Below are positions 1 through 64,000 of a stretch of 64,000 bases of DNA, piece by piece (position 1 is the stretch's first letter; each line of letters opens with the position of its first letter). Location: contig CM026429.1 in NCBI GenBank assembly GCA_014871385.1, positions 9,171,075-9,235,074 on the forward strand, written 5' to 3'. The notes below the pieces were generated by a model. The model was not told where the DNA came from, made no database searches, and worked only from the letters and a program-made list of their open reading frames with translations. The stretch comes from Ceratodon purpureus. Its lineage: Eukaryota > Streptophyta > Bryopsida > Pseudoditrichales > Ditrichaceae. Made by a program: the position numbers and the translations under genes.

Positions 1-1460
1 GATGAAGGCGTGGATCCCATTTGCACGCAAGTCCCGGTAGCTGATTAGACTACGGGGTGCGGCTAGAGCATACATGGCTCTTTCACACTTGACGGGAAAT
101 CCCTCGGGCAATATATTTGTTGTCCGGCCCTCTCGGAACTAAAAGTTCCGGCTTCCGGCAATAGTAATAATATTACACACATTTCAAATTTTCAGGGTCC
201 GTCCAAGCAATTGGGCTCAAAGAACTGAGGATCTCAAAAAAATAGAATGAGTAGATGCGCTATCTAGAAGTGCTATGTCAGACCGTGAACTTATGTTAAA
301 CAGATAGACCATATAATTTTCAATGTCATTGGAAAAGGGTGCATCGAGAGTGTGCACTTTTCTCTTCTCATCTTTCATTTTCTATAACTCTCTGTACATT
401 TCAACAAAGTACTTGGAGGTACGACATCCTTTAGCAAAATGACCGTGTCTTACACATCGATGACATGTTTCTCTAGTGGGACTGGTTCTAAGAGACTGAC
501 TAGATTGACTTGGATAGCGCTGATAATATTCATAATTGTTGTAATACCTAACATAGTCTCAACCCTCATTGTGATAACGTTGATTGAAATAATATCGGTG
601 GTCTTCTCTTCTTGAGAAATATCAACCATCATGCCCTTTACCACAACCTCTTGTACCTCGGGGTTGACGTTTGGTTGCTTCAGTCACCATTGCTATAAGC
701 CTCACGCTCTAGCTCCTTCTTGGCAAGAACAGTTGACGATTTTGGAGTTGTCACTGGGCTTTTGAGTGGAATGAATCTCCCGGACATGTCGTTTCTCCGC
801 ATTCTTCAATCTTATTAACTACTTCTTTTCAGCTTGATACAAATAAGTCATGAGATGAGAATGACACTTATAATTCATATTTTCATATTGTTGAGGAAGA
901 ACGGCATTAGCAGGAGGAAAGGTTGAGAGTGTTTTCTTAATAAGCTGCTCCTCGCCGCCTCGGTGATCACGTCACCACATAGACGGAGTTGTGCAAGAAT
1001 GCGGTGCATCTCTGCATCATAAGCCTTCAAGTTCGGAAAATCAATCACACGCAACCTATACTAATCAGTGCGTGCCTGTGGCAATAAGAGAGTCTTCTCA
1101 TTTCGGAAACAATTTGCAATTGCTTTGATAACTCCACCGGGTCGTTGATTTGAATGTACTGTTATCGCAATGAGGCATCAATGTGACGGCGAATGATCAT
1201 CAAAGCTTGATACTTTCAAAAATTTGGAAGCATAGCCACTGTGACTTGTCTGGGCGATCAAAGCTCTATCCAATTCCTTTGCACATAGGAAGGTAGTCAT
1301 TTCAATACACCATTGACCAATCCAAAAATTAGTGCCATCAGCCGCCAAAGGGTTGAACATGAGAGTCTTGATCTTTGTTAACCGGAGATTTCTCAATCTT
1401 CCCTCCCTCAGTTTCAGTAGCCTTTTTCGCAGTTTTTCATCCCTGGCTCCGACAGTCATC
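1..1460 (-). pseudogene. Decayed Ty1/copia retrotransposon: Gag, protease and start of integrase
   Basis: Read leftward, broken pieces of a copia polyprotein appear in the family order. A Gag-like stretch (1459-1178) contains DGTNFW followed by LCAKELD, as in copia Gag. A CCHC zinc knuckle with spacing C-x2-C-x4-H-x4-C lies at 465-424. An aspartic-protease-like LLDSASTH lies at about 270-247. A pre-integrase-type stretch containing RSLISYRDLRANGIH lies at about 50-10. The pieces are in different frames and contain several stops (for example TGA codons between 560 and 620, and a TAG after the knuckle), so the copy is dead. The element continues past the window edge. I could not identify its LTRs. 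Identification of the family is confident; the exact limits are not. Confidence 0.75.
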
Positions 1461-1462
1461 CA

Positions 1463-1534
1463 GTCGGCTGGATGAACTCTGTCACAGCCGACTGGATGAA
1501 CTCTGTCGTAGCCGACTGGATGATTTCTGCTAGG
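1463..1534. repeat. Three 24-bp tandem repeats
   Basis: The unit begins GCCGACTGGATGAACTCTGT and is repeated three times head to tail (1463-1486, 1487-1510, 1511-1534), with a few substitutions in the first and third copies. It lies directly 5' of the Gag-like reading frame of the copia remnant, so it may belong to that element's leader. Confidence 0.7.
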
Positions 1535-4500
1535 TTCTTAAGGCAGGTTTTAGGGTTTCTAAGATCATTCCTCACTAGTGCACTCAGAGTTAGGAGAGAC
1601 TGAGGAGCTTTTATGAGCTACTGTACCATGATCTTGGGGCAGATTTGACCCTCTTTATACAGTTTTTGAATCACTTTTCCACTTCTTTTGAGTGTTTCCA
1701 GCATTGTATGAGTGTTTCAGCACCATTGCTAGTTGGGTTTTTGTAGGGTTTTGATGGGTTGTGAAGGTTAGGGTTTTATGGGAAATCCTCCCTTTACCAT
1801 TCGGTTTTAGCTATGACAAAGGAAAGAGCTCCTCAAGAGTTGGCCCACTCGGAAGCTTTTCAATTCCCGGGAGGAGCACGGCCACACAAACTGCTTGCTA
1901 TTTGTAAGTACTGGCGGTGTCACGCACTAGTGTCACTCGGCCGCTCCAACTTCAGAACAAAAAATCGAATTGTTGTGTAAAAGAAACCTTCGTTGCACGG
2001 TTAGTGAGTTCCAATGTTACCTTGGTGAAGATATAGAAATCAACTCGTGGAAACAAAACTCAAAAACCAATAGTGGAAATAAAATCTAATGATGGGAAAT
2101 AAATCACTTCCGGTTGCGGCTGAAATCTTTTATGTTGCGGTCTATTGGCGGTCCTCCTCATTGCGGACTGTTGGCTGCTGGCAGTTCTCCTAGCGGCTCT
2201 ACAACTTGGTGCTCCAAAACATAGCGGTCATCAATTGCTTGGTTGGCATGCTAGCTAGTGGGTTCCATCCTTTCTAATGCTCATTCCATATGTGGCGGTG
2301 ACTTAATGGTCGGTGCGACGGTGACCCCAGCTTCCTCGGTTTTTACTAGGGTTTTGTTCGTCTTTTTCCTATTTTAACCCCGACCTACGGATTTCAAAGT
2401 GGGTTCGATCCTTGGTAGAGAAGAGCTCTAGGATTCAACTCTTTATAGAAGCGGAAATCATGAAAACAGTGATACTTTTTGAAAAAACTGAAAACTTAAA
2501 GCAAACAGATAAACTAGAGTAGTGAGCAAATAGACCTTTTGGAAATGTTGCAACTAAAAACTTGAATCAAATAAATAAACCAGAGCAGAATGAGGAGTGA
2601 GCAAGTAAATTAGAGCAGAACCAGCACTGAGCAAATAAACCATAGCACTGAACAAATAAACTAGAGATGAAATGAACAGTGAGGAAATAAACACAAAGGA
2701 AATGAGAACAAAACAGTGAGAATACTTGAGCAAAACAGTGAAGAAATCAAGAGCAAAATAGTGAGGAAATCAAGACCAACTCGTGCTAATAATGTGTTAC
2801 AGAGCATAGACCAAAGGCAAAAATGAAAATGAAAAAGTGTGTAGCCTTCCTCAGGCTGTGCCTTTTTATTGCCTCGAGGTGGTAACTTCAAGGCCCTTTG
2901 GATGATAACATAGAGAGGCTAACTGCTACTTACTTCATGTCTTACTCTACTTTAGTCCAGACTCCAGACATCCGGGAGTTGCATGTCGGTGCTCCCGAGG
3001 TCGCACCCTTCTAGAACCTTTCTAACAGCTTTCTTCCTCCATGTAAAGTAGAGGATTGTATTTCCGACTAAATTTCAAGTTTGCATACTGAGCTAGCAAA
3101 AGAAAAAGTTTATAATTCTTGGATGTTCCGCAAAGCTAGTGCAAAGGCTTTAAAAAAAATACATTTTTTGAACATTCCTACAATTTTATATGAATTTTTA
3201 AATTTGAAAGCCTATAGAATGGCCATTAATCATTCACAGGGTTCTGGTTTTTATGAGATATTGGATTCTAAAAATAGAAATGTTCTGCACCAATGAGAAA
3301 CACTCAATTTTTCCATGCATGGACATAAGTAGAGGGCTCTTGAACACTTTCTGAAACTGAAATGGGTGGTTTCTACCCAGCCCTTTAATCCCAAGGGTCG
3401 TCAATATGAACTACTTAGAAATCAATCCTTCTACCTTATGGTTGGATATTGGTAAACCAATAAGCTTCCATAATCCGTGTAGAGGTACCCTTATTACCGA
3501 CATAGAAGAAGACATAACTCCGTGCTTGGCAAATCTAGGCACAATTTTTTATCAACAATCTCAGACTTCTAAATTTTGTGATGTATGATTGCCTACACAC
3601 ATCGTGGTTGATATTAGTTCAATTAGATCTTAGCTCCATTCATAGTCCACTAATTCATTGTCAACCACACCTAGACTCTTCTATCATAGAAAACTAATTT
3701 ATTTCAGGCTTCAACAAGGTTCAATGGCAAGTAATATCTATTATACGTTTTTCTAAGTTGTTCATTCTTCACATTCCTTGCTAGCAATTCCAGATTTATA
3801 TGAGTTGGTTGACGTTTGGAGTACTAGGGATTATTTTAGAAGGAGGCTGTAAGGCTTGTCACCTAATGAGTTACAATATTCCAAGTTATCTTTGACCTCA
3901 AACTCTGCATTTCATAGAAAACTAACTGAAATTAGCATTACCATGTATACTCACTACAAGTAGAAATGAGGAGGCTAAATGGATGTTGTAGATCTACAAG
4001 AAGATGTTGGTTATGTTTTCTTATATGACAAAGACTCAAAAAGAGGGGATTTAGCTGATATAAGAGAACGCCACCAAGGGTTCAAGCTTAGTCATCTTAA
4101 CATTATTGAGGATGGGAGCAACAAGCTTCGGGGGGTCACTCTTCATAAAAATTAAGGGATAGGTGCGGATATGGGGTATTTTAAGGGGGGCTATTACTTA
4201 GTGATTTTTTTTTGAAGGGGCTATTAATAATTATTACATAATTTTCTAAAATGTGTTTTTAAAGTGGGGGCTATGGGTAAGTATAAGTGCCGGATTTGGG
4301 TGTTTTATGGCATCCTATATTACTTATAATAAGTGGTATTTTTTTTTGTCCATTCCCAACACTGCTTTAACTACAAACAAACAACAAGATAATACACAAC
4401 AAGATTAGAGCGATGCTTTTGGTCTAGTGTTTCATATAGGTACCACAATTATGCAGCATCAAGCAAAAAAGAGAAAACATCATAGAAGAGAAGTTCAAAG

Positions 4501-5034
4501 CATTCCAGATACATGGTTTCAAATCACAACAACAAACGGCAATTTTGGATCAAATTCAAAGGTTACCAACACTCTTTACAAGACAGCACACAAACTGACC
4601 AATTGCAACTCATTCATTACTCCGAATACAAGGTTTCAAAACAGAATTAAGTCCTGAGCCTAGAGATTCAGTACTGACATTGTCCCGAAGTTGGACAAGC
4701 AAACCTAACAGGTTTCATGAAAAACAAAAAGTGTTCATAAACACATAAATAAGCTACGCTCTAATTCACATCCGTAGAGCAGGAATTCCTCTCAGCCGCC
4801 GTCCCGAATGACCCTGATACATGAAGAACCCTCCAACATAAGAAACAAGCACAAACAATTGATGGAAAAAGGATTGGAAAGAAACTGACAGCGGCGATGA
4901 AATCTAAGGAACCAGCAAGGGGACTGGAGTTCTCTAATAAGTATAAACAGTAACAACAAAATGGGAAGCAAAATGGGAAGCAAAATGGGATACCAGCAAG
5001 AAATAAAACGAAGCAAAATGGGAGAAACATACCT
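1535..5034. other. Gene-poor stretch with unrecognised decayed reading frames
   Basis: No gene is supported here. Short open frames on the plus strand at 3081-3296 and 3406-3588, with stop-broken frame between them, look as if they once coded for protein, but I recognise no family. Around 4200-4340 and 6540-6660 there are two loosely similar AT-rich blocks sharing AAAGTGGGGG and CTATATTACTTATAA, probably copies of one degenerate repeat. Confidence 0.4.
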
Positions 5035-5860
5035 TCACAAATCACGAGCGCTTAGAGCGTTGTGCCGGTGTGACCAGGTAGTCTCCACGAGCTCCTGCCC
5101 ATCTCCTGGGATCACGTGGACTTTGACAATCCAACCGCTCCTGAGGAAGGCGAGCAGGGAATTGAGCTCGGAGTTGGAGAGCTCATCCAAAGGCTGGGTC
5201 CAAAGCCTCATCGGCAGGGGGGTCGTGAAGGACCAGGACTTGTTGAAGACCGCAACGGCGCTATCGAACTCCGCCAACAGATTACCCCAGCGCTGACGGA
5301 GCCAATTGGAGCCCGCGATAGCGTTTTTCCGCAGAGACGGACCAGCGCGCAATGCTGCGTACTGCTCCATTATATTTTTGCATAACCTCGTCGGACAAGA
5401 GAATCAAAGTTAGGTGATTCGGTTCTTCAGGCCCGACTTCAAGCTCCACAGCGGCTACCTCTTCAGCTCCCACACCATCATCGCATTCCAATTCCTCTGT
5501 CCACTGATTTGGTAATTCTCGAATCTGAGGCTGCTGGATTTCATTGCTTGCATTCTCCTCCACCACGTCCACCCGTCGTCGCTTAAACTGCCCACCACTA
5601 TTGATCTCTTCCTCCATCGGAATCACGTAAATGCGGTCTGTGACGAAGTTCATCACCTCAAATTTTTGCCAAATTATGCATTGATCTTCTAGGTCCCAGA
5701 ATTCAAACGCCTAGTCCAAACAATTGAGACTCTCCAGCTTTTGCCTCAGGTCGTGGTATGTATCTCCAATCTGACACACAATTGGGCTCACCAATTCGGG
5801 CCTCGAGTTTTCATCAACCACAGAATACAACTTCACCTTGTAGTTAGAACCGATTTCGAC
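5035..5860 (-). pseudogene. Broken gene of unknown family (one TAG, one frame change)
   Basis: A GC-richer block stands out from the AT-rich surroundings. Read leftward, one frame gives a plausible protein from about 5860, including VKLYSVVDENSRPELV and, after an in-frame TAG at 5713-5711, AFEFWDLEDQCIIWQKFEV and VTDRIYVIPMEEE. The frame closes at 5282. A second frame, offset by one base, opens at MEQYAALRAG (5370) and runs to a TGA at 5037-5035 (111 codons). The change most likely lies in the A-rich run near 5378-5372. The N-terminal part looks like a compact beta-rich domain followed by an acidic linker, but I do not recognise the family. A downstream ORF starting at the ATG at 5653 is possible if the upstream part is leader. 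The assignment as a pseudogene assumes that the TAG and frame change are real rather than assembly errors. Confidence 0.45.
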
Positions 5861-7125
5861 AGCCAAAAAAAATACAAAACCTATCTAAACAATGAGACCG
5901 TAAATCACATGAACCGTGAATGTGTCCACGCTTCCACTTCACAGCTGCGAAGTCGCCTTCAAATTTCAACCCCTGCAACCCAATAAGCATCCAGATCACG
6001 GAGTTAGCATCGTGTATAAATCCACAATCTATCGACGCATCACCTGTTACCCCAAAGGGCCCAATCACCCTAAACCGAACTTTTCGAACCCTACCCTAAA
6101 CAACGTAATCTTTGTAGCAGCGAAGCTTACACAAAAAAATCCAGAGTCTCACATGAATCAGCGCCAAATACCTTGAGCGCAAGAACCCACAACCTCCATC
6201 AAAGCACCAACATTGTACCGAAGCCCACCCTAAGCATAGAGATTCAGAATCACGAGCATCGCACAAGACGGTATGATGTATCCGACAAAAAACAACACGA
6301 TCACCGTAACTTTGGAAAACGAGAGTGGAACCCCAAGAATTTTCAAAACCCTAACGCCGCCAATTGAAACCCATGGGCCTTGCCACATCGCAGCTCAACC
6401 GTTAATCTCGCCTGTGACCCACGGTCCATGTTGAGGCATCTTGGATCCATGAGGTCACCTGAAAGTGGCGGGTGATGAAACATCTTGAAAAACTTGATTG
6501 ACCAGGCCATAGTCCTTTAAAGAAAGCGTGGCAATGTATGTACTACATGATACCCATAATTCGTCATCATTTTTTTTTAAAGTGGGGGGTATATTATAAT
6601 TAACTAAACTCAAATATGACCACATTACCTGCACACTATATTACTTATAATTCCCCACAACGCTTTCTATGCCCTCTATGGTAGAAGTAAAAAAATTCTA
6701 ATTTTTATTTTGAATGAATTTAAGGCACCTTATATTTGTTCTCACCTATATGTCTACTTTTTATGCCCAGTGCCCCCCCTCCCTCCGCGGCAAGAAGTGT
6801 TGCCCTCTGATTATAGCCAAGTTGAGTTGGCTCAAAGGAATTGAACATGAACATTAGGAGGACTAGGCGAAGGTAATGTTGTAGGGCGTAGATCACTACA
6901 AGGATAGATGTTCACTGGTGATAAGACAGGCTTTACAGCAAAATAAGACATAGATTTCAACAACAAAATATAGGACAACATATGGAGCATGAAGTTCAAC
7001 GGTGGATTCATGGAGTGTATTGGTCATCTATAATTGACAAAATTTGGTTTCAACAATGGTTTTAAGGTTTGGAAACGACATGCCAAAGGAATACTATGCA
7101 ATCATCTACAATCCTTACCAAAGGA
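5861..7125. other. Intergenic, no supported gene
   Basis: The minus frame at 6068-5930 might be an upstream exon of the broken gene on its right edge, but no convincing splice sites join them. The remainder is AT-rich with mononucleotide runs, and I see no further structure. Confidence 0.4.
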
Positions 7126-8038
7126 TTAACCCCTAAATATCTAGAAAGCCAAAACGACTTTTTGCAATTTTGGGCAGCCAAGATGAAGGGGATAAAATTA
7201 ATATTTTTTCCTAAGATTTTAGCTGGATGCTCCCTATACTGCAAAGTGTATGTAGTAAACTTTTCAAAGCCAAATTCCAATTTTAAGACCTTCATCTAGA
7301 AATTTTAGGTTTCAAGTCCAAAACGGGCAGCTTAAAATTAGGCTTTTTTAAATTTTTTTTCTTGAAATATGTTCATAACCAAACCACCACTCAAATTCCA
7401 AAGAGACCCAAGTCAAAAAATATACCAATTTTACAAGGGTAGCCTTCAAAAATTACAAAGACAAGCTTCAAATTTTTGAATTATTTCTTTCAAAATTTGT
7501 CAAAATTTGAGATTTTGAAATTTTTCAAAAATAATTTTGCCTAAGAATCAAAAATTTATAAAGGCACCTAACCATTGTTTAGATTTTTCTAAAACCAAAT
7601 ATACGTAACGTCATACATGTTTTACTATATCAACGTTTTTAGACCTCCTTTTAGAAAACAATTTTTATGAGAGCCAAAAAAAGGAATGAGTCTCTTAAAT
7701 TTTGCATGGAGGTACCCAACTTGATTACCTACATAGAAAAAAATATGAGCAAAATGTTTGGGGTAAAAATCTTCAACTCTTCCTTTGCAGCATTTTGACT
7801 ATGTCATTCTCGAGCAATGCCCAAAAATTTTTTGCTGCAACTTTGAATGTTATAATCTCTAAGATGGTAACTGAAAATTTTATTAGTACTTTTAAAGAAG
7901 ATAAAGTACAAGATCTTACGGATGGATGTCTAAAAAAAGCAATTTTATTTGGTCCAAACCGTTGTTTCCACAATATGGTCAAAAATGGTTGTTTTGGGTT
8001 TTGGAACCTCCAAAACCGGCTGGATTTTTAGGGGTTAA
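7126..8038. mobile_element. TTAA-flanked non-autonomous element, copy A (piggyBac-like ends)
   Basis: The element starts TTAA-CCCCTAAA (7126-7137) and ends TTTTAGGGG-TTAA (to 8038), 913 bp in all. Outside TTAA the flanks share no direct repeat, so TTAA is most simply the target duplication, as for the piggyBac superfamily. It has no transposase. Inside it carries a module found in all related copies here: ACTTTGAATGTTATAATCT, then about 70 bp later CAAGATCTTACGG, about 100-130 bp from the right end. Copy B (12022-12893 plus 28391-28457) is its closest relative in the window. Confidence 0.7.
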
Positions 8039-9183
8039 TATAATTATACACGCCGCCAAGAGGATGTGAATGCAATTAAAGACGCAAAAGAATGGAAATT
8101 GGAGAAATACTTAGCTTCATTCCGCATTACTTGCAGTTGACAAAGGCAAGAATATTAAATTAGGAAATCCAAGATTTGTAACTCAATTAAAAAAGAAATT
8201 GGTAATAAGAAGAAGGCCAAGACCACTTCATACTTTGTCCAACTACCAAATGGCCAATGACTTCTTGGGCTTCACCTAAGAGCTACAGTCTAATATTTAT
8301 AATGCCTCTATGGCAATACACGATGCTATTCTAGGCTGATTATATTCCACGAGCCTACTCATGCTCTACATATTAAGTTATTAAACATGTACTAAGAAAA
8401 AAATTCAACTAGCCATAACTCTGTCATAATAATGTATTTAATGTTATAATAAATTTTCTACATATTTACCATCAGTGAATACACTTTTTTCTAATTCTCA
8501 AAGATTTTGAATTTGAAATCAAATTTCTATGAGTTTTTAAATTTCTAAATTATGAATTTTGGATTGCAGGTTAGGAACTCATTGGAAACTTTGATCAATG
8601 TGCTCCGGCTAAACTGAGGTAGTTTAGACTACTGAATTGGAAATTTTCTCAATATTTTAATAAAAAGAGTTCAGCCTCTTGGAAAGAAATTGGGTTTTTA
8701 TCGTTCAACCTAAACTCTCCTTGAGGGGCTAAATTCTTGGTGCCAAAACTCTCAAAAAGTGCTGCCATGTAAGTATTTCAAGGCCCTTGGCCCCTAAAGT
8801 TTCCAACCACGGCATTGTGATATACTTGAATTCAAAAGGACACGGATGTGTTGCAAGTTTAGTGGTCAGCAGAAGTTATCTGGTTTTTGATTGCTATACC
8901 TTGAGCAAAATTTCTAAAAACAAACCTGACCAACTTTTACAATTTTGTAAAGCCTGACTTCATGTCCTGTATGGACTGGAGACTTGATCATGTCCAGCTT
9001 TACTCATGTCTAGAAACAAGAGGGTAGACCGTAGTACCTTTGGAAGTTGGCAGATGCACCATCGCGTATTATGCCATTATTGATCCTGCTGTGTTAATCA
9101 GATAAATTACAGACTTAGGCCAAATATTTGAAGTAGTTTCGACCATTTGATTTGTCAAGTGACAATGCATCTACCTTGTGATG
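8039..9183. other. Intergenic AT-rich DNA
   Basis: No gene, RNA or clear repeat structure was seen in this stretch. Confidence 0.4.
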
Positions 9184-9185
9184 TA

Positions 9186-9583
9186 CTCCCTCCGTCCCAA
9201 AATGATCTTCTTTTTTGATAAAATGATCTGGATTAAGGTTGAAAATGACAATTTTGAAATCATTTTCGAGCTAGAAGTCGAGTTTAGTGTACTCTTTTAT
9301 TCCTGAAAATTTGAGTTTAAAAACCCTATTAAAAGTGTAGGTTTGGAGCATTGAAAAGTGGGATTTTTGGGCCATTTTTGAGGAGCACCGGTAGCCACTC
9401 ATTTCCTTAGCTCCCTTGGTTCTTCTTGGAACATTCATCCATGTTATCCAAACGTTCATCCAAAATTCCAAATTTCATCCAAATTTCTAGAAATCATCTA
9501 ATAAATTTCATCCATCCACCAGGAAGATCATTTTGGGACAAGAAATGCAAGCCAACAGGAAGATCATTTTGGAACAGAGGGAG
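9186..9583. mobile_element. Stowaway-like MITE (Tc1/mariner type)
   Basis: The left end CTCCCTCCGTCCCAAAATGA and the right end, reading inward as CTCCCTCTGTTCCAAAATGA, form a terminal inverted repeat of about 25 bp. Both ends are flanked by TA (9184-9185 and 9584-9585), the target duplication of the Tc1/mariner superfamily. CTCCCTCCGT is the well-known plant Stowaway terminus. A second copy of the right-end motif (AGGAAGATCATTTTGGGACA, near 9519) lies just inside. No coding capacity. Confidence 0.85.
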
Positions 9584-9585
9584 TA

Positions 9586-11940
9586 CTAATTAACTTTGAA
9601 CCACAAACATGGCATATATAATTTAAAGAATTCAAAACACCAAAATTAGCTTTGAAATTAGAAAAAAATATGCATCAAACATACAAGAGAATGAAGAGAG
9701 ATGTAATTTAAAACCTCAAAAAGTTTTTTGAAAACTATTAGAATATCAATGAAGAAAACATGATAAAACTTCAGACTTTAAAGGAATTAGTATAGAAAAT
9801 TTATAGAATTTTAATCTCTAAAGATTTAGGGTGTTTTTATCTTGAAATAGAGATTTTCTTGATTTTTTATAGAAAGAGGAAGTAAAACAAGTTTAATACA
9901 ATGTATAGTGATACCAACCGTAAGATTTAATATTCACCCTAATTTACAATAATATCTCTAAATTTTGAAAGCATATAGTATATCATTTGGAAGATGGTAA
10001 TATTGAAAAATAAAAGTCTTTTTTAGGAAACTGCCAAATGTTAGAGTACCCTTTTGATCTTCATAGTCCTTCATGGATTGAATGAAATTAATAGAGTTGT
10101 TCCATAGAATTTTTTTGGATGAACTATTAGTTATCAAAGATATTATTTTAACCTCCAAAGGACAATCATCAACATTTAGGCTATTTAAAAATTTGGTCAG
10201 GTCTGGTCCGAGATGACCCTAAACTACCCAAGTGAGGGCTTGGTTGTACCCAAAGCGAATGCAGTGATTGTCACTTCGTTTTGCGGCCGTGAAATCGCGC
10301 CCAAGTCTAATGGGAAACTTTGCTATGAGGGGGCAAACCTCTTCATATATGTCAAAAAAAAAAAAAAAAAAAAAAAACTAAATAAATAAAATAAAAATAA
10401 AAGTAAATTTGAGCGGGTACTTGTGATGCCAAATTTTAATTATCATTTTTTGAAATTTTTTGTGAATGTTTGTTGTAACAAGAAAGTAAAAGGAATCTTC
10501 TTTTCATTTGGACATTTACAAAAATAGTTATGGTATCGAAAGTGAAATTTTGCCTCCAGTGGGCAATTTTGGCAGCCATGCTAAATATATATGTTGTCTT
10601 TGAGATTTTTCCTATAAATACTTTATAATATCAGTTTTGATGTTTTCAAAAAAAACTTCTTTTAGTACAAAAAGTTCATTCCACAAAAGTTCAAAGTTTT
10701 ATCACAGTTTTGGGCAATGTACCAAAAAAACTTCTTTTCTTCATAAAAGTTAGAATTTTTCTTTTTATAGTTTTTTCTCTTTTTTACTCAAAGGATGGAC
10801 ATCAATCTTTACTTTGACCATTTGGATTAGGACTTTATAACATAATGGAATTTCTAGGAAAAAAATATGAATTACCATTCTTGTATATTCAACTTCATGA
10901 CAACAATTGTTATCAACATGCTACACTTGTCTTTTGTGTATAATTTTTATTTTTTTTAAATTAGCAAACTTAACGTCTTTTTCATGCACCAAAATGAGGT
11001 AGTATTTTTGGAGTGGGTCGTTTAGGGTGGGTGAAGGCATAACTAGGCTAATTCTCCTGCATTCTAGGCCACATGGATGGTCCATCATCAAAGCTGTAAG
11101 GGATGGAAAACAGTGACAGTGACGAAACTTTGGCATTGCCATAGTGAAGCCAGGGATCCTTGGAACTTACTCATTTTTTTATTTTTTTTATTTTAATTTT
11201 GTGCATTGAATAATTTGATTATTTAATTTTATGATAAATTCTTTTATTAAATATTTCCAAATTAACCTTTAGAAATTTATTTATTATATTTGTAATTTTC
11301 TATGGTTAAAAAACTAATTTGATTCTTTGATTGGATCAAGTGATTATTTATTGATAAATGATTTTATACAAATGGTTTTTTTCATCCTAATTCTTTGATT
11401 TTGATAATTTTGAGCTTTATTTATTTTTAATATTATTTGGATGATAAAATAGGGGCTATAAAACCCAAAATTCAATGAGATCAATCATAGCTACCCCGCT
11501 ATCATTGTATTGAGTGAATCCTAAGACTTAACGGGCAACGGGTCCAACTAGACCCGTTGCCCTTATTCAAACTCTTCTTGCTCCGCTTGATGGATTTGAA
11601 AGGCCTTCTATTATTTATATAATTTGATGAAAAACATGCATTTTATTTATAAAACTTAATTGAATTTATTAAATTTTTATTTATTTTCCTAGTTTTTTCC
11701 TTAGAGGAATAGTCACAGTAAATAATTGAAACTGTATATTTCGTTCGACCCCAAATGAAATTTGGTTTCCATCTCTATCCATTTCTGGTTCAGTATCATT
11801 TGGGCCTTTAAACCTGTCAGTTCACACGCGGTCTCACACTCTAAACAACCCACTCCCAATGGCTGTCCTCCACCTAAACCTCCAAAATCCATAATGCATA
11901 AAACCTAAGAAGAAAAAAATTAGAGTGTGTCAATCTAGTA
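9586..11940. other. AT-rich intergenic stretch
   Basis: Poly-A and poly-T runs (for example about 10353-10377) and low-complexity AT tracts are present. No gene is supported. The left end of the interrupted TTAA element that continues at 11941-12021 must lie in here, but I could not place it. Confidence 0.4.
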
Positions 11941-12021
11941 AAAAATCTGGTCAAAAAATTTTGTTTATAAATTTCAATTGCTATAATCTTTTAATCTTTA
12001 TAGTTATTATGATGAGATTTA
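11941..12021. mobile_element. Left part of an older TTAA-family element, interrupted by copy B
   Basis: The sequence carries the family's internal module in degenerate form (AATTTCAATTGCTATAATCT, then GATGAGATTTA) and is cut off at a TTAA (12022). The module resumes at 28458, immediately after the right end of copy B, with GAAGATCTTACGGTTAGAA and the terminus CTTTAGGGG-TTAA (28590-28602). The two parts therefore look like one element opened by the insertion of copy B. Confidence 0.55.
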
Positions 12022-12893
12022 TTAATCCCTAACTATCCTTAAAACCCAAAATGGGTTTTTGCAATTTTGGGCAGCCTAGATGGGGAGGTTAAAAGTAAAT
12101 TTTTTTTTCAAGATTTTTACTGGGTGCTTCCTTTACGGTAAGGTCTATGTAGTAAAATTTTTGAAACCAAATTCCAATTTTAGAACCTTCATCTAGAAAT
12201 TTTAGGTTTCAAGTCCAAAATGGGCAGTCTAAAATGAGTTCTTTCTTAAAAAAAATTAAATTAAATATGTTCATAACCAAATCACTACTCAAATTCCATA
12301 GTGACCCAAGTAAAAAAGTTTACCAATTTTACAAGGGCAACCTCCAAATCTTACAAAGACAAGCTTCAAAGTATTCAGTAATTTTTGAGTTTTTCTTTTT
12401 AAGAAGTTGTCAAAATTCGAGATTTTTGAATTTCTCAAACATCTTTTTTTGTTGAAAATCATGATTCTATAAAGGTACCTACTCACCGTTCACTTTTTTT
12501 TAGCTCACAATTTTTTTTTTGTAATGCATGTTTTACTATTTTGTCAATTTTATACCTTCTTATAGAAAATAATTTGCATGAAGGTCTAAAAAGCGTTTTG
12601 AGTCTCTAAAATTCTGCATGAGCATACCTAACCTAGTTAGCTACATGGAAAAAAATATGACCAAAATGTTTGAGGTAAAAATCTTCAAGTCTCCCTTCGC
12701 ACCATGGAAGCAATGCCTCTCGAGCAATGCCCAAAAAAACTTTTGCACAAACTTTGAATGTTACGATCTTGAAAACGATAATCATCCAACGGTCAGTTTT
12801 TGAAACTAATACTACGAATAGGCTTAGATTCAAGATCTTATAGTTGAAAGCCTTTAAAAAAATTTAAAAAACATTTTACACCCTTCGAAGTGC
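12022..12893. mobile_element. TTAA element copy B, left part (interrupted by the large MULE)
   Basis: It starts TTAA-TCCCTAAC and is colinear with copy A: shared blocks include GCAATTTTGGGCAGCC, AACCTTCATCTAGAAATTTT, AGGTTTCAAGTCCAAAA and CTCGAGCAATGCCCAAAAA. It stops at TTCGAAGTGC (12884-12893), which is the target duplication of the MULE. The missing right end is found at 28391-28457. Left part (872 bp) plus right part (67 bp) gives 939 bp, against 913 bp in copy A. Confidence 0.75.
12884..12893. repeat. Left target-site duplication of the large MULE
   Basis: TTCGAAGTGC, repeated in the same orientation at 28381-28390. Because the neighbouring base is also shared, the true duplication could be 9 or 10 bp. 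Ten gives inverted ends of equal length on the two sides. Confidence 0.8.
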
Positions 12894-12942
12894 CGGGAAT
12901 GCTATCTTGTGAGCGGTGAGCGGTGAGCAGTGAGCGGTGAGC
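12894..12942 (+). repeat. Left terminal inverted repeat of the MULE, with heptamer array
   Basis: The outer seven bases (CGGGAAT) match the right end only in part, but 12901-12942 is a perfect 42-bp inverted match to 28373-28332. It starts GCTATCTT and consists of five direct copies of GTGAGCG (one variant GTGAGCA, the last one incomplete). Weaker similarity continues inward: ACCGTGGAA at 13021-13029 pairs with the same motif read leftward near 28194, so the repeat is long and degenerate, as in many MULEs. Confidence 0.85.
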
Positions 12943-13149
12943 ACTAAATTTTCAATTTTTTGACTATTTATTTGATATTTTGAGATGATTTTGCATGACA
13001 TGGCATATATGGGACCTATGACCGTGGAAGGTGTTTTAGGGTATATTCCAAAAAAATGGCTTCTAAATTGATAAATGTAGAAATTTGCACCCGATTCATA
13101 CCCGAATAAATTGTGATTTTTTTTTCGTTTATCTTATCAATTCCACGCC

Positions 13150-13460
13150 ATGAAGACCAAGAGGAAAAAATAAAAATAAAGAAAAAAATTAGAAAAGAGA
13201 AAAAAATAAATAAATGAAAGAAAGAAAAAAGATTAAAATAAATAATGAAAAGGAATATAGGGAAGAAAATAAAAAAATGAAGGAAAATAAGAAGAAAAAA
13301 AAGAAAAATAAAAAAAACAACGAAAGAAGAAAAACAAAGAATAAAAAAATAAATAAATAAAATAAATAAAAATAAAAAATAAAAAAGAATTAACAAAAAA
13401 AGAAAAAAAAAATGAATAAGTACATATAGGAGAAAAAGAGGAAAGATAAAAAAAAGTAAA
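13150..13460. repeat. A-rich purine tract
   Basis: About 310 bp made almost entirely of AAAATAAA- and GAAAGAAA-type sequence on the plus strand, just inside the left end of the element and downstream of the ParB-methyltransferase gene. Open frames on the opposite strand code only for Phe/Leu-rich low-complexity peptides and are not genes. Confidence 0.7.
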
Positions 13461-13727
13461 ACAAAATTAGGTGAAGAACAGATATACACAACGGCTATTG
13501 TGGCTTCTAGTTTTTTGGGATGTATAATTTTTCATCCAATTGTTGGATGACCGATTTAAAGGTGCGGAATTAATTAACTGAGAGTTAATTACTCCTATGG
13601 CTGGTATAGAAATTCATAAAGAAGTAGAATAAAGTGAGGTTGAGGCAAAATATAAAATCCAACGCCAAAACAATCCTATAATATATAAGTAGGGAAAACA
13701 TAACAATATAGAGTAAATATGCAATGA

Positions 13728-16700
13728 TCAAGAAGACATGTCGTCATCGCTACAAGTATCAATCCAACCATGATAAGAATCGCTATCACTAGATAATACC
13801 ACTCTGGCAACTTCTGCAGCTATGTCAAGATAAATCTCAGCATCACGACAAATGCTATCTCTGTTAGATGAAATAGATGGAGAAGGAGCAGCTAAATAGG
13901 CTTGAGCTTGCATCTCTGCATAATGTGGAAGCTCTAAAGGTCTAACTGGACTCCTTATCTTGCTAAGATGGCGCGAGATAATAGAGCCACCAATGTCATT
14001 CTTCAACGCTTTCTTCCGACTGCACATGAAAATTTTACAGTTTAATAAATATTAAACTAAACTTTTAAAAATAAATAAATAAATGACAAATGAATGTAAA
14101 GACTTACTTACAAGAACGCTTGGGGGCAGTCTTCCTCTCAGGCTCATCATCTGACTCAACCGAACGCTTCTTCTTCGGTGAAGGCACAGGAATTGGAGTA
14201 GACTCAACCTCCTCCGTGCTTGGAAGAAGAGGCAGCAACACCTGCTTGTACAAGGTGGTGTCAGACTCAAAGCCTATGACATGACGCCGGAGACTCTTGG
14301 AAGCTCGAATGGAAGCACCTGCACAGAAATTAGAGCTCCAAAATATAAGTAAAAATTATAAAATGAAATACAAAAATTTTTAAATCAAAAAACAAAAACA
14401 AATTAATACCTGTAGAAGCTGTGAGATCCATGACAATGTCATTCTCAACCGTGCACAAATCAATTAGAGCCTGCAAGAGGTTAGAAGTCTTCTCCCGTGC
14501 TCCTCTGAATGGCTCCATAGTCTCTGAATTAATTGTCAGAGAATCTGCAGTAATCAAATTAGTGCAATGTCCATCAGAGGAGAGCTTGATGCCAAGGGCA
14601 CCAAGCTCAGCCCTATCATGAAACTGGAACATAGACCTTGGAACTTCCTCCTCGACATTCTCCATCTTGATGAAGCACTTGACCATAAAAGTCTTGTGCT
14701 GGCGTGGATAACGGTCTGGAATAGTCAATGGCAGGCCATTGATTGCAAACCACTTGGCCTCTTCCTGGAAGTTAGCCCACTCTGCCCAGGAAATAAGCTC
14801 ATTCGAAATGAACTTTGAATCAGGGTAAAAAACAATCAAAGCTCCATCATCCTGCAGAAACTGCATAGCAAACTCAAAATGGGCCTTGATCCACGAAGAC
14901 TCCAGTTTTTTCCCTGCTGAAATCTTGGGGTGCTTGTTCCAGGAGGGAATCTCACCATCTTGCCCTAAACCTGGAACTGGTAAATCCTCTGGAACATCAA
15001 AAATGATGAGGTCCACAGCAGCCTCAGCCTCCTCACCCCCAAAATTCCTAGCCTTGCTACCGTGATGGTCCTGGATCCAATCCTTGATCTTGCTCCAAAT
15101 CTCAGGCACATCCCCCTCCGATAAAGAAGTAAACAAATCCAAAATGCCCATAGGGCAATCATTGATGATCTCAACACTAGTGTCTACCTCATCCAACTGC
15201 GAGCATGGAATCGTGTAGATAGTCTGAGAAGGCATGGGGGTAGAGAAATGAGGCACCTGAAGAGCTACAGGAACTATGGCAGCCTGCATGCTACTGCCTG
15301 AAGGAGAAATGCCAACATGAGACATCAACTTCTCTGGCCCTTCCTTCAAAACTAACTTGGCCAATTCCTTGTTCCTTGCTGCCACTTCCTTCTTGAGCTT
15401 AGCTTCCTGCTCCTTCTCCTTCTTCTTGTCTTCCTTCTCCTTCATCTTTGCCTCAGTCTTTGCTTTCCTCTCAGCCACCTTCTTCTTCTGTCTCTCAGAA
15501 AGAGCAGCATCATCACCAACCTGCGAGGTATCCTCCTCCACACCCACCATGTTCTCATCCCCAAGCTGCTTCATCAAATTCTCACAACTAGCCTTAAGAC
15601 CTCTCTCTTCCCCCGGGCATTGATCATTCTCCTTGAGCTCAAGGTACCAAGGACACTGAAGGAGATGAGGAGCTCCAAAATGCCTCCTCTGATAATCTGT
15701 AAAAATGCACTCACTGCTAGAGACATCCACCCATTTCTTAAACCGCTGAGGAATATCCTTCCTATCAATGGCACCCTTTACAACCAATTCCCTCCAGAAA
15801 TACCTCAAGATAGCCCGCTTCATAGCATTCTCAGCTCCAGCCTGGTGGAGAAATGGCTCTTTCTTGGTAAAGGTTCCAGCCTTGGGGAAAAAAGGCTTAA
15901 AGGCTTTTCCCCACAAAGTGATGGAATGAGCCTCAATCCATGAGCCAATATCATCTACAGGATTAGGTAAATCCTCTGTCCTCAAAACTATCATGTCCTC
16001 CTCTACAATCTTGGCATAACGAATGACTGCCTCCTCCTCTAGCTGCAAATACAATCAATTAAAAAACACATAAGAATACATGACCATTCTTATGATAAAA
16101 AGTTATGTTATCTTGCAATAAGCAACATTAGTGAAAAAAAATGCAAAAGCTTAAGAATTAGAAACTTACCCCGGCCCAGAAGGCAGCCTGATCAACCCAA
16201 GGCCGGAGAACTAAATCGGAAGCTGGATGTGGAGGAAAATTGTACTCCTGCCGACTCTCCTTGCTCATGTTCCACCACTTCAACCACCTCTCTTTGTACT
16301 TGGCAGAAACCTTCGCACTTGAAAAAAGCTGCAACTTTTCAGGGGTCATCTCTGCATTCATATAAAATATGTCAAAGTGCCGGATGATCTGCAAAAAAAA
16401 TCAAGCATCATCTTAGTAATCATTCGTATCATTTCATATAACCTACTTGATACTGATAAGCAATTAAGTGGAACTATGCATCACAAATGTAAAAGAGACT
16501 ACACAACAACATAGAGTATATGGGTGATGCCCTAGAAATGAACAAAGAACATTCACAAATACAACAGCATTTCCACCGAGCTAGAAGCCTCAAACTGAGG
16601 CTTGTTGCGAAAATAAAAAACAAATAGGAAGTCCTTGCATACGCAATGCACGCTAAACTGAGCTCACAAGCATAAGCAACTCACAAAGCTTAGAATAATT

Positions 16701-19700
16701 CAATGGAAACTCACGGCTACGACTCAAACCGCAAGCCCCGGCCAAATACAAAAGCTCAATCAGATACTAATTCGCTGCTCAGGCCAGGCAGTACGCAAGC
16801 ATGGTTTCGCAAGCAAGGAACAAGATCATCAGTCACTCACACAAAATTAAACAAATTTAAAGGCACCAGCACCGGGCTGGTGCTCATGTAACCAACTTAA
16901 GTGATTCAACCCAGAGGCAAAGGGGCACCCCTCGGATCCGAGGCCAGGGTCGGGGGTGCCACCTGAATCCTCTTTTTTGCCAAAATGAGAAAAAAACCGC
17001 AAGCCTCCACGTGAGGCTTGCGACACAAAAAAAATAAAACCGCAAGGCACTACAGTGAACAACCAAGGCACTAAGAGAATCAAACATTCGAACTTGAAGA
17101 ATGTTGAGAAGATTCTCTCCTCGGATCCGAGGACACCACTTCGGTGTGTGCAAAATTCAATGGAAACTGACAGGCATGACTCAAACCGCAAGCCTCGGCC
17201 AAATACAAAAGCTCAATCAGATACTAATTCGCTGCTCAGGCCAGGCAGTACGCAAGCATGGTGTCGCAAGCAAGGAACAAGATCATTAGTCACTCACACA
17301 AAATTAAACAAATTTAAAGGCACCAGCACCGGGCTGGTGCTCATGTAACCAACTTAAGTGATTCAACCCAGAGGCAAAGGGGCACCCCTCGGATCCGAGG
17401 CCAGGGTCGGGGGTGCCACCTGAATCCTCTTTTTTGCCAAAATGAGAAAAAAACCGCAAGCCTCCACGTGAGGCTTGCGACACAAAAAAAATAAAACCGC
17501 AAGGCACTACAGTGAACAACCAAGACACTGAGAGAATCAAACATTCGAACTTGAAGAATGTTGAGAAGATTCTCTCCTCGGATCCGAGGACACCACTTCG
17601 GTGTGTGCAAAATTCAATGGAAACTGACAGGCATGACTCAAACCGCAAGCCTCGGCCAAATACAAAAGCTCAATCAGATACTAATTCGCTGCTCAGGCCA
17701 GGCAGTACGCAAGCATGGTGTCGCAAGCAAGGAACAAGATCATCAGTCACTCACACAAAATTAAACAAATTTAAAGGCACCAGCACCGGGCTGGTGCTCA
17801 TGTAACCAACTTAAGTGATTCAACCCAGAGGCAAAGGGGCACCCCTCGGATCCGAGGCCAGGGTCGGGGGTGCCACCTGAATCCTCTTTTTTGCCAAAAT
17901 GAGAAAAAAACCGCAAGCCTCCACGTGAGGCTTGCGACACAAAAAAAATAAAACCGCAAGGCACTACAGTGAACAACCAAGGCACTGAGAGAATCAAACA
18001 TTCGAACTTGAAGAATGTTGAGAAGATTCTCTCCTCGGATCCGAGGACACCACTTCGGTGTGTGCAAAATTCAATGGAAACTGACAGGCATGACTCAAAC
18101 CGCAAGCCTCGGCCAAATACAAAAGCTCAATCAGATACTAATTCGCTGCTCAGGCCAGGCAGTACGCAAGCATGGTGTCGCAAGCAAGGAACAAGATCAT
18201 CAGTCACTCACACAAAATTAAACAAATTTAAAGGCACCAGCACCGGGCTGGTGCTCATGTAACCAACTTAAGTGATTCAACCCAGAGGCAAAGGGGCACC
18301 CCTCGGATCCGAGGCCAGGGTCGGGGGTGCCACCTGAATCCTCTTTTTTGCCAAAATGAGAAAAAAACCGCAAGCCTCCACGTGAGGCTTGCGACACAAA
18401 AAAAATAAAACCGCAAGGCACTACAGTGAACAACCAAGACACTGAGAGAATCAAACATTCGAACTTGAAGAATGTTGAGAAGATTCTCTCCTCGGATCCG
18501 AGGACACCACTTCGGTGTGTGCAAAATTCAATGGAAACTGACAGGCATGACTCAAACCGCAAGCCTCGGCCAAATACAAAAGCTCAATCAGATACTAATT
18601 CGCTGCTCAGGCCAGGCAGTACGCAAGCATGGTGTCGCAAGCAAGGAACAAGATCATCAGTCACTCACACAAAATTAAACAAATTTAAAGGCACCAGCAC
18701 CGGGCTGGTGCTCATGTAACCAACTTAAGTGATTCAACCCAGAGGCAAAGGGGCACCCCTCGGATCCGAGGCCAGGGTCGGGGGTGCCACCTGAATCCTC
18801 TTTTTTGCCAAAATGAGAAAAAAACCGCAAGCCTCCACGTGAGGCTTGCGACACAAAAAAAATAAAACCGCAAGGCACTACAGTGAACAACCAAGACACT
18901 GAGAGAATCAAACATTCGAACTTGAAGAATGTTGAGAAGATTCTCTCCTCGGATCCGAGGACACCACTTCGGTGTGTGCAAAATTCAATGGAAACTGACA
19001 GGCATGACTCAAACCGCAAGCCTCGGCCAAATACAAAAGCTCAATCAGATACTAATTCGCTGCTCAGGCCAGGCAGTACGCAAGCATGGTGTCGCAAGCA
19101 AGGAACAAGATCATCAGTCACTCACATAAAATTAAACAAATTTAAAGGCACCAGCACCGGGCTGGTGCTCATGTAACCAACTTAAGTGATTCAACCCAGA
19201 GGCAAAGGGGCACCCCTCGGATCCGAGGCCAGGGTCGGGGGTGCCACCTGAATCCTCTTTTTTGCCAAAATGAGAAAAAAACCGCAAGCCTCCACGTGAG
19301 GCTTGCGACACAAAAAAAATAAAACCGCAAGGCACTACAGTGAACAACCAAGGCACTAAGAGAATCAAACATTCGAACTTGAAGAATGTTGAGAAGATTC
19401 TCTCCTCGGATCCGAGGACACCACTTCGGTGTGTGCAAAATTCAATGGAAACTGACAGGCATGACTCAAACCGCAAGCCTCGGCCAAATACAAAAGCTCA
19501 ATCAGATACTAATTCGCTGCTCAGGCCAGGCAGTACGCAAGCATGGTGTCGCAAGCAAGGAACAAGATCATCAGTCACTCACACAAAATTAAACAAATTT
19601 AAAGGCACCAGCACCGGGCTGGTGCTCATGTAACCAACTTAAGTGATTCAACCCAGAGGCAAAGGGGCACCCCTCGGATCCGAGGGCTGGGTCGGGGGTG

Positions 19701-22700
19701 CCACCTGCATCTTCTTTTTTTCCAAAATGAGAAAAAAACCGCAAGCCTCCACGTGAGGCTTGCGACACAAAAAAAATAAAACCGCAAGGCACTCCAGTCA
19801 ACGACCAAGGCACTCTGCATAATTTAATGAAAACTGAGGGGTATCTACATAAACCGCAAGCCTCGGCCATAAAGGAAAGCTCAATCAAAAACTCCTTGCC
19901 TGCTAAAGGCACGCAGTGTTCAAGCATGGTGTCGCAAGCAACGAACAAGATCATCAGTCACTCACACAGAACTAAACAAATTCAAAGGCACCAGCACCGG
20001 GCTGGTGCTCATGTGTTCAACTGAAGTGATTGAACCCACAGGCAAAGGGGCACCCCTCGGATCCGAGGCCAGGGTCGGGGGTGCCACCTGAATCCTCTTT
20101 TTTCCAAAATGAGAAAAAAACCGCAAGCCTCCACGTGAGGCTTGCGACACAAAAAAAATAAAACCGCAAGGCACTACAGTCAACGACCAAGGCACTCTGC
20201 ATAATTTAATGAAAAGTGAGGGGTATCTACATAAACCGCAAGCCTCGGCCATAAAGGAAAGCAATGATCAAAAACATCTTGCCTGCTAAAGGCACGCAGT
20301 GTTCAAGCATGGTGTCGCAAGCAAGGAACAAGATCATCAGTCATTGACACTGTATTAATAAAATTCAAAGGCACCAGCACCGGGCTGGTGCTCATGTGTT
20401 CAACTGAAGTGATTCAACCCAGAGGCAAAGGGGCACCCCTCGGATCCGAGGGCTGGGTCGGGGGTGCCACCTGCATCTTCTTTTTTTCCAAAATGAGAAA
20501 AAAACCGCAAGCCTCCACGTGAGGCTGGAGTTGGAATTTTTAAAATTGACATACCTCCTTGATAAATCCATCACCGTTAGCTGGATTGGCGATTGCTACG
20601 AAGCGCTCCAATCGTGTATGTAGCGATGTTTTTATCACTTTAACAGCCTTCTTACTAGCTGTAAGGAGCTCAGAGGGACTTCCTTGCCTGTCTTCTCCTA
20701 GTCCTGTTATCAAAGAGTCTTTGTATGCTCGAATAGCGTCCTCCTGAGCGGCTAAAATCTCCCTCTGGATGCAGAGTATTATATAGTTAGTTATAGATTA
20801 CTTACATTATTAGAGGTCGCGGCAAGGATATAAGAAAAAAATCTGGCTTACCTCGTATAAGAAGTTTATGAAGGCATCAATTGTCAGATGATACCATTTC
20901 TTGTTTTTGGTTCGTGTCCACTCAAGAATGCTTGCCTGCAAGTCCTCTTCCTTCACCAATCCTTTCAGTTGGTCAAAGTCCAACAAACCGAGCTGTTGGA
21001 CACGCCTCAACTCATGGGTCCAGTGCTGCGCCATGTGGTCTACCTGATTCTTCCTGAAGCACATTACACAGAGACTCATAGATATTTCAGAAACATAAAT
21101 TGAGATTGGCATTGCAAGTAAATGGACATGTTTATACAAAATCTACGAAGCCATTATTAAAAATTTAGAAATGTTTGGAATACTTACTTGTTCCAATCAG
21201 TCATAGCGTGCAACATCATATTGCAATTTTGAGGTGTGACGGTGATAATTACAGAGCGAACAGAAACATGGAATTCTGCATCTTGCTGATGAAGAGCATT
21301 GATGCTCTCAGTCCAGGCAATGTGCCGATGATTCCCGTCCCAAACATAGAAGAATCGGTTGGAGAATTTCTCCAACCCTGGAGTAGAAAGCAAGCGCCCC
21401 TCAAACTCAAGATCCTCCTTGCGCCATAACTCTGACCACGATGCCCTGTCCGTCTCTGTGACATATGATTCCTCCATCCTAAAACTTCTCAATGAGAGAT
21501 AGAAGCATGCCGATGCCCGCCTGTATCCACGTGCGAATTCGGCCTTCAGCTTTTGAATGTCGTTCTGCAGTGGCTCCCTCACATCCTTCATGGGGATCAT
21601 TCTGCAGAGTGGCACGTCGATCTCCATATCCGGGAATTCCACCGCACTCTGAAGTGCAAGGTGTGAGGTACCCATCACTTCTCTGCGTAACATGTTTTCC
21701 ATTGCTGCCAGTCCTCCTAAGGTGCTGTCCATGTCTGAGGTCGTGCGAGGTACCTCCTCCATTCCCTGCTCGCTGGTCATCTGCAATCACGTAAAAAACA
21801 TTTCAGATTCTCAATCAATTTTATCAATGCTCGGTTAATTATAATTTCGCCGTCGAAATCAAAGAACGACATCAGTTTCGAAGTAACCATTCACCACACC
21901 GAATCCTAGAATAAACACTCATAGCAGTTCGCACAATTCACCACCAGATAGAGCCATCGACATGAGAGGCATCTAGTAAACATATCCTTGTGCACAAATC
22001 TGTGAACCAATTTCATTATTTTATCTGGTCAAAGCGAGATGGTCGAACACCCTCCAACAAGATCCATTCCGTTTGGGGTGGGAGGTAACACCACCAAGTC
22101 ACATCATTCACTACCTCGGTCTAATCTAACAGTCCAAATTCAAATCCCCTAGATACTGCGTCAACTCTCCAGTCGCGACCAATTGCAAATAGAATACAAA
22201 ACACATTCGCAGGCACGCCTGAGGAGGTTGCAAACTCTTCTTCTGATCCCTATTAAGCACTAATCATAACCCGGATTCCTCATGACGGACGAAGGGCTGC
22301 TGCTCGCGCAGCCTCTCTGTGAGCCATCAGGTTGCGTTCGCAACAGTCATCGTACAATCGACTCGCTTGGCATGATCGACCGCGAGAGCGAATCCCTCAT
22401 CTTGTCATCTACTACAGATTAAGCGGGCCTGCGCCCCGGGTCATGGTGAGCCCGAATTCTGAATGTGTCCAGTAATCCAGACACCCACAAAAGACTCTTC
22501 GAATTTCGAAGTACCTTCAAGATTCAACAAACTACAAACCAATGGACGAATTAGGGGATTAGAAAAGCTTACAGTGTCCATGTTCGCGGAATATGATGCG
22601 TCACTCAGGAGCTCCGGGAGCGCAACGCACAGGGTATCCTCCACAGTTACGAGATCAAGTCGGCCCTCCCTTGCGGTATCAAGCAACTGGATTCCCTGCA

Positions 22701-23530
22701 AGTACAGAATTTTAGTACCCAAGAAGAGATTGTTACAAACTTGCGGCTGGAATAGAACTAGGGTTCGGGAGTTCTGAGTTCCAAGCAAAGGTCGCAGTGG
22801 GTGCTCACAACAGATCTTTTGAGTTTTATTTTTGGGATTAGGAAAAAAAAAAAAAAAAACACACAAAAACTTTCGAGGTCACAACTTACCTGCTCGTGAT
22901 ATGGCTCTGTCGAATTGAGAGCAGGTCCAGAGTCGCCCTTGCTACGGAGGTCAGCGCCTTCTCCTTCGTCTCCAGCACTTCGACAAGACTCAGCCTTATC
23001 CTCGGTATCTTGGTCAACCGTGAGGCTCTGCAGTCAAAGTCATAGCACCTTGCTTGAGTCAGGCCTCACTATACAGTCCTTTCGGAAATTACATGATTGA
23101 GACACTAAGGAACTCACCGACTACATTTCACTCAAGTCCTCTAACTCTCAAACATGAAATTCAATGGCCAAACTAAGTCCTTGAAGAAATTGTCCATAGC
23201 AAGAGCTTGGGCGGGTTAGACATAATGAAATAATAAATAAACATGATAAACTTAAAATGCACATAAAGAGGCAAAGTAGTGAGCAAACAAATAAGTCTGG
23301 TATACTTGACATATAGTAGCCAATTCCTTGATTTTTAGATGGCCAGATTCATCTGATAAACAATCCACTTCTGCAATACGGCTAAGAGCATCCTTCTCCT
23401 TTCGTCTCCTCTGGTATGTGATCTGCTTCGAATTTCCAAAATGAGATCCTCGCCTTCTCCCTCTACCTCTAGTCCTACATGATCTAGGAGCCCTAGGCAC
23501 TCTTGTACTAGGTTCCTCCCCGTCCCTCAT
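13728..23530 (-). CDS. ParB-like / class-beta amino-methyltransferase-like fusion protein, 10 exons
   Basis: Exons read leftward: 23530-23306, 23027-22890, 22695-22573, 21780-21188, 21053-20852, 20764-20555, 16388-16170, 16042-14410, 14318-14108, 14019-13728. All introns are GT-AG and all phases agree, giving about 1,281 residues. The ATG at 23530 is the first in frame after a TAG at 23566-23564. Residues about 215-350 look like a ParB/sulfiredoxin fold, with VWDGNHRHIAW at about 308 and following beta-strand VRSVIITV. A Lys/Glu-rich, probably coiled-coil stretch lies at about 750-800. The C-terminal part has class-beta motif order: IIFDVPEDLP in place of motif IV DPPY (about 917), then PFRGAREKTSNLLQALI (motif X), DLTASTG (motif I, about 1109) and RRHVIGFESD across the exon 8/9 junction. 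Prokaryotic and phage proteins fusing ParB and methylase domains are known. Here the DPPY aromatic is lost and the glycine-rich motif is altered, so catalysis is doubtful. The gene is cargo of the large MULE and is divergent to its transposase. Exon 1 and the exon 9 donor (two overlapping GTAAGT sites; only one keeps frame) are the least certain points. Confidence 0.75.
16699..20526. repeat. Tandem satellite: six 457-bp units plus three shorter variants, inside intron 6
   Basis: Units start at 16699, 17156, 17613, 18070, 18527 and 18984 with an exact 457-bp period and very few differences. Three shorter variants follow: 19441-19823 (383 bp), 19824-20205 (382 bp) and 20206-20526 (truncated). 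The variants lack a segment of about 75 bp. Each long unit holds several inverted repeats, exemplified in 17156-17612: GCACCAGC/GCTGGTGC (17320-17340), the 14-bp palindrome CCTCGGATCCGAGG (17387-17400 and again 17576-17589), CGCAAGCCT/AGGCTTGCG around a CACGTG core (17455-17479), and the nested hairpin GAGAGAATC...GATTCTCTC with inner AACATTC/GAATGTT (17530-17576). A degenerate start of a unit is visible from about 16575. The whole array lies in the primary transcript of the ParB-methyltransferase gene. Confidence 0.92.
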
Positions 23531-24221
23531 GTGTCTCAGTAACACGCTCCCGCAAACATACAACTAACTGGGAGGATTGTCATAAAATTGATAAGTGAGA
23601 CGTTCATTGTCACTTAGCACACTATGTGTATCTTCTCCTCTAATCCCTGTGACACTTGTATTGTGAGTGGTACCTGTTCTGGATCGTGCCAGTATTTAAA
23701 TAAACTATAATATTAGTAAACATTTGAATTATTGCCACTAGATCCTTCTATGAAGTCCAACATCGATCTGTAAAGAGTATGACATAATATTATGTTTGAA
23801 TTATGGAGATCCACTAATTATCCTTTCATGACCTGGACGCAAATTAGAACGTCCAATTTAATAAACTGTATCTTAACAAATCCCTATTTAAATTAAAGGT
23901 CAATCCTAAAAGATTAAATTGACGGCTGCTTGTTATATTTGTAGTAGCAAAAGATAACCATATTGGCGCTCTCAGCCGCCTAATCACTTTAGTATGTCAG
24001 ATACTAAGTAACTAAATTTTGTGCTCTACAGGTCATGCAATATCCACCTGTACAAATTCTTTATTATAAGAACATGTAAGGTGGCGATTTATTTAGCCCC
24101 CAAAGAACTATATAGTCTCTACAATGTCTTGGAGTCACAACTCATTGTATTGTTGTATTCCCAGTCCACCTCTCTTCCAATGCATGATTGTACTTCTTCC
24201 ATCTTCTATAGTACTCTTAGA
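23531..24221. promoter_or_regulatory. Shared spacer between the two divergent element genes
   Basis: About 690 bp separate the ATG of the leftward ParB-methyltransferase gene and the preferred ATG of the rightward transposase. It is AT-rich and must contain both promoters if both genes are complete at their 5' ends. I can point to no individual TATA box or start site with confidence. A short noncoding first exon of either gene could lie here. Confidence 0.4.
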
Positions 24222-27200
24222 ATGGCCTCTCTGCGAGCACATGATGGGGGTATTCCATTAGTTATGTCTGTGGGTCCAGACAGTAAGGTAGTTGTCGAGG
24301 AGCGACTGCTTAGTTTAAGGTTTGGTTTTAGAGCCGGGACCATTTACGTGGAAGAAGAGATCTTCGATGATAATGGAGAGATTCGTGAGTGTATATTTCA
24401 AGTTAAGGATAGTACACCTGATGGTTATGTCTGGAATCTTGGCACTGGAACTTTCAAGGTATATGGGTTATCAGATGCACAGATGTCTGAGTCTACTGTT
24501 CTTTTGACCCCTCCTCCTTCAACGTCTACTGTTCCAGTTCCTGGTCGAGCATCTGTCAAAATAGAACCGAGTGACAATTCAGTGCATTTGTTGAGTGACT
24601 CGGATGATGACAGTCACAGTGAAATCAAGCTAGGAGATACTAGGTCAAATCCATTCCAGTCTCGGGGGTCTCAGCACTCCAGTCATCCATCTCGACAAAG
24701 CAGTCGTTCTACTATGTCCGCATCATTGTCTACAGGGCGTCCACCTATTCACCCTACTTCCCAAAAAAATAGAAGCGTCTTGTTTGCGATCAGGATGACG
24801 GCATCTAGAAGGGGCTCCCGATCAGAACTGTCGCAGATTGATTTTGACACAGTTGACCATGAACAAGTGAAGTACTTACCGCCTGTTTATGACGGAGACA
24901 AGATTTTTGAGTTGCCCCCTTTACCTCAAGGAGTTCCAACTCAATTTGGAGGTGGCATGGACGGGATGAGCAAGCAGTATGATGGCTACACCTGGTGCAA
25001 GACCATGACCACAAACATCAAGAACGAGTGCGGCCTCACATACCGTAAGTCATCTTGTACTGGACATTTAGAATGTCCAAACCATAGTTGCGATTATATT
25101 TCCAGGAATAATGGAATGGTAAATAACACAGAATGGTCAGGTGTAGCCTTAGTACCGTTCTCAGTGGGAGGATCCCCCACAGAGAAATCTACGTTAGCAT
25201 GCAAAGTATGTAAGACACCTCCAATTTGTCTAGCACTGTGCGACGCTAGGATCTACCATGTGTCGTCCGCAGATAAAGATGTTACCCGTGCGGCCATTCA
25301 TTTAGGACGTCACAGACATCCTGTATCTCAAGGTAGATGTCAGGATTCGATGGACGTAATGTTTGAGTGCATTGCTAAGGAGGTTCAGAAGACACCTAAC
25401 GCCAAAAATTCTGCTATCGTCTTAGCGGCCAGCAAGCAATACCTTGCCGATGCTCTGATCCGTCCAACTGCAGGAGGTAGTCATCTTCGAGGAGCATCTA
25501 TGGATGCTGTAATGGACCAATTTGAGACTCTTACATCACCGAATATACGCAATTTCGTTTCTGGCTCGAAAAGGTTTTTCCGCCAAGGAAGAGGAGTGAC
25601 AGACAGCATCCTGGAGCTGAAGGACTACTCGAACTTTGATTTTATCCATCGTAATCAATTCCCTGGACAGAACGAAGGCAAGGTATTTCTGTTCAAGATG
25701 TCCACTGATCGTCCAGGAAGCGGTGTGGATTTGGTGAAGCGCATGCAGCCTGGAGGCGATCTTCAAGACTGTTGGATCATGTTTGACCATGTCAAGCGCG
25801 TAGCTGACTAGACCACTATGGCATGCCACGTTTATGACAGTAAGTACTGTAAAGTTATGACGATTGCCCTTTGTGACATGCAATCTGAAGATGCTGCTGC
25901 TCAGGAGTTATTTTGGCTTCAGCTTAATGAAGTTATGCGGAAGAACGGCCTTGAAAATACTAATTTCAAGGGATTTATGGCTGACAACGCTGGAGCCAAC
26001 TGGCACGCTGTTCGTAAGGTGTATGGAAACGGCGATCCCAATGATCCTATGGAAGAACGTGAACGCACTTGTCTTTTCCACTGGACAAAGTGCTTGCAGA
26101 GGGCAACTTCCCGGAACATCTTGCCAAGCTTTCAAGACCAACACAAAGCTTTGTGCAAAGTATGGAAGGACGCAAAGTCCCAAGAGGAAGCAGACGCACA
26201 GTACAACGTCATCCGCGGGTGGTGGCTTTCGTCAGGCGCCACAACAGAAGAAGGAAGGCGTCATCTAAATGATTGGATGGCTTTCTGGCACTATCGATAC
26301 AGACAATGGGGAGGCTCAATGCAGCTTGTAAGTTGAATTGTCTTTAAACCTTTTGTGAAGTATTAGTTAACTTTAATTATTTTTTATAATCATGAGTATG
26401 ACATCATTTGATTTTTTTTTTCACCCAGGATCTTACCCTTCACGAGAGAGCCGACATGCCTTCGTGCAACCTTGCCGAAACCGTCCACAACAGATGGCTT
26501 CAACAATCAGGGAATACAATGACATGTTTGTACAAGGCAATAGTGGATGATATGATCCGAGCATTCATGCAGATAACAAGTTACCGGTCTTGGCTGAAGG
26601 GAGGAAAGGGCGGTAAAGGTCCGGACAAAGCAGAACTTCGTTTACGCCACGCTCAACGCTCTGGTGACCCGAAGTTGATTGCTGAGGCAGTGAACTCGTA
26701 CCCGGGAGCCGAGGATATATTGACGAAGAAAGGAGGCTTGGAAGGTGCAGAGATCTTTGGATCTACAAAACGGAAGTTAGATTTGCCGCCCGGTTCCAGT
26801 CATGACTCTCATCGTTATGATACAGTGAATTACTCCATTCCTCGTGATGGCACGAGATCCACCAGAGCACGCATTGAGGAGGCCCTTTCTCAACCTGACT
26901 CGGGAGTTCAACACACTACTTCAGTGCAGGAGACAGATTGCGACCCCTCTAAGTGGCACATTGCCAGACTGTCCGGCAAGTCTAACCGAAAATGTCAAGC
27001 AATGCAGGCTCATACAAATGAGAAGTGCGATACCCGAGTGCGCCGAGGTACACATGGTACGCCTGCTCCTACATATGTAGGGCTGAAGAAGGAGTTCAGA
27101 ACCGATCGCCATATTTCTACTGACTTCTGGTTTTGCGCTGATGACATTAATAGATGTGTGAAGGGCACAAAGAAGTCGTTTGTGATCGATTGGCCATCTA

Positions 27201-27799
27201 TCCCGCAGACTTGGCCTGTGAAAAGGGGCACAAACTTGACCATCAAAGAGATTTTGGATCTTGAAGAGGCCGGGTTCCAACTCCAACAACGTGGAGTACT
27301 TTCACCTCGACGTCAGTTCCAGGTCTCTGCTAATATGCCGCTTCCAAGGAGTCATTTCCCGGTTCCTGTAGATCCTGATACACATCCGACGACTCGAAAC
27401 GGATATGCCATCAGGAGAAGTTCTGACGCTCCTACCTCCGACCACCGCAACAAGTGGAGCAGCGCGGGTCTCATGAACAAGTATTGGATAACAAGTGTCA
27501 CATCGATCCCATATCCAGGATTTGGCTGCGTCATCTCCTTGAAGAGTCCCAGTGAAACCATATATTGTATCACCATCACGGACTTCCCTGGATGTACTTG
27601 CCCCGACTTCATGAAAATGACTTCGGAAACCCTTGGCAAAAGAGGCCAGTGGAAGTACTGCAAGCATGTTTATTATATCTTCCGCTATCTATGTGAGATG
27701 GATTACAAGGTTGATACTTTTATGCACGCCCCTAGCTTCAGCTTCAACGAAGTTATGCGTGTTCTGGAGATGGCCAAAGTTGCTGAACCGCTTGAGTAG
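24222..27799 (+). pseudogene. MULE transposase (zinc-finger-like, DDE, SWIM) with one in-frame TAG
   Basis: Two exons, 24222-26327 and 26429-27799, joined by a 101-bp GT-AG intron in phase 0, give 1,158 codons. Codon 530 (25809-25811) is TAG, in the same frame as both flanks and probably an altered Trp codon. The preferred start has context TTAGAATGG; in-frame ATGs also occur further upstream at 24021. A Cys/His-rich stretch at about 270-365 (CGLTYRKSSC, CPNHSCDYI, ending HRHP) resembles WRKY/GCM1-type fingers found in MULE proteins. The DDE core has D539 (VYDSKY), D588 (GFMADNAG), the MULE-type C-x2-H at 617-620 (CLFHW) and E719 (NLAETVHN). A SWIM finger has C1091-x-C1093-x19-C1113-x-H1115. 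The catalytic residues are intact, so apart from the TAG this copy looks recent. It would bind the element ends and catalyse cut-and-paste transposition. Confidence 0.85.
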
Positions 27800-28008
27800 T
27801 TTTTCTTATGGTTAGACTTTGAAATTAAGTGACCAGTGCACTTCAAGAATACATTATATCAATAGCGGAATTGATTTGTTTTTGCTTTGTGCTTGGTTTG
27901 GAATCCGCAGAACATAAATAAAGGTCACTATTTTATTTAGTTATTGTCCACTTCTCAAATGTTTTCGTGTGAAAATTAAGAGGAAAACCAATGTTTCGGC
28001 ATACGTAG

Positions 28009-28046
28009 GGAATATTCTCTCCTCGGATCCGAGGAGAGAATATTCC
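28009..28046. repeat. Perfect 38-bp palindrome
   Basis: Each 19-base arm begins GGAATATTCTCTCCTCGGA and is followed at once by its exact reverse complement with no spacer. The inner part, ATTCTCTCCTCGGATCCGAG, is shared with every 457-bp unit of the intron satellite (for example 17569-17588). It lies about 210 bp downstream of the transposase stop and about 330 bp from the right end of the element. It could act as a transcription end, a binding site for an element protein, or a cruciform. Confidence 0.9.
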
Positions 28047-28331
28047 TTCATGACCTCAAAATATTCCTTTTCCACTTCCGAGACCACGAAAATGAGATAA
28101 AAAAAAATTCCAAAAAATAGGATATCCATTCTGTATTAAACCCTAAACAGTTAGATATTACCTGAAACCGCGCACATTTCATTCATTCCACGGTTATAGG
28201 GTCTACTTATTTGGCATTCGTATATTCAAGCAAAGTGTCCCAAATCGCTCATCATTGTGTGATTGCTCTCAAAAAAATTCAAAAAATATACGAAAAACTC
28301 AAATTTTTACACAGAAACTGAATTTTTTTGG

Positions 28332-28380
28332 GCTCACCGCTCACTGCTCACCGCTCACCGCTCACAAGATAGCGTCGCTG
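28332..28380 (-). repeat. Right terminal inverted repeat of the MULE
   Basis: Read leftward it begins CAGCGAC, then 42 bases identical to the left end (GCTATCTT followed by GTGAGCG heptamers). It is followed on its outer side by the direct repeat TTCGAAGTGC at 28381-28390. Confidence 0.85.
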
Positions 28381-28390
28381 TTCGAAGTGC
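28381..28390. repeat. Right target-site duplication of the large MULE
   Basis: TTCGAAGTGC, identical and in the same orientation as 12884-12893. Confidence 0.8.
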
Positions 28391-28457
28391 ATAGAGGTAA
28401 AAAATCGCAATTTTGAGGTTTCAAGTTTCCAAAAACACAAGGAAAGTTAGGGGTTAA
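28391..28457. mobile_element. TTAA element copy B, right part
   Basis: It resumes copy B after the MULE and ends GTTAGGGG-TTAA (28446-28457). Blocks such as TTTTGAGGTTTCAAGTTTCC resemble the right end of copy A (7994-8013). Confidence 0.7.
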
Positions 28458-28602
28458 ACTATCTACTACAATAATCTAATTGAAGATCTTACGGTTAGAA
28501 TTACAAAATAATGATTTCTTAGTCATTCATGCTTTTTACATTGGAAATGGGAGTTTTAGAGCGTTTTTTTGTGATACATTGTCAAAGAACTTTAGGGGTT
28601 AA
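28458..28602. mobile_element. Right part of the older TTAA element that received copy B
   Basis: It contains the family module GAAGATCTTACGGTTAGAA (28482-28500) and the right terminus CTTTAGGGG-TTAA (28590-28602). It is continuous in sense with 11941-12021. Confidence 0.55.
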
Positions 28603-29319
28603 GAACAACTACAAGATAGATATTATGTTGACTATGGTATTTTTGGAAGAAAGCATTGCATTTCTTTCCAAAAAAAGAAGAAACATTTCTTTTATGAAAA
28701 CAACATTGCTATGGAGGCATACACATCATTTTTCATTCACAATCCACAACTTGAAGGCATAGACTTTTTTTTCTTCTAAAACCCTCAAAAACTTGTTTCC
28801 AGAAACTACAAACCCCATCCAATTCTTAACCAATCGTGTTGTCCCATTCCTTTTGATTATTGTCCTTGCCATTCTCGTCCTACGAGGTTAAAAAACCCCA
28901 CCAAATTTGAGGCACAATGATTACCATCCATAGCACATACTGCAATCTTTGGTGTGTGGCAGAAGATACACATGGCATCAGAGGGCACAACTTAGTCCAA
29001 GCAAATAATATGGTAAGAAAGATAGTGCAGAGTGGCACAGCACCAGGCAAAATATGGTATGTAAGACATGGCAAATGGCACAGTTACCCATCATTTTGGA
29101 CAGTCCTTGCTCGTAGAAAGCAATAGAATACTCAACACCAAGCAGTGTTCTGGCACACACAGGTAAATTAACATTAAACTTAGCTTCAGTTACTCGACAC
29201 GATAGAACATTGCTGTAAGTTAACTGGTAAGTTCATGAAGCCCTTATTTCTGAACCAACATACTTGTCAGCACCCGTACATCCATAGAGCTTCCGTCAAG
29301 CTATAACTTAAGGCTGCCT
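28603..29319. other. Intergenic, no supported gene
   Basis: AT-rich DNA with short open frames lacking any recognisable family. Confidence 0.4.
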
Positions 29320-29598
29320 TAGGGTAGAATGTCCTTAAACCGCAAACTTAAGCATTTGGGTATAGGTGTGGGGCTCTTATGTATTTTCTGAAAATTTTCA
29401 TCAAAGGTAGAACAAGAATGATGCTGAAGGCAATTTTTTTCGGAATTAAATAGCAAAAATCCAATTTATTATGAATTTTGTAAGTGAAAAGTGTCCCAGA
29501 CCTTAAACCGCAAAGATGCTGAAATGTACAAAAGAGGTACATCTGATTTTTTAAAATCTAGAAATTAAGCCTGATTGGTTTAAGGACATTCTACCCTA
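29320..29598. mobile_element. Small MITE with 22-bp perfect inverted ends
   Basis: TAGGGTAGAATGTCCTTAAA at 29320-29339 (repeat to 29341) is exactly mirrored at 29577-29598. The outermost TA on both sides fits a TA target duplication, as in Tc1/mariner MITEs, but the superfamily is uncertain. An internal ACCTTAAACCGCAAA (29501) repeats part of the end. No coding capacity. Confidence 0.7.
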
Positions 29599-30433
29599 CA
29601 CTATGACCGAGTTGAGATGAAAGCATCAAAAGTTAGCACTGATTTAAGGCAAGAATCCAAAGTCATGGGCTCAAAAAATACATTAAAATATACAAAATGA
29701 AGCCTTTGGCCCGTCTTAGTGTGAAGCTCCAAATCATAGTACCAAGATCCATCAGCTTAATATTTGAAAATTTATAGGAAATTGAAAAAAAATTAAAAAT
29801 TAAAATAAAAATAGAAGAAGGCTTATTCATTAATGAACAACATGTAGAAAAAAGTTTAGCAATAAATTTTTTGAACTTATAAAAAGTTATAACTATTTAA
29901 AATTTGCCTTCTTTTGGACTAATCTTGATCTAGTGCCAATGATAGTTGAAAAATGACAAGGTTTGTGGGGGAAAGCACAATAATGTGGACCACAAAGTGC
30001 AATATGTGATCACTAGGAAGTGAATATGAAGTGTGTTGTTTTTCAAAGCTCAAAGCTGATTTCAAGTTTTTTGGTGTAATTTTTGATCATTTTAGTCACT
30101 TTTCAGAGTGTCATAAGTTATCTCATGCGCATCTACATTAAAAGAACATCTTTAATTGAAACTTAATTTGACCACTAGTTCTAAATCATAAAAATGAACT
30201 TTTCCAAAGTCTTAATTTCTTCATTTTGTTCCCCTCTTGTCTTTAGAGAATGTTTTTTTTCTATTAATAAAATAACGTTCGGTGAAAAAGACTCACCAAA
30301 AGTACCGCAAAAGTGAGCCTCTTAGAAAACATCCTTGCGGTACTTTTGAAACCCTAAACCAATTAATAAGTATATGAATTGACCATTTTAGAATATCTCT
30401 CAAATATATAGAGGGCACCTTCTGACTTCTTCA
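29599..30433. other. Intergenic, no supported gene
   Basis: AT-rich. A short inverted pair, CCGCAAAAGTG / AAGTACCGCAA-type sequence, occurs at 30305-30345 around a repeated TTGCGGTACTTTTG motif. No further structure was seen. Confidence 0.35.
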
Positions 30434-31296
30434 TTAACCCCTAATTGGCCAAAGTCCTAGAATGGACCTTTTTTAAAATTTGGGCAGGTTCCTAGAAATT
30501 CAAATTTACTTGAAATTTTTTGAATTTTTTTGTGGAAAAAGGTTTTTTCAAAAGGTTTATGGGGATATATTTTTTAATTTTTTTTTTGGATGAAGTGAGC
30601 AAAAGTTATGTTCCTCTAAGCATAAAACGCCCTTCTGCGGGCAGGCTCTCAGCCACTGTGGATGAAGCAATTTCTGCCCGAAAGTGCCCAAAAGTGCCCA
30701 AAATCTGCCAAAATCTGCCTAAAGACGAAACTTTGAAATTCCCCCAAATATCGAGATTTTATTTTTTTCCAAAAATGAAAATTCCCGTATGTAGAAGAGC
30801 CACTAGAGCATGTTTCCGTCGTTTGGATTATTAATCCAAGAATGTTTCATATGCTATTTTTATTGTAAAAAAACGGCCTTTGTATGTGAATTTCGGCATA
30901 CCCCCTTGTGGAAATTGATGATTTTCTCAAGGTTCTACACCTTGCATGGATATGAGATTTTGTGGACATGTACCTAACTCACCTAGGAACAATAATTTAA
31001 AAAGGCACCATCCAAATCTACTCAAAAAAATGGTTTTTTTGGACCCCAAAATACTGCTGTCCTCTTTTTGCAGGGTAAAAAAAACTTTTTTTTCAACTTT
31101 GAATGTTACGATCTCTTAAATGGTAAGGAATGAGAGTGTGAGATTTGACAGGCACATAGAAATAGAAGTTAGATACAAGATCTTATGGTTGGAAATACCA
31201 AAATTGGTTTCAATTTTGCACTATCCAGCTTGCTTTCAAAACGGACTATTTGGAGGCAGTTTTGAGCAAAAACACCCTTGTCCATTTAGGGGTTAA
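30434..31296. mobile_element. TTAA-flanked non-autonomous element, copy D
   Basis: It starts TTAA-CCCCTAAT, ends CATTTAGGGG-TTAA, and is 863 bp long. It carries the family module (ACTTTGAATGTTACGATCTC at 31099, CAAGATCTTATGGTTGGAA at 31175). It is closely related along its length to copy E at 62305-63173, including a short run of CTGCCCAAAA-type repeats near 30675-30725. Confidence 0.75.
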
Positions 31297-34200
31297 AAGT
31301 GATTTTAAGATAGTTTTGATTCTTGTTTAGCCACTTTTACAAATGATTGCATTCACTTTGCTTGGATTCAAAGCCCTCATGTAGTAACTTCAAAGTGTCT
31401 ACTTTGCACAAAACTTTTCAAAGTTGTAAAAAAACAAGTGGAGAATCTATATCATAAAAAAAACTTAATTTGATTACATATTTCCATCACTTTTGTGCAA
31501 TTTTGCAAAAAGGTTGAAATTGACAAATAACTAAGCACTTTTTTGGTCCACTTTATTATATGACCATTGACTAGTAGTCAATAATCCAACAACCTTGTCT
31601 TTTTGCACATGTTTTATTTAAAGAATGGACACACCATCAAAAAAAAGTTTGAATTGGCCAAAGCAGTCATCTAATTTTAGCTAAAAGGCTGTTGTTCTTG
31701 TGTCAAAACTCCTTTAAAATACCGGCATGTAAGTACAATTGACAGTAATGACTTTTGGACTTTAGTCTTTGGTGTGAACTTTGAAGGCCGTGAGGCCAAC
31801 ATTTTTACAATGTCATTGATGAAATTCAATAACCTCTTGGTCACAATATGAAGCATTCTTAGTACAAACTTTGTGAAATCATGGATCTTAACATGCACAA
31901 CCCTAATATAAACACTAGGGCTTCATTTTATTTATCTAACAATCTTAAGTAGGGTCACAACTTGGATTTGACAAAAACATATCTCTAAGTAGAAGATAAT
32001 AAAGTAGATCAGATCCAAGGACCGAGATCAACTGTCAATTATTCCACCAACGCGCGTCACAAAGAAAATCAAATTTAAATCATGGCTTCTACTTTAACTT
32101 GGGATGCTTCTTTAGACTACAACGTATACATAGGGTACACATGATCTATTATACATAATACCTTTGACCTCAACACATTTCCTCTTTACATTAAACTAGT
32201 TACTACACCCATTTACAAAACCTATTCTAAAAACAAATTGCGAGTTTCATATTTAATGCTTTCAATGACCATCAAGCTTACTAAAGATATTATTATTCTT
32301 TGAATGGTGCATAAGGAAGCTATTTCGGTACCATGAGGTCATTTTATACAATTTATACCCAGCCAAACTCAGGGGTAGTTTCAGGATAACTCTGAAGGTT
32401 TCAGAAAATTCAGAAGGATTGAACAGGCTACAAGAGGTTTGTCCGAGTGAGGTGTTACTTAATACTTACTGTTGATGAACTAGTTCCAGCAGGTGGGAAC
32501 GTTCAACGGTGCCATATCAGTTACTGTAACTCACGCCCGGCAGTTGTGTGTAGTGACGTCAACAGGACATGGATCGCTTCAATTCTCGGCGGTGTTTATT
32601 CTCCTAAATGGACTCAGCTCTCCTTTGCAGGAATCACTAGCCTGCTACAAGATCTTGCTGGTGGACCAGTAAACTGACTTAAACCCGCACGTACCTATTG
32701 ACATGAGAAACTGAAATGAGCGTCGAGAATCTGAGACTTTCATGATCAGTTCTTCAATCCAAAAGCCTCGCAATAATCGGCTACAGGAATGATCAGACCG
32801 GCCTATCAAGCGTTGAATGTAACACTTGACACTCGTTCATTGGTTGCCTGCAAAGCTGCTAAGCACGCATGATCATCATTCAACGGCCCGCTAGAATATT
32901 GTCACCCGACGGCTTCAACCCTTTTCACATAGTGTACGCTCATACAGTCAAGACATCGTAGCATGGGTATATTCATTTACACATTCAACGAATGAACAAA
33001 GGGCGTTGCAAACTGCACGTTGAAAACAGTGAAGTTTAAGTGTCGGAAAATGCTGGGACCCTTGTTCCGGTACTTGGATGCTTTGGAGAAATTCTGGTAG
33101 TTATACACCCAGCCGTGGTCAAATTGACAGGAAAAAAAGTATTGGGTACAATCAGGGAGAATGCCACAGGCCTATGAATTGAAATGTGAAAAGCAGACAA
33201 TTAATATTCTACCAAGTTGAAGTAAATGTTATTCTGATCATTTCAATTGGTGTCGTCAAGGGACCTTAACCACTATATGAGATTGAGCAAGTTGGAGAAG
33301 AATAACATATGGTAGGGTGGTCTAATGTGATGTTCCACGTCATAATGAAATATGGTGCTAGATGAGTCACATGGCTAATATGTACTAATTTTAACTCTCT
33401 CTTGCGATACAGAAAATTTCATAGGAAAAGGGAAAAACTATGGTGCCAGATGTTTCACATAGCTCGTGCATCGTGTGATCAGCTCAAAGTTTAACTTAAT
33501 TGTAAGCCAGTGACAAGGCAATCTTTCCACCGCTGAAAAAGGGAAGAATCGCAGAATCGCTGCATTACAGATCGCGAAAAAATTAGAATAGAAGCGACTT
33601 TTTAAATCTTACCGACAAACCGAAATTAGTCGGTAGTGACATGTGGCGAACAGTGCTTGGTGGGAGTATCGCTGCTAAGTTACTAATACCATTTTTTAAA
33701 GTTGGTGCTGAAACACAGATTTAACTCCTTTACTTGGCGGAAATCAACAGACTAAAAAGTTTTCAAGCTTAGAATGAAATCCACCAAGAAGTGCACATTG
33801 ACTTCACCCGAGATTTCAGAGTCCATAAACTAAATGGTATGACTTGCTTTGAGTGGACAGCAAGGACAATCATGATTGCTGAAACGAATCCGATTAATAT
33901 CAATCTGGTAACTGATTTCCGAAGACGTTAATTCCATAAACATGGAACATGATCACCCTGGTACATACGAGTTAAAAAATGCAAAATGAAAGGTATAGAG
34001 AAAGGTTGTAAACTAGCTTGTATCAGTATCACATAATAACTTATGAACATCAAAACCACAGACGGTCCAAGAGATTCTTTGAAGATAGTGAACGGCCCAG
34101 TACTTTTTCAGATATAACTTTAGTGGAAGCAGAAGTTTTAAGATACGATTGAAGACCGCTAACCCAATTCTGAAGCTGGGTCAACAAAAGCACATGAAAT

Positions 34201-34503
34201 TCCTGCAAAGCAAGCTTGAAACCGTGCGGCATTGCATAAAGAATGATTGTCCAGAACTTACAACGTTAAGTTCTCCAGCAGTCTAGGGTGTAGACTCCAA
34301 CTGCGGTCGAAACGTGTCCTACCCGCCAGCTTCGGCTTCGGAGCCTCTCCTCCTGGATATCTTTGGCTGTTGTCATGGCATACGTCGGTCATTCTTCATT
34401 CCTTCCTTGCTTGCTTGCAGTGGAGTATATCCAGCTGCCGAGAACCGTCTTCTCTGCAGGATTTGTCGTTGCACTACTGTAATATTTATTCCTGTGTTTG
34501 CCG
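31297..34503. other. Intergenic, no supported gene
   Basis: From about 32300 rightward the base composition becomes less AT-rich and the sequence looks single-copy, so it may include promoter or noncoding transcript of the Cys-module gene at 34945, but I can support no exon. Confidence 0.4.
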
Positions 34504-34679
34504 CTTCGCAGCGTCGACCTTAGGTTTTGCTTGAGTCACAAACAGCATGCAGATAATCTCTTCGCAGTGTCGACCTTAGGTTTTGCTTGAGTCACAAACA
34601 GCATGCAGATAATCTCTTCGCAGTGTCGACCTTAGGTTTTGCTTGAGTCACAAACAGCATGCAGATAATCTCTTCGCAG
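34504..34679. repeat. Three tandem copies of a 56-bp unit
   Basis: Units at 34504-34559, 34560-34615 and 34616-34671 are nearly identical (CTTCGCAG, TCGACCTTAGGTTTTGCTTG, GCATGCAGATAATCT), followed by eight bases of a fourth copy. They lie about 270 bp upstream of the Cys-module gene at 34945 and could be promoter elements or a simple duplication. Confidence 0.9.
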
Positions 34680-34944
34680 CCTGCTCGGCAAAGTGAGCCA
34701 CGCCGTGCCTTTCTTACTCGCAAACCTCTCTAACGTCAAGCCCTTATCAGTCATTGTACATGAGTGACCTTGCAGTTCATTCTTGCAGTAGTTTGGTGCC
34801 TGAAACGGTACAAATCCTCGTATCGTCGGTAGATAAGCTAGAGCTAATCTCGGTGAAGTTGGTTTGAGGCTTTGCTCGCCCACTTGCGAGGCTTTGGTTA
34901 GGTGACTCCAAGGAAAGCAAACACTTAGCTAGCTGCGCCAGGAG

Positions 34945-35433
34945 ATGTTGCGCAAGGAGTGCGCCTCCAACGAAGGGTTGGACCAGGTTAGTGAAATATC
35001 AGGGACAGATTCCTCCGAGCATGCTCCGGGAATAGCAGCACGGTCCCAGGCTCAGTTGACGATAATCCCTCTTGGAGGTAGAGCAGATGGTGCTGCCGGT
35101 GTTAATGTAGAAAGCGGTGGCCAGGCTCCCAATGCTCGTAGCACTACAACCCACGGCGAGAATCGGTCGGACGATGAACCGGAGTTAGACCCTCATATCT
35201 GCAGACAGTGGCCCTGCCCGCAGTGCCACAAGCCCCGCGACGGTGATGACGAGTTGACTTTAGAGGCCGGACAATACTCTGCCGAGGCTGCAACTAGTAC
35301 GCAATCTTTCTTTCGACCGCATGAGCCTTTGCAACTGGAACAATCTGAGGACTCCGATGATGATCTGCTGCTGGATGTTGTTGCAACCAGTGCATCTCAT
35401 GGTAGTCAGAACCGCAAGGGTCACTTCTCGTAG
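34945..35433 (+). CDS. Small acidic protein with one C-x4-C-x2-C-H module, unknown function
   Basis: A 162-residue open frame starts at an ATG in context GGAGATGTTG and ends at TAG 35431-35433. The middle carries ICRQWPCPQCHKPR: C86, C91, C94, H95, spacing C-x4-C-P-x-C-H-[KR]. The rest is acidic and Ser-rich (for example EQSEDSDDDLLLD near the C-terminus) and is probably disordered. The same module occurs three times in the convergent gene at 36975-37805, which argues that both are real and related. Spacing of three Cys and one His suggests metal binding. I do not recognise a named family. The start could lie in an upstream exon. Confidence 0.5.
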   Translation: MLRKECASNEGLDQVSEISGTDSSEHAPGIAARSQAQLTIIPLGGRADGAAGVNVESGGQAPNARSTTTHGENRSDDEPELDPHICRQWPCPQCHKPRDGDDELTLEAGQYSAEAATSTQSFFRPHEPLQLEQSEDSDDDLLLDVVATSASHGSQNRKGHFS

Positions 35434-36974
35434 CCCTGCTGGTGATACGCTACTCTCTGTTGGATTCCCTTTTGGTTTTGTGCACACTGAAACCATTTTT
35501 GTGAGGTATGCATCCTTGTTTCTGGCTCCGACTGTGAGGGAAATCCAAATAGGGGCAACATCCACTTACAAAGATGGTGTTTGGTAAGGGTTTGTAAACT
35601 GCTAGATCTCGTCTATGAGTACTTCTCTTTGTAGGTACTTCTTTCCAGGGCTCACTAGAAATTTTGATAGAATCATACGAGTCTACTCTGTAGAAGTTCT
35701 GGCCCTCTTTATTCTGTAGTTTCACTCATAATCCTTGAGTTTTTGAATAGATTTATGCACAAGACCAGAGTCTTATATATCCGAATTACAAAAGCATGTT
35801 TTTTGTGACTCTGCTGTGGCATAAATTGTACTGCACGTCAACTCTAAATATCTATATAATTAAACTTGTTTAATCACTTTTTAAGGTATTTCGACTGTTG
35901 TTCACACTAGACGTAGAAGCGGAATCGCCCCTGATATGACGCTATCAGAGTGATATTACTTTCAGGACGTACCTAGATAGAGTCTTTGACACTTGAAAAG
36001 GTGCCATTGTCCATCAATAACAGTCGACGCTCTGGTTTCCGTAGCGTCAATTTCTTCATATATCATTCAGATGGGTAGTTACTTGGGTCGCGATCGAAGA
36101 TCTTCACCACTAATAAGCATACAAAAGTACCATGTATCCCATTTAGGAATCTGATATCATTAAATTTCGAATGAGGTAGGATTGTTATTATACTGCAACA
36201 GAGTATGAACACATTTCAATCTCCATGTATCTTATCTCGTGTTAAGTCTGAAGCTGCTGGTTACTAGTTTCTGGTATATTTCAACTCAATCTGGAAATGG
36301 AAGATACGGAATGAGTGTATTGCCTACAGGAATCGAGGAGTGTGTTAGCCTGAAGTCATAGGCTAGTTATGAATCTCTGCAGTTATACAGACCATTCTGA
36401 ACTGCAGAAATTCATAGGTCAGGTATGAATCTCTTTCAGCTAGGACAAGCCACTGTTTCTGCACCTTGCATTCTATCTATTGGTACGAAAAATTAAAATC
36501 AGAACTCACAGTTTTAAAGACTTGGATATCCACTCGCACTTTCCAAAATTTGACAATTACATACTGTACTCTTCACCCTCGGTAATAAATTGCCGAAAAT
36601 ACGCATTGAAGTTTAAGAATAGTGCAACAAATCCATACCATTTCATATAAAAATCGATGTTTAGATCTTTATTAAATGAATGAATCATAGGATCCACAAT
36701 TACAAAGAATTGCACCTACGACTGTGAATTGATATACTGACCCAGGCCTGCATCATTTACACTGCATGCACAGCTTCCTGCTTGTGCACATAATGGCCAA
36801 AAAGAACACCATTCACCTGATGATAGCAAATTAATACTGTAATTCAATAGTATTTTAAATGATTAAACCTTCTAACAACCAAGAATGAAAAAGAATCGGT
36901 TTCATTTGGAGTCCTTTGTACAAGAGAACTTACTTTCAGTGCCGATCATGTCAAGGATAATCATGAACTGAAAT
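35434..36974. other. Spacer between two convergent genes
   Basis: No coding exon is supported. It should contain the 3' untranslated regions of both Cys-module genes. Confidence 0.4.
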
Positions 36975-37805
36975 TCATCTAGTCCGATGACAGATGGGGC
37001 AGGGGAAATAAGGGCATGTGTGTCCTTTATCAGGGCATGTCAGAACCGGGACACTGTTTTGATCATCAATTCTGCTCATAGGATAATAATCCATATGAGT
37101 ATGAGAAGTCGTGTCCAAATTCGACTCCTGGTCCACATTCGGAGAGCCGGTCACCTTATAGTCAGTTCTGGGGACGAAAATGCTCCTGCTGCGATGGCAA
37201 TATGGGCAGGGGAAGTAGGGGCACCTGTGTCCACCATCGCCCTCATCATCCCATGTCAGAGTCACTGGGAACATTTCGTCATTGACTGATCTGTTGAAGA
37301 GGATATCCATGTCATTGGCAAGATTTGAGCCATTTACCAACGCAGTCACTTGATGATCCACTTCGTCTTCCTGGCATGTGATGAGTGCAACCTTGCTTTC
37401 AGGAACGAAAATGCTCCTGCTGCGATGGCAATATGGGCAGGGAAAGTAGGGGCACCTATGTCCACCATCGCCTTCATCATGGCATGTTAGAACTGGTAGA
37501 AGATCGCGTAATTCGCTTTGGTCACTGAATCTGCTGAATTCAATGTCCTCACCGACATCCTGAGTGCCTGCTGGTCTTGATGCTATTGAGTCCTTCACTT
37601 CAAGATTCTGGCTCAGATTGTGCAATAGGATCTTCATTACGCGATTGATCTCGCTGCGGAAGTCTTCACCGTTTTGGCATTGATAAATACCTTCAGCGTT
37701 CTCATGATTATCGCTGATCAAAATATTCAATTCTCCGTCGCCAGATCCATTGTACATGTGAGCGGATGCAGAGCCCATAAATGCCAAAAGTGTGGAAACA
37801 GCCAT
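36975..37805 (-). CDS. Putative secreted protein with three C-x4-C-x2-C-H modules, unknown function
   Basis: The frame from the ATG at 37805 encodes 276 residues. The start MAVSTLLAFMGSASAH looks like a short signal peptide with an Ala-x-Ala cleavage site. Three copies of a module CPYFPCPYCHR follow at residues 118-128, 195-205 and 264-274; Cys and His positions are 118/123/126/127, 195/200/203/204 and 264/269/272/273. The first two are preceded by DEGDGGHR and followed by SRSIFVP and are also near-identical in DNA, so they arose by internal duplication. A candidate splice acceptor (TTGCAG) lies 9 bases upstream of the ATG, suggesting a 5' untranslated intron. It is convergent with the single-module relative at 34945-35433. 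The frame extends upstream to 37928 without a stop, so an alternative start is possible. Confidence 0.6.
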   Translation of the reverse strand: MAVSTLLAFMGSASAHMYNGSGDGELNILISDNHENAEGIYQCQNGEDFRSEINRVMKILLHNLSQNLEVKDSIASRPAGTQDVGEDIEFSRFSDQSELRDLLPVLTCHDEGDGGHRCPYFPCPYCHRSRSIFVPESKVALITCQEDEVDHQVTALVNGSNLANDMDILFNRSVNDEMFPVTLTWDDEGDGGHRCPYFPCPYCHRSRSIFVPRTDYKVTGSPNVDQESNLDTTSHTHMDYYPMSRIDDQNSVPVLTCPDKGHTCPYFPCPICHRTR

Positions 37806-38620
37806 GATCGACACCTGCAACAACGTAGAAGCGGGATACAATCGAAAGAAGCTAGTAGGAAATCTTAATCCCAACAACAACCGATGACTAGTAAACTTCA
37901 GATATCGATCGACCTCGACGTTGATCAATGGTTAATGTTTTTCTGGAAGTGGGACCCTGCTAGAGGAAGGGAGAAAGCCTTAAACAAGTGACTCAATAAC
38001 AGAGAAGCTAGACAAGGTTCACTGGTGGACCTTGGCATGCAAGAGGTTTCAGCATGTGGCTTCAGAGGAGATGTCAAAACTCCAGTAATACTTAGCGACA
38101 AGACAGTGTCTTGAAAGCTTGTCCTTAAGGAGGTATTTATTCTCTCAAAATTGTCGGCTTTTGGGGGCCGTTGAGCTGTGCAAGAATCTATGTCTGCGCG
38201 GTTGTTGAAGATCACTGTGCACACTTTCCTTGCCAGAGAATTCTGCTTCAGAGAGAACTCTCCCCGATCTCTCTCTCTCACAGACCTCAGGGCCGGTGCC
38301 GGAGATTCGGGAACCCTGGAGCTTCCTCGAAAAAAAATCAATCCCCGCATTCAAAGTAAGCTTGGAGCTAAATTTGAGCATTGTATCCGCTGCAGACAGG
38401 CTCGTTCTTCAACTTTAATACCGACTGCAGAAGACTGGCTTTTGAGGGGTTCGAAATAATGACAACTTCGAATTCGAGAACATGATTCCGAAGGACCATG
38501 AAGCTTAGCGTCGGAGAATGATGTCAGAGTGGGGGCGGTTGCGGCAAAGGGGGAGCCAGCCTCCAATTCTCGTTAGATTGAATGCGAGATTTATGCGGCT
38601 ACGGCGACGGTTTCGCTAGT
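37806..38620 (-). promoter_or_regulatory. Probable leader and promoter of the three-module gene
   Basis: A GC-richer block with CTCTCTCTCTC and several ATG-containing short frames lies upstream of the gene. If the acceptor near 37816-37815 is used, an untranslated first exon should lie here. No start site can be fixed by eye. Confidence 0.35.
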
Positions 38621-40045
38621 CGGCGCAAATTGAAAATCACTTGTAGTGGCACGGTTTCTCTCAAAATGATACAATGCTGCCACCAAGCAACTTTATACGA
38701 TTCGTTTCAATTAGCAGCGTTTGTGCTGCAACCACGTAGGATTGTGGGCCTTGTGGCAGATTTCGTACACTTCACAAACCAGAAATCATTGTTACGTTCT
38801 CGCTGTTGCCATTCCGCTTCATGATCTAGCATTGTGATTTGCACTGAAACATTTGTGCGAGCTGCGAGGACTCGAACCAAATAAGATATCGTTTCACATG
38901 TGTTATGAGTTCAAACTAATTAGACAATACCTCAGGCCTGAAGCCTGCTCCGATGAAAACATCCACCAAAGCACATACACACAAGCACACCGAAAGAGAG
39001 AGATCGCACAGCGTGACAGCACGCACGCACAATGCAAAAATTACCGAAACACAAAACGGCTACCATTTTCACTATTCCAAATGATTGATATAATATTTGT
39101 CCAAATATTTAACAGGAGATTGTGAAGGCAGTGTAACCATTCAAAGGAAAGTGAGCTTAGAATTCTGAACATTTGTACTTTCTATTTTATTTTATTTGGA
39201 CCTGACCCTTTCGTAATCTTTCTGTCCTTTTACTTCAAGGAAAAGAGTGAATCCAACCCAATAAGAAAAAGTTCGTGTGACTTGAGAGTTTGTTCATCCT
39301 CGGCCTTACACCTAGAAAATATTAAGAATTGTCACCAAGTGGGTTTTTGAGATCTCGGGCAGATACCTATGCGGCCAATTTGAAGTGTGAGGTGTTGAAA
39401 TTTTTGTGAGCATGTAGAAAATTGTAACATTTTTGTACATGTATTAAAAAAATTCTACTAGATACGCGGAGAAAAAGTTATGGTATCCAAAGCAGTATTA
39501 AGGGCTAGGCAAGCAATTTGGATAGCTATGATTAAAACCCCCACTACCTCTCAAATCCTCTATATAAGTAACTAACAAAATCTTCTTTGAGATATTCTCC
39601 AATAAAAATACCATCATATTTAATAAAAAAAATATTCTAAAAGGAGTTAAAGGTTCTATTCATGTTGAACAAGGTGAAAAATTAATCTTCTTTGCCGCAT
39701 AGAGATTAGAGAATTTTATTCTCCCTTCTTTAAGATAAGACATCAAATCAACATGGGTTCCTTTGTAATGGTCCAAAACCTTGAGTCATTGCAATGCCAA
39801 AAAAAACACTTCTAAGACAAAACAACTTGTATTGTGGTCATATTTTGCAAGGTCCGGGGTCCCAAAAGTTTTTTTCACTTCAAATACTATAATCTTTCAA
39901 TCCATTTAGACTTCTTTTTTTTAAACCATAAAAAAATTTTGTGATTGAATTTAAGATCCTATGCTTCAATACGAGGGAAAAAAATTCATTATTTTCATTT
40001 AACCTTTTTATTGAAAAAATGGTAACTTTTAGTCTTTTAGAGTAT
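38621..40045. other. Intergenic with a degenerate TTAA-family module
   Basis: Around 39875-39975 the sequence carries a worn form of the family module (CTTCAAATACTATAATCTTT, then TTTAAGATCCTATGCTTCAA). I could not find matching ends, so only a fragment is claimed. No gene. Confidence 0.45.
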
Positions 40046-40176
40046 CACTAGTAGAAATATGATCCTTAATGACTCGTCCATAATGACTTAAATGGTCCAA
40101 AATGTCTCAATTTGAGTCATTTTGGACCATAAAAGTCATAGAGGACAAGTCATAAAGGATCATATTTCTACTAGTG
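40046..40176. mobile_element. CACTA-type foldback MITE
   Basis: The element starts CACTAGTAGAAATATGATCC and ends with its inverted copy ending TACTAGTG, and the rest is also self-complementary, so nearly all 131 bp can fold into one hairpin. It is flanked on both sides by TAT (40043-40045 and 40177-40179), the 3-bp target duplication expected of CACTA elements. Confidence 0.9.
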
Positions 40177-40374
40177 TATTTTTTGGTGAAACAAAGTCCA
40201 AACCTTTGCAGCCATTACTGAAATCGCAAAGATTTCAAGACTTGGTCATATAGGGGCCACATAGGACCAACCACCAAAAACATCAGCCCAAATTTACCTC
40301 CTAAAAATTTGGTAGGTGATATGAGTTGGCTGGAGTAGCTGGATGAAGGGGATAGTAATGCATCTTGGTTGGCT

Positions 40375-40430
40375 GAACTTGGCTAGCTGAACTTGGCTGG
40401 CTGAACTTGGCTGGCTGAACTTGGCTGGCT
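40375..40430. repeat. Four tandem 14-bp repeats
   Basis: GAACTTGGCTGGCT repeated four times, the first with one change (TAGCT). Confidence 0.85.
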
Positions 40431-42533
40431 AGTCTGGTGTGGCCCCTGTATCAGCGGACGCTATGGAAAGGTGGAACGCTGCGGGTACTTTCAGGCTTCA
40501 GTTGCGGCCGGTATGTGCTTTCCAGCGTATTTTCAGTTTGCATCCGCGAGACAGACAAATAGTTCCGTTTCTATCCAGTTAGAGTTGTCTTCAAAGACTC
40601 AAAACTTTTTCCCATAAATTCATATTGGAATAGGACATGAGAGAGCCATGTGTACCACCAATCCGATAAGAAGGTAATCAAGGGTGAAGACTTCTTCGCT
40701 CAGGCGCGACGTCACAGCTGACTACGCAAGAGACTACCTGGAGTAAGAAGTGATTACAACGTTCTTGAAAAGAGACGTCGGCAACAATTGTGACAGACAC
40801 CCAGACTTGAAGTTATGGTACGTTGTTTCTCCCAGAAGTTAAAAACATCCTAAAAATTCATCACGTTAGCTGCGCAGGGGATTGGTGGTAATTGGGGATT
40901 GGTGATAAGTACAGCAGCTGGGCCCAGCGTCTCCTTCTCCCCGGCCCCTAGCCCCTATTTCTGTGAAGACAGACCCCATTCAGCCTGGTCTTCAAGCATC
41001 ACCACGGGGACTCGGAAAGGAACGCCACAATGGCTGCACCCGCACAGTCACTTACTGCTCCACCAACTTCCTAGGAACGTCGGTGCAAGACGCCGAATCA
41101 TGCGTTCGACCGCTACCGATGCGGGAGCACTTAGACTGGAAGTGGCGAAAATGTCTCCAGACTGCTCTACTCCACCAGACTGCAGCGACAATTTTTCTTA
41201 CCACCATAGCACCTCAAAAATTCTGCTAGATCTGAGTCAGGGGGCCGGTCATTCATGAGTCCCCCGACTGTTACAGTAGCAGCAGTATTGGCTACAGTGG
41301 CTAAGCTCCGGCAATGGAAATTATAGCAATTTACACCGGTCTGGTCTTTGAAGTCACCAGTTCAAACATCGTGCACTACAGTGCCCTACTACAGTGCTAC
41401 AAGTGAACTGGCAATTTCAAAATGGAAAGTGGTAACCGTAGTCGGCACCAGCAAGTTTTAGCCACGTGGATCGAAGCTTCCATAATGCGACCGATGACGT
41501 CCGCTCGATACATCAGATGCAGTACTGCATGCAGACGGGTACATAAATTTATGCGCAGGACCCGGGGCTCGCTGCGAAGAAGAAGGTAAGCAGTTACGTC
41601 ACCCGAAGGGCCGATTCACGACTTGCCATGACGTGAACGACATCAATGCACTACAAGCGAGTGTTTCCCTCGAGATCAGTAAGAAGTTAGGAACTGAAGA
41701 CTGCAAAGAGTTCCCTTTACGCTTTAATTTGCCTTTTCTTTCTTTCTCGTTTTCTTTTCTCCACAAATGTGACAGACCATTTCATTGCAGACAGACTGAA
41801 TAGCAGGGCCAATATATCCCAGCTGAGCTCCGACTCAACAGACTCCAGACTTGTGCAGTACAGTGATATTGGTGTCTGCTTATGAAACGATCAGCATTAG
41901 AAAGGTTAATTAATATCCGTCTAGATGTTTTTCAGGAAGGCGAATCTGTCGACTCAGGAGGGAATAATGAAGATAAAGAGTGCAGGAGCGATGTTGCAGA
42001 CCATGCTTTGGTGTGTTACAGAAACCCGAATACTCAATGCATATTGGGAAATTTCATGGCCAAGTCCAAGAATAGCTGCGGTTTCGACTTTCATTCTATC
42101 ATAAGGACAAGTTTGAACAGTAACACTGTTGAGCAATACAACAGTACAGTACTCCTGGGTCACCTCACTTGTGGTTATATCAGGGTCACTTTATTTGCTA
42201 GAGGCCAGAAGCCCTAGAAAAAAATCCAAAAGTCTCGTCTCTTGAAATGAGAAGCCCTCTTTTGAAAAGCACACTAATGTATACCCATCGAACACCCCGG
42301 AAAACCTCTTATTAGAATGTAAAACACTATTCATGTTCTACATATATAATATTGAAATCACAAATTCAAGGTTCTATAATTTTTTATTAGAAGTTTTTTT
42401 GCCAAATTCGGGTTCCCTTATCTAAATTTAGGTAGGAAAATCCATCCCAAAGAACACGGCACCAATGTCCTGCAAGTTGGGAGGTTCTACTAGGGTCCAC
42501 CTAGGGTTCTCCAAGGACTTCGATGGGTATTGT
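40431..42533. other. Less AT-rich spacer without a supported gene
   Basis: Plus-strand open frames at 40899-41258 and 41882-42217 have no recognisable domain and no splice context. The region may be a noncoding transcript or leader, but nothing in the sequence proves it. Confidence 0.35.
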
Positions 42534-43622
42534 TTAACCCCTAAAGCATCAACTCAACAGTTTTGGTATGATTTAGGGTCCGGTCAGGCTCCCTATGATT
42601 CAAATTTTACGAGATGTGGCTATAACTTTGGCACAACATGGGAAATTGTCATATCTTTCTAACAAGACCAAATTTTACTTTCATCGGGCCCGTAGTCAAA
42701 AAATGATTTGTGTTTAAAGATCAAAATTCAATTCATGGCAGTTGGGGCAGGTTTGTGGTGGATGGAAGTGGTGTGGCAAGTCTGTGACACTCTACAGTGA
42801 CTTCCAAATGATCCTTTCTGAAATTGTTTCACAATTTTTTTTAAACTTGATTTTGAAAAAATCTAACCGTAGGATATTGTTCAGAACCATCCAATTAGAA
42901 TACGTACCAAGTTTTGTAAAGTTTGACCGTACGGATCTTGAGATATATATATAGTCAAAGTTCCAAGTTTTATCAAGACAGATCAACAGTGATTGGGTCA
43001 CCTTTGTCACCCATTTTTCCTTCACCATTTTCTCCTCCTAAACCACAGTATATGCTGTAAAATTCATGTCTATTTTGGATTTTTTTTATTTTTTGAATTT
43101 CTTTCCCCTAAAATTTCTTTTCCATACAAATGCATGTATACACCGTTCGGATTTCAAAAAATAGATGATCTTCTTAGGCATTTGTAGTGTGGAAAAAGAG
43201 CCAGTGTATATGCATTTCATTTGACTCCCGTCACTGGAAATGTGGTTTTCCAATGCTTCTGTGTGTTGTATTGTCTTCAATTTTTTTGAGCATACTCCCA
43301 ACTCACTTAAGAATCCAAAACTGAAGAGCCTGCAACCACACGATCTCAAAAAAATTGGCTGTTTCACTCTCCAAAGAGTGGCTGTCCCTGCCGGGCAGTA
43401 CCAAAAAAAACTTTTCTCTCAAGTTCAAACCTTACGATCTTCCAAACGACGGGGAGTTACAATCTAAAATTTTGTGTACACATACATGTACGAGTTAGGT
43501 ACTAGATCCTATGGTTAGTTTCTTTAAAATACGTTTGAATTTGCATAATTATACCTTAAACTAAAACAGGGCAGAATTGAGGCAGAATTTGGGATTTTAT
43601 GGCCAAATGCTTTAGGGGTTAA
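42534..43622. mobile_element. TTAA-flanked non-autonomous element, copy F
   Basis: It starts TTAA-CCCCTAAAGCAT and ends ATGCTTTAGGGG-TTAA, so the inverted end including TTAA is 16 bp. It is 1,089 bp long. It carries the family module in the form CAAACCTTACGATCTTCC (43424) and TAGATCCTATGGTTAG (43504). Its left half is repeated in inverse orientation at 47188-47735. Confidence 0.8.
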
Positions 43623-45699
43623 TGTACCCCCTCTTTTGAAGCCATGCATAACATTTAAAAGTTGGATAATCCTTTTCTATTGTGATGTTGGTGCATCCGG
43701 ACTCATGAGTACACAGCAAGTTGTTCCAATTACTGTGGGTAATCTTAAGTTGATTAAAGAAGAAGGGGCAAAAAGGCTAAAACATTAGAGCCCCGTAAAA
43801 CATTAAAATGTATCCAAATTGGCATTATGAGGTGTTTTTAAATATCTACATTTCTTGAAATATATTGATACATGCAATAAATGTATCTATTTGATTTTAT
43901 TTTCAAAATTCTTTCTAAAGTATTATTTAAAGATTGGAAGTGCAAATAATACATCCATGGATTGCAAAACCGTTTCTTCAAGAAAGTAAATTTTTATTTG
44001 TGATTTTATTTACATAGTCTATAATTCTTGCAAGGATGGTCATTTGAAGTTCCCCGCATATAAACTTACAACTATACTTTGGTAGTAACAATTTGCACAT
44101 ATGAGAATCCAAAAATGAATAATACATTATCTCTTCTTCAATTTTTTAGTGGAAGCATTCAATAGTGATATTCTGTTCTTTACATCATCCCTCAAAGCTA
44201 GAATACTAGGAATGGAATATTAATATGGATGCTAAAGATCTTAAAGAAGTAAACATAAAATCTTTCAAATATTCTTCTTGGCCATAAGATATGTGTTTTT
44301 ATTTCTACATTTAGATTCCATGTGTGATGTCCTTCAGCCCTAAAAAAACTAAAAATACCTTTAAGATAGAAAAATATTTGTAGATTTTGGAATGGAGAAT
44401 AAATGGAAGTTGCTAAATTTTAAGCAAGTGGTGGCTTGGTGGTTGTTGACAAGGTATAGAGGGCATTAAACATGGCATTCACCCGCCTATAGTAGTCAAA
44501 TTAGGCAGCGTATTACAGTTCAGAGAAAAAAATAACACGTGCGTTAATATCTAACCCCTTCCTTTCATGATTCATCTACCTTCTATATTTGAACTTCCAC
44601 TCTCATAATATGGCTCGGTCCTTTTTCTTTTTATTCTTTCTTTACCCCTTATGTATTTTAAATTTTTAATTCTTGTTTACTGTCCCCGACTTCCAATCTT
44701 AATTTACTATCCTCCAAATTTAAATAATGTGTCCCCTAATTCCCTTCACACAATTTCAACCCCCATCTAATTTTATTTGAATTCTAATTTCTAATTCTCG
44801 TCTCCTTGTATTGCTACCTTCCGTACCTTCCATTTTATTTTATTTTTTGATTCCAATTCCCCCTATTTAATTACAATGTTCTATCATTTGTTCATATTCT
44901 CCATCTATCACCCCCTCAAATTCAATTCCTTTAATTTTTTCCAATAACAAAATTTTCCACCACCATCTCAAAACTTCAATTGAAAACTATTTAACAAAAT
45001 AATTTAAAAGTATGCCTATTATTATAACCTTCCTCAAGGAAGATAAGGTCTTTTCCCCCAAAGAATCTTCGGACATTCTTCTGTCAATTACTACATATAT
45101 TTAAAATTTCCCAATCTGGACTGTGCATACAAAGCTACATGTCCAGAAATGGAAGGTGTTGGACCTCTTTCGTTTTGCCAAGAAGAGGAGGGAATTGGAA
45201 AGGAAAGGGAGTTAGTGAGGAAAAGAAGTTGGTGACAAAAGATGGAGGGAAGTAAGCAAGGAAAAGGAAGGATCGTTCAACCAGCCCATGGCAGATGGTG
45301 GCGTCTTATAGGTTGTGGCGTCCGAAGGTTGTGGCAGACAGTCCAAGCAACATAGCCGTCTGCCACAACCATCGGACGATGAGCGACCTTTGGATGTTCC
45401 GGGGGTTGTCTACCACAATCCTCGTTCCATCGAAATTTGGTTTTTATAGTCGATCCGTTCGGACATCGGCGTCTATTTGTCGTTTGGAGGATGTTTGACA
45501 GCTGTCAAGACCCCTAAGACATCTGGTTTGACATTTCCAATTGAGCCGAGTTTTAAATAAAATTTACGCGACTGGTGATGCTTACAACAAGAAAATTATC
45601 TTTCAAAATTTCCTAAATATCTTTTATGTATGATACATATTTATCTTAAAAACCATTAATGCCTTCAAGAAAACATATATCTCTTGGCCAAAAATTGCA
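43623..45699. other. AT-rich intergenic with one strong hairpin
   Basis: No gene is supported. A 20-base stem with an 18-base loop lies at 45320-45377: GTCCGAAGGTTGTGGCAGAC pairs with its inverse at 45358-45377 at 19 of 20 positions. Confidence 0.5.
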
Positions 45700-47150
45700 T
45701 CTTTTATTTTAAAAGCCAAATATGTTCATAAAAAAGAAACATTTGGGTTTTCTTAAAGACTATCTTGGGTGCAACATTTAACGATGTAGTTAAAAAAAGA
45801 TTATGACATAATCTATCTAGCATTGCAACGATTAAGAATACATGCACTCATAAAATATTCAAGGTTTGTGTTGTCTATAGACTATATATACTATAATAGC
45901 GTCTTGAGTTCCTTCAAGTAAATGACGCCAATCTAGACTAGGATCCATGATTACCAACCATTCTTTATCATAGATTCCAAAGTTGATTTATACCACCAAA
46001 ATTTCCTTAAGCGGAATGCAATAACATGAAGTTGCCCATTGTCACCATACTCTAAAGTCGTTGGACCTAATCCAAAGCCCAATGCATCTGCTTCTATAAA
46101 GAATGGTTTCATAAATGTATATGAACAAGGGGTGGAGCTTGTAGGATATTTAAAGACTTGCTTTAAAATTTGAAAAAAAACTTTGGTTTTTTTAATTCCA
46201 AAATAAATTTACTTTTCTATTGAGTTGTGAAATGGTGCAACAATCTTTAAATGGTCTTTGATAAAGATCATATAGAAGATTACAAGGCCAAAGGAGCATC
46301 GAACATCTCAAAATAAAGTTGAAGTCCTATATTTGAAATTGGTTTGTGTCTTCTTTCTTATTTTTATAAATGTCATCTCTAGAGATGTTGTAATTTGTAT
46401 GCCAAAAACTCCGCAGATTATCCTTAGTGAATCAAACACTTCTTCAATTTGGCATGGTACCTTCATCTTGTAATTTTTTATGGATCAATCAAGCATGTCG
46501 CTATGTTCTTCATCATTCTCAAAGATACATCAAAACATCATCTAAATAGATGAGCACAAAGTCATTAAGATGTTCTCAAAAAGCGTCATTCATTATGTGT
46601 CAAAAAATTGCGGTAACTTTGATAAGACCAAAAAGGGATGGCATTGTATTAAAAATGGCCATACCTTATAGCCTTTAGGAATTGTTTTACATTTATCCTA
46701 TCTTTCATCATAAGAATATTTTAACCTCTTTTGAAATCAATCTTGGTGAAAGACTTTGCTTGCCAAAGTTGTTCTAGAAGTTCAAAATCAAAGGGATAGC
46801 ATTTTTCTCAATCATTTTGTTAAATTGTAGATAGCCTTCCACATTTGTAAGGATCTATCTTTCTTCTTTAAAAATGTAATATATATTTTAGTTTTTGATT
46901 ATTGGTGATGAATGAAATCCTTTGCTAAGTTTCATGAATGTATTGTTAAAACGCTTGCAGCCAATTTTGTTTCTAATAGTTTGCAAATGATTCAAATGGA
47001 TGTTACACTTCTTTTATAAGCTCATAAGCGCTATCTGAAGGCCTATGTTAAGGTAACATGTCATTGTTCTTCTTCTCCAACAAGTCCTTGAAGTCTTGAT
47101 TGAAGTAGTTTTGGAGTGTTTTGGCGATAAATGGTCATGGCCAAATAGAG
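45700..47150 (-). pseudogene. Decayed Ty3/gypsy pol: reverse transcriptase and RNase H
   Basis: Read leftward, fragments match gypsy polyprotein in order: the pre-RT stretch EKKNNDMLP and HRPSDSAYEL (about 47085-47025), KKDRSL (about 46860), ELLEQLWQAKSFTKIDFKRG (about 46785-46725), the catalytic DFVLIYLDDVL (about 46565-46530), the RNase H-like FIEADALGFGLG (about 46100-46065) with YGDNGQLHVIAF, and NLEYFM (about 45875). Many stops and shifts make it nonfunctional. No LTR pair was recognised. Confidence 0.8.
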
Positions 47151-47187
47151 GTTAAGGAAGTTAAGTGAATATTTGAAAAGAAAAAAA

Positions 47188-47735
47188 AATCCAAAATAGA
47201 CATGAATTTTACAGCATATACTGTGGTTTAGGAGGAGAAAATGGTGAAGGAAAAATGGGTGACAAAGGTGACCCAATCACTGTTGATCTGTCTTGATAAA
47301 ACTTGGAACTTTGACTATATATATATCTCAAGATCCGTACGGTCAAACTTTACAAAACTTGGTACGTATCCTAATTGGATGGTTCTGAACAATATCCTAC
47401 GGTTAGATTTTTTCAAAATCAAGTTTAAAAAAAATTGTGAAACAATTTCAGAAAGGATCATTTGGAAGTCACTGTAGAGTGTCACAGACTTGCCACACCA
47501 CTTCCATCCACCACAAACCTGCCCCAACTGCCATGAATTGAATTTTGATCTTTAAACACAAATCATTTTTTGACTACGGGCCTGATGAAAGTAAAATTTG
47601 GTCTTGTTAGAAAGATATGACAATTTCCCATGTTGTGCCAAAGTTATAGCCACATCTCGTAAAATTTGAATCATAGGGAGCCTGACCGGACCCTAAATCA
47701 TACCAAAACTGTTGAGCTCATGCTTTAGGGGTTAA
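47188..47735. mobile_element. Half copy of TTAA element F, inverted
   Basis: The 548 bp repeat the left half of copy F (42534-43085) in reverse with very high identity and end CATGCTTTAGGGG-TTAA (TTAA at 47732-47735). The other end is missing; the gypsy remnant begins close by. Confidence 0.85.
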
Positions 47736-48765
47736 TAAATATACTATCATAGACACAAGTCCAAACACAGCAATCTTGTTCAGAGAAATTACACAATTAA
47801 ATTTTATGGTGACATGCTAAATGTAGGTAAATTCGCCATCCTTCATGCATGCATTTATGCATAGAGTGTACAAGGACTATGAAAGTTGCACAATATTGTG
47901 AATGAAAGTCAAGTCAATGGTACATTCTTTTTAGAGGAAGTCGATTTTCTTCAAAGTTAATGAGTAGTGTTTTTATAGAGGAAGTCAATTTTTTTTTCAT
48001 TCATTTTGGAGGTGCTAGACATCATTTTTCCAGAATAATTCAATTTTGACGATGCAAGGATGGAGCCGCTCGTAAGCCACAGTAAACCTAGTATTTGGAC
48101 AGCACTCGATACACTAGACTCGCTTTTGTAATGTTATCCTCAATTCTTTTGAGTCTCTAAAGCATGTCTAATTATCCTGCAGAACATATTTAACCAGCAT
48201 TCAGAATCCATGTTAACTTGAACATTAAGGACCTGCAAAACAGTGCCATTATTTTTGCACGAACTAATCTACATGAGATACACAAGTACCAATAGAATGT
48301 CTACTTAAACCAAATGCATTGAAGTTGATTCCAGACTTCTACCACGACATCACAGAACCTGATGCGCTGTAAGACTGGCCTCCGCAATGTAACATACGAT
48401 ATTTTAGACTTCAAGCAATACTGCAAACTCTGCATTGGACCAGTTTTTCAGGACATAAGCCCAGATTCTATTGCAAAAGCCTCTACACAGAGGCTTACAC
48501 TTTTAAAAAATGCAGAAAGAAACATTGACATCTCAACTACAGACAAATGCCTCCAAAGGTTGGTAAGAGAAATGGCGAGAATTTCGAAGTTACTACCAGA
48601 CAGAACTGCAAGGCTATCTATCAAGCCGACACCTTCTCAAAGTGTTCTGAGCTGTTACAAACGTTAAGGCTTTTCAAGAACTAATTTACAATAGCAGGTG
48701 ACTAGCCGGAAAGCTGGAAAATCCAATCCAAGTCTCGAGAGCAAGGCTAAAGTATGCATAACTAC
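47736..48765. other. Spacer, with the probable 3' untranslated region of eIF4A-III at its right
   Basis: No gene. The 3' untranslated part of the eIF4A-III transcript should begin at 48765 and run leftward; I could not place the poly-A site. Confidence 0.4.
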
Positions 48766-51700
48766 TCAAATCAAGTCAGCGACATTCATCGGCATTTCAT
48801 CGATTTGTGTACTGTAATACTGCTCAATATCTCGCAAAATACGGATGTCATCGCTTCGTACGAAATTAATGGCCACACCCTGTGCACATCAATCAGTGAA
48901 TTAGTTGATCAGGTTTTGAACGTGACAATAAGACAAAATGGATACAATCCTACACCATATTCTACATGAGCTGCTTCAACACTACCCAAACAGAGTACAC
49001 ACCTTTCGCCCAAATCGCCCTGAGCGTCCAATACGATGAATATAAAGCTCACGGTTGTTGGGAAGATCGTAGTTGATTACCAGAGACACCTGCGAAAAAA
49101 ATTTAAATGTCATTTGGACGCTCACTGTTATGTACCTTCTTAAAAGGGGCCTCTGATATCACCCTGATGAGCATCAAGGGACTCAATCAAGGATCGACAT
49201 TTGTAACTTTGACTTATTGCATCTTAGCATCAAAACAAGAAAGAATTTTCTTATTTGTATAAATAATTGTTGAGAAATCACAGGACGTAACTCGGTCAAA
49301 GATCACAACTTCGTTCTTGTTACGGAGGAAAACAGAGAGCACTCACTTGTTGCACATCGAGGCCACGAGCCCAAACATCTGTTGTAATAAGAACTCGTGT
49401 GGTGCCAGATCGAAACTCGGACATAATTGCATCACGTTCCTTTTGGGGCATATCCCCGTGCATTGCAGATACAGTGAAATTGTTACTTCTCATTTTCTCT
49501 GTTAACCAATCCACCTGCAGAGGAGAATTTTAATCTCTTAGCTTACAACTATCGGTACGAGCAAATCAACCATTTCCGATCAGGTCACCGCCGTATCCTA
49601 ACCAGTGAACATTGCTCCTAGTACAGCATGAAAATCTTTCAAAACATCATCACCAACAAGAATTAGATCATGCTAAACTCGCAGCAAGTAATGACTAAAG
49701 GGAACTAACCACGCTCCTCTGAATCTACAGAGCTCAGTATTGTTAAAAATAGCTATGAAAACCAAAAACGATGTCGGTGTTCATACCTTCCGCTTGGTGT
49801 TACAAAAAATTACAGCCTGAGTGATAGTGAGAGTATCATAGAGATCACACAATGTATCGAACTTCCACTCTTCTCTCTCAACAGCCACAAAAAATTGTTT
49901 GATTCCCTGTAAAACAAAAACCCAAAGACTGTCAAATTCGACATACTTGATGAGAAATTTTCATTTTAAAAACTAGGAACTACTTTCAAAAAATCTACTG
50001 AATAAGTAGAGATACTGGAAACCGTGCCATTAAACGTACCAGAGAGGTGGCACCTGAAGATATGCGAACCTATACTTGGAGTTAATATTAAAAGCGAAGC
50101 ATGGTTACGAAGCTACAAACAAAATATCTCACCTCCAAAGTCAACTCATCACGTTTCACCAGAATTCGTACAGGATCAGTCATGAACTTGTTTGTCATCT
50201 CCAAAATCTCATGTGGCAGAGTTGCCGATACCAACACAACCTGCATTGATTCCACACATCAAATAATACATGTCATTTAATCGTACAATTCAAACTTTAA
50301 ATGTTAATACCAAATCTATATTCATATCGTCAAATGCAAAAATAATTCACAAGGTGCCAAAAGCGAGACGCAGATGCAGTATTGTTCACTATTCATTATA
50401 GACCTGACCAAAAAACCCTGGGTAATCAAAAAAGACATTAACGTAAGGATAATTACCTGTAGTTCAGGGGGCAGATAACGATAAACATCATAAATCTGAT
50501 CCTTAAATCCTCTGCTGAGCATTTCATCTGATTCATCCTGATTTACCAACCATGAATTAGGAAAGTCGATAAACAAAAGCTCATCCTGATGTATACACAA
50601 CAGACAATTACATGTCTCGCTTTTTTCTACACGTAATTTGTGCGATCAACACTAAAATCGAGTATACCAAGACTATGGGGATAAAAAAATTAACTCACAT
50701 CCTATCTCATGCCTGTTTAATTTGTGAATCACATACCAGAATGAGAAGCTTGATCGATCGTGTCCTCAATGTTCTCCTCTTAATCATGTCATAAACACGT
50801 CCAGGGGTTCCAGATACCACATGCACACCATACTCAAGCTTCCGAATATCTTCTCCAATGCTCTTGCCTCCAATACAAGCATGAGCTTGCACATTCATAA
50901 AGTCTCCAATTGCAAGGATTACCTTCTCTGTTTGGGCAGCAAGCTCTCTGGTTGGTGACAGAATGAGGGCCTGCACCCTGCCCATATCAAAAGATGCATC
51001 AGATATACCGTGTTCTACCCACCCAATTTATTCTCAAAAGGACAATAGGAGAGAGGCGCTCCAGTATTGCATCTATGATGGCCATCTTCCTTAAAGCAAT
51101 CCCTAATAAAGCTCCTTTAAAGGAAGATTGTGTAAGTGACAACCTGACTCAACACATGGGAATCACACCCGCTACTGTATGAAAAACTGATCGGAGTGAA
51201 AAGCTGGCGTTATCCTAATTCTAAAGGCTTCTTCACATCAGATATAAGTAACCGCACTGTCATGGCTTCAACCGAAGGCACTATGCGCTTATAAAGCTTC
51301 ACACGACCTCTATTGAGCAAACCTGCCGTGATATCTCATTCTTAAATTATAAACCCAAACACCCTCATAACTGCAGATTGCAATTACGAAAGTGACCCTA
51401 ACAGAGAACATTGAGATTGCAGAGCGGAGTATTTCCAAAAACACAGTTTAGAGAGGTTAGAAGGAGACACTCACTCACGAGTTGCAGTATCAATCATCTG
51501 ACAAACCGCCAGAGCAATCATCGACGTCTTTCCTGTCCCGGACTGCGCCTGCGCAATGGCGTCCCGACCGCTGATAATCGGCATGACCGCTCGCTGCTGA
51601 ATAGCCGACGGCTTCTCGAAGCCATACTGATAAATCCCCCGCAACAGATCCTCCCGAATGCCCATCTGATCGAAGCTGGAGATCACCTCCACGCCCGCAC

Positions 51701-51785
51701 TCGTCTCAAACACGAGATTCTCCCCCGCGTCGAGCTCCTCTCGAGCCATCCGATTACTCCTCTGCCCCCCGGTCGCGGCAGCCAT
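48766..51785 (-). CDS. EIF4A3: Eukaryotic initiation factor 4A-III, DEAD-box RNA helicase of the exon junction complex
   Basis: Eight exons read leftward: 51785-51475, 50977-50737, 50537-50457, 50240-50133, 49906-49787, 49514-49347, 49089-49003, 48879-48766. They join in frame with GT-AG introns to 409 residues, the length usual for the family. Helicase motifs are complete: Q-motif region [11 protein letters not shown], motif I AQSGTGKT (80-87), Ia PTREL (112), Ib TPGR (161-164), II DESD (185-188, the plant eIF4A-III form), III SAT (216-218), [31 protein letters not shown] (361-368), and the C-terminal [13 protein letters not shown]. The protein is the RNA clamp of the exon junction complex, loaded on spliced mRNA in the nucleus. 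The exon 1 donor is the second of two overlapping GTGAGT sites, chosen because it restores TREVQAL. Nothing is missing. Confidence 0.97.
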
Positions 51786-52560
51786 TGCTACTCCACCTCA
51801 AACCCCCAACGCTAATCCCTACCTCCACCACCACCCAAACCCTACCCAACGTCAACCTCAAAACTATCTCCTCCGCTCTATCAACACTCACTCACAACAA
51901 CACCAACCTCACCTTAATCCACCAAACCCTAGACCACGAAAAGCTGCAAAGAGCGAAACAACGACTGATCACCTCGCATCAAACCCTAGCCAACGCCAAC
52001 CTCCCAAACTCTATCCACCTCTGAACCAACAATCGATCGCGGAAAAAAAACCACACTCACAAACCTCGCCTACAAGAGCCAAACCCTAAACCACACAATA
52101 TTCAGAGACCGCAAAATGCGGAGACTGATCAGTTCGTCTCAAATCTAGCCAACGCTAAATGCCAAAACTCCAGCAACCACGCAATCACAAAATATCCTCA
52201 ACGGCATGAAAACAAAGCCGTACGATGGAGAGCAGGAAACCCTAGAGCAATGGGGGTTAGTTCGGCCCCCGGGACCGCGAAACGAGGGCTCAGCGTTGAG
52301 GTGATCGGACGAGAGAGAAGACGAGCAGAGGATGCAGAGAGAGATGAAAGTCGAAGTCGGTACTCACCAGAGTGGAGGAGTCGCGTGTGTCGAGGTCGAG
52401 GTCGAGGCCGGGGTCGGGCGCCGGGCGTCGTCGACGAGACAGACACAGACAGCACGAAGTGAAAGCGAACTGCAGCGCTCGCGCTCACGCTCGCGGACCG
52501 CGTCTCGGAGGACGATGACCGAAATCCGTTACTTCAGCTAAAACCGATGTATCATGTTAT
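51786..52560 (-). promoter_or_regulatory. eIF4A-III leader with repeated telo-box motifs
   Basis: AAACCCTA-type telo-boxes occur at about 51828, 51923, 51980, 52081 and 52236, a pattern typical of plant translation-related genes. A good donor read leftward (TG|GTGAGTACC, near 52370) suggests a first untranslated exon in the GC-rich block about 52560-52371 with an intron ending shortly before the start codon. Confidence 0.6.
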
Positions 52561-52627
52561 CCTTTTATCCTAGATTTTGGAGAACCATATGTACTGGAAT
52601 GGTAGATGTTAATGGAACTGGGGGTTA

Positions 52628-52879
52628 TTGGTTTTGGGTTGAGTGTTGGTTTTGGGTTGTGTGTTGGTTTTGGGTTGAGTGTTGGTTTTGGGTTGTGTGT
52701 TGGTTTTGGGTTGTGTGTTGGTTTTGGATTAAGTGTTGGTTTTGGGTTGTGTGTTGGTTTTGGATTGTGTGTTGGTTTTGGATTGTGTGTTGGTTTTGGG
52801 TTGAGTGTTGGTTTTGGGTTGTGTGTTGGTTTTAGGTTGTGTGTTGGTTTTGGGTAGGATGTTGGTTTTTGGTGGAGTG
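52628..52879. repeat. G/T-rich minisatellite, fourteen 18-bp units
   Basis: TTGGTTTTGGGTTGTGTG with small variations (GAGTG, GGATT, TAGGATG) repeated 14 times. Because the period is a multiple of three, it leaves long open frames encoding hexapeptide repeats, which I do not regard as genes. It lies just upstream of the eIF4A-III leader. Confidence 0.95.
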
Positions 52880-55800
52880 CAATTATGTCAAAGGTTTGGT
52901 TGCATTATGTAAGCAAAAGTGACAATATGTGTAGCGAAGATAGTCTATTTTCATTTGAAACCTTAATTCTATGACTCATTTTTATCTTTTTGCTCACCCT
53001 CACATTCTTTTTCAAATGGTCAAACCAAAAGTATCTTTATTCTCCCTCTCAACTTCGTTCAATTTTCAAACTAGAAGTCATTCAACATTGACTTACTTCA
53101 TTGAGTAGCTTTTAGAGGTGGATTTTATTATTCTTGGTTTACTCTCTAAAGGACGAAATGTATGTTCCAGAAACAATTGAAATTTTGAGCATGTTTCTAC
53201 AATGACAATTTTCAATGTGATTCTTTGAAAAATTGTGAGCACACGAATTTACAAGAGCTTTGTAAAAATCTACTAAACCTCTAAAAAAAACTATGCTCTC
53301 CTTTTGTCATTGATGAACAACAGTTTGAAACAAATTGCTACACGACTTTGTACCATTGGAATTTTTATACACGTAACTAACATGAATGCCTTTGGAATTG
53401 CAAAAAGAAATTCTTTCAATTGAAAAAATATTTTTTGTAAAAAAATCTTTAAAACTTTTTCACATTGTTTTTACGTACACAGTCCAATAGGCAATAAACT
53501 TTTATATACCCACAAAGCTCTTGTAATTCCCTATGTCCACAAAAAAATTCAAAAAATCACATTAAAAATTGGCACTATAAGAATCTACCTAAAATCCCAA
53601 TTGTTTGTTGAATAGACACTTGGTCTTGTAGAAATTAAACATTTGATTCTCTCATGTTGCCTTTAATTCAGTGACAGATGGGAGAAATAATTTGCTCACA
53701 TTCTCTTCATGGATGTTTCTTCCTAGACATCTTGCATACATTTGGATTCAACATTCCAATTGTTTGATGATATTCTAAGGTCCTTGGCAACCAATCAAAG
53801 GTCTCTTCTATTCTTGTTTTTTCTTTTTTCTTGAATTAATCTAGGCTATTTTAGAACCATGTCACAAACCTTAAAAAAATGTGAACATTTGTAAGCAAAA
53901 AATTCATTTCATTGGAAGTCAAAATTTTCTCATTGTTTCAAGCAAGGAATAAACTTTGATTTGATCGTTTGGGTTCAAATTTTAAGAAATTTAATTTACA
54001 ACAAAATGAAATGTATATTAGCAATGATATGAATCTATACTTTTTGCACAATCTTTTTATAATGTTATAACCTTTTGCTACCTTTAAAATCTAGTGTACA
54101 TGAAATTAGCATGCTCTACAGTACAATAATAAAGAATTTAGACCATGACTAGTGCAAAAAATTGAGACTATAGAAGTCAAATTGTTGATATGTTTGAATA
54201 TGATTAGACATGAATAAAAATTGTTTTCAAATTTTATAATTTATTGATTGGTACAATCTATTTTCATGAAATCTTTTATACATGTCATATAGTAGTCTTG
54301 TGTAAAATCTTATGTTTGAAATTGCAAAGAAATATATTTTTTGATTTTTTCACTCTTTTGACTAAAAAGGGTAACTTCAAAGTATTTTTCGTGAGACATA
54401 ATAAAAGAAATTCAGAGATTTAAGACTAGTATAACTTTAGAAAAAATTATGGATATTTGTTTGGTCTAAAAAAGCTCGAGAAGGATTTAATAGTAAACAT
54501 AAACAATACTCTTAATGACAATAATACTCAAGGGCATGCATTTTTGCTTTATTGATTATTAATAAATATTTATTTATTTGAAGAATTTTAAAATAAAATA
54601 TATTGATGAGAAACTTTTTCCTGAAATGCTTTCATTATAAATATTGCAACAACTCAATATTTCCGACAATCCAAAACTGTAGTCATAACATTAGTATTAT
54701 CTTAATATAAAATTTTAGCATTGACCGTTTTCCTTTCAAACTATTAGAAGGAATCAATGATCAAATGCACAAATTTATTTCATCTAATTTATAAGATTAT
54801 TATGTATGTAATCAAATTTTAATTTGAACAGTATAATCTAGAAGCCAAGGCTTATCATATACCAGTATAATTTTACTTGTTAAATTTTACATGATTTTTA
54901 TGACTTCATCAATGAGCATAAAATTTACATATCATTAAATTTTGTCTAGATTAAATCCAATTTGTTAACCATGTAGCATTTTAAACTCATAGGCTATGTT
55001 AATTTTTTTAATTCCTGATCTCAGAATTTTTTTATGATTATAGTTCTCACTTAAATAAAATCAGTTATTTTCTATAGTATCAATATAAAAGTAAATAATA
55101 AATAGCAACTCAGTTTTAAAATAAGAAAAAAAAAACTTATCTTCTGTAAAGATTTCTTTTAATATTAAAAATGAAAATTTCGGCTCAAGAAATAATTTCA
55201 GTTAATGACATTTTGAAATTAAGTTGAACCTATCATTTTATATATTTGTTAAATATTTTTTGGACCATTCATGGGACCACATACATTTTAGAACCTCGTT
55301 ACTTTTGAATAATACAAGTAGTATAATTAAGTGGATTTCTATACTGCATATGATTTTTTTTTCCATTTATTGAATTATCAAATTTTTTAAATGAAAATTC
55401 TCAAAGCGGATAATAAATCTGGAATTCACATTTAAACATGATCATAAAATTATCTTAATTATAATCATAGTTTTACAAAAAGAATCATACATTTCAGTCT
55501 TGAATTTTTTTAAGTTTATTCATCTTTTCGATTTGTAAAGGTATAACAAATCCATTTTGGTTTTATAAGCCTTATCCATGTATGAAATAGTCTATGATTG
55601 TACCATAGCAAAATGCATATATTTGCAATTTGCACTTTTTCATTCTTTAATATTTCATGGTTTATTGTAGTCATATTATGATTATTAATCCTCTAATATA
55701 ATAGAATTTAGAAGAAAATAACAACTATATACAAGTATATGATCTTGGATGTAGTCCTAGCTCACATATCTTCCTTAAAACAATGTGGAATGCCATTATT

Positions 55801-57500
55801 AATGATACAATAATATTTATAGATTTTCTAATCTATTGGATTTCAAAACTTAAGTGACCGTGCATATTATAGATTGTTCTTCAATACTAAAAGTATTGAA
55901 GAACCAAACACAATTACATGCAAGTATATAATCCTGGGTGAATTCCAAGCTCGCATATCTTGCGTAAAACAATGTGGAATGCCACAATTAATAGAACTAT
56001 TAATATTTCTAGGTTTTCCATATCAATTTGAATCTTTCTTGATTTCTATCTTAATTTGGTTGGAAGCATTTCCACAAGTATGATGTAGTTTTTCTTAAAT
56101 CATTATTTGATAAAAATAAATCACACCATAAGGATCATCTTGTACTAGGTAATTTGTTACATTTAAGGTCTCTTAAGTATTTAGATTTCTTCATATTAAA
56201 CTTTCAAATTATGTTGTTGTGACCTATGCATTATTGCATTAGAATATATGAAATTGCATAAAGTCTTGCATTTTTCATGTGTATCAATTGAAGATTATTA
56301 TTTTTATTCATCACTCTTCAGATTTCATACCCTTTTAAGTGTGTCTTTTCATGTGAAAAGTAGAATTCAATCAATGGAATGTGTAATTTTTAACATCCAA
56401 TTACAGAAAAAGTCTAATAAATTCATCCACATCGACAGATTACACCTTTAAAAGTATATAACATTTGTCGGTTATTAAAATGATCAATCAAACTTATAAG
56501 ACATATTGATTTAAGTAATGTATTAATATTTTTTGAAATCATATCAATCTTGGTTTGAGTTCGTTATCACACGTCGAATTAGATCCTAATTATAGAACTT
56601 TTGCAAAAAAATCTTTGATTTCATAAGAGTACTAGAAGTCCATGGCTTGTCAAATTTTCTAAAAAATTTACCTTTGTGTCAAGTAAGTTATTTTAAATAT
56701 CTTAAAATCAACATAATTTAAGTAGAGATAAATAATAAATAAAATACAATCTACCCTTAAAGCAAAGATTTGTATTCAGCTAGTAAAACAATTTAAACAA
56801 AGAATATTTTTTCTATTTAAAGAAGATTTTTTCTAATGTATATGGAAATAATACTAGATATAAGAATATAAAATCGTAACATACCTCATCACAATACTTG
56901 TTCAAACATTAAATTAGAACATGCATTCGTGACAATCTTAAATCACACACATTTATTATACTCATAATTTAGAGGTAATATATAAGTGCAAATGAATTCT
57001 AAAGGTTGGAACATGCACTATTAGCAAACATGTCATTTTTCTTTCCTAATTTGAGCCATTACATAGCAAAAGTCAGCGAATGAGAATTGACACAACAAAC
57101 AAGAAAAAAATAAATTTTTAGAGATTTTCAATTAGTGAGAAGCTACAATTTTGTAGCGAAAAACAACGGGTTAAAGAAGGGTTTTCTAGGTGTGTGGGAA
57201 CACGGTCGAGGAAGACACAAGTTATTGTAACACTATGGCACGTTCCTTCCTTAGTGCAAAAATATTTTTTAGTTTTTTGGAAAAATAAGGTTTGTCCTTC
57301 AAAAAATTGATTGTCTTTATTTTCATTTTTAAGCAAAAAAATCACTAATAATAATCTCAAATGGTTTGGATACAATATAATATCACAAAAAAAAATCTTA
57401 CATTTTTGTTTTTTATTTTTATTTTCATAATTTTCTAATTTTTTTGGTTTTTTTTTGGAGGAACTATTTATGAACAAACATGCTATGGTGAAGCAATAGC
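52880..57500. other. AT-rich gene desert
   Basis: About 4.6 kb of very AT-rich sequence with no exon, RNA gene or mobile-element end that I can support. Two related stretches near 55730-55800 and 55910-55985 share a form of AAAACAATGTGGAATGCCA, so a short segmental duplication is present. Confidence 0.5.
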
Positions 57501-57859
57501 ATCTGTGAAGCGGTCTTCAGCCTAGGGCTCCAAATTTGTTTTGTATAGGATTAAGTCCCGGCACGAGTGCGTCACGCGTTATTACACGCTTGAGGGCAGA
57601 ACACACGAGAACATGTAATCGCGCGCGATGCGCAAAGGTTGGGGCTTAACCCATTGTTAAGCTCGGCGGGCTTCTAACCGGGGACCTCTTGGATACTGAA
57701 TCCCTCCTATGTTAACGGTGCAATCCACTATTAAATTTTTTAATCGTGCATTGTACGATTACATTTGTGGGTGGAGGGCCCCGCTTTTTTCTCGCATCAT
57801 TAAATGCGTCAATTTATTAAGGGACGAAGCTTGACAGTGCTTAACGTCAAGTTGAACAA

Positions 57860-58084
57860 CTAAGCTACAGGGCTCCAAAACCAACCGGGTTCTAATTCCA
57901 AGAGAATCTAGACCATGCGTTTATATTAGAACACAAATCTAGGCAAATCATAGAGCTCTTATTGAATGTTGACCGAAATAATAAGCTATCTATGGTCTAC
58001 CTAGATTTACGTTCTAGGATGATTATTGTGTCTAGATTCTCTTGGAATTAGAACCCTGTTGATTTTGGAGCCCTATATCTTAAC
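57860..58084. repeat. Inverted-repeat element with tRNA-like arms
   Basis: The left arm (about 57860-57913) and right arm (about 58030-58084) are inverted copies over roughly 50 bp; GGGCTCCAAAA and TTCTAATTCCAAGAGAATCT are shared. Read outward from each arm, the DNA begins GGAGCCC and then resembles a tRNA A-box (left, leftward: TAGCTTAGTTGTTCAAC). A B-box-like stretch, CCGGTTAGAAGCCC, occurs leftward at about 57683-57670. It may be a tRNA-derived SINE pair or a foldback MITE. Confidence 0.5.
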
Positions 58085-59047
58085 TACGGAACATGCGATT
58101 CCACTGCCCATGCTCAATGTTGGTTATTTAAGGTAGTGCTGCCAAAAACCGTCCCGTCCCAAAAACCGTCCCCTAGGCTTGACTTAGGCTGTTCCTGAAA
58201 CTGTGCAAAAGCATTCTAATTCCGTCTATGGCTGCAGAAATTGAGTGCTTGTGATCGGTGCAGAAACGTCCTATTCTCAAAATCCAAGTGGTCATATTAA
58301 CCATGACTCTATGGACGGTTAGTGGCCCCCCTAGGGCTGAACATTCAAAAATTCATAAGAAATTGTAGACTTACTCAATTTTTATTTTTTTTGGAATGAC
58401 TTTGCACTAGCTTTGCACTTCATCCAAAAATTATAAAAAAATTCCACCACTATTCCAAATGAGCAAACCTGAAATTCGGACGGTTTCTGGTACCACTACC
58501 TTAGTTCGATGCCGGTACAGAGCACTAACCACCAACTGAAAGTGGTATGGAGCAAGCATGAAGAATGTTATGCGCATGCATGCAGTTCATGAAATGGCAT
58601 AACTTATATCACTATCTAGTTGATGCACAAATTGCATTAGGGTTGTGACTTCCAGAGGCAGCGATGCTGCCACACACACTCTTGTTCTTCGAACCACGTT
58701 GCTATGGACACACTCAGAGAGAAAGAGAGAGAGGCAGCATCATGAGTATTGTCATTCTTCAAATATTTCGGAGGGAAGAAGAAGCTCCTGGGAAAGCTCT
58801 ACCAAGAACAATGCCAGAATCAACTCAACTCAGTGACATCCTCTAACTTATCCACCGTCTCTTTGTTCGAAATTCAAACCTTCCGAAACTATTCTGGCAC
58901 AGAATCATGCAATTGCATGTGCAGTGGAGATGATCTCAAGATCACTTCCTCATGTGCCTAACCCTAAACCCTAGCATGGAATTTCTGTTTCTTCCATGGA
59001 TTTCAGTTGCGATTCATGCTCACAACTTGTCATCTTCTCATTGAGTC
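58085..59047 (+). promoter_or_regulatory. Upstream region of the ATP10-like gene
   Basis: It contains a GA-rich run (AGAGAGAAAGAGAGAGAGGC, 58716-58735) and adjacent telo-box-type motifs (CTAACCCTAAACCCTAG, about 58958-58974) about 75 bp before the start codon. Short open frames overlapping this region look incidental. Confidence 0.45.
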
Positions 59048-59923
59048 ATGAGAGGCTCGCTTTCGCATCGTCACTCTTATTGGATGCGAAAATTTCAATC
59101 ATCTTACGTTTCTGGAGTTTCTGGAGCAATTTTAACTTCGGATTGCTCTCAGCGTTTCTCTAGAGGTTTCTTTTCCTCCAGAATTGCAGGCTATGTTTCG
59201 AAATCTCAGAGAATTCCGTACTGGAGAGTGTCACCTGGCAATGTCTTTACGCGGGAATTGAATATCTTCTCGGTTTTCAGCAAGGAGGCCAGGGCGAAGG
59301 AGAAGGCGAGGCTGGAAGATGAGCTCAACCGAGGCTACTTCGATGACTTTCGTGAAATGAAGAAGACGGGAGGGAAGATCGCGATAGCAAGCACGAGCTT
59401 GACTCCTGTGGCGGGGTCGCCCAAGTTCCCGTCGCTCGAAGTTTGCATCCCCAAGGGTGCAACCCTAACCCTGCCTCTGGAGAATTTTAATGCGACTCTT
59501 GTTTGTATTGCGTTTCGGGCCAGTGCGCAGCCGATGGTGCTCTCGTGGAGCTCTCCCTTTGCTCAGAAGTTTAGTGTGTCGACATTGTGCGATTCTGTTC
59601 AGGTGTTCGAGGTTTCTGTCATAGAATCGACACTGTTGGCCCTATGGCCGATTAAATGGTTGCTGTTGCGAATGGTGCGACGATCGCAGAGCGTTGATGG
59701 AGTGAACGAATTGGAGAGGAAGGTGGTGTATGCATTTGGGGATGCTTATGAATTTAGGAAGGTTTTAGGGATTCCCAATCTGCTCTCGGGATATGCGTTT
59801 TTGCTTGATAGGAGAGGAAGAGTGCGGTGGCGTGCGAGTGGTATGGCAACCAAAGAAGAGCTAGAATCCATGACAACGTGCACGACGCGGCTACTGCAGG
59901 AGGAAACCTCGAAAGCTACCTGA
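59048..59923 (+). CDS. ATP10: ATP10-like mitochondrial ATP synthase assembly factor
   Basis: A single uninterrupted frame encodes 291 residues. The N-terminus (1-70) is rich in Arg and Ser with few acids, as expected for a mitochondrial presequence. Residues about 80-290 match the ATP10 family, including FFDD-type YFDDFREMKK (98-107), FPSLEVCIPKG (127-137), the hydrophobic STLLALWPIKWLLLRM (194-209) and the hallmark FGDAYEFRKVLGIPNLLSGY (230-249) followed by FLLDRRGRVRWRASG (251-265). In yeast, Atp10 is an inner-membrane chaperone needed to assemble subunit 6 into the F0 sector. Base composition is much less AT-rich than the surroundings, as expected of a conserved gene. The start is the first ATG of the frame. 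Confidence 0.93.
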   Translation: MRGSLSHRHSYWMRKFQSSYVSGVSGAILTSDCSQRFSRGFFSSRIAGYVSKSQRIPYWRVSPGNVFTRELNIFSVFSKEARAKEKARLEDELNRGYFDDFREMKKTGGKIAIASTSLTPVAGSPKFPSLEVCIPKGATLTLPLENFNATLVCIAFRASAQPMVLSWSSPFAQKFSVSTLCDSVQVFEVSVIESTLLALWPIKWLLLRMVRRSQSVDGVNELERKVVYAFGDAYEFRKVLGIPNLLSGYAFLLDRRGRVRWRASGMATKEELESMTTCTTRLLQEETSKAT

Positions 59924-62024
59924 ATCTCCAGTGTTGTTCCAAGAGAGGAACCAACACCTGATGAGTGTTAAAGAATGCGCTTCTTAGTCTGGAAGGTTTC
60001 CAGCTACTCAAGAGAATATCCTGATGACGAGAAGAAACGTGAACGAGGATACAATTCATGTATGAATTTTGCTCTTACACTTTCATGAAGTATGAAGTTT
60101 ATACAACTCAGGTTTTGATGGCTAGGGTTTAGGGTTTAAGGGATGGTAATGCTGGAAAGACATTTTGTAGTCCAGGGGAGTCAGTGAGGCGAAGTTTTTA
60201 CTCGATTTTTGTTTTTCAGCGGGATGCATCTTCTGCTGCACGTGCAATTCATAAACTGCAATCCACAGTTGTTCTTAACAACAGCCTATTCAGGTAGAAT
60301 ACCCTCGCTCTGGTTGTCAATTCTTCAGGATGAGATTTGTACGTATCAAGGGAGGTTTATGTTCGCTTGGTGACATTGCATATTTCAGAGATACAAGGGT
60401 TTCAAATTCCTCTAATGGATGTGCTTTGTGTCAACAATTTGACTGTATGTATACCGGCTCTCTTTGTGTTTGCACAGGATCACGGCTGCACTATCCATGC
60501 GACCAAAATTAGCGCCGGTTGTTTCTGAGTTCGTCCTCTGGTGCCAGCAGCGAAGTTTTGAATATTGGAGTACCTGGCGCAGATCATGGTGAATGGACGC
60601 AGTAGCAGAAATATTTTTGCAAGATCGTATTTCAGAGTTACATTTCCGAAATAACTGGCAACATCTTACCGGTAATCGTGGAAACTTGCTTGCTGCAATG
60701 ATTTTGTTTCTTAGGCTTTGTATCTTTATTTTTTTGTGCAAGCCAGCAGTATCAGATTCGTGAGATTTGAGATGATTGTAATCGCTTTGGTTTTTTGTTT
60801 AGGTTGATCCCTTATCTGGATTATGAGAAACAATTAGTGAAGCAGGATTATATTTGCATTCTCATCCCACTGCTTGGTGGTAATGCTTGAATCATCTTCT
60901 GCCCCTCTATAGTATTACTTCTTGCCTGGCAGAATTTTGAGACTTGGAGTTGAAAATGAAACGAAGTCAGCACTGAAAAAAGGAGGATCCTTGTATCGAC
61001 CCTGGACGAATGCTTGCATGTCTTTACAAATTCTAAATTGTTCGCTTCAAGATGATTTCCTGGAACATTACAATTTGCAAGAGATTCTATTCAACATGTG
61101 TGCGCATAGAGCACCTGACATGCCAACCTGGAATCGTCTGCCAATTTTCTCGATTGAACTTGGCCCAATGGAAAGGATACACTGGTATCATACCAGGGCA
61201 AAGTCATGTCTTCTCTTGTCAGTGGCATGCAGTATAAGTTACGCCAAGCAGACGGTGAGTTGAAGAATTGTTCAACTGTGATTGGTGCCAATGCATGCCA
61301 AGATGGCAATAAGGCGGCCAGGTGCCCAGACAGGCAGGTCATGGACATCACATGACATTTTACTTGAACCCCAATTTGAGAATGCTGTAACATTCTCGCA
61401 AAATGTACATCCATGTCTGAGTTGTTGAGACAGCCCAATATGCAGGTGGGCAAACAGAAAGGTTTAAGATTTGTTTCCATTACGTGTGTGCAGCTGTAGG
61501 AACATGAGGAGACCCCAACAATGCACGTTTGGATAGCACCTGTTGAGCAAGTGCTTATTGTTTAAAAGGGAGTTATGGGAGGCTGAAGGAGTAACTTACA
61601 TGACTTACACACAGCTATGTTAGTACAAAATAGCCATGTTCATCTGAGGCAAATGACACACATGGCCTATGATGTTCTAGTTCTTGGATATTTTGACAAT
61701 TTCAAGCTACAGCACATGAGTTTGTAAATTTTAACTTGGGAGTTCTCAACTTCTCATATGACCTGCAATTAAGGTATCAAGTTGCAAATATATGGTCCTT
61801 ACATATTCTGTATTTTCATAACCTCAAAAGTTGAAATACTGGGTGAGGTACACTCATCACTGCTGTACTATGCAATGGGACCATACTAGCTCCAATTTCC
61901 TATTTAGTCTTGAACTTAAACCGCCCACTTATAGGTAGGTGGGTATTTTGCCAAAACTATTTTGCCAAGAGCGACTCTTTCCTACTTTAAACTTGATATA
62001 TCTCAATCTAAGTAGAGAGATGAA
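59924..62024. other. Region downstream of the ATP10-like gene
   Basis: To about 61500 the sequence is less AT-rich and may include 3' untranslated sequence or retained noncoding transcript. Open frames at 60330-60512 and 60922-61263 show no recognised domain. No gene is claimed. Confidence 0.4.
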
Positions 62025-62105
62025 CTTCAATCTCCGAAGGAGACCGACGTGAATTAAGTGTCTGTTCAATCTACCCCCAATCCAAAGCCCACAGGACAAA
62101 GCTCA
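62025..62105. repeat. Direct repeat flanking the 62-kb TTAA elements (left copy)
   Basis: ATCTCCGAAGGAGACCGACG, GTGAATTAAGTGTCTGTTC and CCCCCAATCCAAAGCCCACA recur with a few changes at about 63808-63888. The two copies lie outside copy E and may be remnants of one older repeat. Confidence 0.7.
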
Positions 62106-62171
62106 ATCTAAGTATTACTTAATAGATTCAACCGTAGGATCTTGAAATCAACTTGATATACTACTCACATA

Positions 62172-62304
62172 TTAACCCCTAAAGGACAATAGTCCTAGAA
62201 TGAGCTTTTTTGAAACTTGGGCATGTACATTTCAAATTTCAGAAAATCTTTCGGAACGGCACACCTCCATTTCAAATTTCATCCACATAATTTCTTCCAC
62301 AAAA
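62172..62304. mobile_element. Truncated left end of a TTAA element with an inverted segment
   Basis: It begins TTAA-CCCCTAAAGGACAATAGT and follows copy E for about 55 bp, then switches to a segment (62253-62280) that is the inverse of 62391-62419 inside copy E. This looks like a rearranged or foldback duplicate of the left end. Confidence 0.7.
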
Positions 62305-63173
62305 TTAACCCCTAAAGGATAATAGTCCCAGATTGGGCTTTTTTGAAACTTGGGCATGTACCTATGGTTACAATTTGAATCGTGATTTTCTGAAATTTGA
62401 AATGGAGGTGTGCCGTTCCGAGAGCTCCGTGTGCATATTTTTATTTTTCAATTCCGACATCGGGATCAAAAGTTATGAAGGTTTAACTGTCAAAAGCTGC
62501 TCGTTGGGCAGCTGCTGAAATTTTCTAAGCCACTGTGAATGCAGCAAATTCTGCCCAAAACTGCCCAAAACTGCCCAAATCTGCCAAAATCTGCCCAAAG
62601 ATGAAACATTGAAATTCCACCAAGAATTGAGATTTTGATATTTTTCAAAAATAAAAATTTCAATTTATAGAAAAGGCAGTAGAGCATGTTTCCACCGTTC
62701 GGATTTCCAATCCAAGAATTTTTCATATGCTATTTTTATTGTCAAAAAACGGCCTTTGTATGTGAATTTCAGCACACCCCCTAGCGAAAAATGATTCTTT
62801 TGGAAACCTTCTACAACTTTTTTGAATATAATATTTTTTGGACATGTACCTAATTCAATTAGGAACAATAATATGGAGAGATTCATTCCATATCTACTTT
62901 AAAAAATGGTTTTTTGGGCCTTCAAAACTGTGATGTCCCCTTTCTTTGCAGGGAAAAAAAACTTGTTTTTCTACTTTGAACGTTACGATCTTGCAATGGG
63001 TGAGGAATAAGTGTGTGAAATTTGGTGGACATGTACACATAGAAGTTAGCTACAAGATCTTTCTGTTAGATGTACTTAAAAAGACTCCAAGTTTGCAAAA
63101 TCCACCTTGCTTTGAAGAGGGGCTGTTTTGAGGCAGTTTTGATGAAAAATACCCTCAGAACTTTAGGGGTTAA
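62305..63173. mobile_element. TTAA-flanked non-autonomous element, copy E
   Basis: It starts TTAA-CCCCTAAAGGAT, ends ACTTTAGGGG-TTAA, and is 869 bp long. The family module is present (ACTTTGAACGTTACGATCTT at 62974, CAAGATCTTTCTGTTAGA at 63053). It is similar to copy D along its length. Confidence 0.8.
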
Positions 63174-64000
63174 AATTTGACCGTTGATTCTTTTTCATTT
63201 GGAGATCGTAATGATGAAATAGTGCTAAGTTATTTTCAATCACTGTCAAAACTTCTCTTTGTCAAACTTTGAAGTTTATCCTTGTAAAATCAATGTATAC
63301 TATAACTTGGATTGGATAGTGATTTGAGAAAATATTTGATTAAGAATATATTATCAAAAAATCCCAAAAAAAAAACTTAAAACTATATTATTTTGAGCTA
63401 CTCCAATCAAATTCTAAATCTAAAAAGTTTCATAATTTCTAAATCATAAGTCTTTTTTTTTTGTGAAAATTGGCTTTCTACAAAGTTCTTTGTAATTTTT
63501 TCGTTCGATAAAAATTTGAAATGGAAAAATAAAGTTTGATACTTCATCTAGAATGATCGAAAACCCCAAAAGCCAATACAATATTAAAACAACTTAGGGA
63601 TTAAGGGTTGAATGTCCAACGTTAGATTGTATTTGACAACCTTTAAACTCAATTAAATACTTAATTTTTAATTACATTTAATTAATTAAATTATAGTTAA
63701 TAATAAGAATGTATAATTAAACAATTGAATTTATTCATTTCTAAAAATTATCAAAATTCAATGAAAAGAATTGGAGTTTCATTGAAAGTCAAAGAGAGAG
63801 AAACTACGGTCTCCGGAGGAGACCGAAGTGAATTAAGTGTCTGTTCGATCCACCCCCAATCCAATGCCCACATGACAAAGGTATTGGAAGTAAAGATCTA
63901 CTCCCCCTTTTCGAGAGTAGACACTTTAGTCACAAAGTAACCAGTAACCAATAACCAATAACAAGTAACAAGTAACAGTAGAAATTATCTTCTCAAGATT
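63174..64000. other. AT-rich end of the window
   Basis: It contains the right copy of the direct repeat (about 63808-63888) and a short run of AACCAGTAACCAATAACCAA-type repeats at 63940-63980. No gene. Confidence 0.5.

Follow-up and report, generated by a model that had tools for sequence, protein, structure and literature searches.

The locus described here, from the moss Ceratodon purpureus, raises the question of why a large DNA transposon should carry, next to its transposase, a second gene with the features of a methyltransferase, and what this gene might do for the element that harbors it. The window analyzed here, a stretch of 64,000 nucleotides of contig CM026429.1, contains such an element. 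The answer we propose, to which we give an even chance, is that a lineage of Mutator-like elements (MULEs) pairs its transposase with a divergent accessory gene, whose protein, ParB-like and probably dead as a methyltransferase, reads the palindrome TCGGATCCGA and counters silencing.

Termini and Superfamily Assignment

The initial annotation outlined a 15.5-kb unit, and these limits were borne out. The element is flanked by an exact 10-bp target-site duplication, TTCGAAGTGC (12884..12893 on the left and 28381..28390 on the right), and it encloses two divergent genes between inverted ends. In the left terminal inverted repeat (12894..12942, forward strand), GTGAGC(G/A) heptamers build a perfect 42-bp core (12901-12942), which is identical to the core (28332-28373) of the right repeat (28332..28380, reverse strand); past the core, the similarity is weak or patchy. 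A 15-base probe of the repeat, allowing up to three mismatches, found eight matches in the window, four at each end (mean of 0.84 in shuffled sequences), and exact 20-mers of the two ends occur 158 and 160 times in the genome, against none for the control.

Exact 10-bp duplications were found at the same termini in 19 of 20 sampled relatives, each with a different sequence, while the left end of the twentieth lay outside the stretch that was fetched. The pair of genes thus moves as a single unit, and the pairing of the ends proposed in the initial annotation is not due to chance; separate, unrelated repeats can be ruled out, given that the sampled copies carry the same two ends.

The transposase is encoded on the forward strand by two exons, the first (24180..26327) with a zinc-finger region and the catalytic core, and the second (26429..27799) with a SWIM-like CxC...CxH motif at its end, all of these features, including the D..D..CxxH residues, being read by eye. 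No Pfam transposase family was matched at E-values of up to 1 or up to 10, and the MULE label is based on the 10-bp duplications, which lie within the 8-11 bp of the Mutator superfamily, the inverted repeats with a perfect core at both ends, and the residues read by eye. The evidence strongly supports placing the element in a large lineage of MULE type whose accessory gene is stable. The initial annotation suggested an autonomous-type lineage; the copy in the window is not evidently autonomous, since a TAG codon (25809-25811) interrupts the frame of its transposase.

Copies, Families, and Selection

The search of the same assembly (362 Mb) for further copies, which the initial annotation had proposed as a check, recovered many, with the same gene pair between the same ends, and thus decisively contradicted the refuting condition named there, the lack of any second copy of this kind. 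Among the 80 matches to the methyltransferase exon that were scored, from 4076 candidates, 78 had a ParB-like exon upstream (40 kb), 69 had a transposase within 60 kb, and 68 had both. Conversely, 85 of 93 scored transposase matches (from 3018 candidates) had a ParB-like exon in divergent orientation no more than 25 kb away. All of these copy counts are lower bounds, since the candidate lists were scored in part (40 of 501, 150 of 1853, 80 of 4076, 93 of 3018, 81 of 3942, and 86 of 2499). Fifty-five elements had all three matches inside tight limits, of which 40 were picked by even spacing and the first 20 fetched, so that this sample of the window's family (F1) leans toward closer relatives. 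Two further families of the same genome, F2 and F3, each represented by one element hand-picked among the distant ParB-like matches (L055 and L056), retain this divergent arrangement of the two genes, with linkage seen in their families as well, and show 37-47% identity in the exons of the accessory gene.

The accessory gene is under purifying selection. Within the two groups of F1 copies, the ParB-like exon had a median dN/dS of 0.14 and 0.19 and the methyltransferase-like part one of 0.26 and 0.18, and the medians across all the exons of the gene (0.03-0.41) are well under 1, after the exclusion of frameshifted or short exon pieces (exon 1 from 16 of the 20 copies, the others from all 20). 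These values bear on the possibility that the gene is a captured passenger, carried without function. It is known that MULEs often pick up extra open reading frames or host fragments (PMC6446971), and the methyltransferase part has stop codons in six of the 20 copies. Low dN/dS in all exons, a conserved intron-exon structure, and the persistence of the pair in three diverged families argue against this possibility, and the selection values and gene structure together rule it out, leaving it a negligible probability.

Structure of the Accessory Gene

The accessory gene lies on the reverse strand and has seven modeled exons (21780-13728), together with probable exons further upstream. A probable first coding exon (23306..23530) encodes an arginine/glycine stretch that, by eye, resembles an AT-hook; it has matches, at 70-99%, in 11 of the 20 F1 stretches (one split, one partial, and one with a stop) and none in the other nine, among which the window's own stretch ends before the exon. 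A probable variable exon (22574..22695) has similar stretches in five of the 20 F1 copies, two of which contain them at two positions. Exon 1, as modeled (21188..21780), carries the ParB-like signature EIDVPLCRM ... VWDGNHRHIAW, and is followed by exons 2 (20852..21053) and 3 (20555..20764), a large intron of 4.2 kb (16389..20554), which parts the ParB-like from the methyltransferase-like half, and exon 4 (16170..16388), with exons 2, 3, and 4 being placed from the gene model and the sampled copies. Exon 5 (14410..16042) encodes a conserved domain, a charged stretch that looks like a coiled coil by eye, and the methyltransferase-like domain, and exon 6 (14108..14318) the remainder of the motif I region, followed by a basic tail that resembles a nuclear signal, also by eye. 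The last exon (13728..14019), with the stop codon, is of equal length or six bases longer in all 20 copies. The splice borders of exons 2-7 agree among the sampled copies in all but two of 220 cases.

The ParB-Like and Methyltransferase-Like Halves

The gene was initially annotated as a ParB-methyltransferase-like fusion, a description that stands for the methyltransferase-like half, which matches a Pfam profile, whereas the ParB half is suggested by a motif, with no match in profile searches. The N-terminal half has a DGxHR-type signature, which we take to be its link to ParB, and the residues WDGNHR are invariant across 16 aligned copies of the three families, which suggests that the N-terminal module is ParB-like. 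The ParB-like exon matched no ParB profile in searches of Pfam, PHROGs, NCBIfam, or the PDB, and a pattern-based scan of viral contigs found no relatives of it; its AlphaFold2 model (mean pLDDT of 44.7) was too low in confidence for use.

The spliced methyltransferase-like domain of the window passes the Pfam family N6_N4_Mtase (PF01555) with 36.5 bits, against a cut-off of 26.7, while exon 5 alone falls below this cut-off and the domain of L056, with 26.1 bits, just below it. The domain also matches DpnA and CcrM, beta-class amino-methyltransferases of bacteria and phages, in which a DPPY-like region likewise precedes motif I, although the moss gene is spliced, lies within a transposon, and has DVPE for DPPY and TASTG for FxGxG. 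In the alignment, DVPE stands opposite the DPPY of both enzymes, in a stretch that by itself scores near zero. A pattern-based scan of prokaryote genomes found no relatives of the methyltransferase exon, and a tblastn search of phage records with the L056 domain gave weak matches to 142 records, mostly annotated methyltransferases, with a best E-value of 0.01 among the 20 matches listed.

An active amino-methyltransferase might deposit N4-methylcytosine or N6-methyladenine at GGATCC (or GATC) sites of the element itself, and thereby either hide the element from silencing or control its transposition. The profile score and the matches to DpnA and CcrM are in favor of this, as is the core of the palindrome, GGATCC, a classic restriction-modification site. 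Against it, the catalytic [DNS]PP[YFW] motif of the beta-class N4/N6 enzymes is absent from the domain in the 20 F1 copies, L055, and L056; motif IV reads DVPE in 18 of the F1 copies and in both other families, and DVLE in the remaining two, each with three stop codons. The SAM-binding FxGxG is also absent, with DLTASTG, DLTTSTG, or DLSASTG where DPFxGxG would be expected. In the N4CMT enzyme of bdelloid rotifers, the change from SPPY to APPA is reported to abolish activity (PMC8885841). Given the altered motif IV and SAM loop, the methyltransferase half is probably catalytically dead, and an active enzyme appears improbable.

A Palindrome in Non-Coding Arrays

The palindrome TCGGATCCGA, a new observation, clusters in the non-coding DNA of the element. 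The large intron of the accessory gene contains 15 copies, and an array of 457-bp (and 383-bp) tandem units (16697..20526) that carries the palindrome lies wholly within it. The 121-residue open reading frames of this array were considered as coding and rejected, the array being intronic and the unit length no multiple of three. A further copy, near the transposase end, is the center of a perfect 38-bp palindrome (28009..28046), approximately 0.36 kb from the right end. Outside the element, the window has no TCGGATCCGA at up to one mismatch. Across the genome, 1,882 occurrences of a 12-bp form, CTCGGATCCGAG, were counted, compared with eight for the control, and 451 of TTCGGATCCGAA, compared with six; 13 of 21 grouped motif clusters were examined.

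Every sampled element of the three families (20, 1, and 1) contains TCGGATCCGA. At least one exact copy is present in the left stretches of all 20 F1 copies, and L055 and L056 have eight and 18 copies, respectively. The core of the right-end palindrome occupies the same place in all 20 F1 copies, in 19 exactly and in one with a single mismatch. The arrays change fast: the array introns of the three families have little in common beyond the core, and the distances between the ParB-like and methyltransferase exons agree, by our reading, with increments of a single array unit, 86 bp in F2 (14 of 15 copies) and 96 bp in F3 (eight of 14).

It is possible, albeit unlikely, that these palindromes are hairpins of RNA or DNA, such as a terminator, an RNA-stability element, a source of small RNAs, or a cruciform, unrelated to the accessory protein. 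The arms vary among copies and yet remain complementary, with self-pairing as high as observed being reached in none of 2000 permutations for the F1 right ends, none of 2000 for L055, and one of 2000 for L056, and the right-end copy is located past the stop codon of the transposase. In the left and intronic copies of F1, however, which number 132 (68 distinct flanks), arm pairing is not significantly raised (156 of 2000 permutations), and the arms match over just 1-6 bases among the 30 listed, while the part conserved across the families is the central 10 bp.

The fixed position of the right-end palindrome in the 20 F1 copies would also suit an internal transposase-binding site needed for transposition, with the accessory protein as a separate partner, for example, a helper of integration; the second open reading frame of the maize element is apparently required for integration, according to PMC6446971. 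Most copies are nevertheless found in the accessory intron, in the window some 8-11 kb away from the right end, and in the 20 left stretches the DNA from the left end to exon 5 contains none, which makes this role quite improbable. Much more doubtful still is a true partition-like system, in which the ParB-like protein would act on parS-like palindromes to help retain or segregate copies of the element or circles formed by excision. The DGNHR-type signature and the clustering of palindromic sites recall such a system, but neither gene of the element resembles ParA by eye, chromosomal copies have no need of partition, and the profile searches and structural model lend ParB no support.

Proposed Self-Targeting Anti-Silencing and Known Systems

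Under the reading preferred here, the accessory protein would dimerize, enter the nucleus, and bind both the intronic palindromes of its own gene and the one close to the right end. By opposing silencing, it would keep related copies open to transcription or transposition, in the manner of VANC and the VANDAL elements of Arabidopsis. The methyltransferase fold would then read the GGATCC core in the DNA instead of acting as an enzyme, and the growth or loss of the array may tune the strength with which each copy is recognized.

The parallel with VANDAL drawn in the initial annotation proved apt, and is now closer, since motif arrays lie in the intron of the accessory gene. According to PMC5735166, a short motif that forms tandem arrays in the introns of VANC21 and VANB21 and upstream of VANA21 is bound by VANC21; both systems combine a MULE, an accessory gene, and short motifs in non-coding tandem repeats, including an accessory intron, and in both, the type of motif varies by subfamily and the arrays change rapidly (PMC5735166, PMC10398659). 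VANDAL elements are called non-TIR in one source (PMC13317346) and are given 9-bp duplications and terminal inverted repeats of 46-174 bp in a table of another (PMC6446971), compared with the 10-bp duplication and 42-bp core of the inverted ends found here. The motif of the moss element is, in contrast, palindromic, and its protein looks ParB-like and methyltransferase-like, a distinction drawn from these features of the moss protein. The element repeats the anatomy of the anti-silencing VANDAL/VANC elements with a different-looking protein, for which binding and anti-silencing are inferred roles.

To our knowledge, no palindrome arrays have been described in maize MuDR. This element, like that of the moss, has a transposase (mudrA) and a second open reading frame (mudrB), according to PMC6446971, the likeness being one of gene content. 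The N4CMT of bdelloid rotifers is likewise eukaryotic, of a bacterial amino-methyltransferase type, and tied to the control of transposons, but it is encoded by the host, is active with its SPPY motif, and helps silence transposons (PMC8885841), whereas the gene described here is part of the transposon and its product is probably inactive.

Should the protein indeed target the palindrome, self-targeting anti-silencing would have evolved on no fewer than two occasions among plant MULEs, each time from a different protein yet with the same design, the motif arrays lying inside the intron of the accessory gene. Self-licensing would then be a strategy general to large DNA transposons in plants, and a conserved pseudo-methyltransferase would acquire a role in reading DNA that can be put to the test. 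The host moss can be cultured in the laboratory, which makes the idea open to direct testing.

Possible Separate Evolution of the Recognition Half

The two F1 groups differ by a synonymous divergence of more than 2 in exons 1-3, against 0.08-0.22 in exons 5-7, and these between-group values understate the divergence, since pairs with saturated synonymous sites were dropped, which left 11 of 55 pairs in exon 1, 18 of 84 in exon 2, and 56 of 84 in exon 3. The bases that flank the core of the right-end palindrome track the ParB-like half: in group A, they form CC-core-GG or CC-core-GT in six of six copies, and in group B, TC-core-GA in 13 of 14, the fourteenth being without an exact core. This tracking could be a matter of simple linkage, given that the two groups also have different right ends. 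A more ambitious proposal, which we hold tentatively and at somewhat less than an even chance, is that the moss lineage independently invented VANC-like anti-silencing, by converting a ParB-like/methyltransferase protein of bacterial type into one that is dead as an enzyme and reads a GGATCC-centered palindrome, with the recognition half as a cassette that evolves separately from the methyltransferase half and the transposase.

Two observations on the palindromes themselves speak against the preferred reading. Long palindromes with complementary arms fit a hairpin of RNA or DNA as well, and in four of the 20 F1 left stretches, the palindrome is present once only and another palindrome is commoner.

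Joint Mobility of the Transposase and the Cargo Gene

The transposase and the cargo gene of the Mutator-like element (MULE; window 12884..28390) transpose as a single unit. The initial annotation had placed a 10-bp duplication and inverted ends with a 42-bp identical core at the borders of the element, and both were confirmed exactly where it had placed them. The search that it proposed, for further copies with both genes, was run on the 362-Mb assembly (151 contigs; window at G000:C9:9171075-9235074), and recovered at least 150 scored matches to the ParB-like exon, at least 80 to the methyltransferase exon, at least 93 to the transposase exon, and at least 40 to the left end of the element, the latter with 99-100% identity. 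Among the methyltransferase matches listed, the ParB-like exon lies upstream within 40 kb in 78/80, the transposase within 60 kb in 69/80, and both partners in 68/80. A divergent ParB-like exon is found within 25 kb of 85 of the 93 transposase matches listed, and a listed transposase within 25 kb of 85 of the 150 ParB-like matches listed, the remaining 65 belonging mostly to distant families with transposases beyond the reach of the transposase matches listed. The methyltransferase exon is present within 15 kb of 31 of the 40 left ends listed.

Twenty elements, each fetched in part, formed the sample for close reading. An exact 10-bp duplication was seen directly in 17, and inspection of the left terminus added two more (one with seven extra bases, the other with extra heptamers), giving 19/20, with the left end of the twentieth outside its stretch. 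All 19 duplications differ from one another in sequence which, together with the linkage counts, indicates that the two genes move as one unit. Several facing pairs of exact ends only 3-5 kb apart (e.g., contig positions C1:1312686/1315799 and C2:15519050/15522013) are probably short non-autonomous members.

The same divergent pair is carried by L055 and L056, two stretches chosen among the distant ParB-like matches, which represent the families F2 and F3, respectively (F1 being that of the window element). Their ParB-like exons both have 47% identity to the window copy, while the methyltransferase exon has 37% in L055 and 40% in L056, and the transposase 63% and 60% (the latter partial only) to the F1 sequence used. 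Among the methyltransferase matches listed, a divergent transposase lies within 15 kb in 17/23 (F2) and 13/20 (F3), a ParB-like exon within 8 kb in 15/23 and 14/20, and both in 11/23 and 10/20.

Gene Structure and Protein Domains

The cargo gene was modelled on the minus strand, from 21780 to 13728, in seven exons with GT-AG introns and no inner stops, a reading of 1119 codons plus stop. Comparison with the F1 copies points to a probable earlier exon at 23530-23306 (minus strand), and variable exons, some of them repeated, lie between this exon and modelled exon 1. One probable upstream exon (22574-22695) is matched in five F1 copies, twice within two of these, at an identity of no more than 30-43% except for a single copy with 76%, even though the five are 90-96% alike in exon 1. 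This variable exon recalls the variable repeated regions described in the VANC proteins of the Arabidopsis VANDAL elements. A 457-bp tandem array lies entirely within the large intron, between the ParB-like and methyltransferase-like halves.

The transposase (plus strand, ~24180 to 27799, one intron) is interrupted in the window copy by a TAG at 25809-25811. Stretches from seven F1 siblings cover this part of the gene: six are open at the site, while the frame of L050 is broken before the site is reached. Transposase copies open there thus exist, and the window copy is not evidently autonomous.

The ParB label given to the N-terminal half of the cargo protein should be treated as a lead rather than a result. 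The motif WDGNHR, which we take to resemble the ParB/Srx signature, is invariant across 16 aligned copies from three families, but profile searches of the exon against Pfam, PHROGs, NCBIfam, and PDB gave no support for ParB. The AlphaFold model of this exon, with a mean pLDDT of 44.7, is unusable.

Exon 5 alone falls below the Pfam cut-off. Joining exon 6 brings the METHYLTRANSFERASE-like domain of the window copy to 36.5 bits, above the 26.7-bit cut-off of Pfam N6_N4_Mtase, and that of L056 scores 26.1 bits. A profile built from the three families matches DpnA (E 0.00025), the significant part being the motif I region, with DLTASTGASIRA aligned to DPFMGSGTTGLA. In addition, VDLIIFDVPEDLPVP aligns with VDAIITDPPYNISV of DpnA and a similar stretch of CcrM, although these pieces alone score near zero. 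DLTAS is found in all 20 F1 copies and DVPE in 18, as well as in L055 and L056, the other two F1 copies having DVLE and three stops each. An active site that is altered yet conserved suggests a pseudo-enzyme retained for binding.

Selection and Mosaic History of F1

The splice borders of cargo exons 2-7 agree in all but 2 of 220 cases (20 copies), and for exon 1 the donor agrees in 20/20 copies and the acceptor, projected ungapped, in 11/20. Within the two F1 groups, A and B, the median dN/dS of the ParB-like exon is 0.14 and 0.19, respectively. The methyltransferase part of exon 5 has 0.26 and 0.18, and constraint is weakest in the last exon (0.41 and 0.33). Stops occur in the methyltransferase part in 6/20 copies and in the ParB-like exon in 1/16.

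Synonymous divergence between the groups exceeds 2 in exons 1-3, is 0.79 in exon 4, and drops to 0.08-0.22 in exons 5-7, while the last transposase exon retains 87-100% identity in all 93 matches listed. The ParB-like half is, therefore, an old, divergent cassette next to parts whose sharing is more recent and probably occurred through recombination.

The Palindrome and a Possible Anti-Silencing Role

Among 10-bp palindromes, TCGGATCCGA ranks first, alone or tied, in the left 10 kb fetched from 16/20 F1 elements (present once in the other four), and it also ranks first in L055 and L056. Sixteen copies lie in the window element, with none elsewhere in the 64-kb window, allowing up to one mismatch. 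One copy occupies a fixed position near the right end in all 20 F1 elements (19 exact, one with one mismatch), the remainder being mainly within the large intron of the cargo gene. Conservation of the right-end core is 0.995 (region mean 0.89), a level reached by 15 of the 526 ten-base windows before the TIR, core included, so that it is among the best-kept stretches without being unique.

Beyond the palindrome core, little is common to the array introns of F1, F2, and F3. The exceptions are a 31-bp match of an F1 group B intron with an F3 intron (E 8e-5) and 32 bp surrounding the core that match between F2 and F3 (E 3e-5); longer matches were also found, which have the appearance of adjoining exons included in the compared stretches. 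In our reading, distances across the array fit single-unit steps in 14/15 F2 copies (86 bp) and 8/14 F3 copies (96 bp).

Genome-wide, CTCGGATCCGAG has 1,882 sites versus 8 for the reversed control, and TTCGGATCCGAA has 451 versus 6. Among 50 CTCGGATCCGAG sites listed, all on C1, 11 clusters were grouped by eye, six of which adjoin matches to element genes, while two, fetched in part, are F1-like derivatives without the methyltransferase region. Five of ten TTCGGATCCGAA clusters among the sites listed adjoin F3 matches. At G000 C1:15175081-15242778, seven isolated TTCGGATCCGAA sites, separated by 1-23 kb, span 68 kb, in contrast with the tight arrays elsewhere, and an array with a 171-bp period and 18 TTCGGATCCGAA sites (G000 C1:5193982-5197402) lies away from every gene match listed.

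VANC21 binds YAGTATTAY, which is tandemly arrayed in introns of VANC21 and VANB21 as well as upstream of VANA21, and VANDAL subfamilies differ in motif type (PMC5735166). The moss element repeats this anatomy of motif arrays, including that in an intron of the accessory gene. By analogy, the accessory protein might read the palindrome and counter the silencing of related copies, a proposal to which about even odds are given. L058 and L059 (C1:1.208 Mb and 3.990 Mb), F1-like stretches with an identical internal deletion of the methyltransferase region, lie beside palindrome clusters, as would be predicted if such copies were served in trans. The main rival explanation is that the palindromes act as hairpins. 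Half of the 16 distinct right-end flanks prolong the palindrome perfectly, by 13-20 bases per side, and arm complementarity within copies exceeds permutation at the right ends of F1 elements and in both L055 and L056; it does not do so in the F1 left and intron copies. Among the listed titles and abstract beginnings of open-licence papers, none concerned a moss MULE that carries a ParB-like or methyltransferase-like gene, and the words Physcomitrella, moss, methyltransferase, and ParB are all absent from the main text of PMC6446971.

Other Features of the Window

Direct repeats of ~0.75 kb with 76% identity (7125-7858 and 12021-12769) lie immediately to the left of the element. A 566-bp inverted repeat (42528-43093 and 47176-47741; 98.6% identity, ~4 kb apart), with no obvious duplication in its flanks, is possibly another transposon. 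An ORF at 59045-59923 presumably resembles the mitochondrial assembly factor ATP10.
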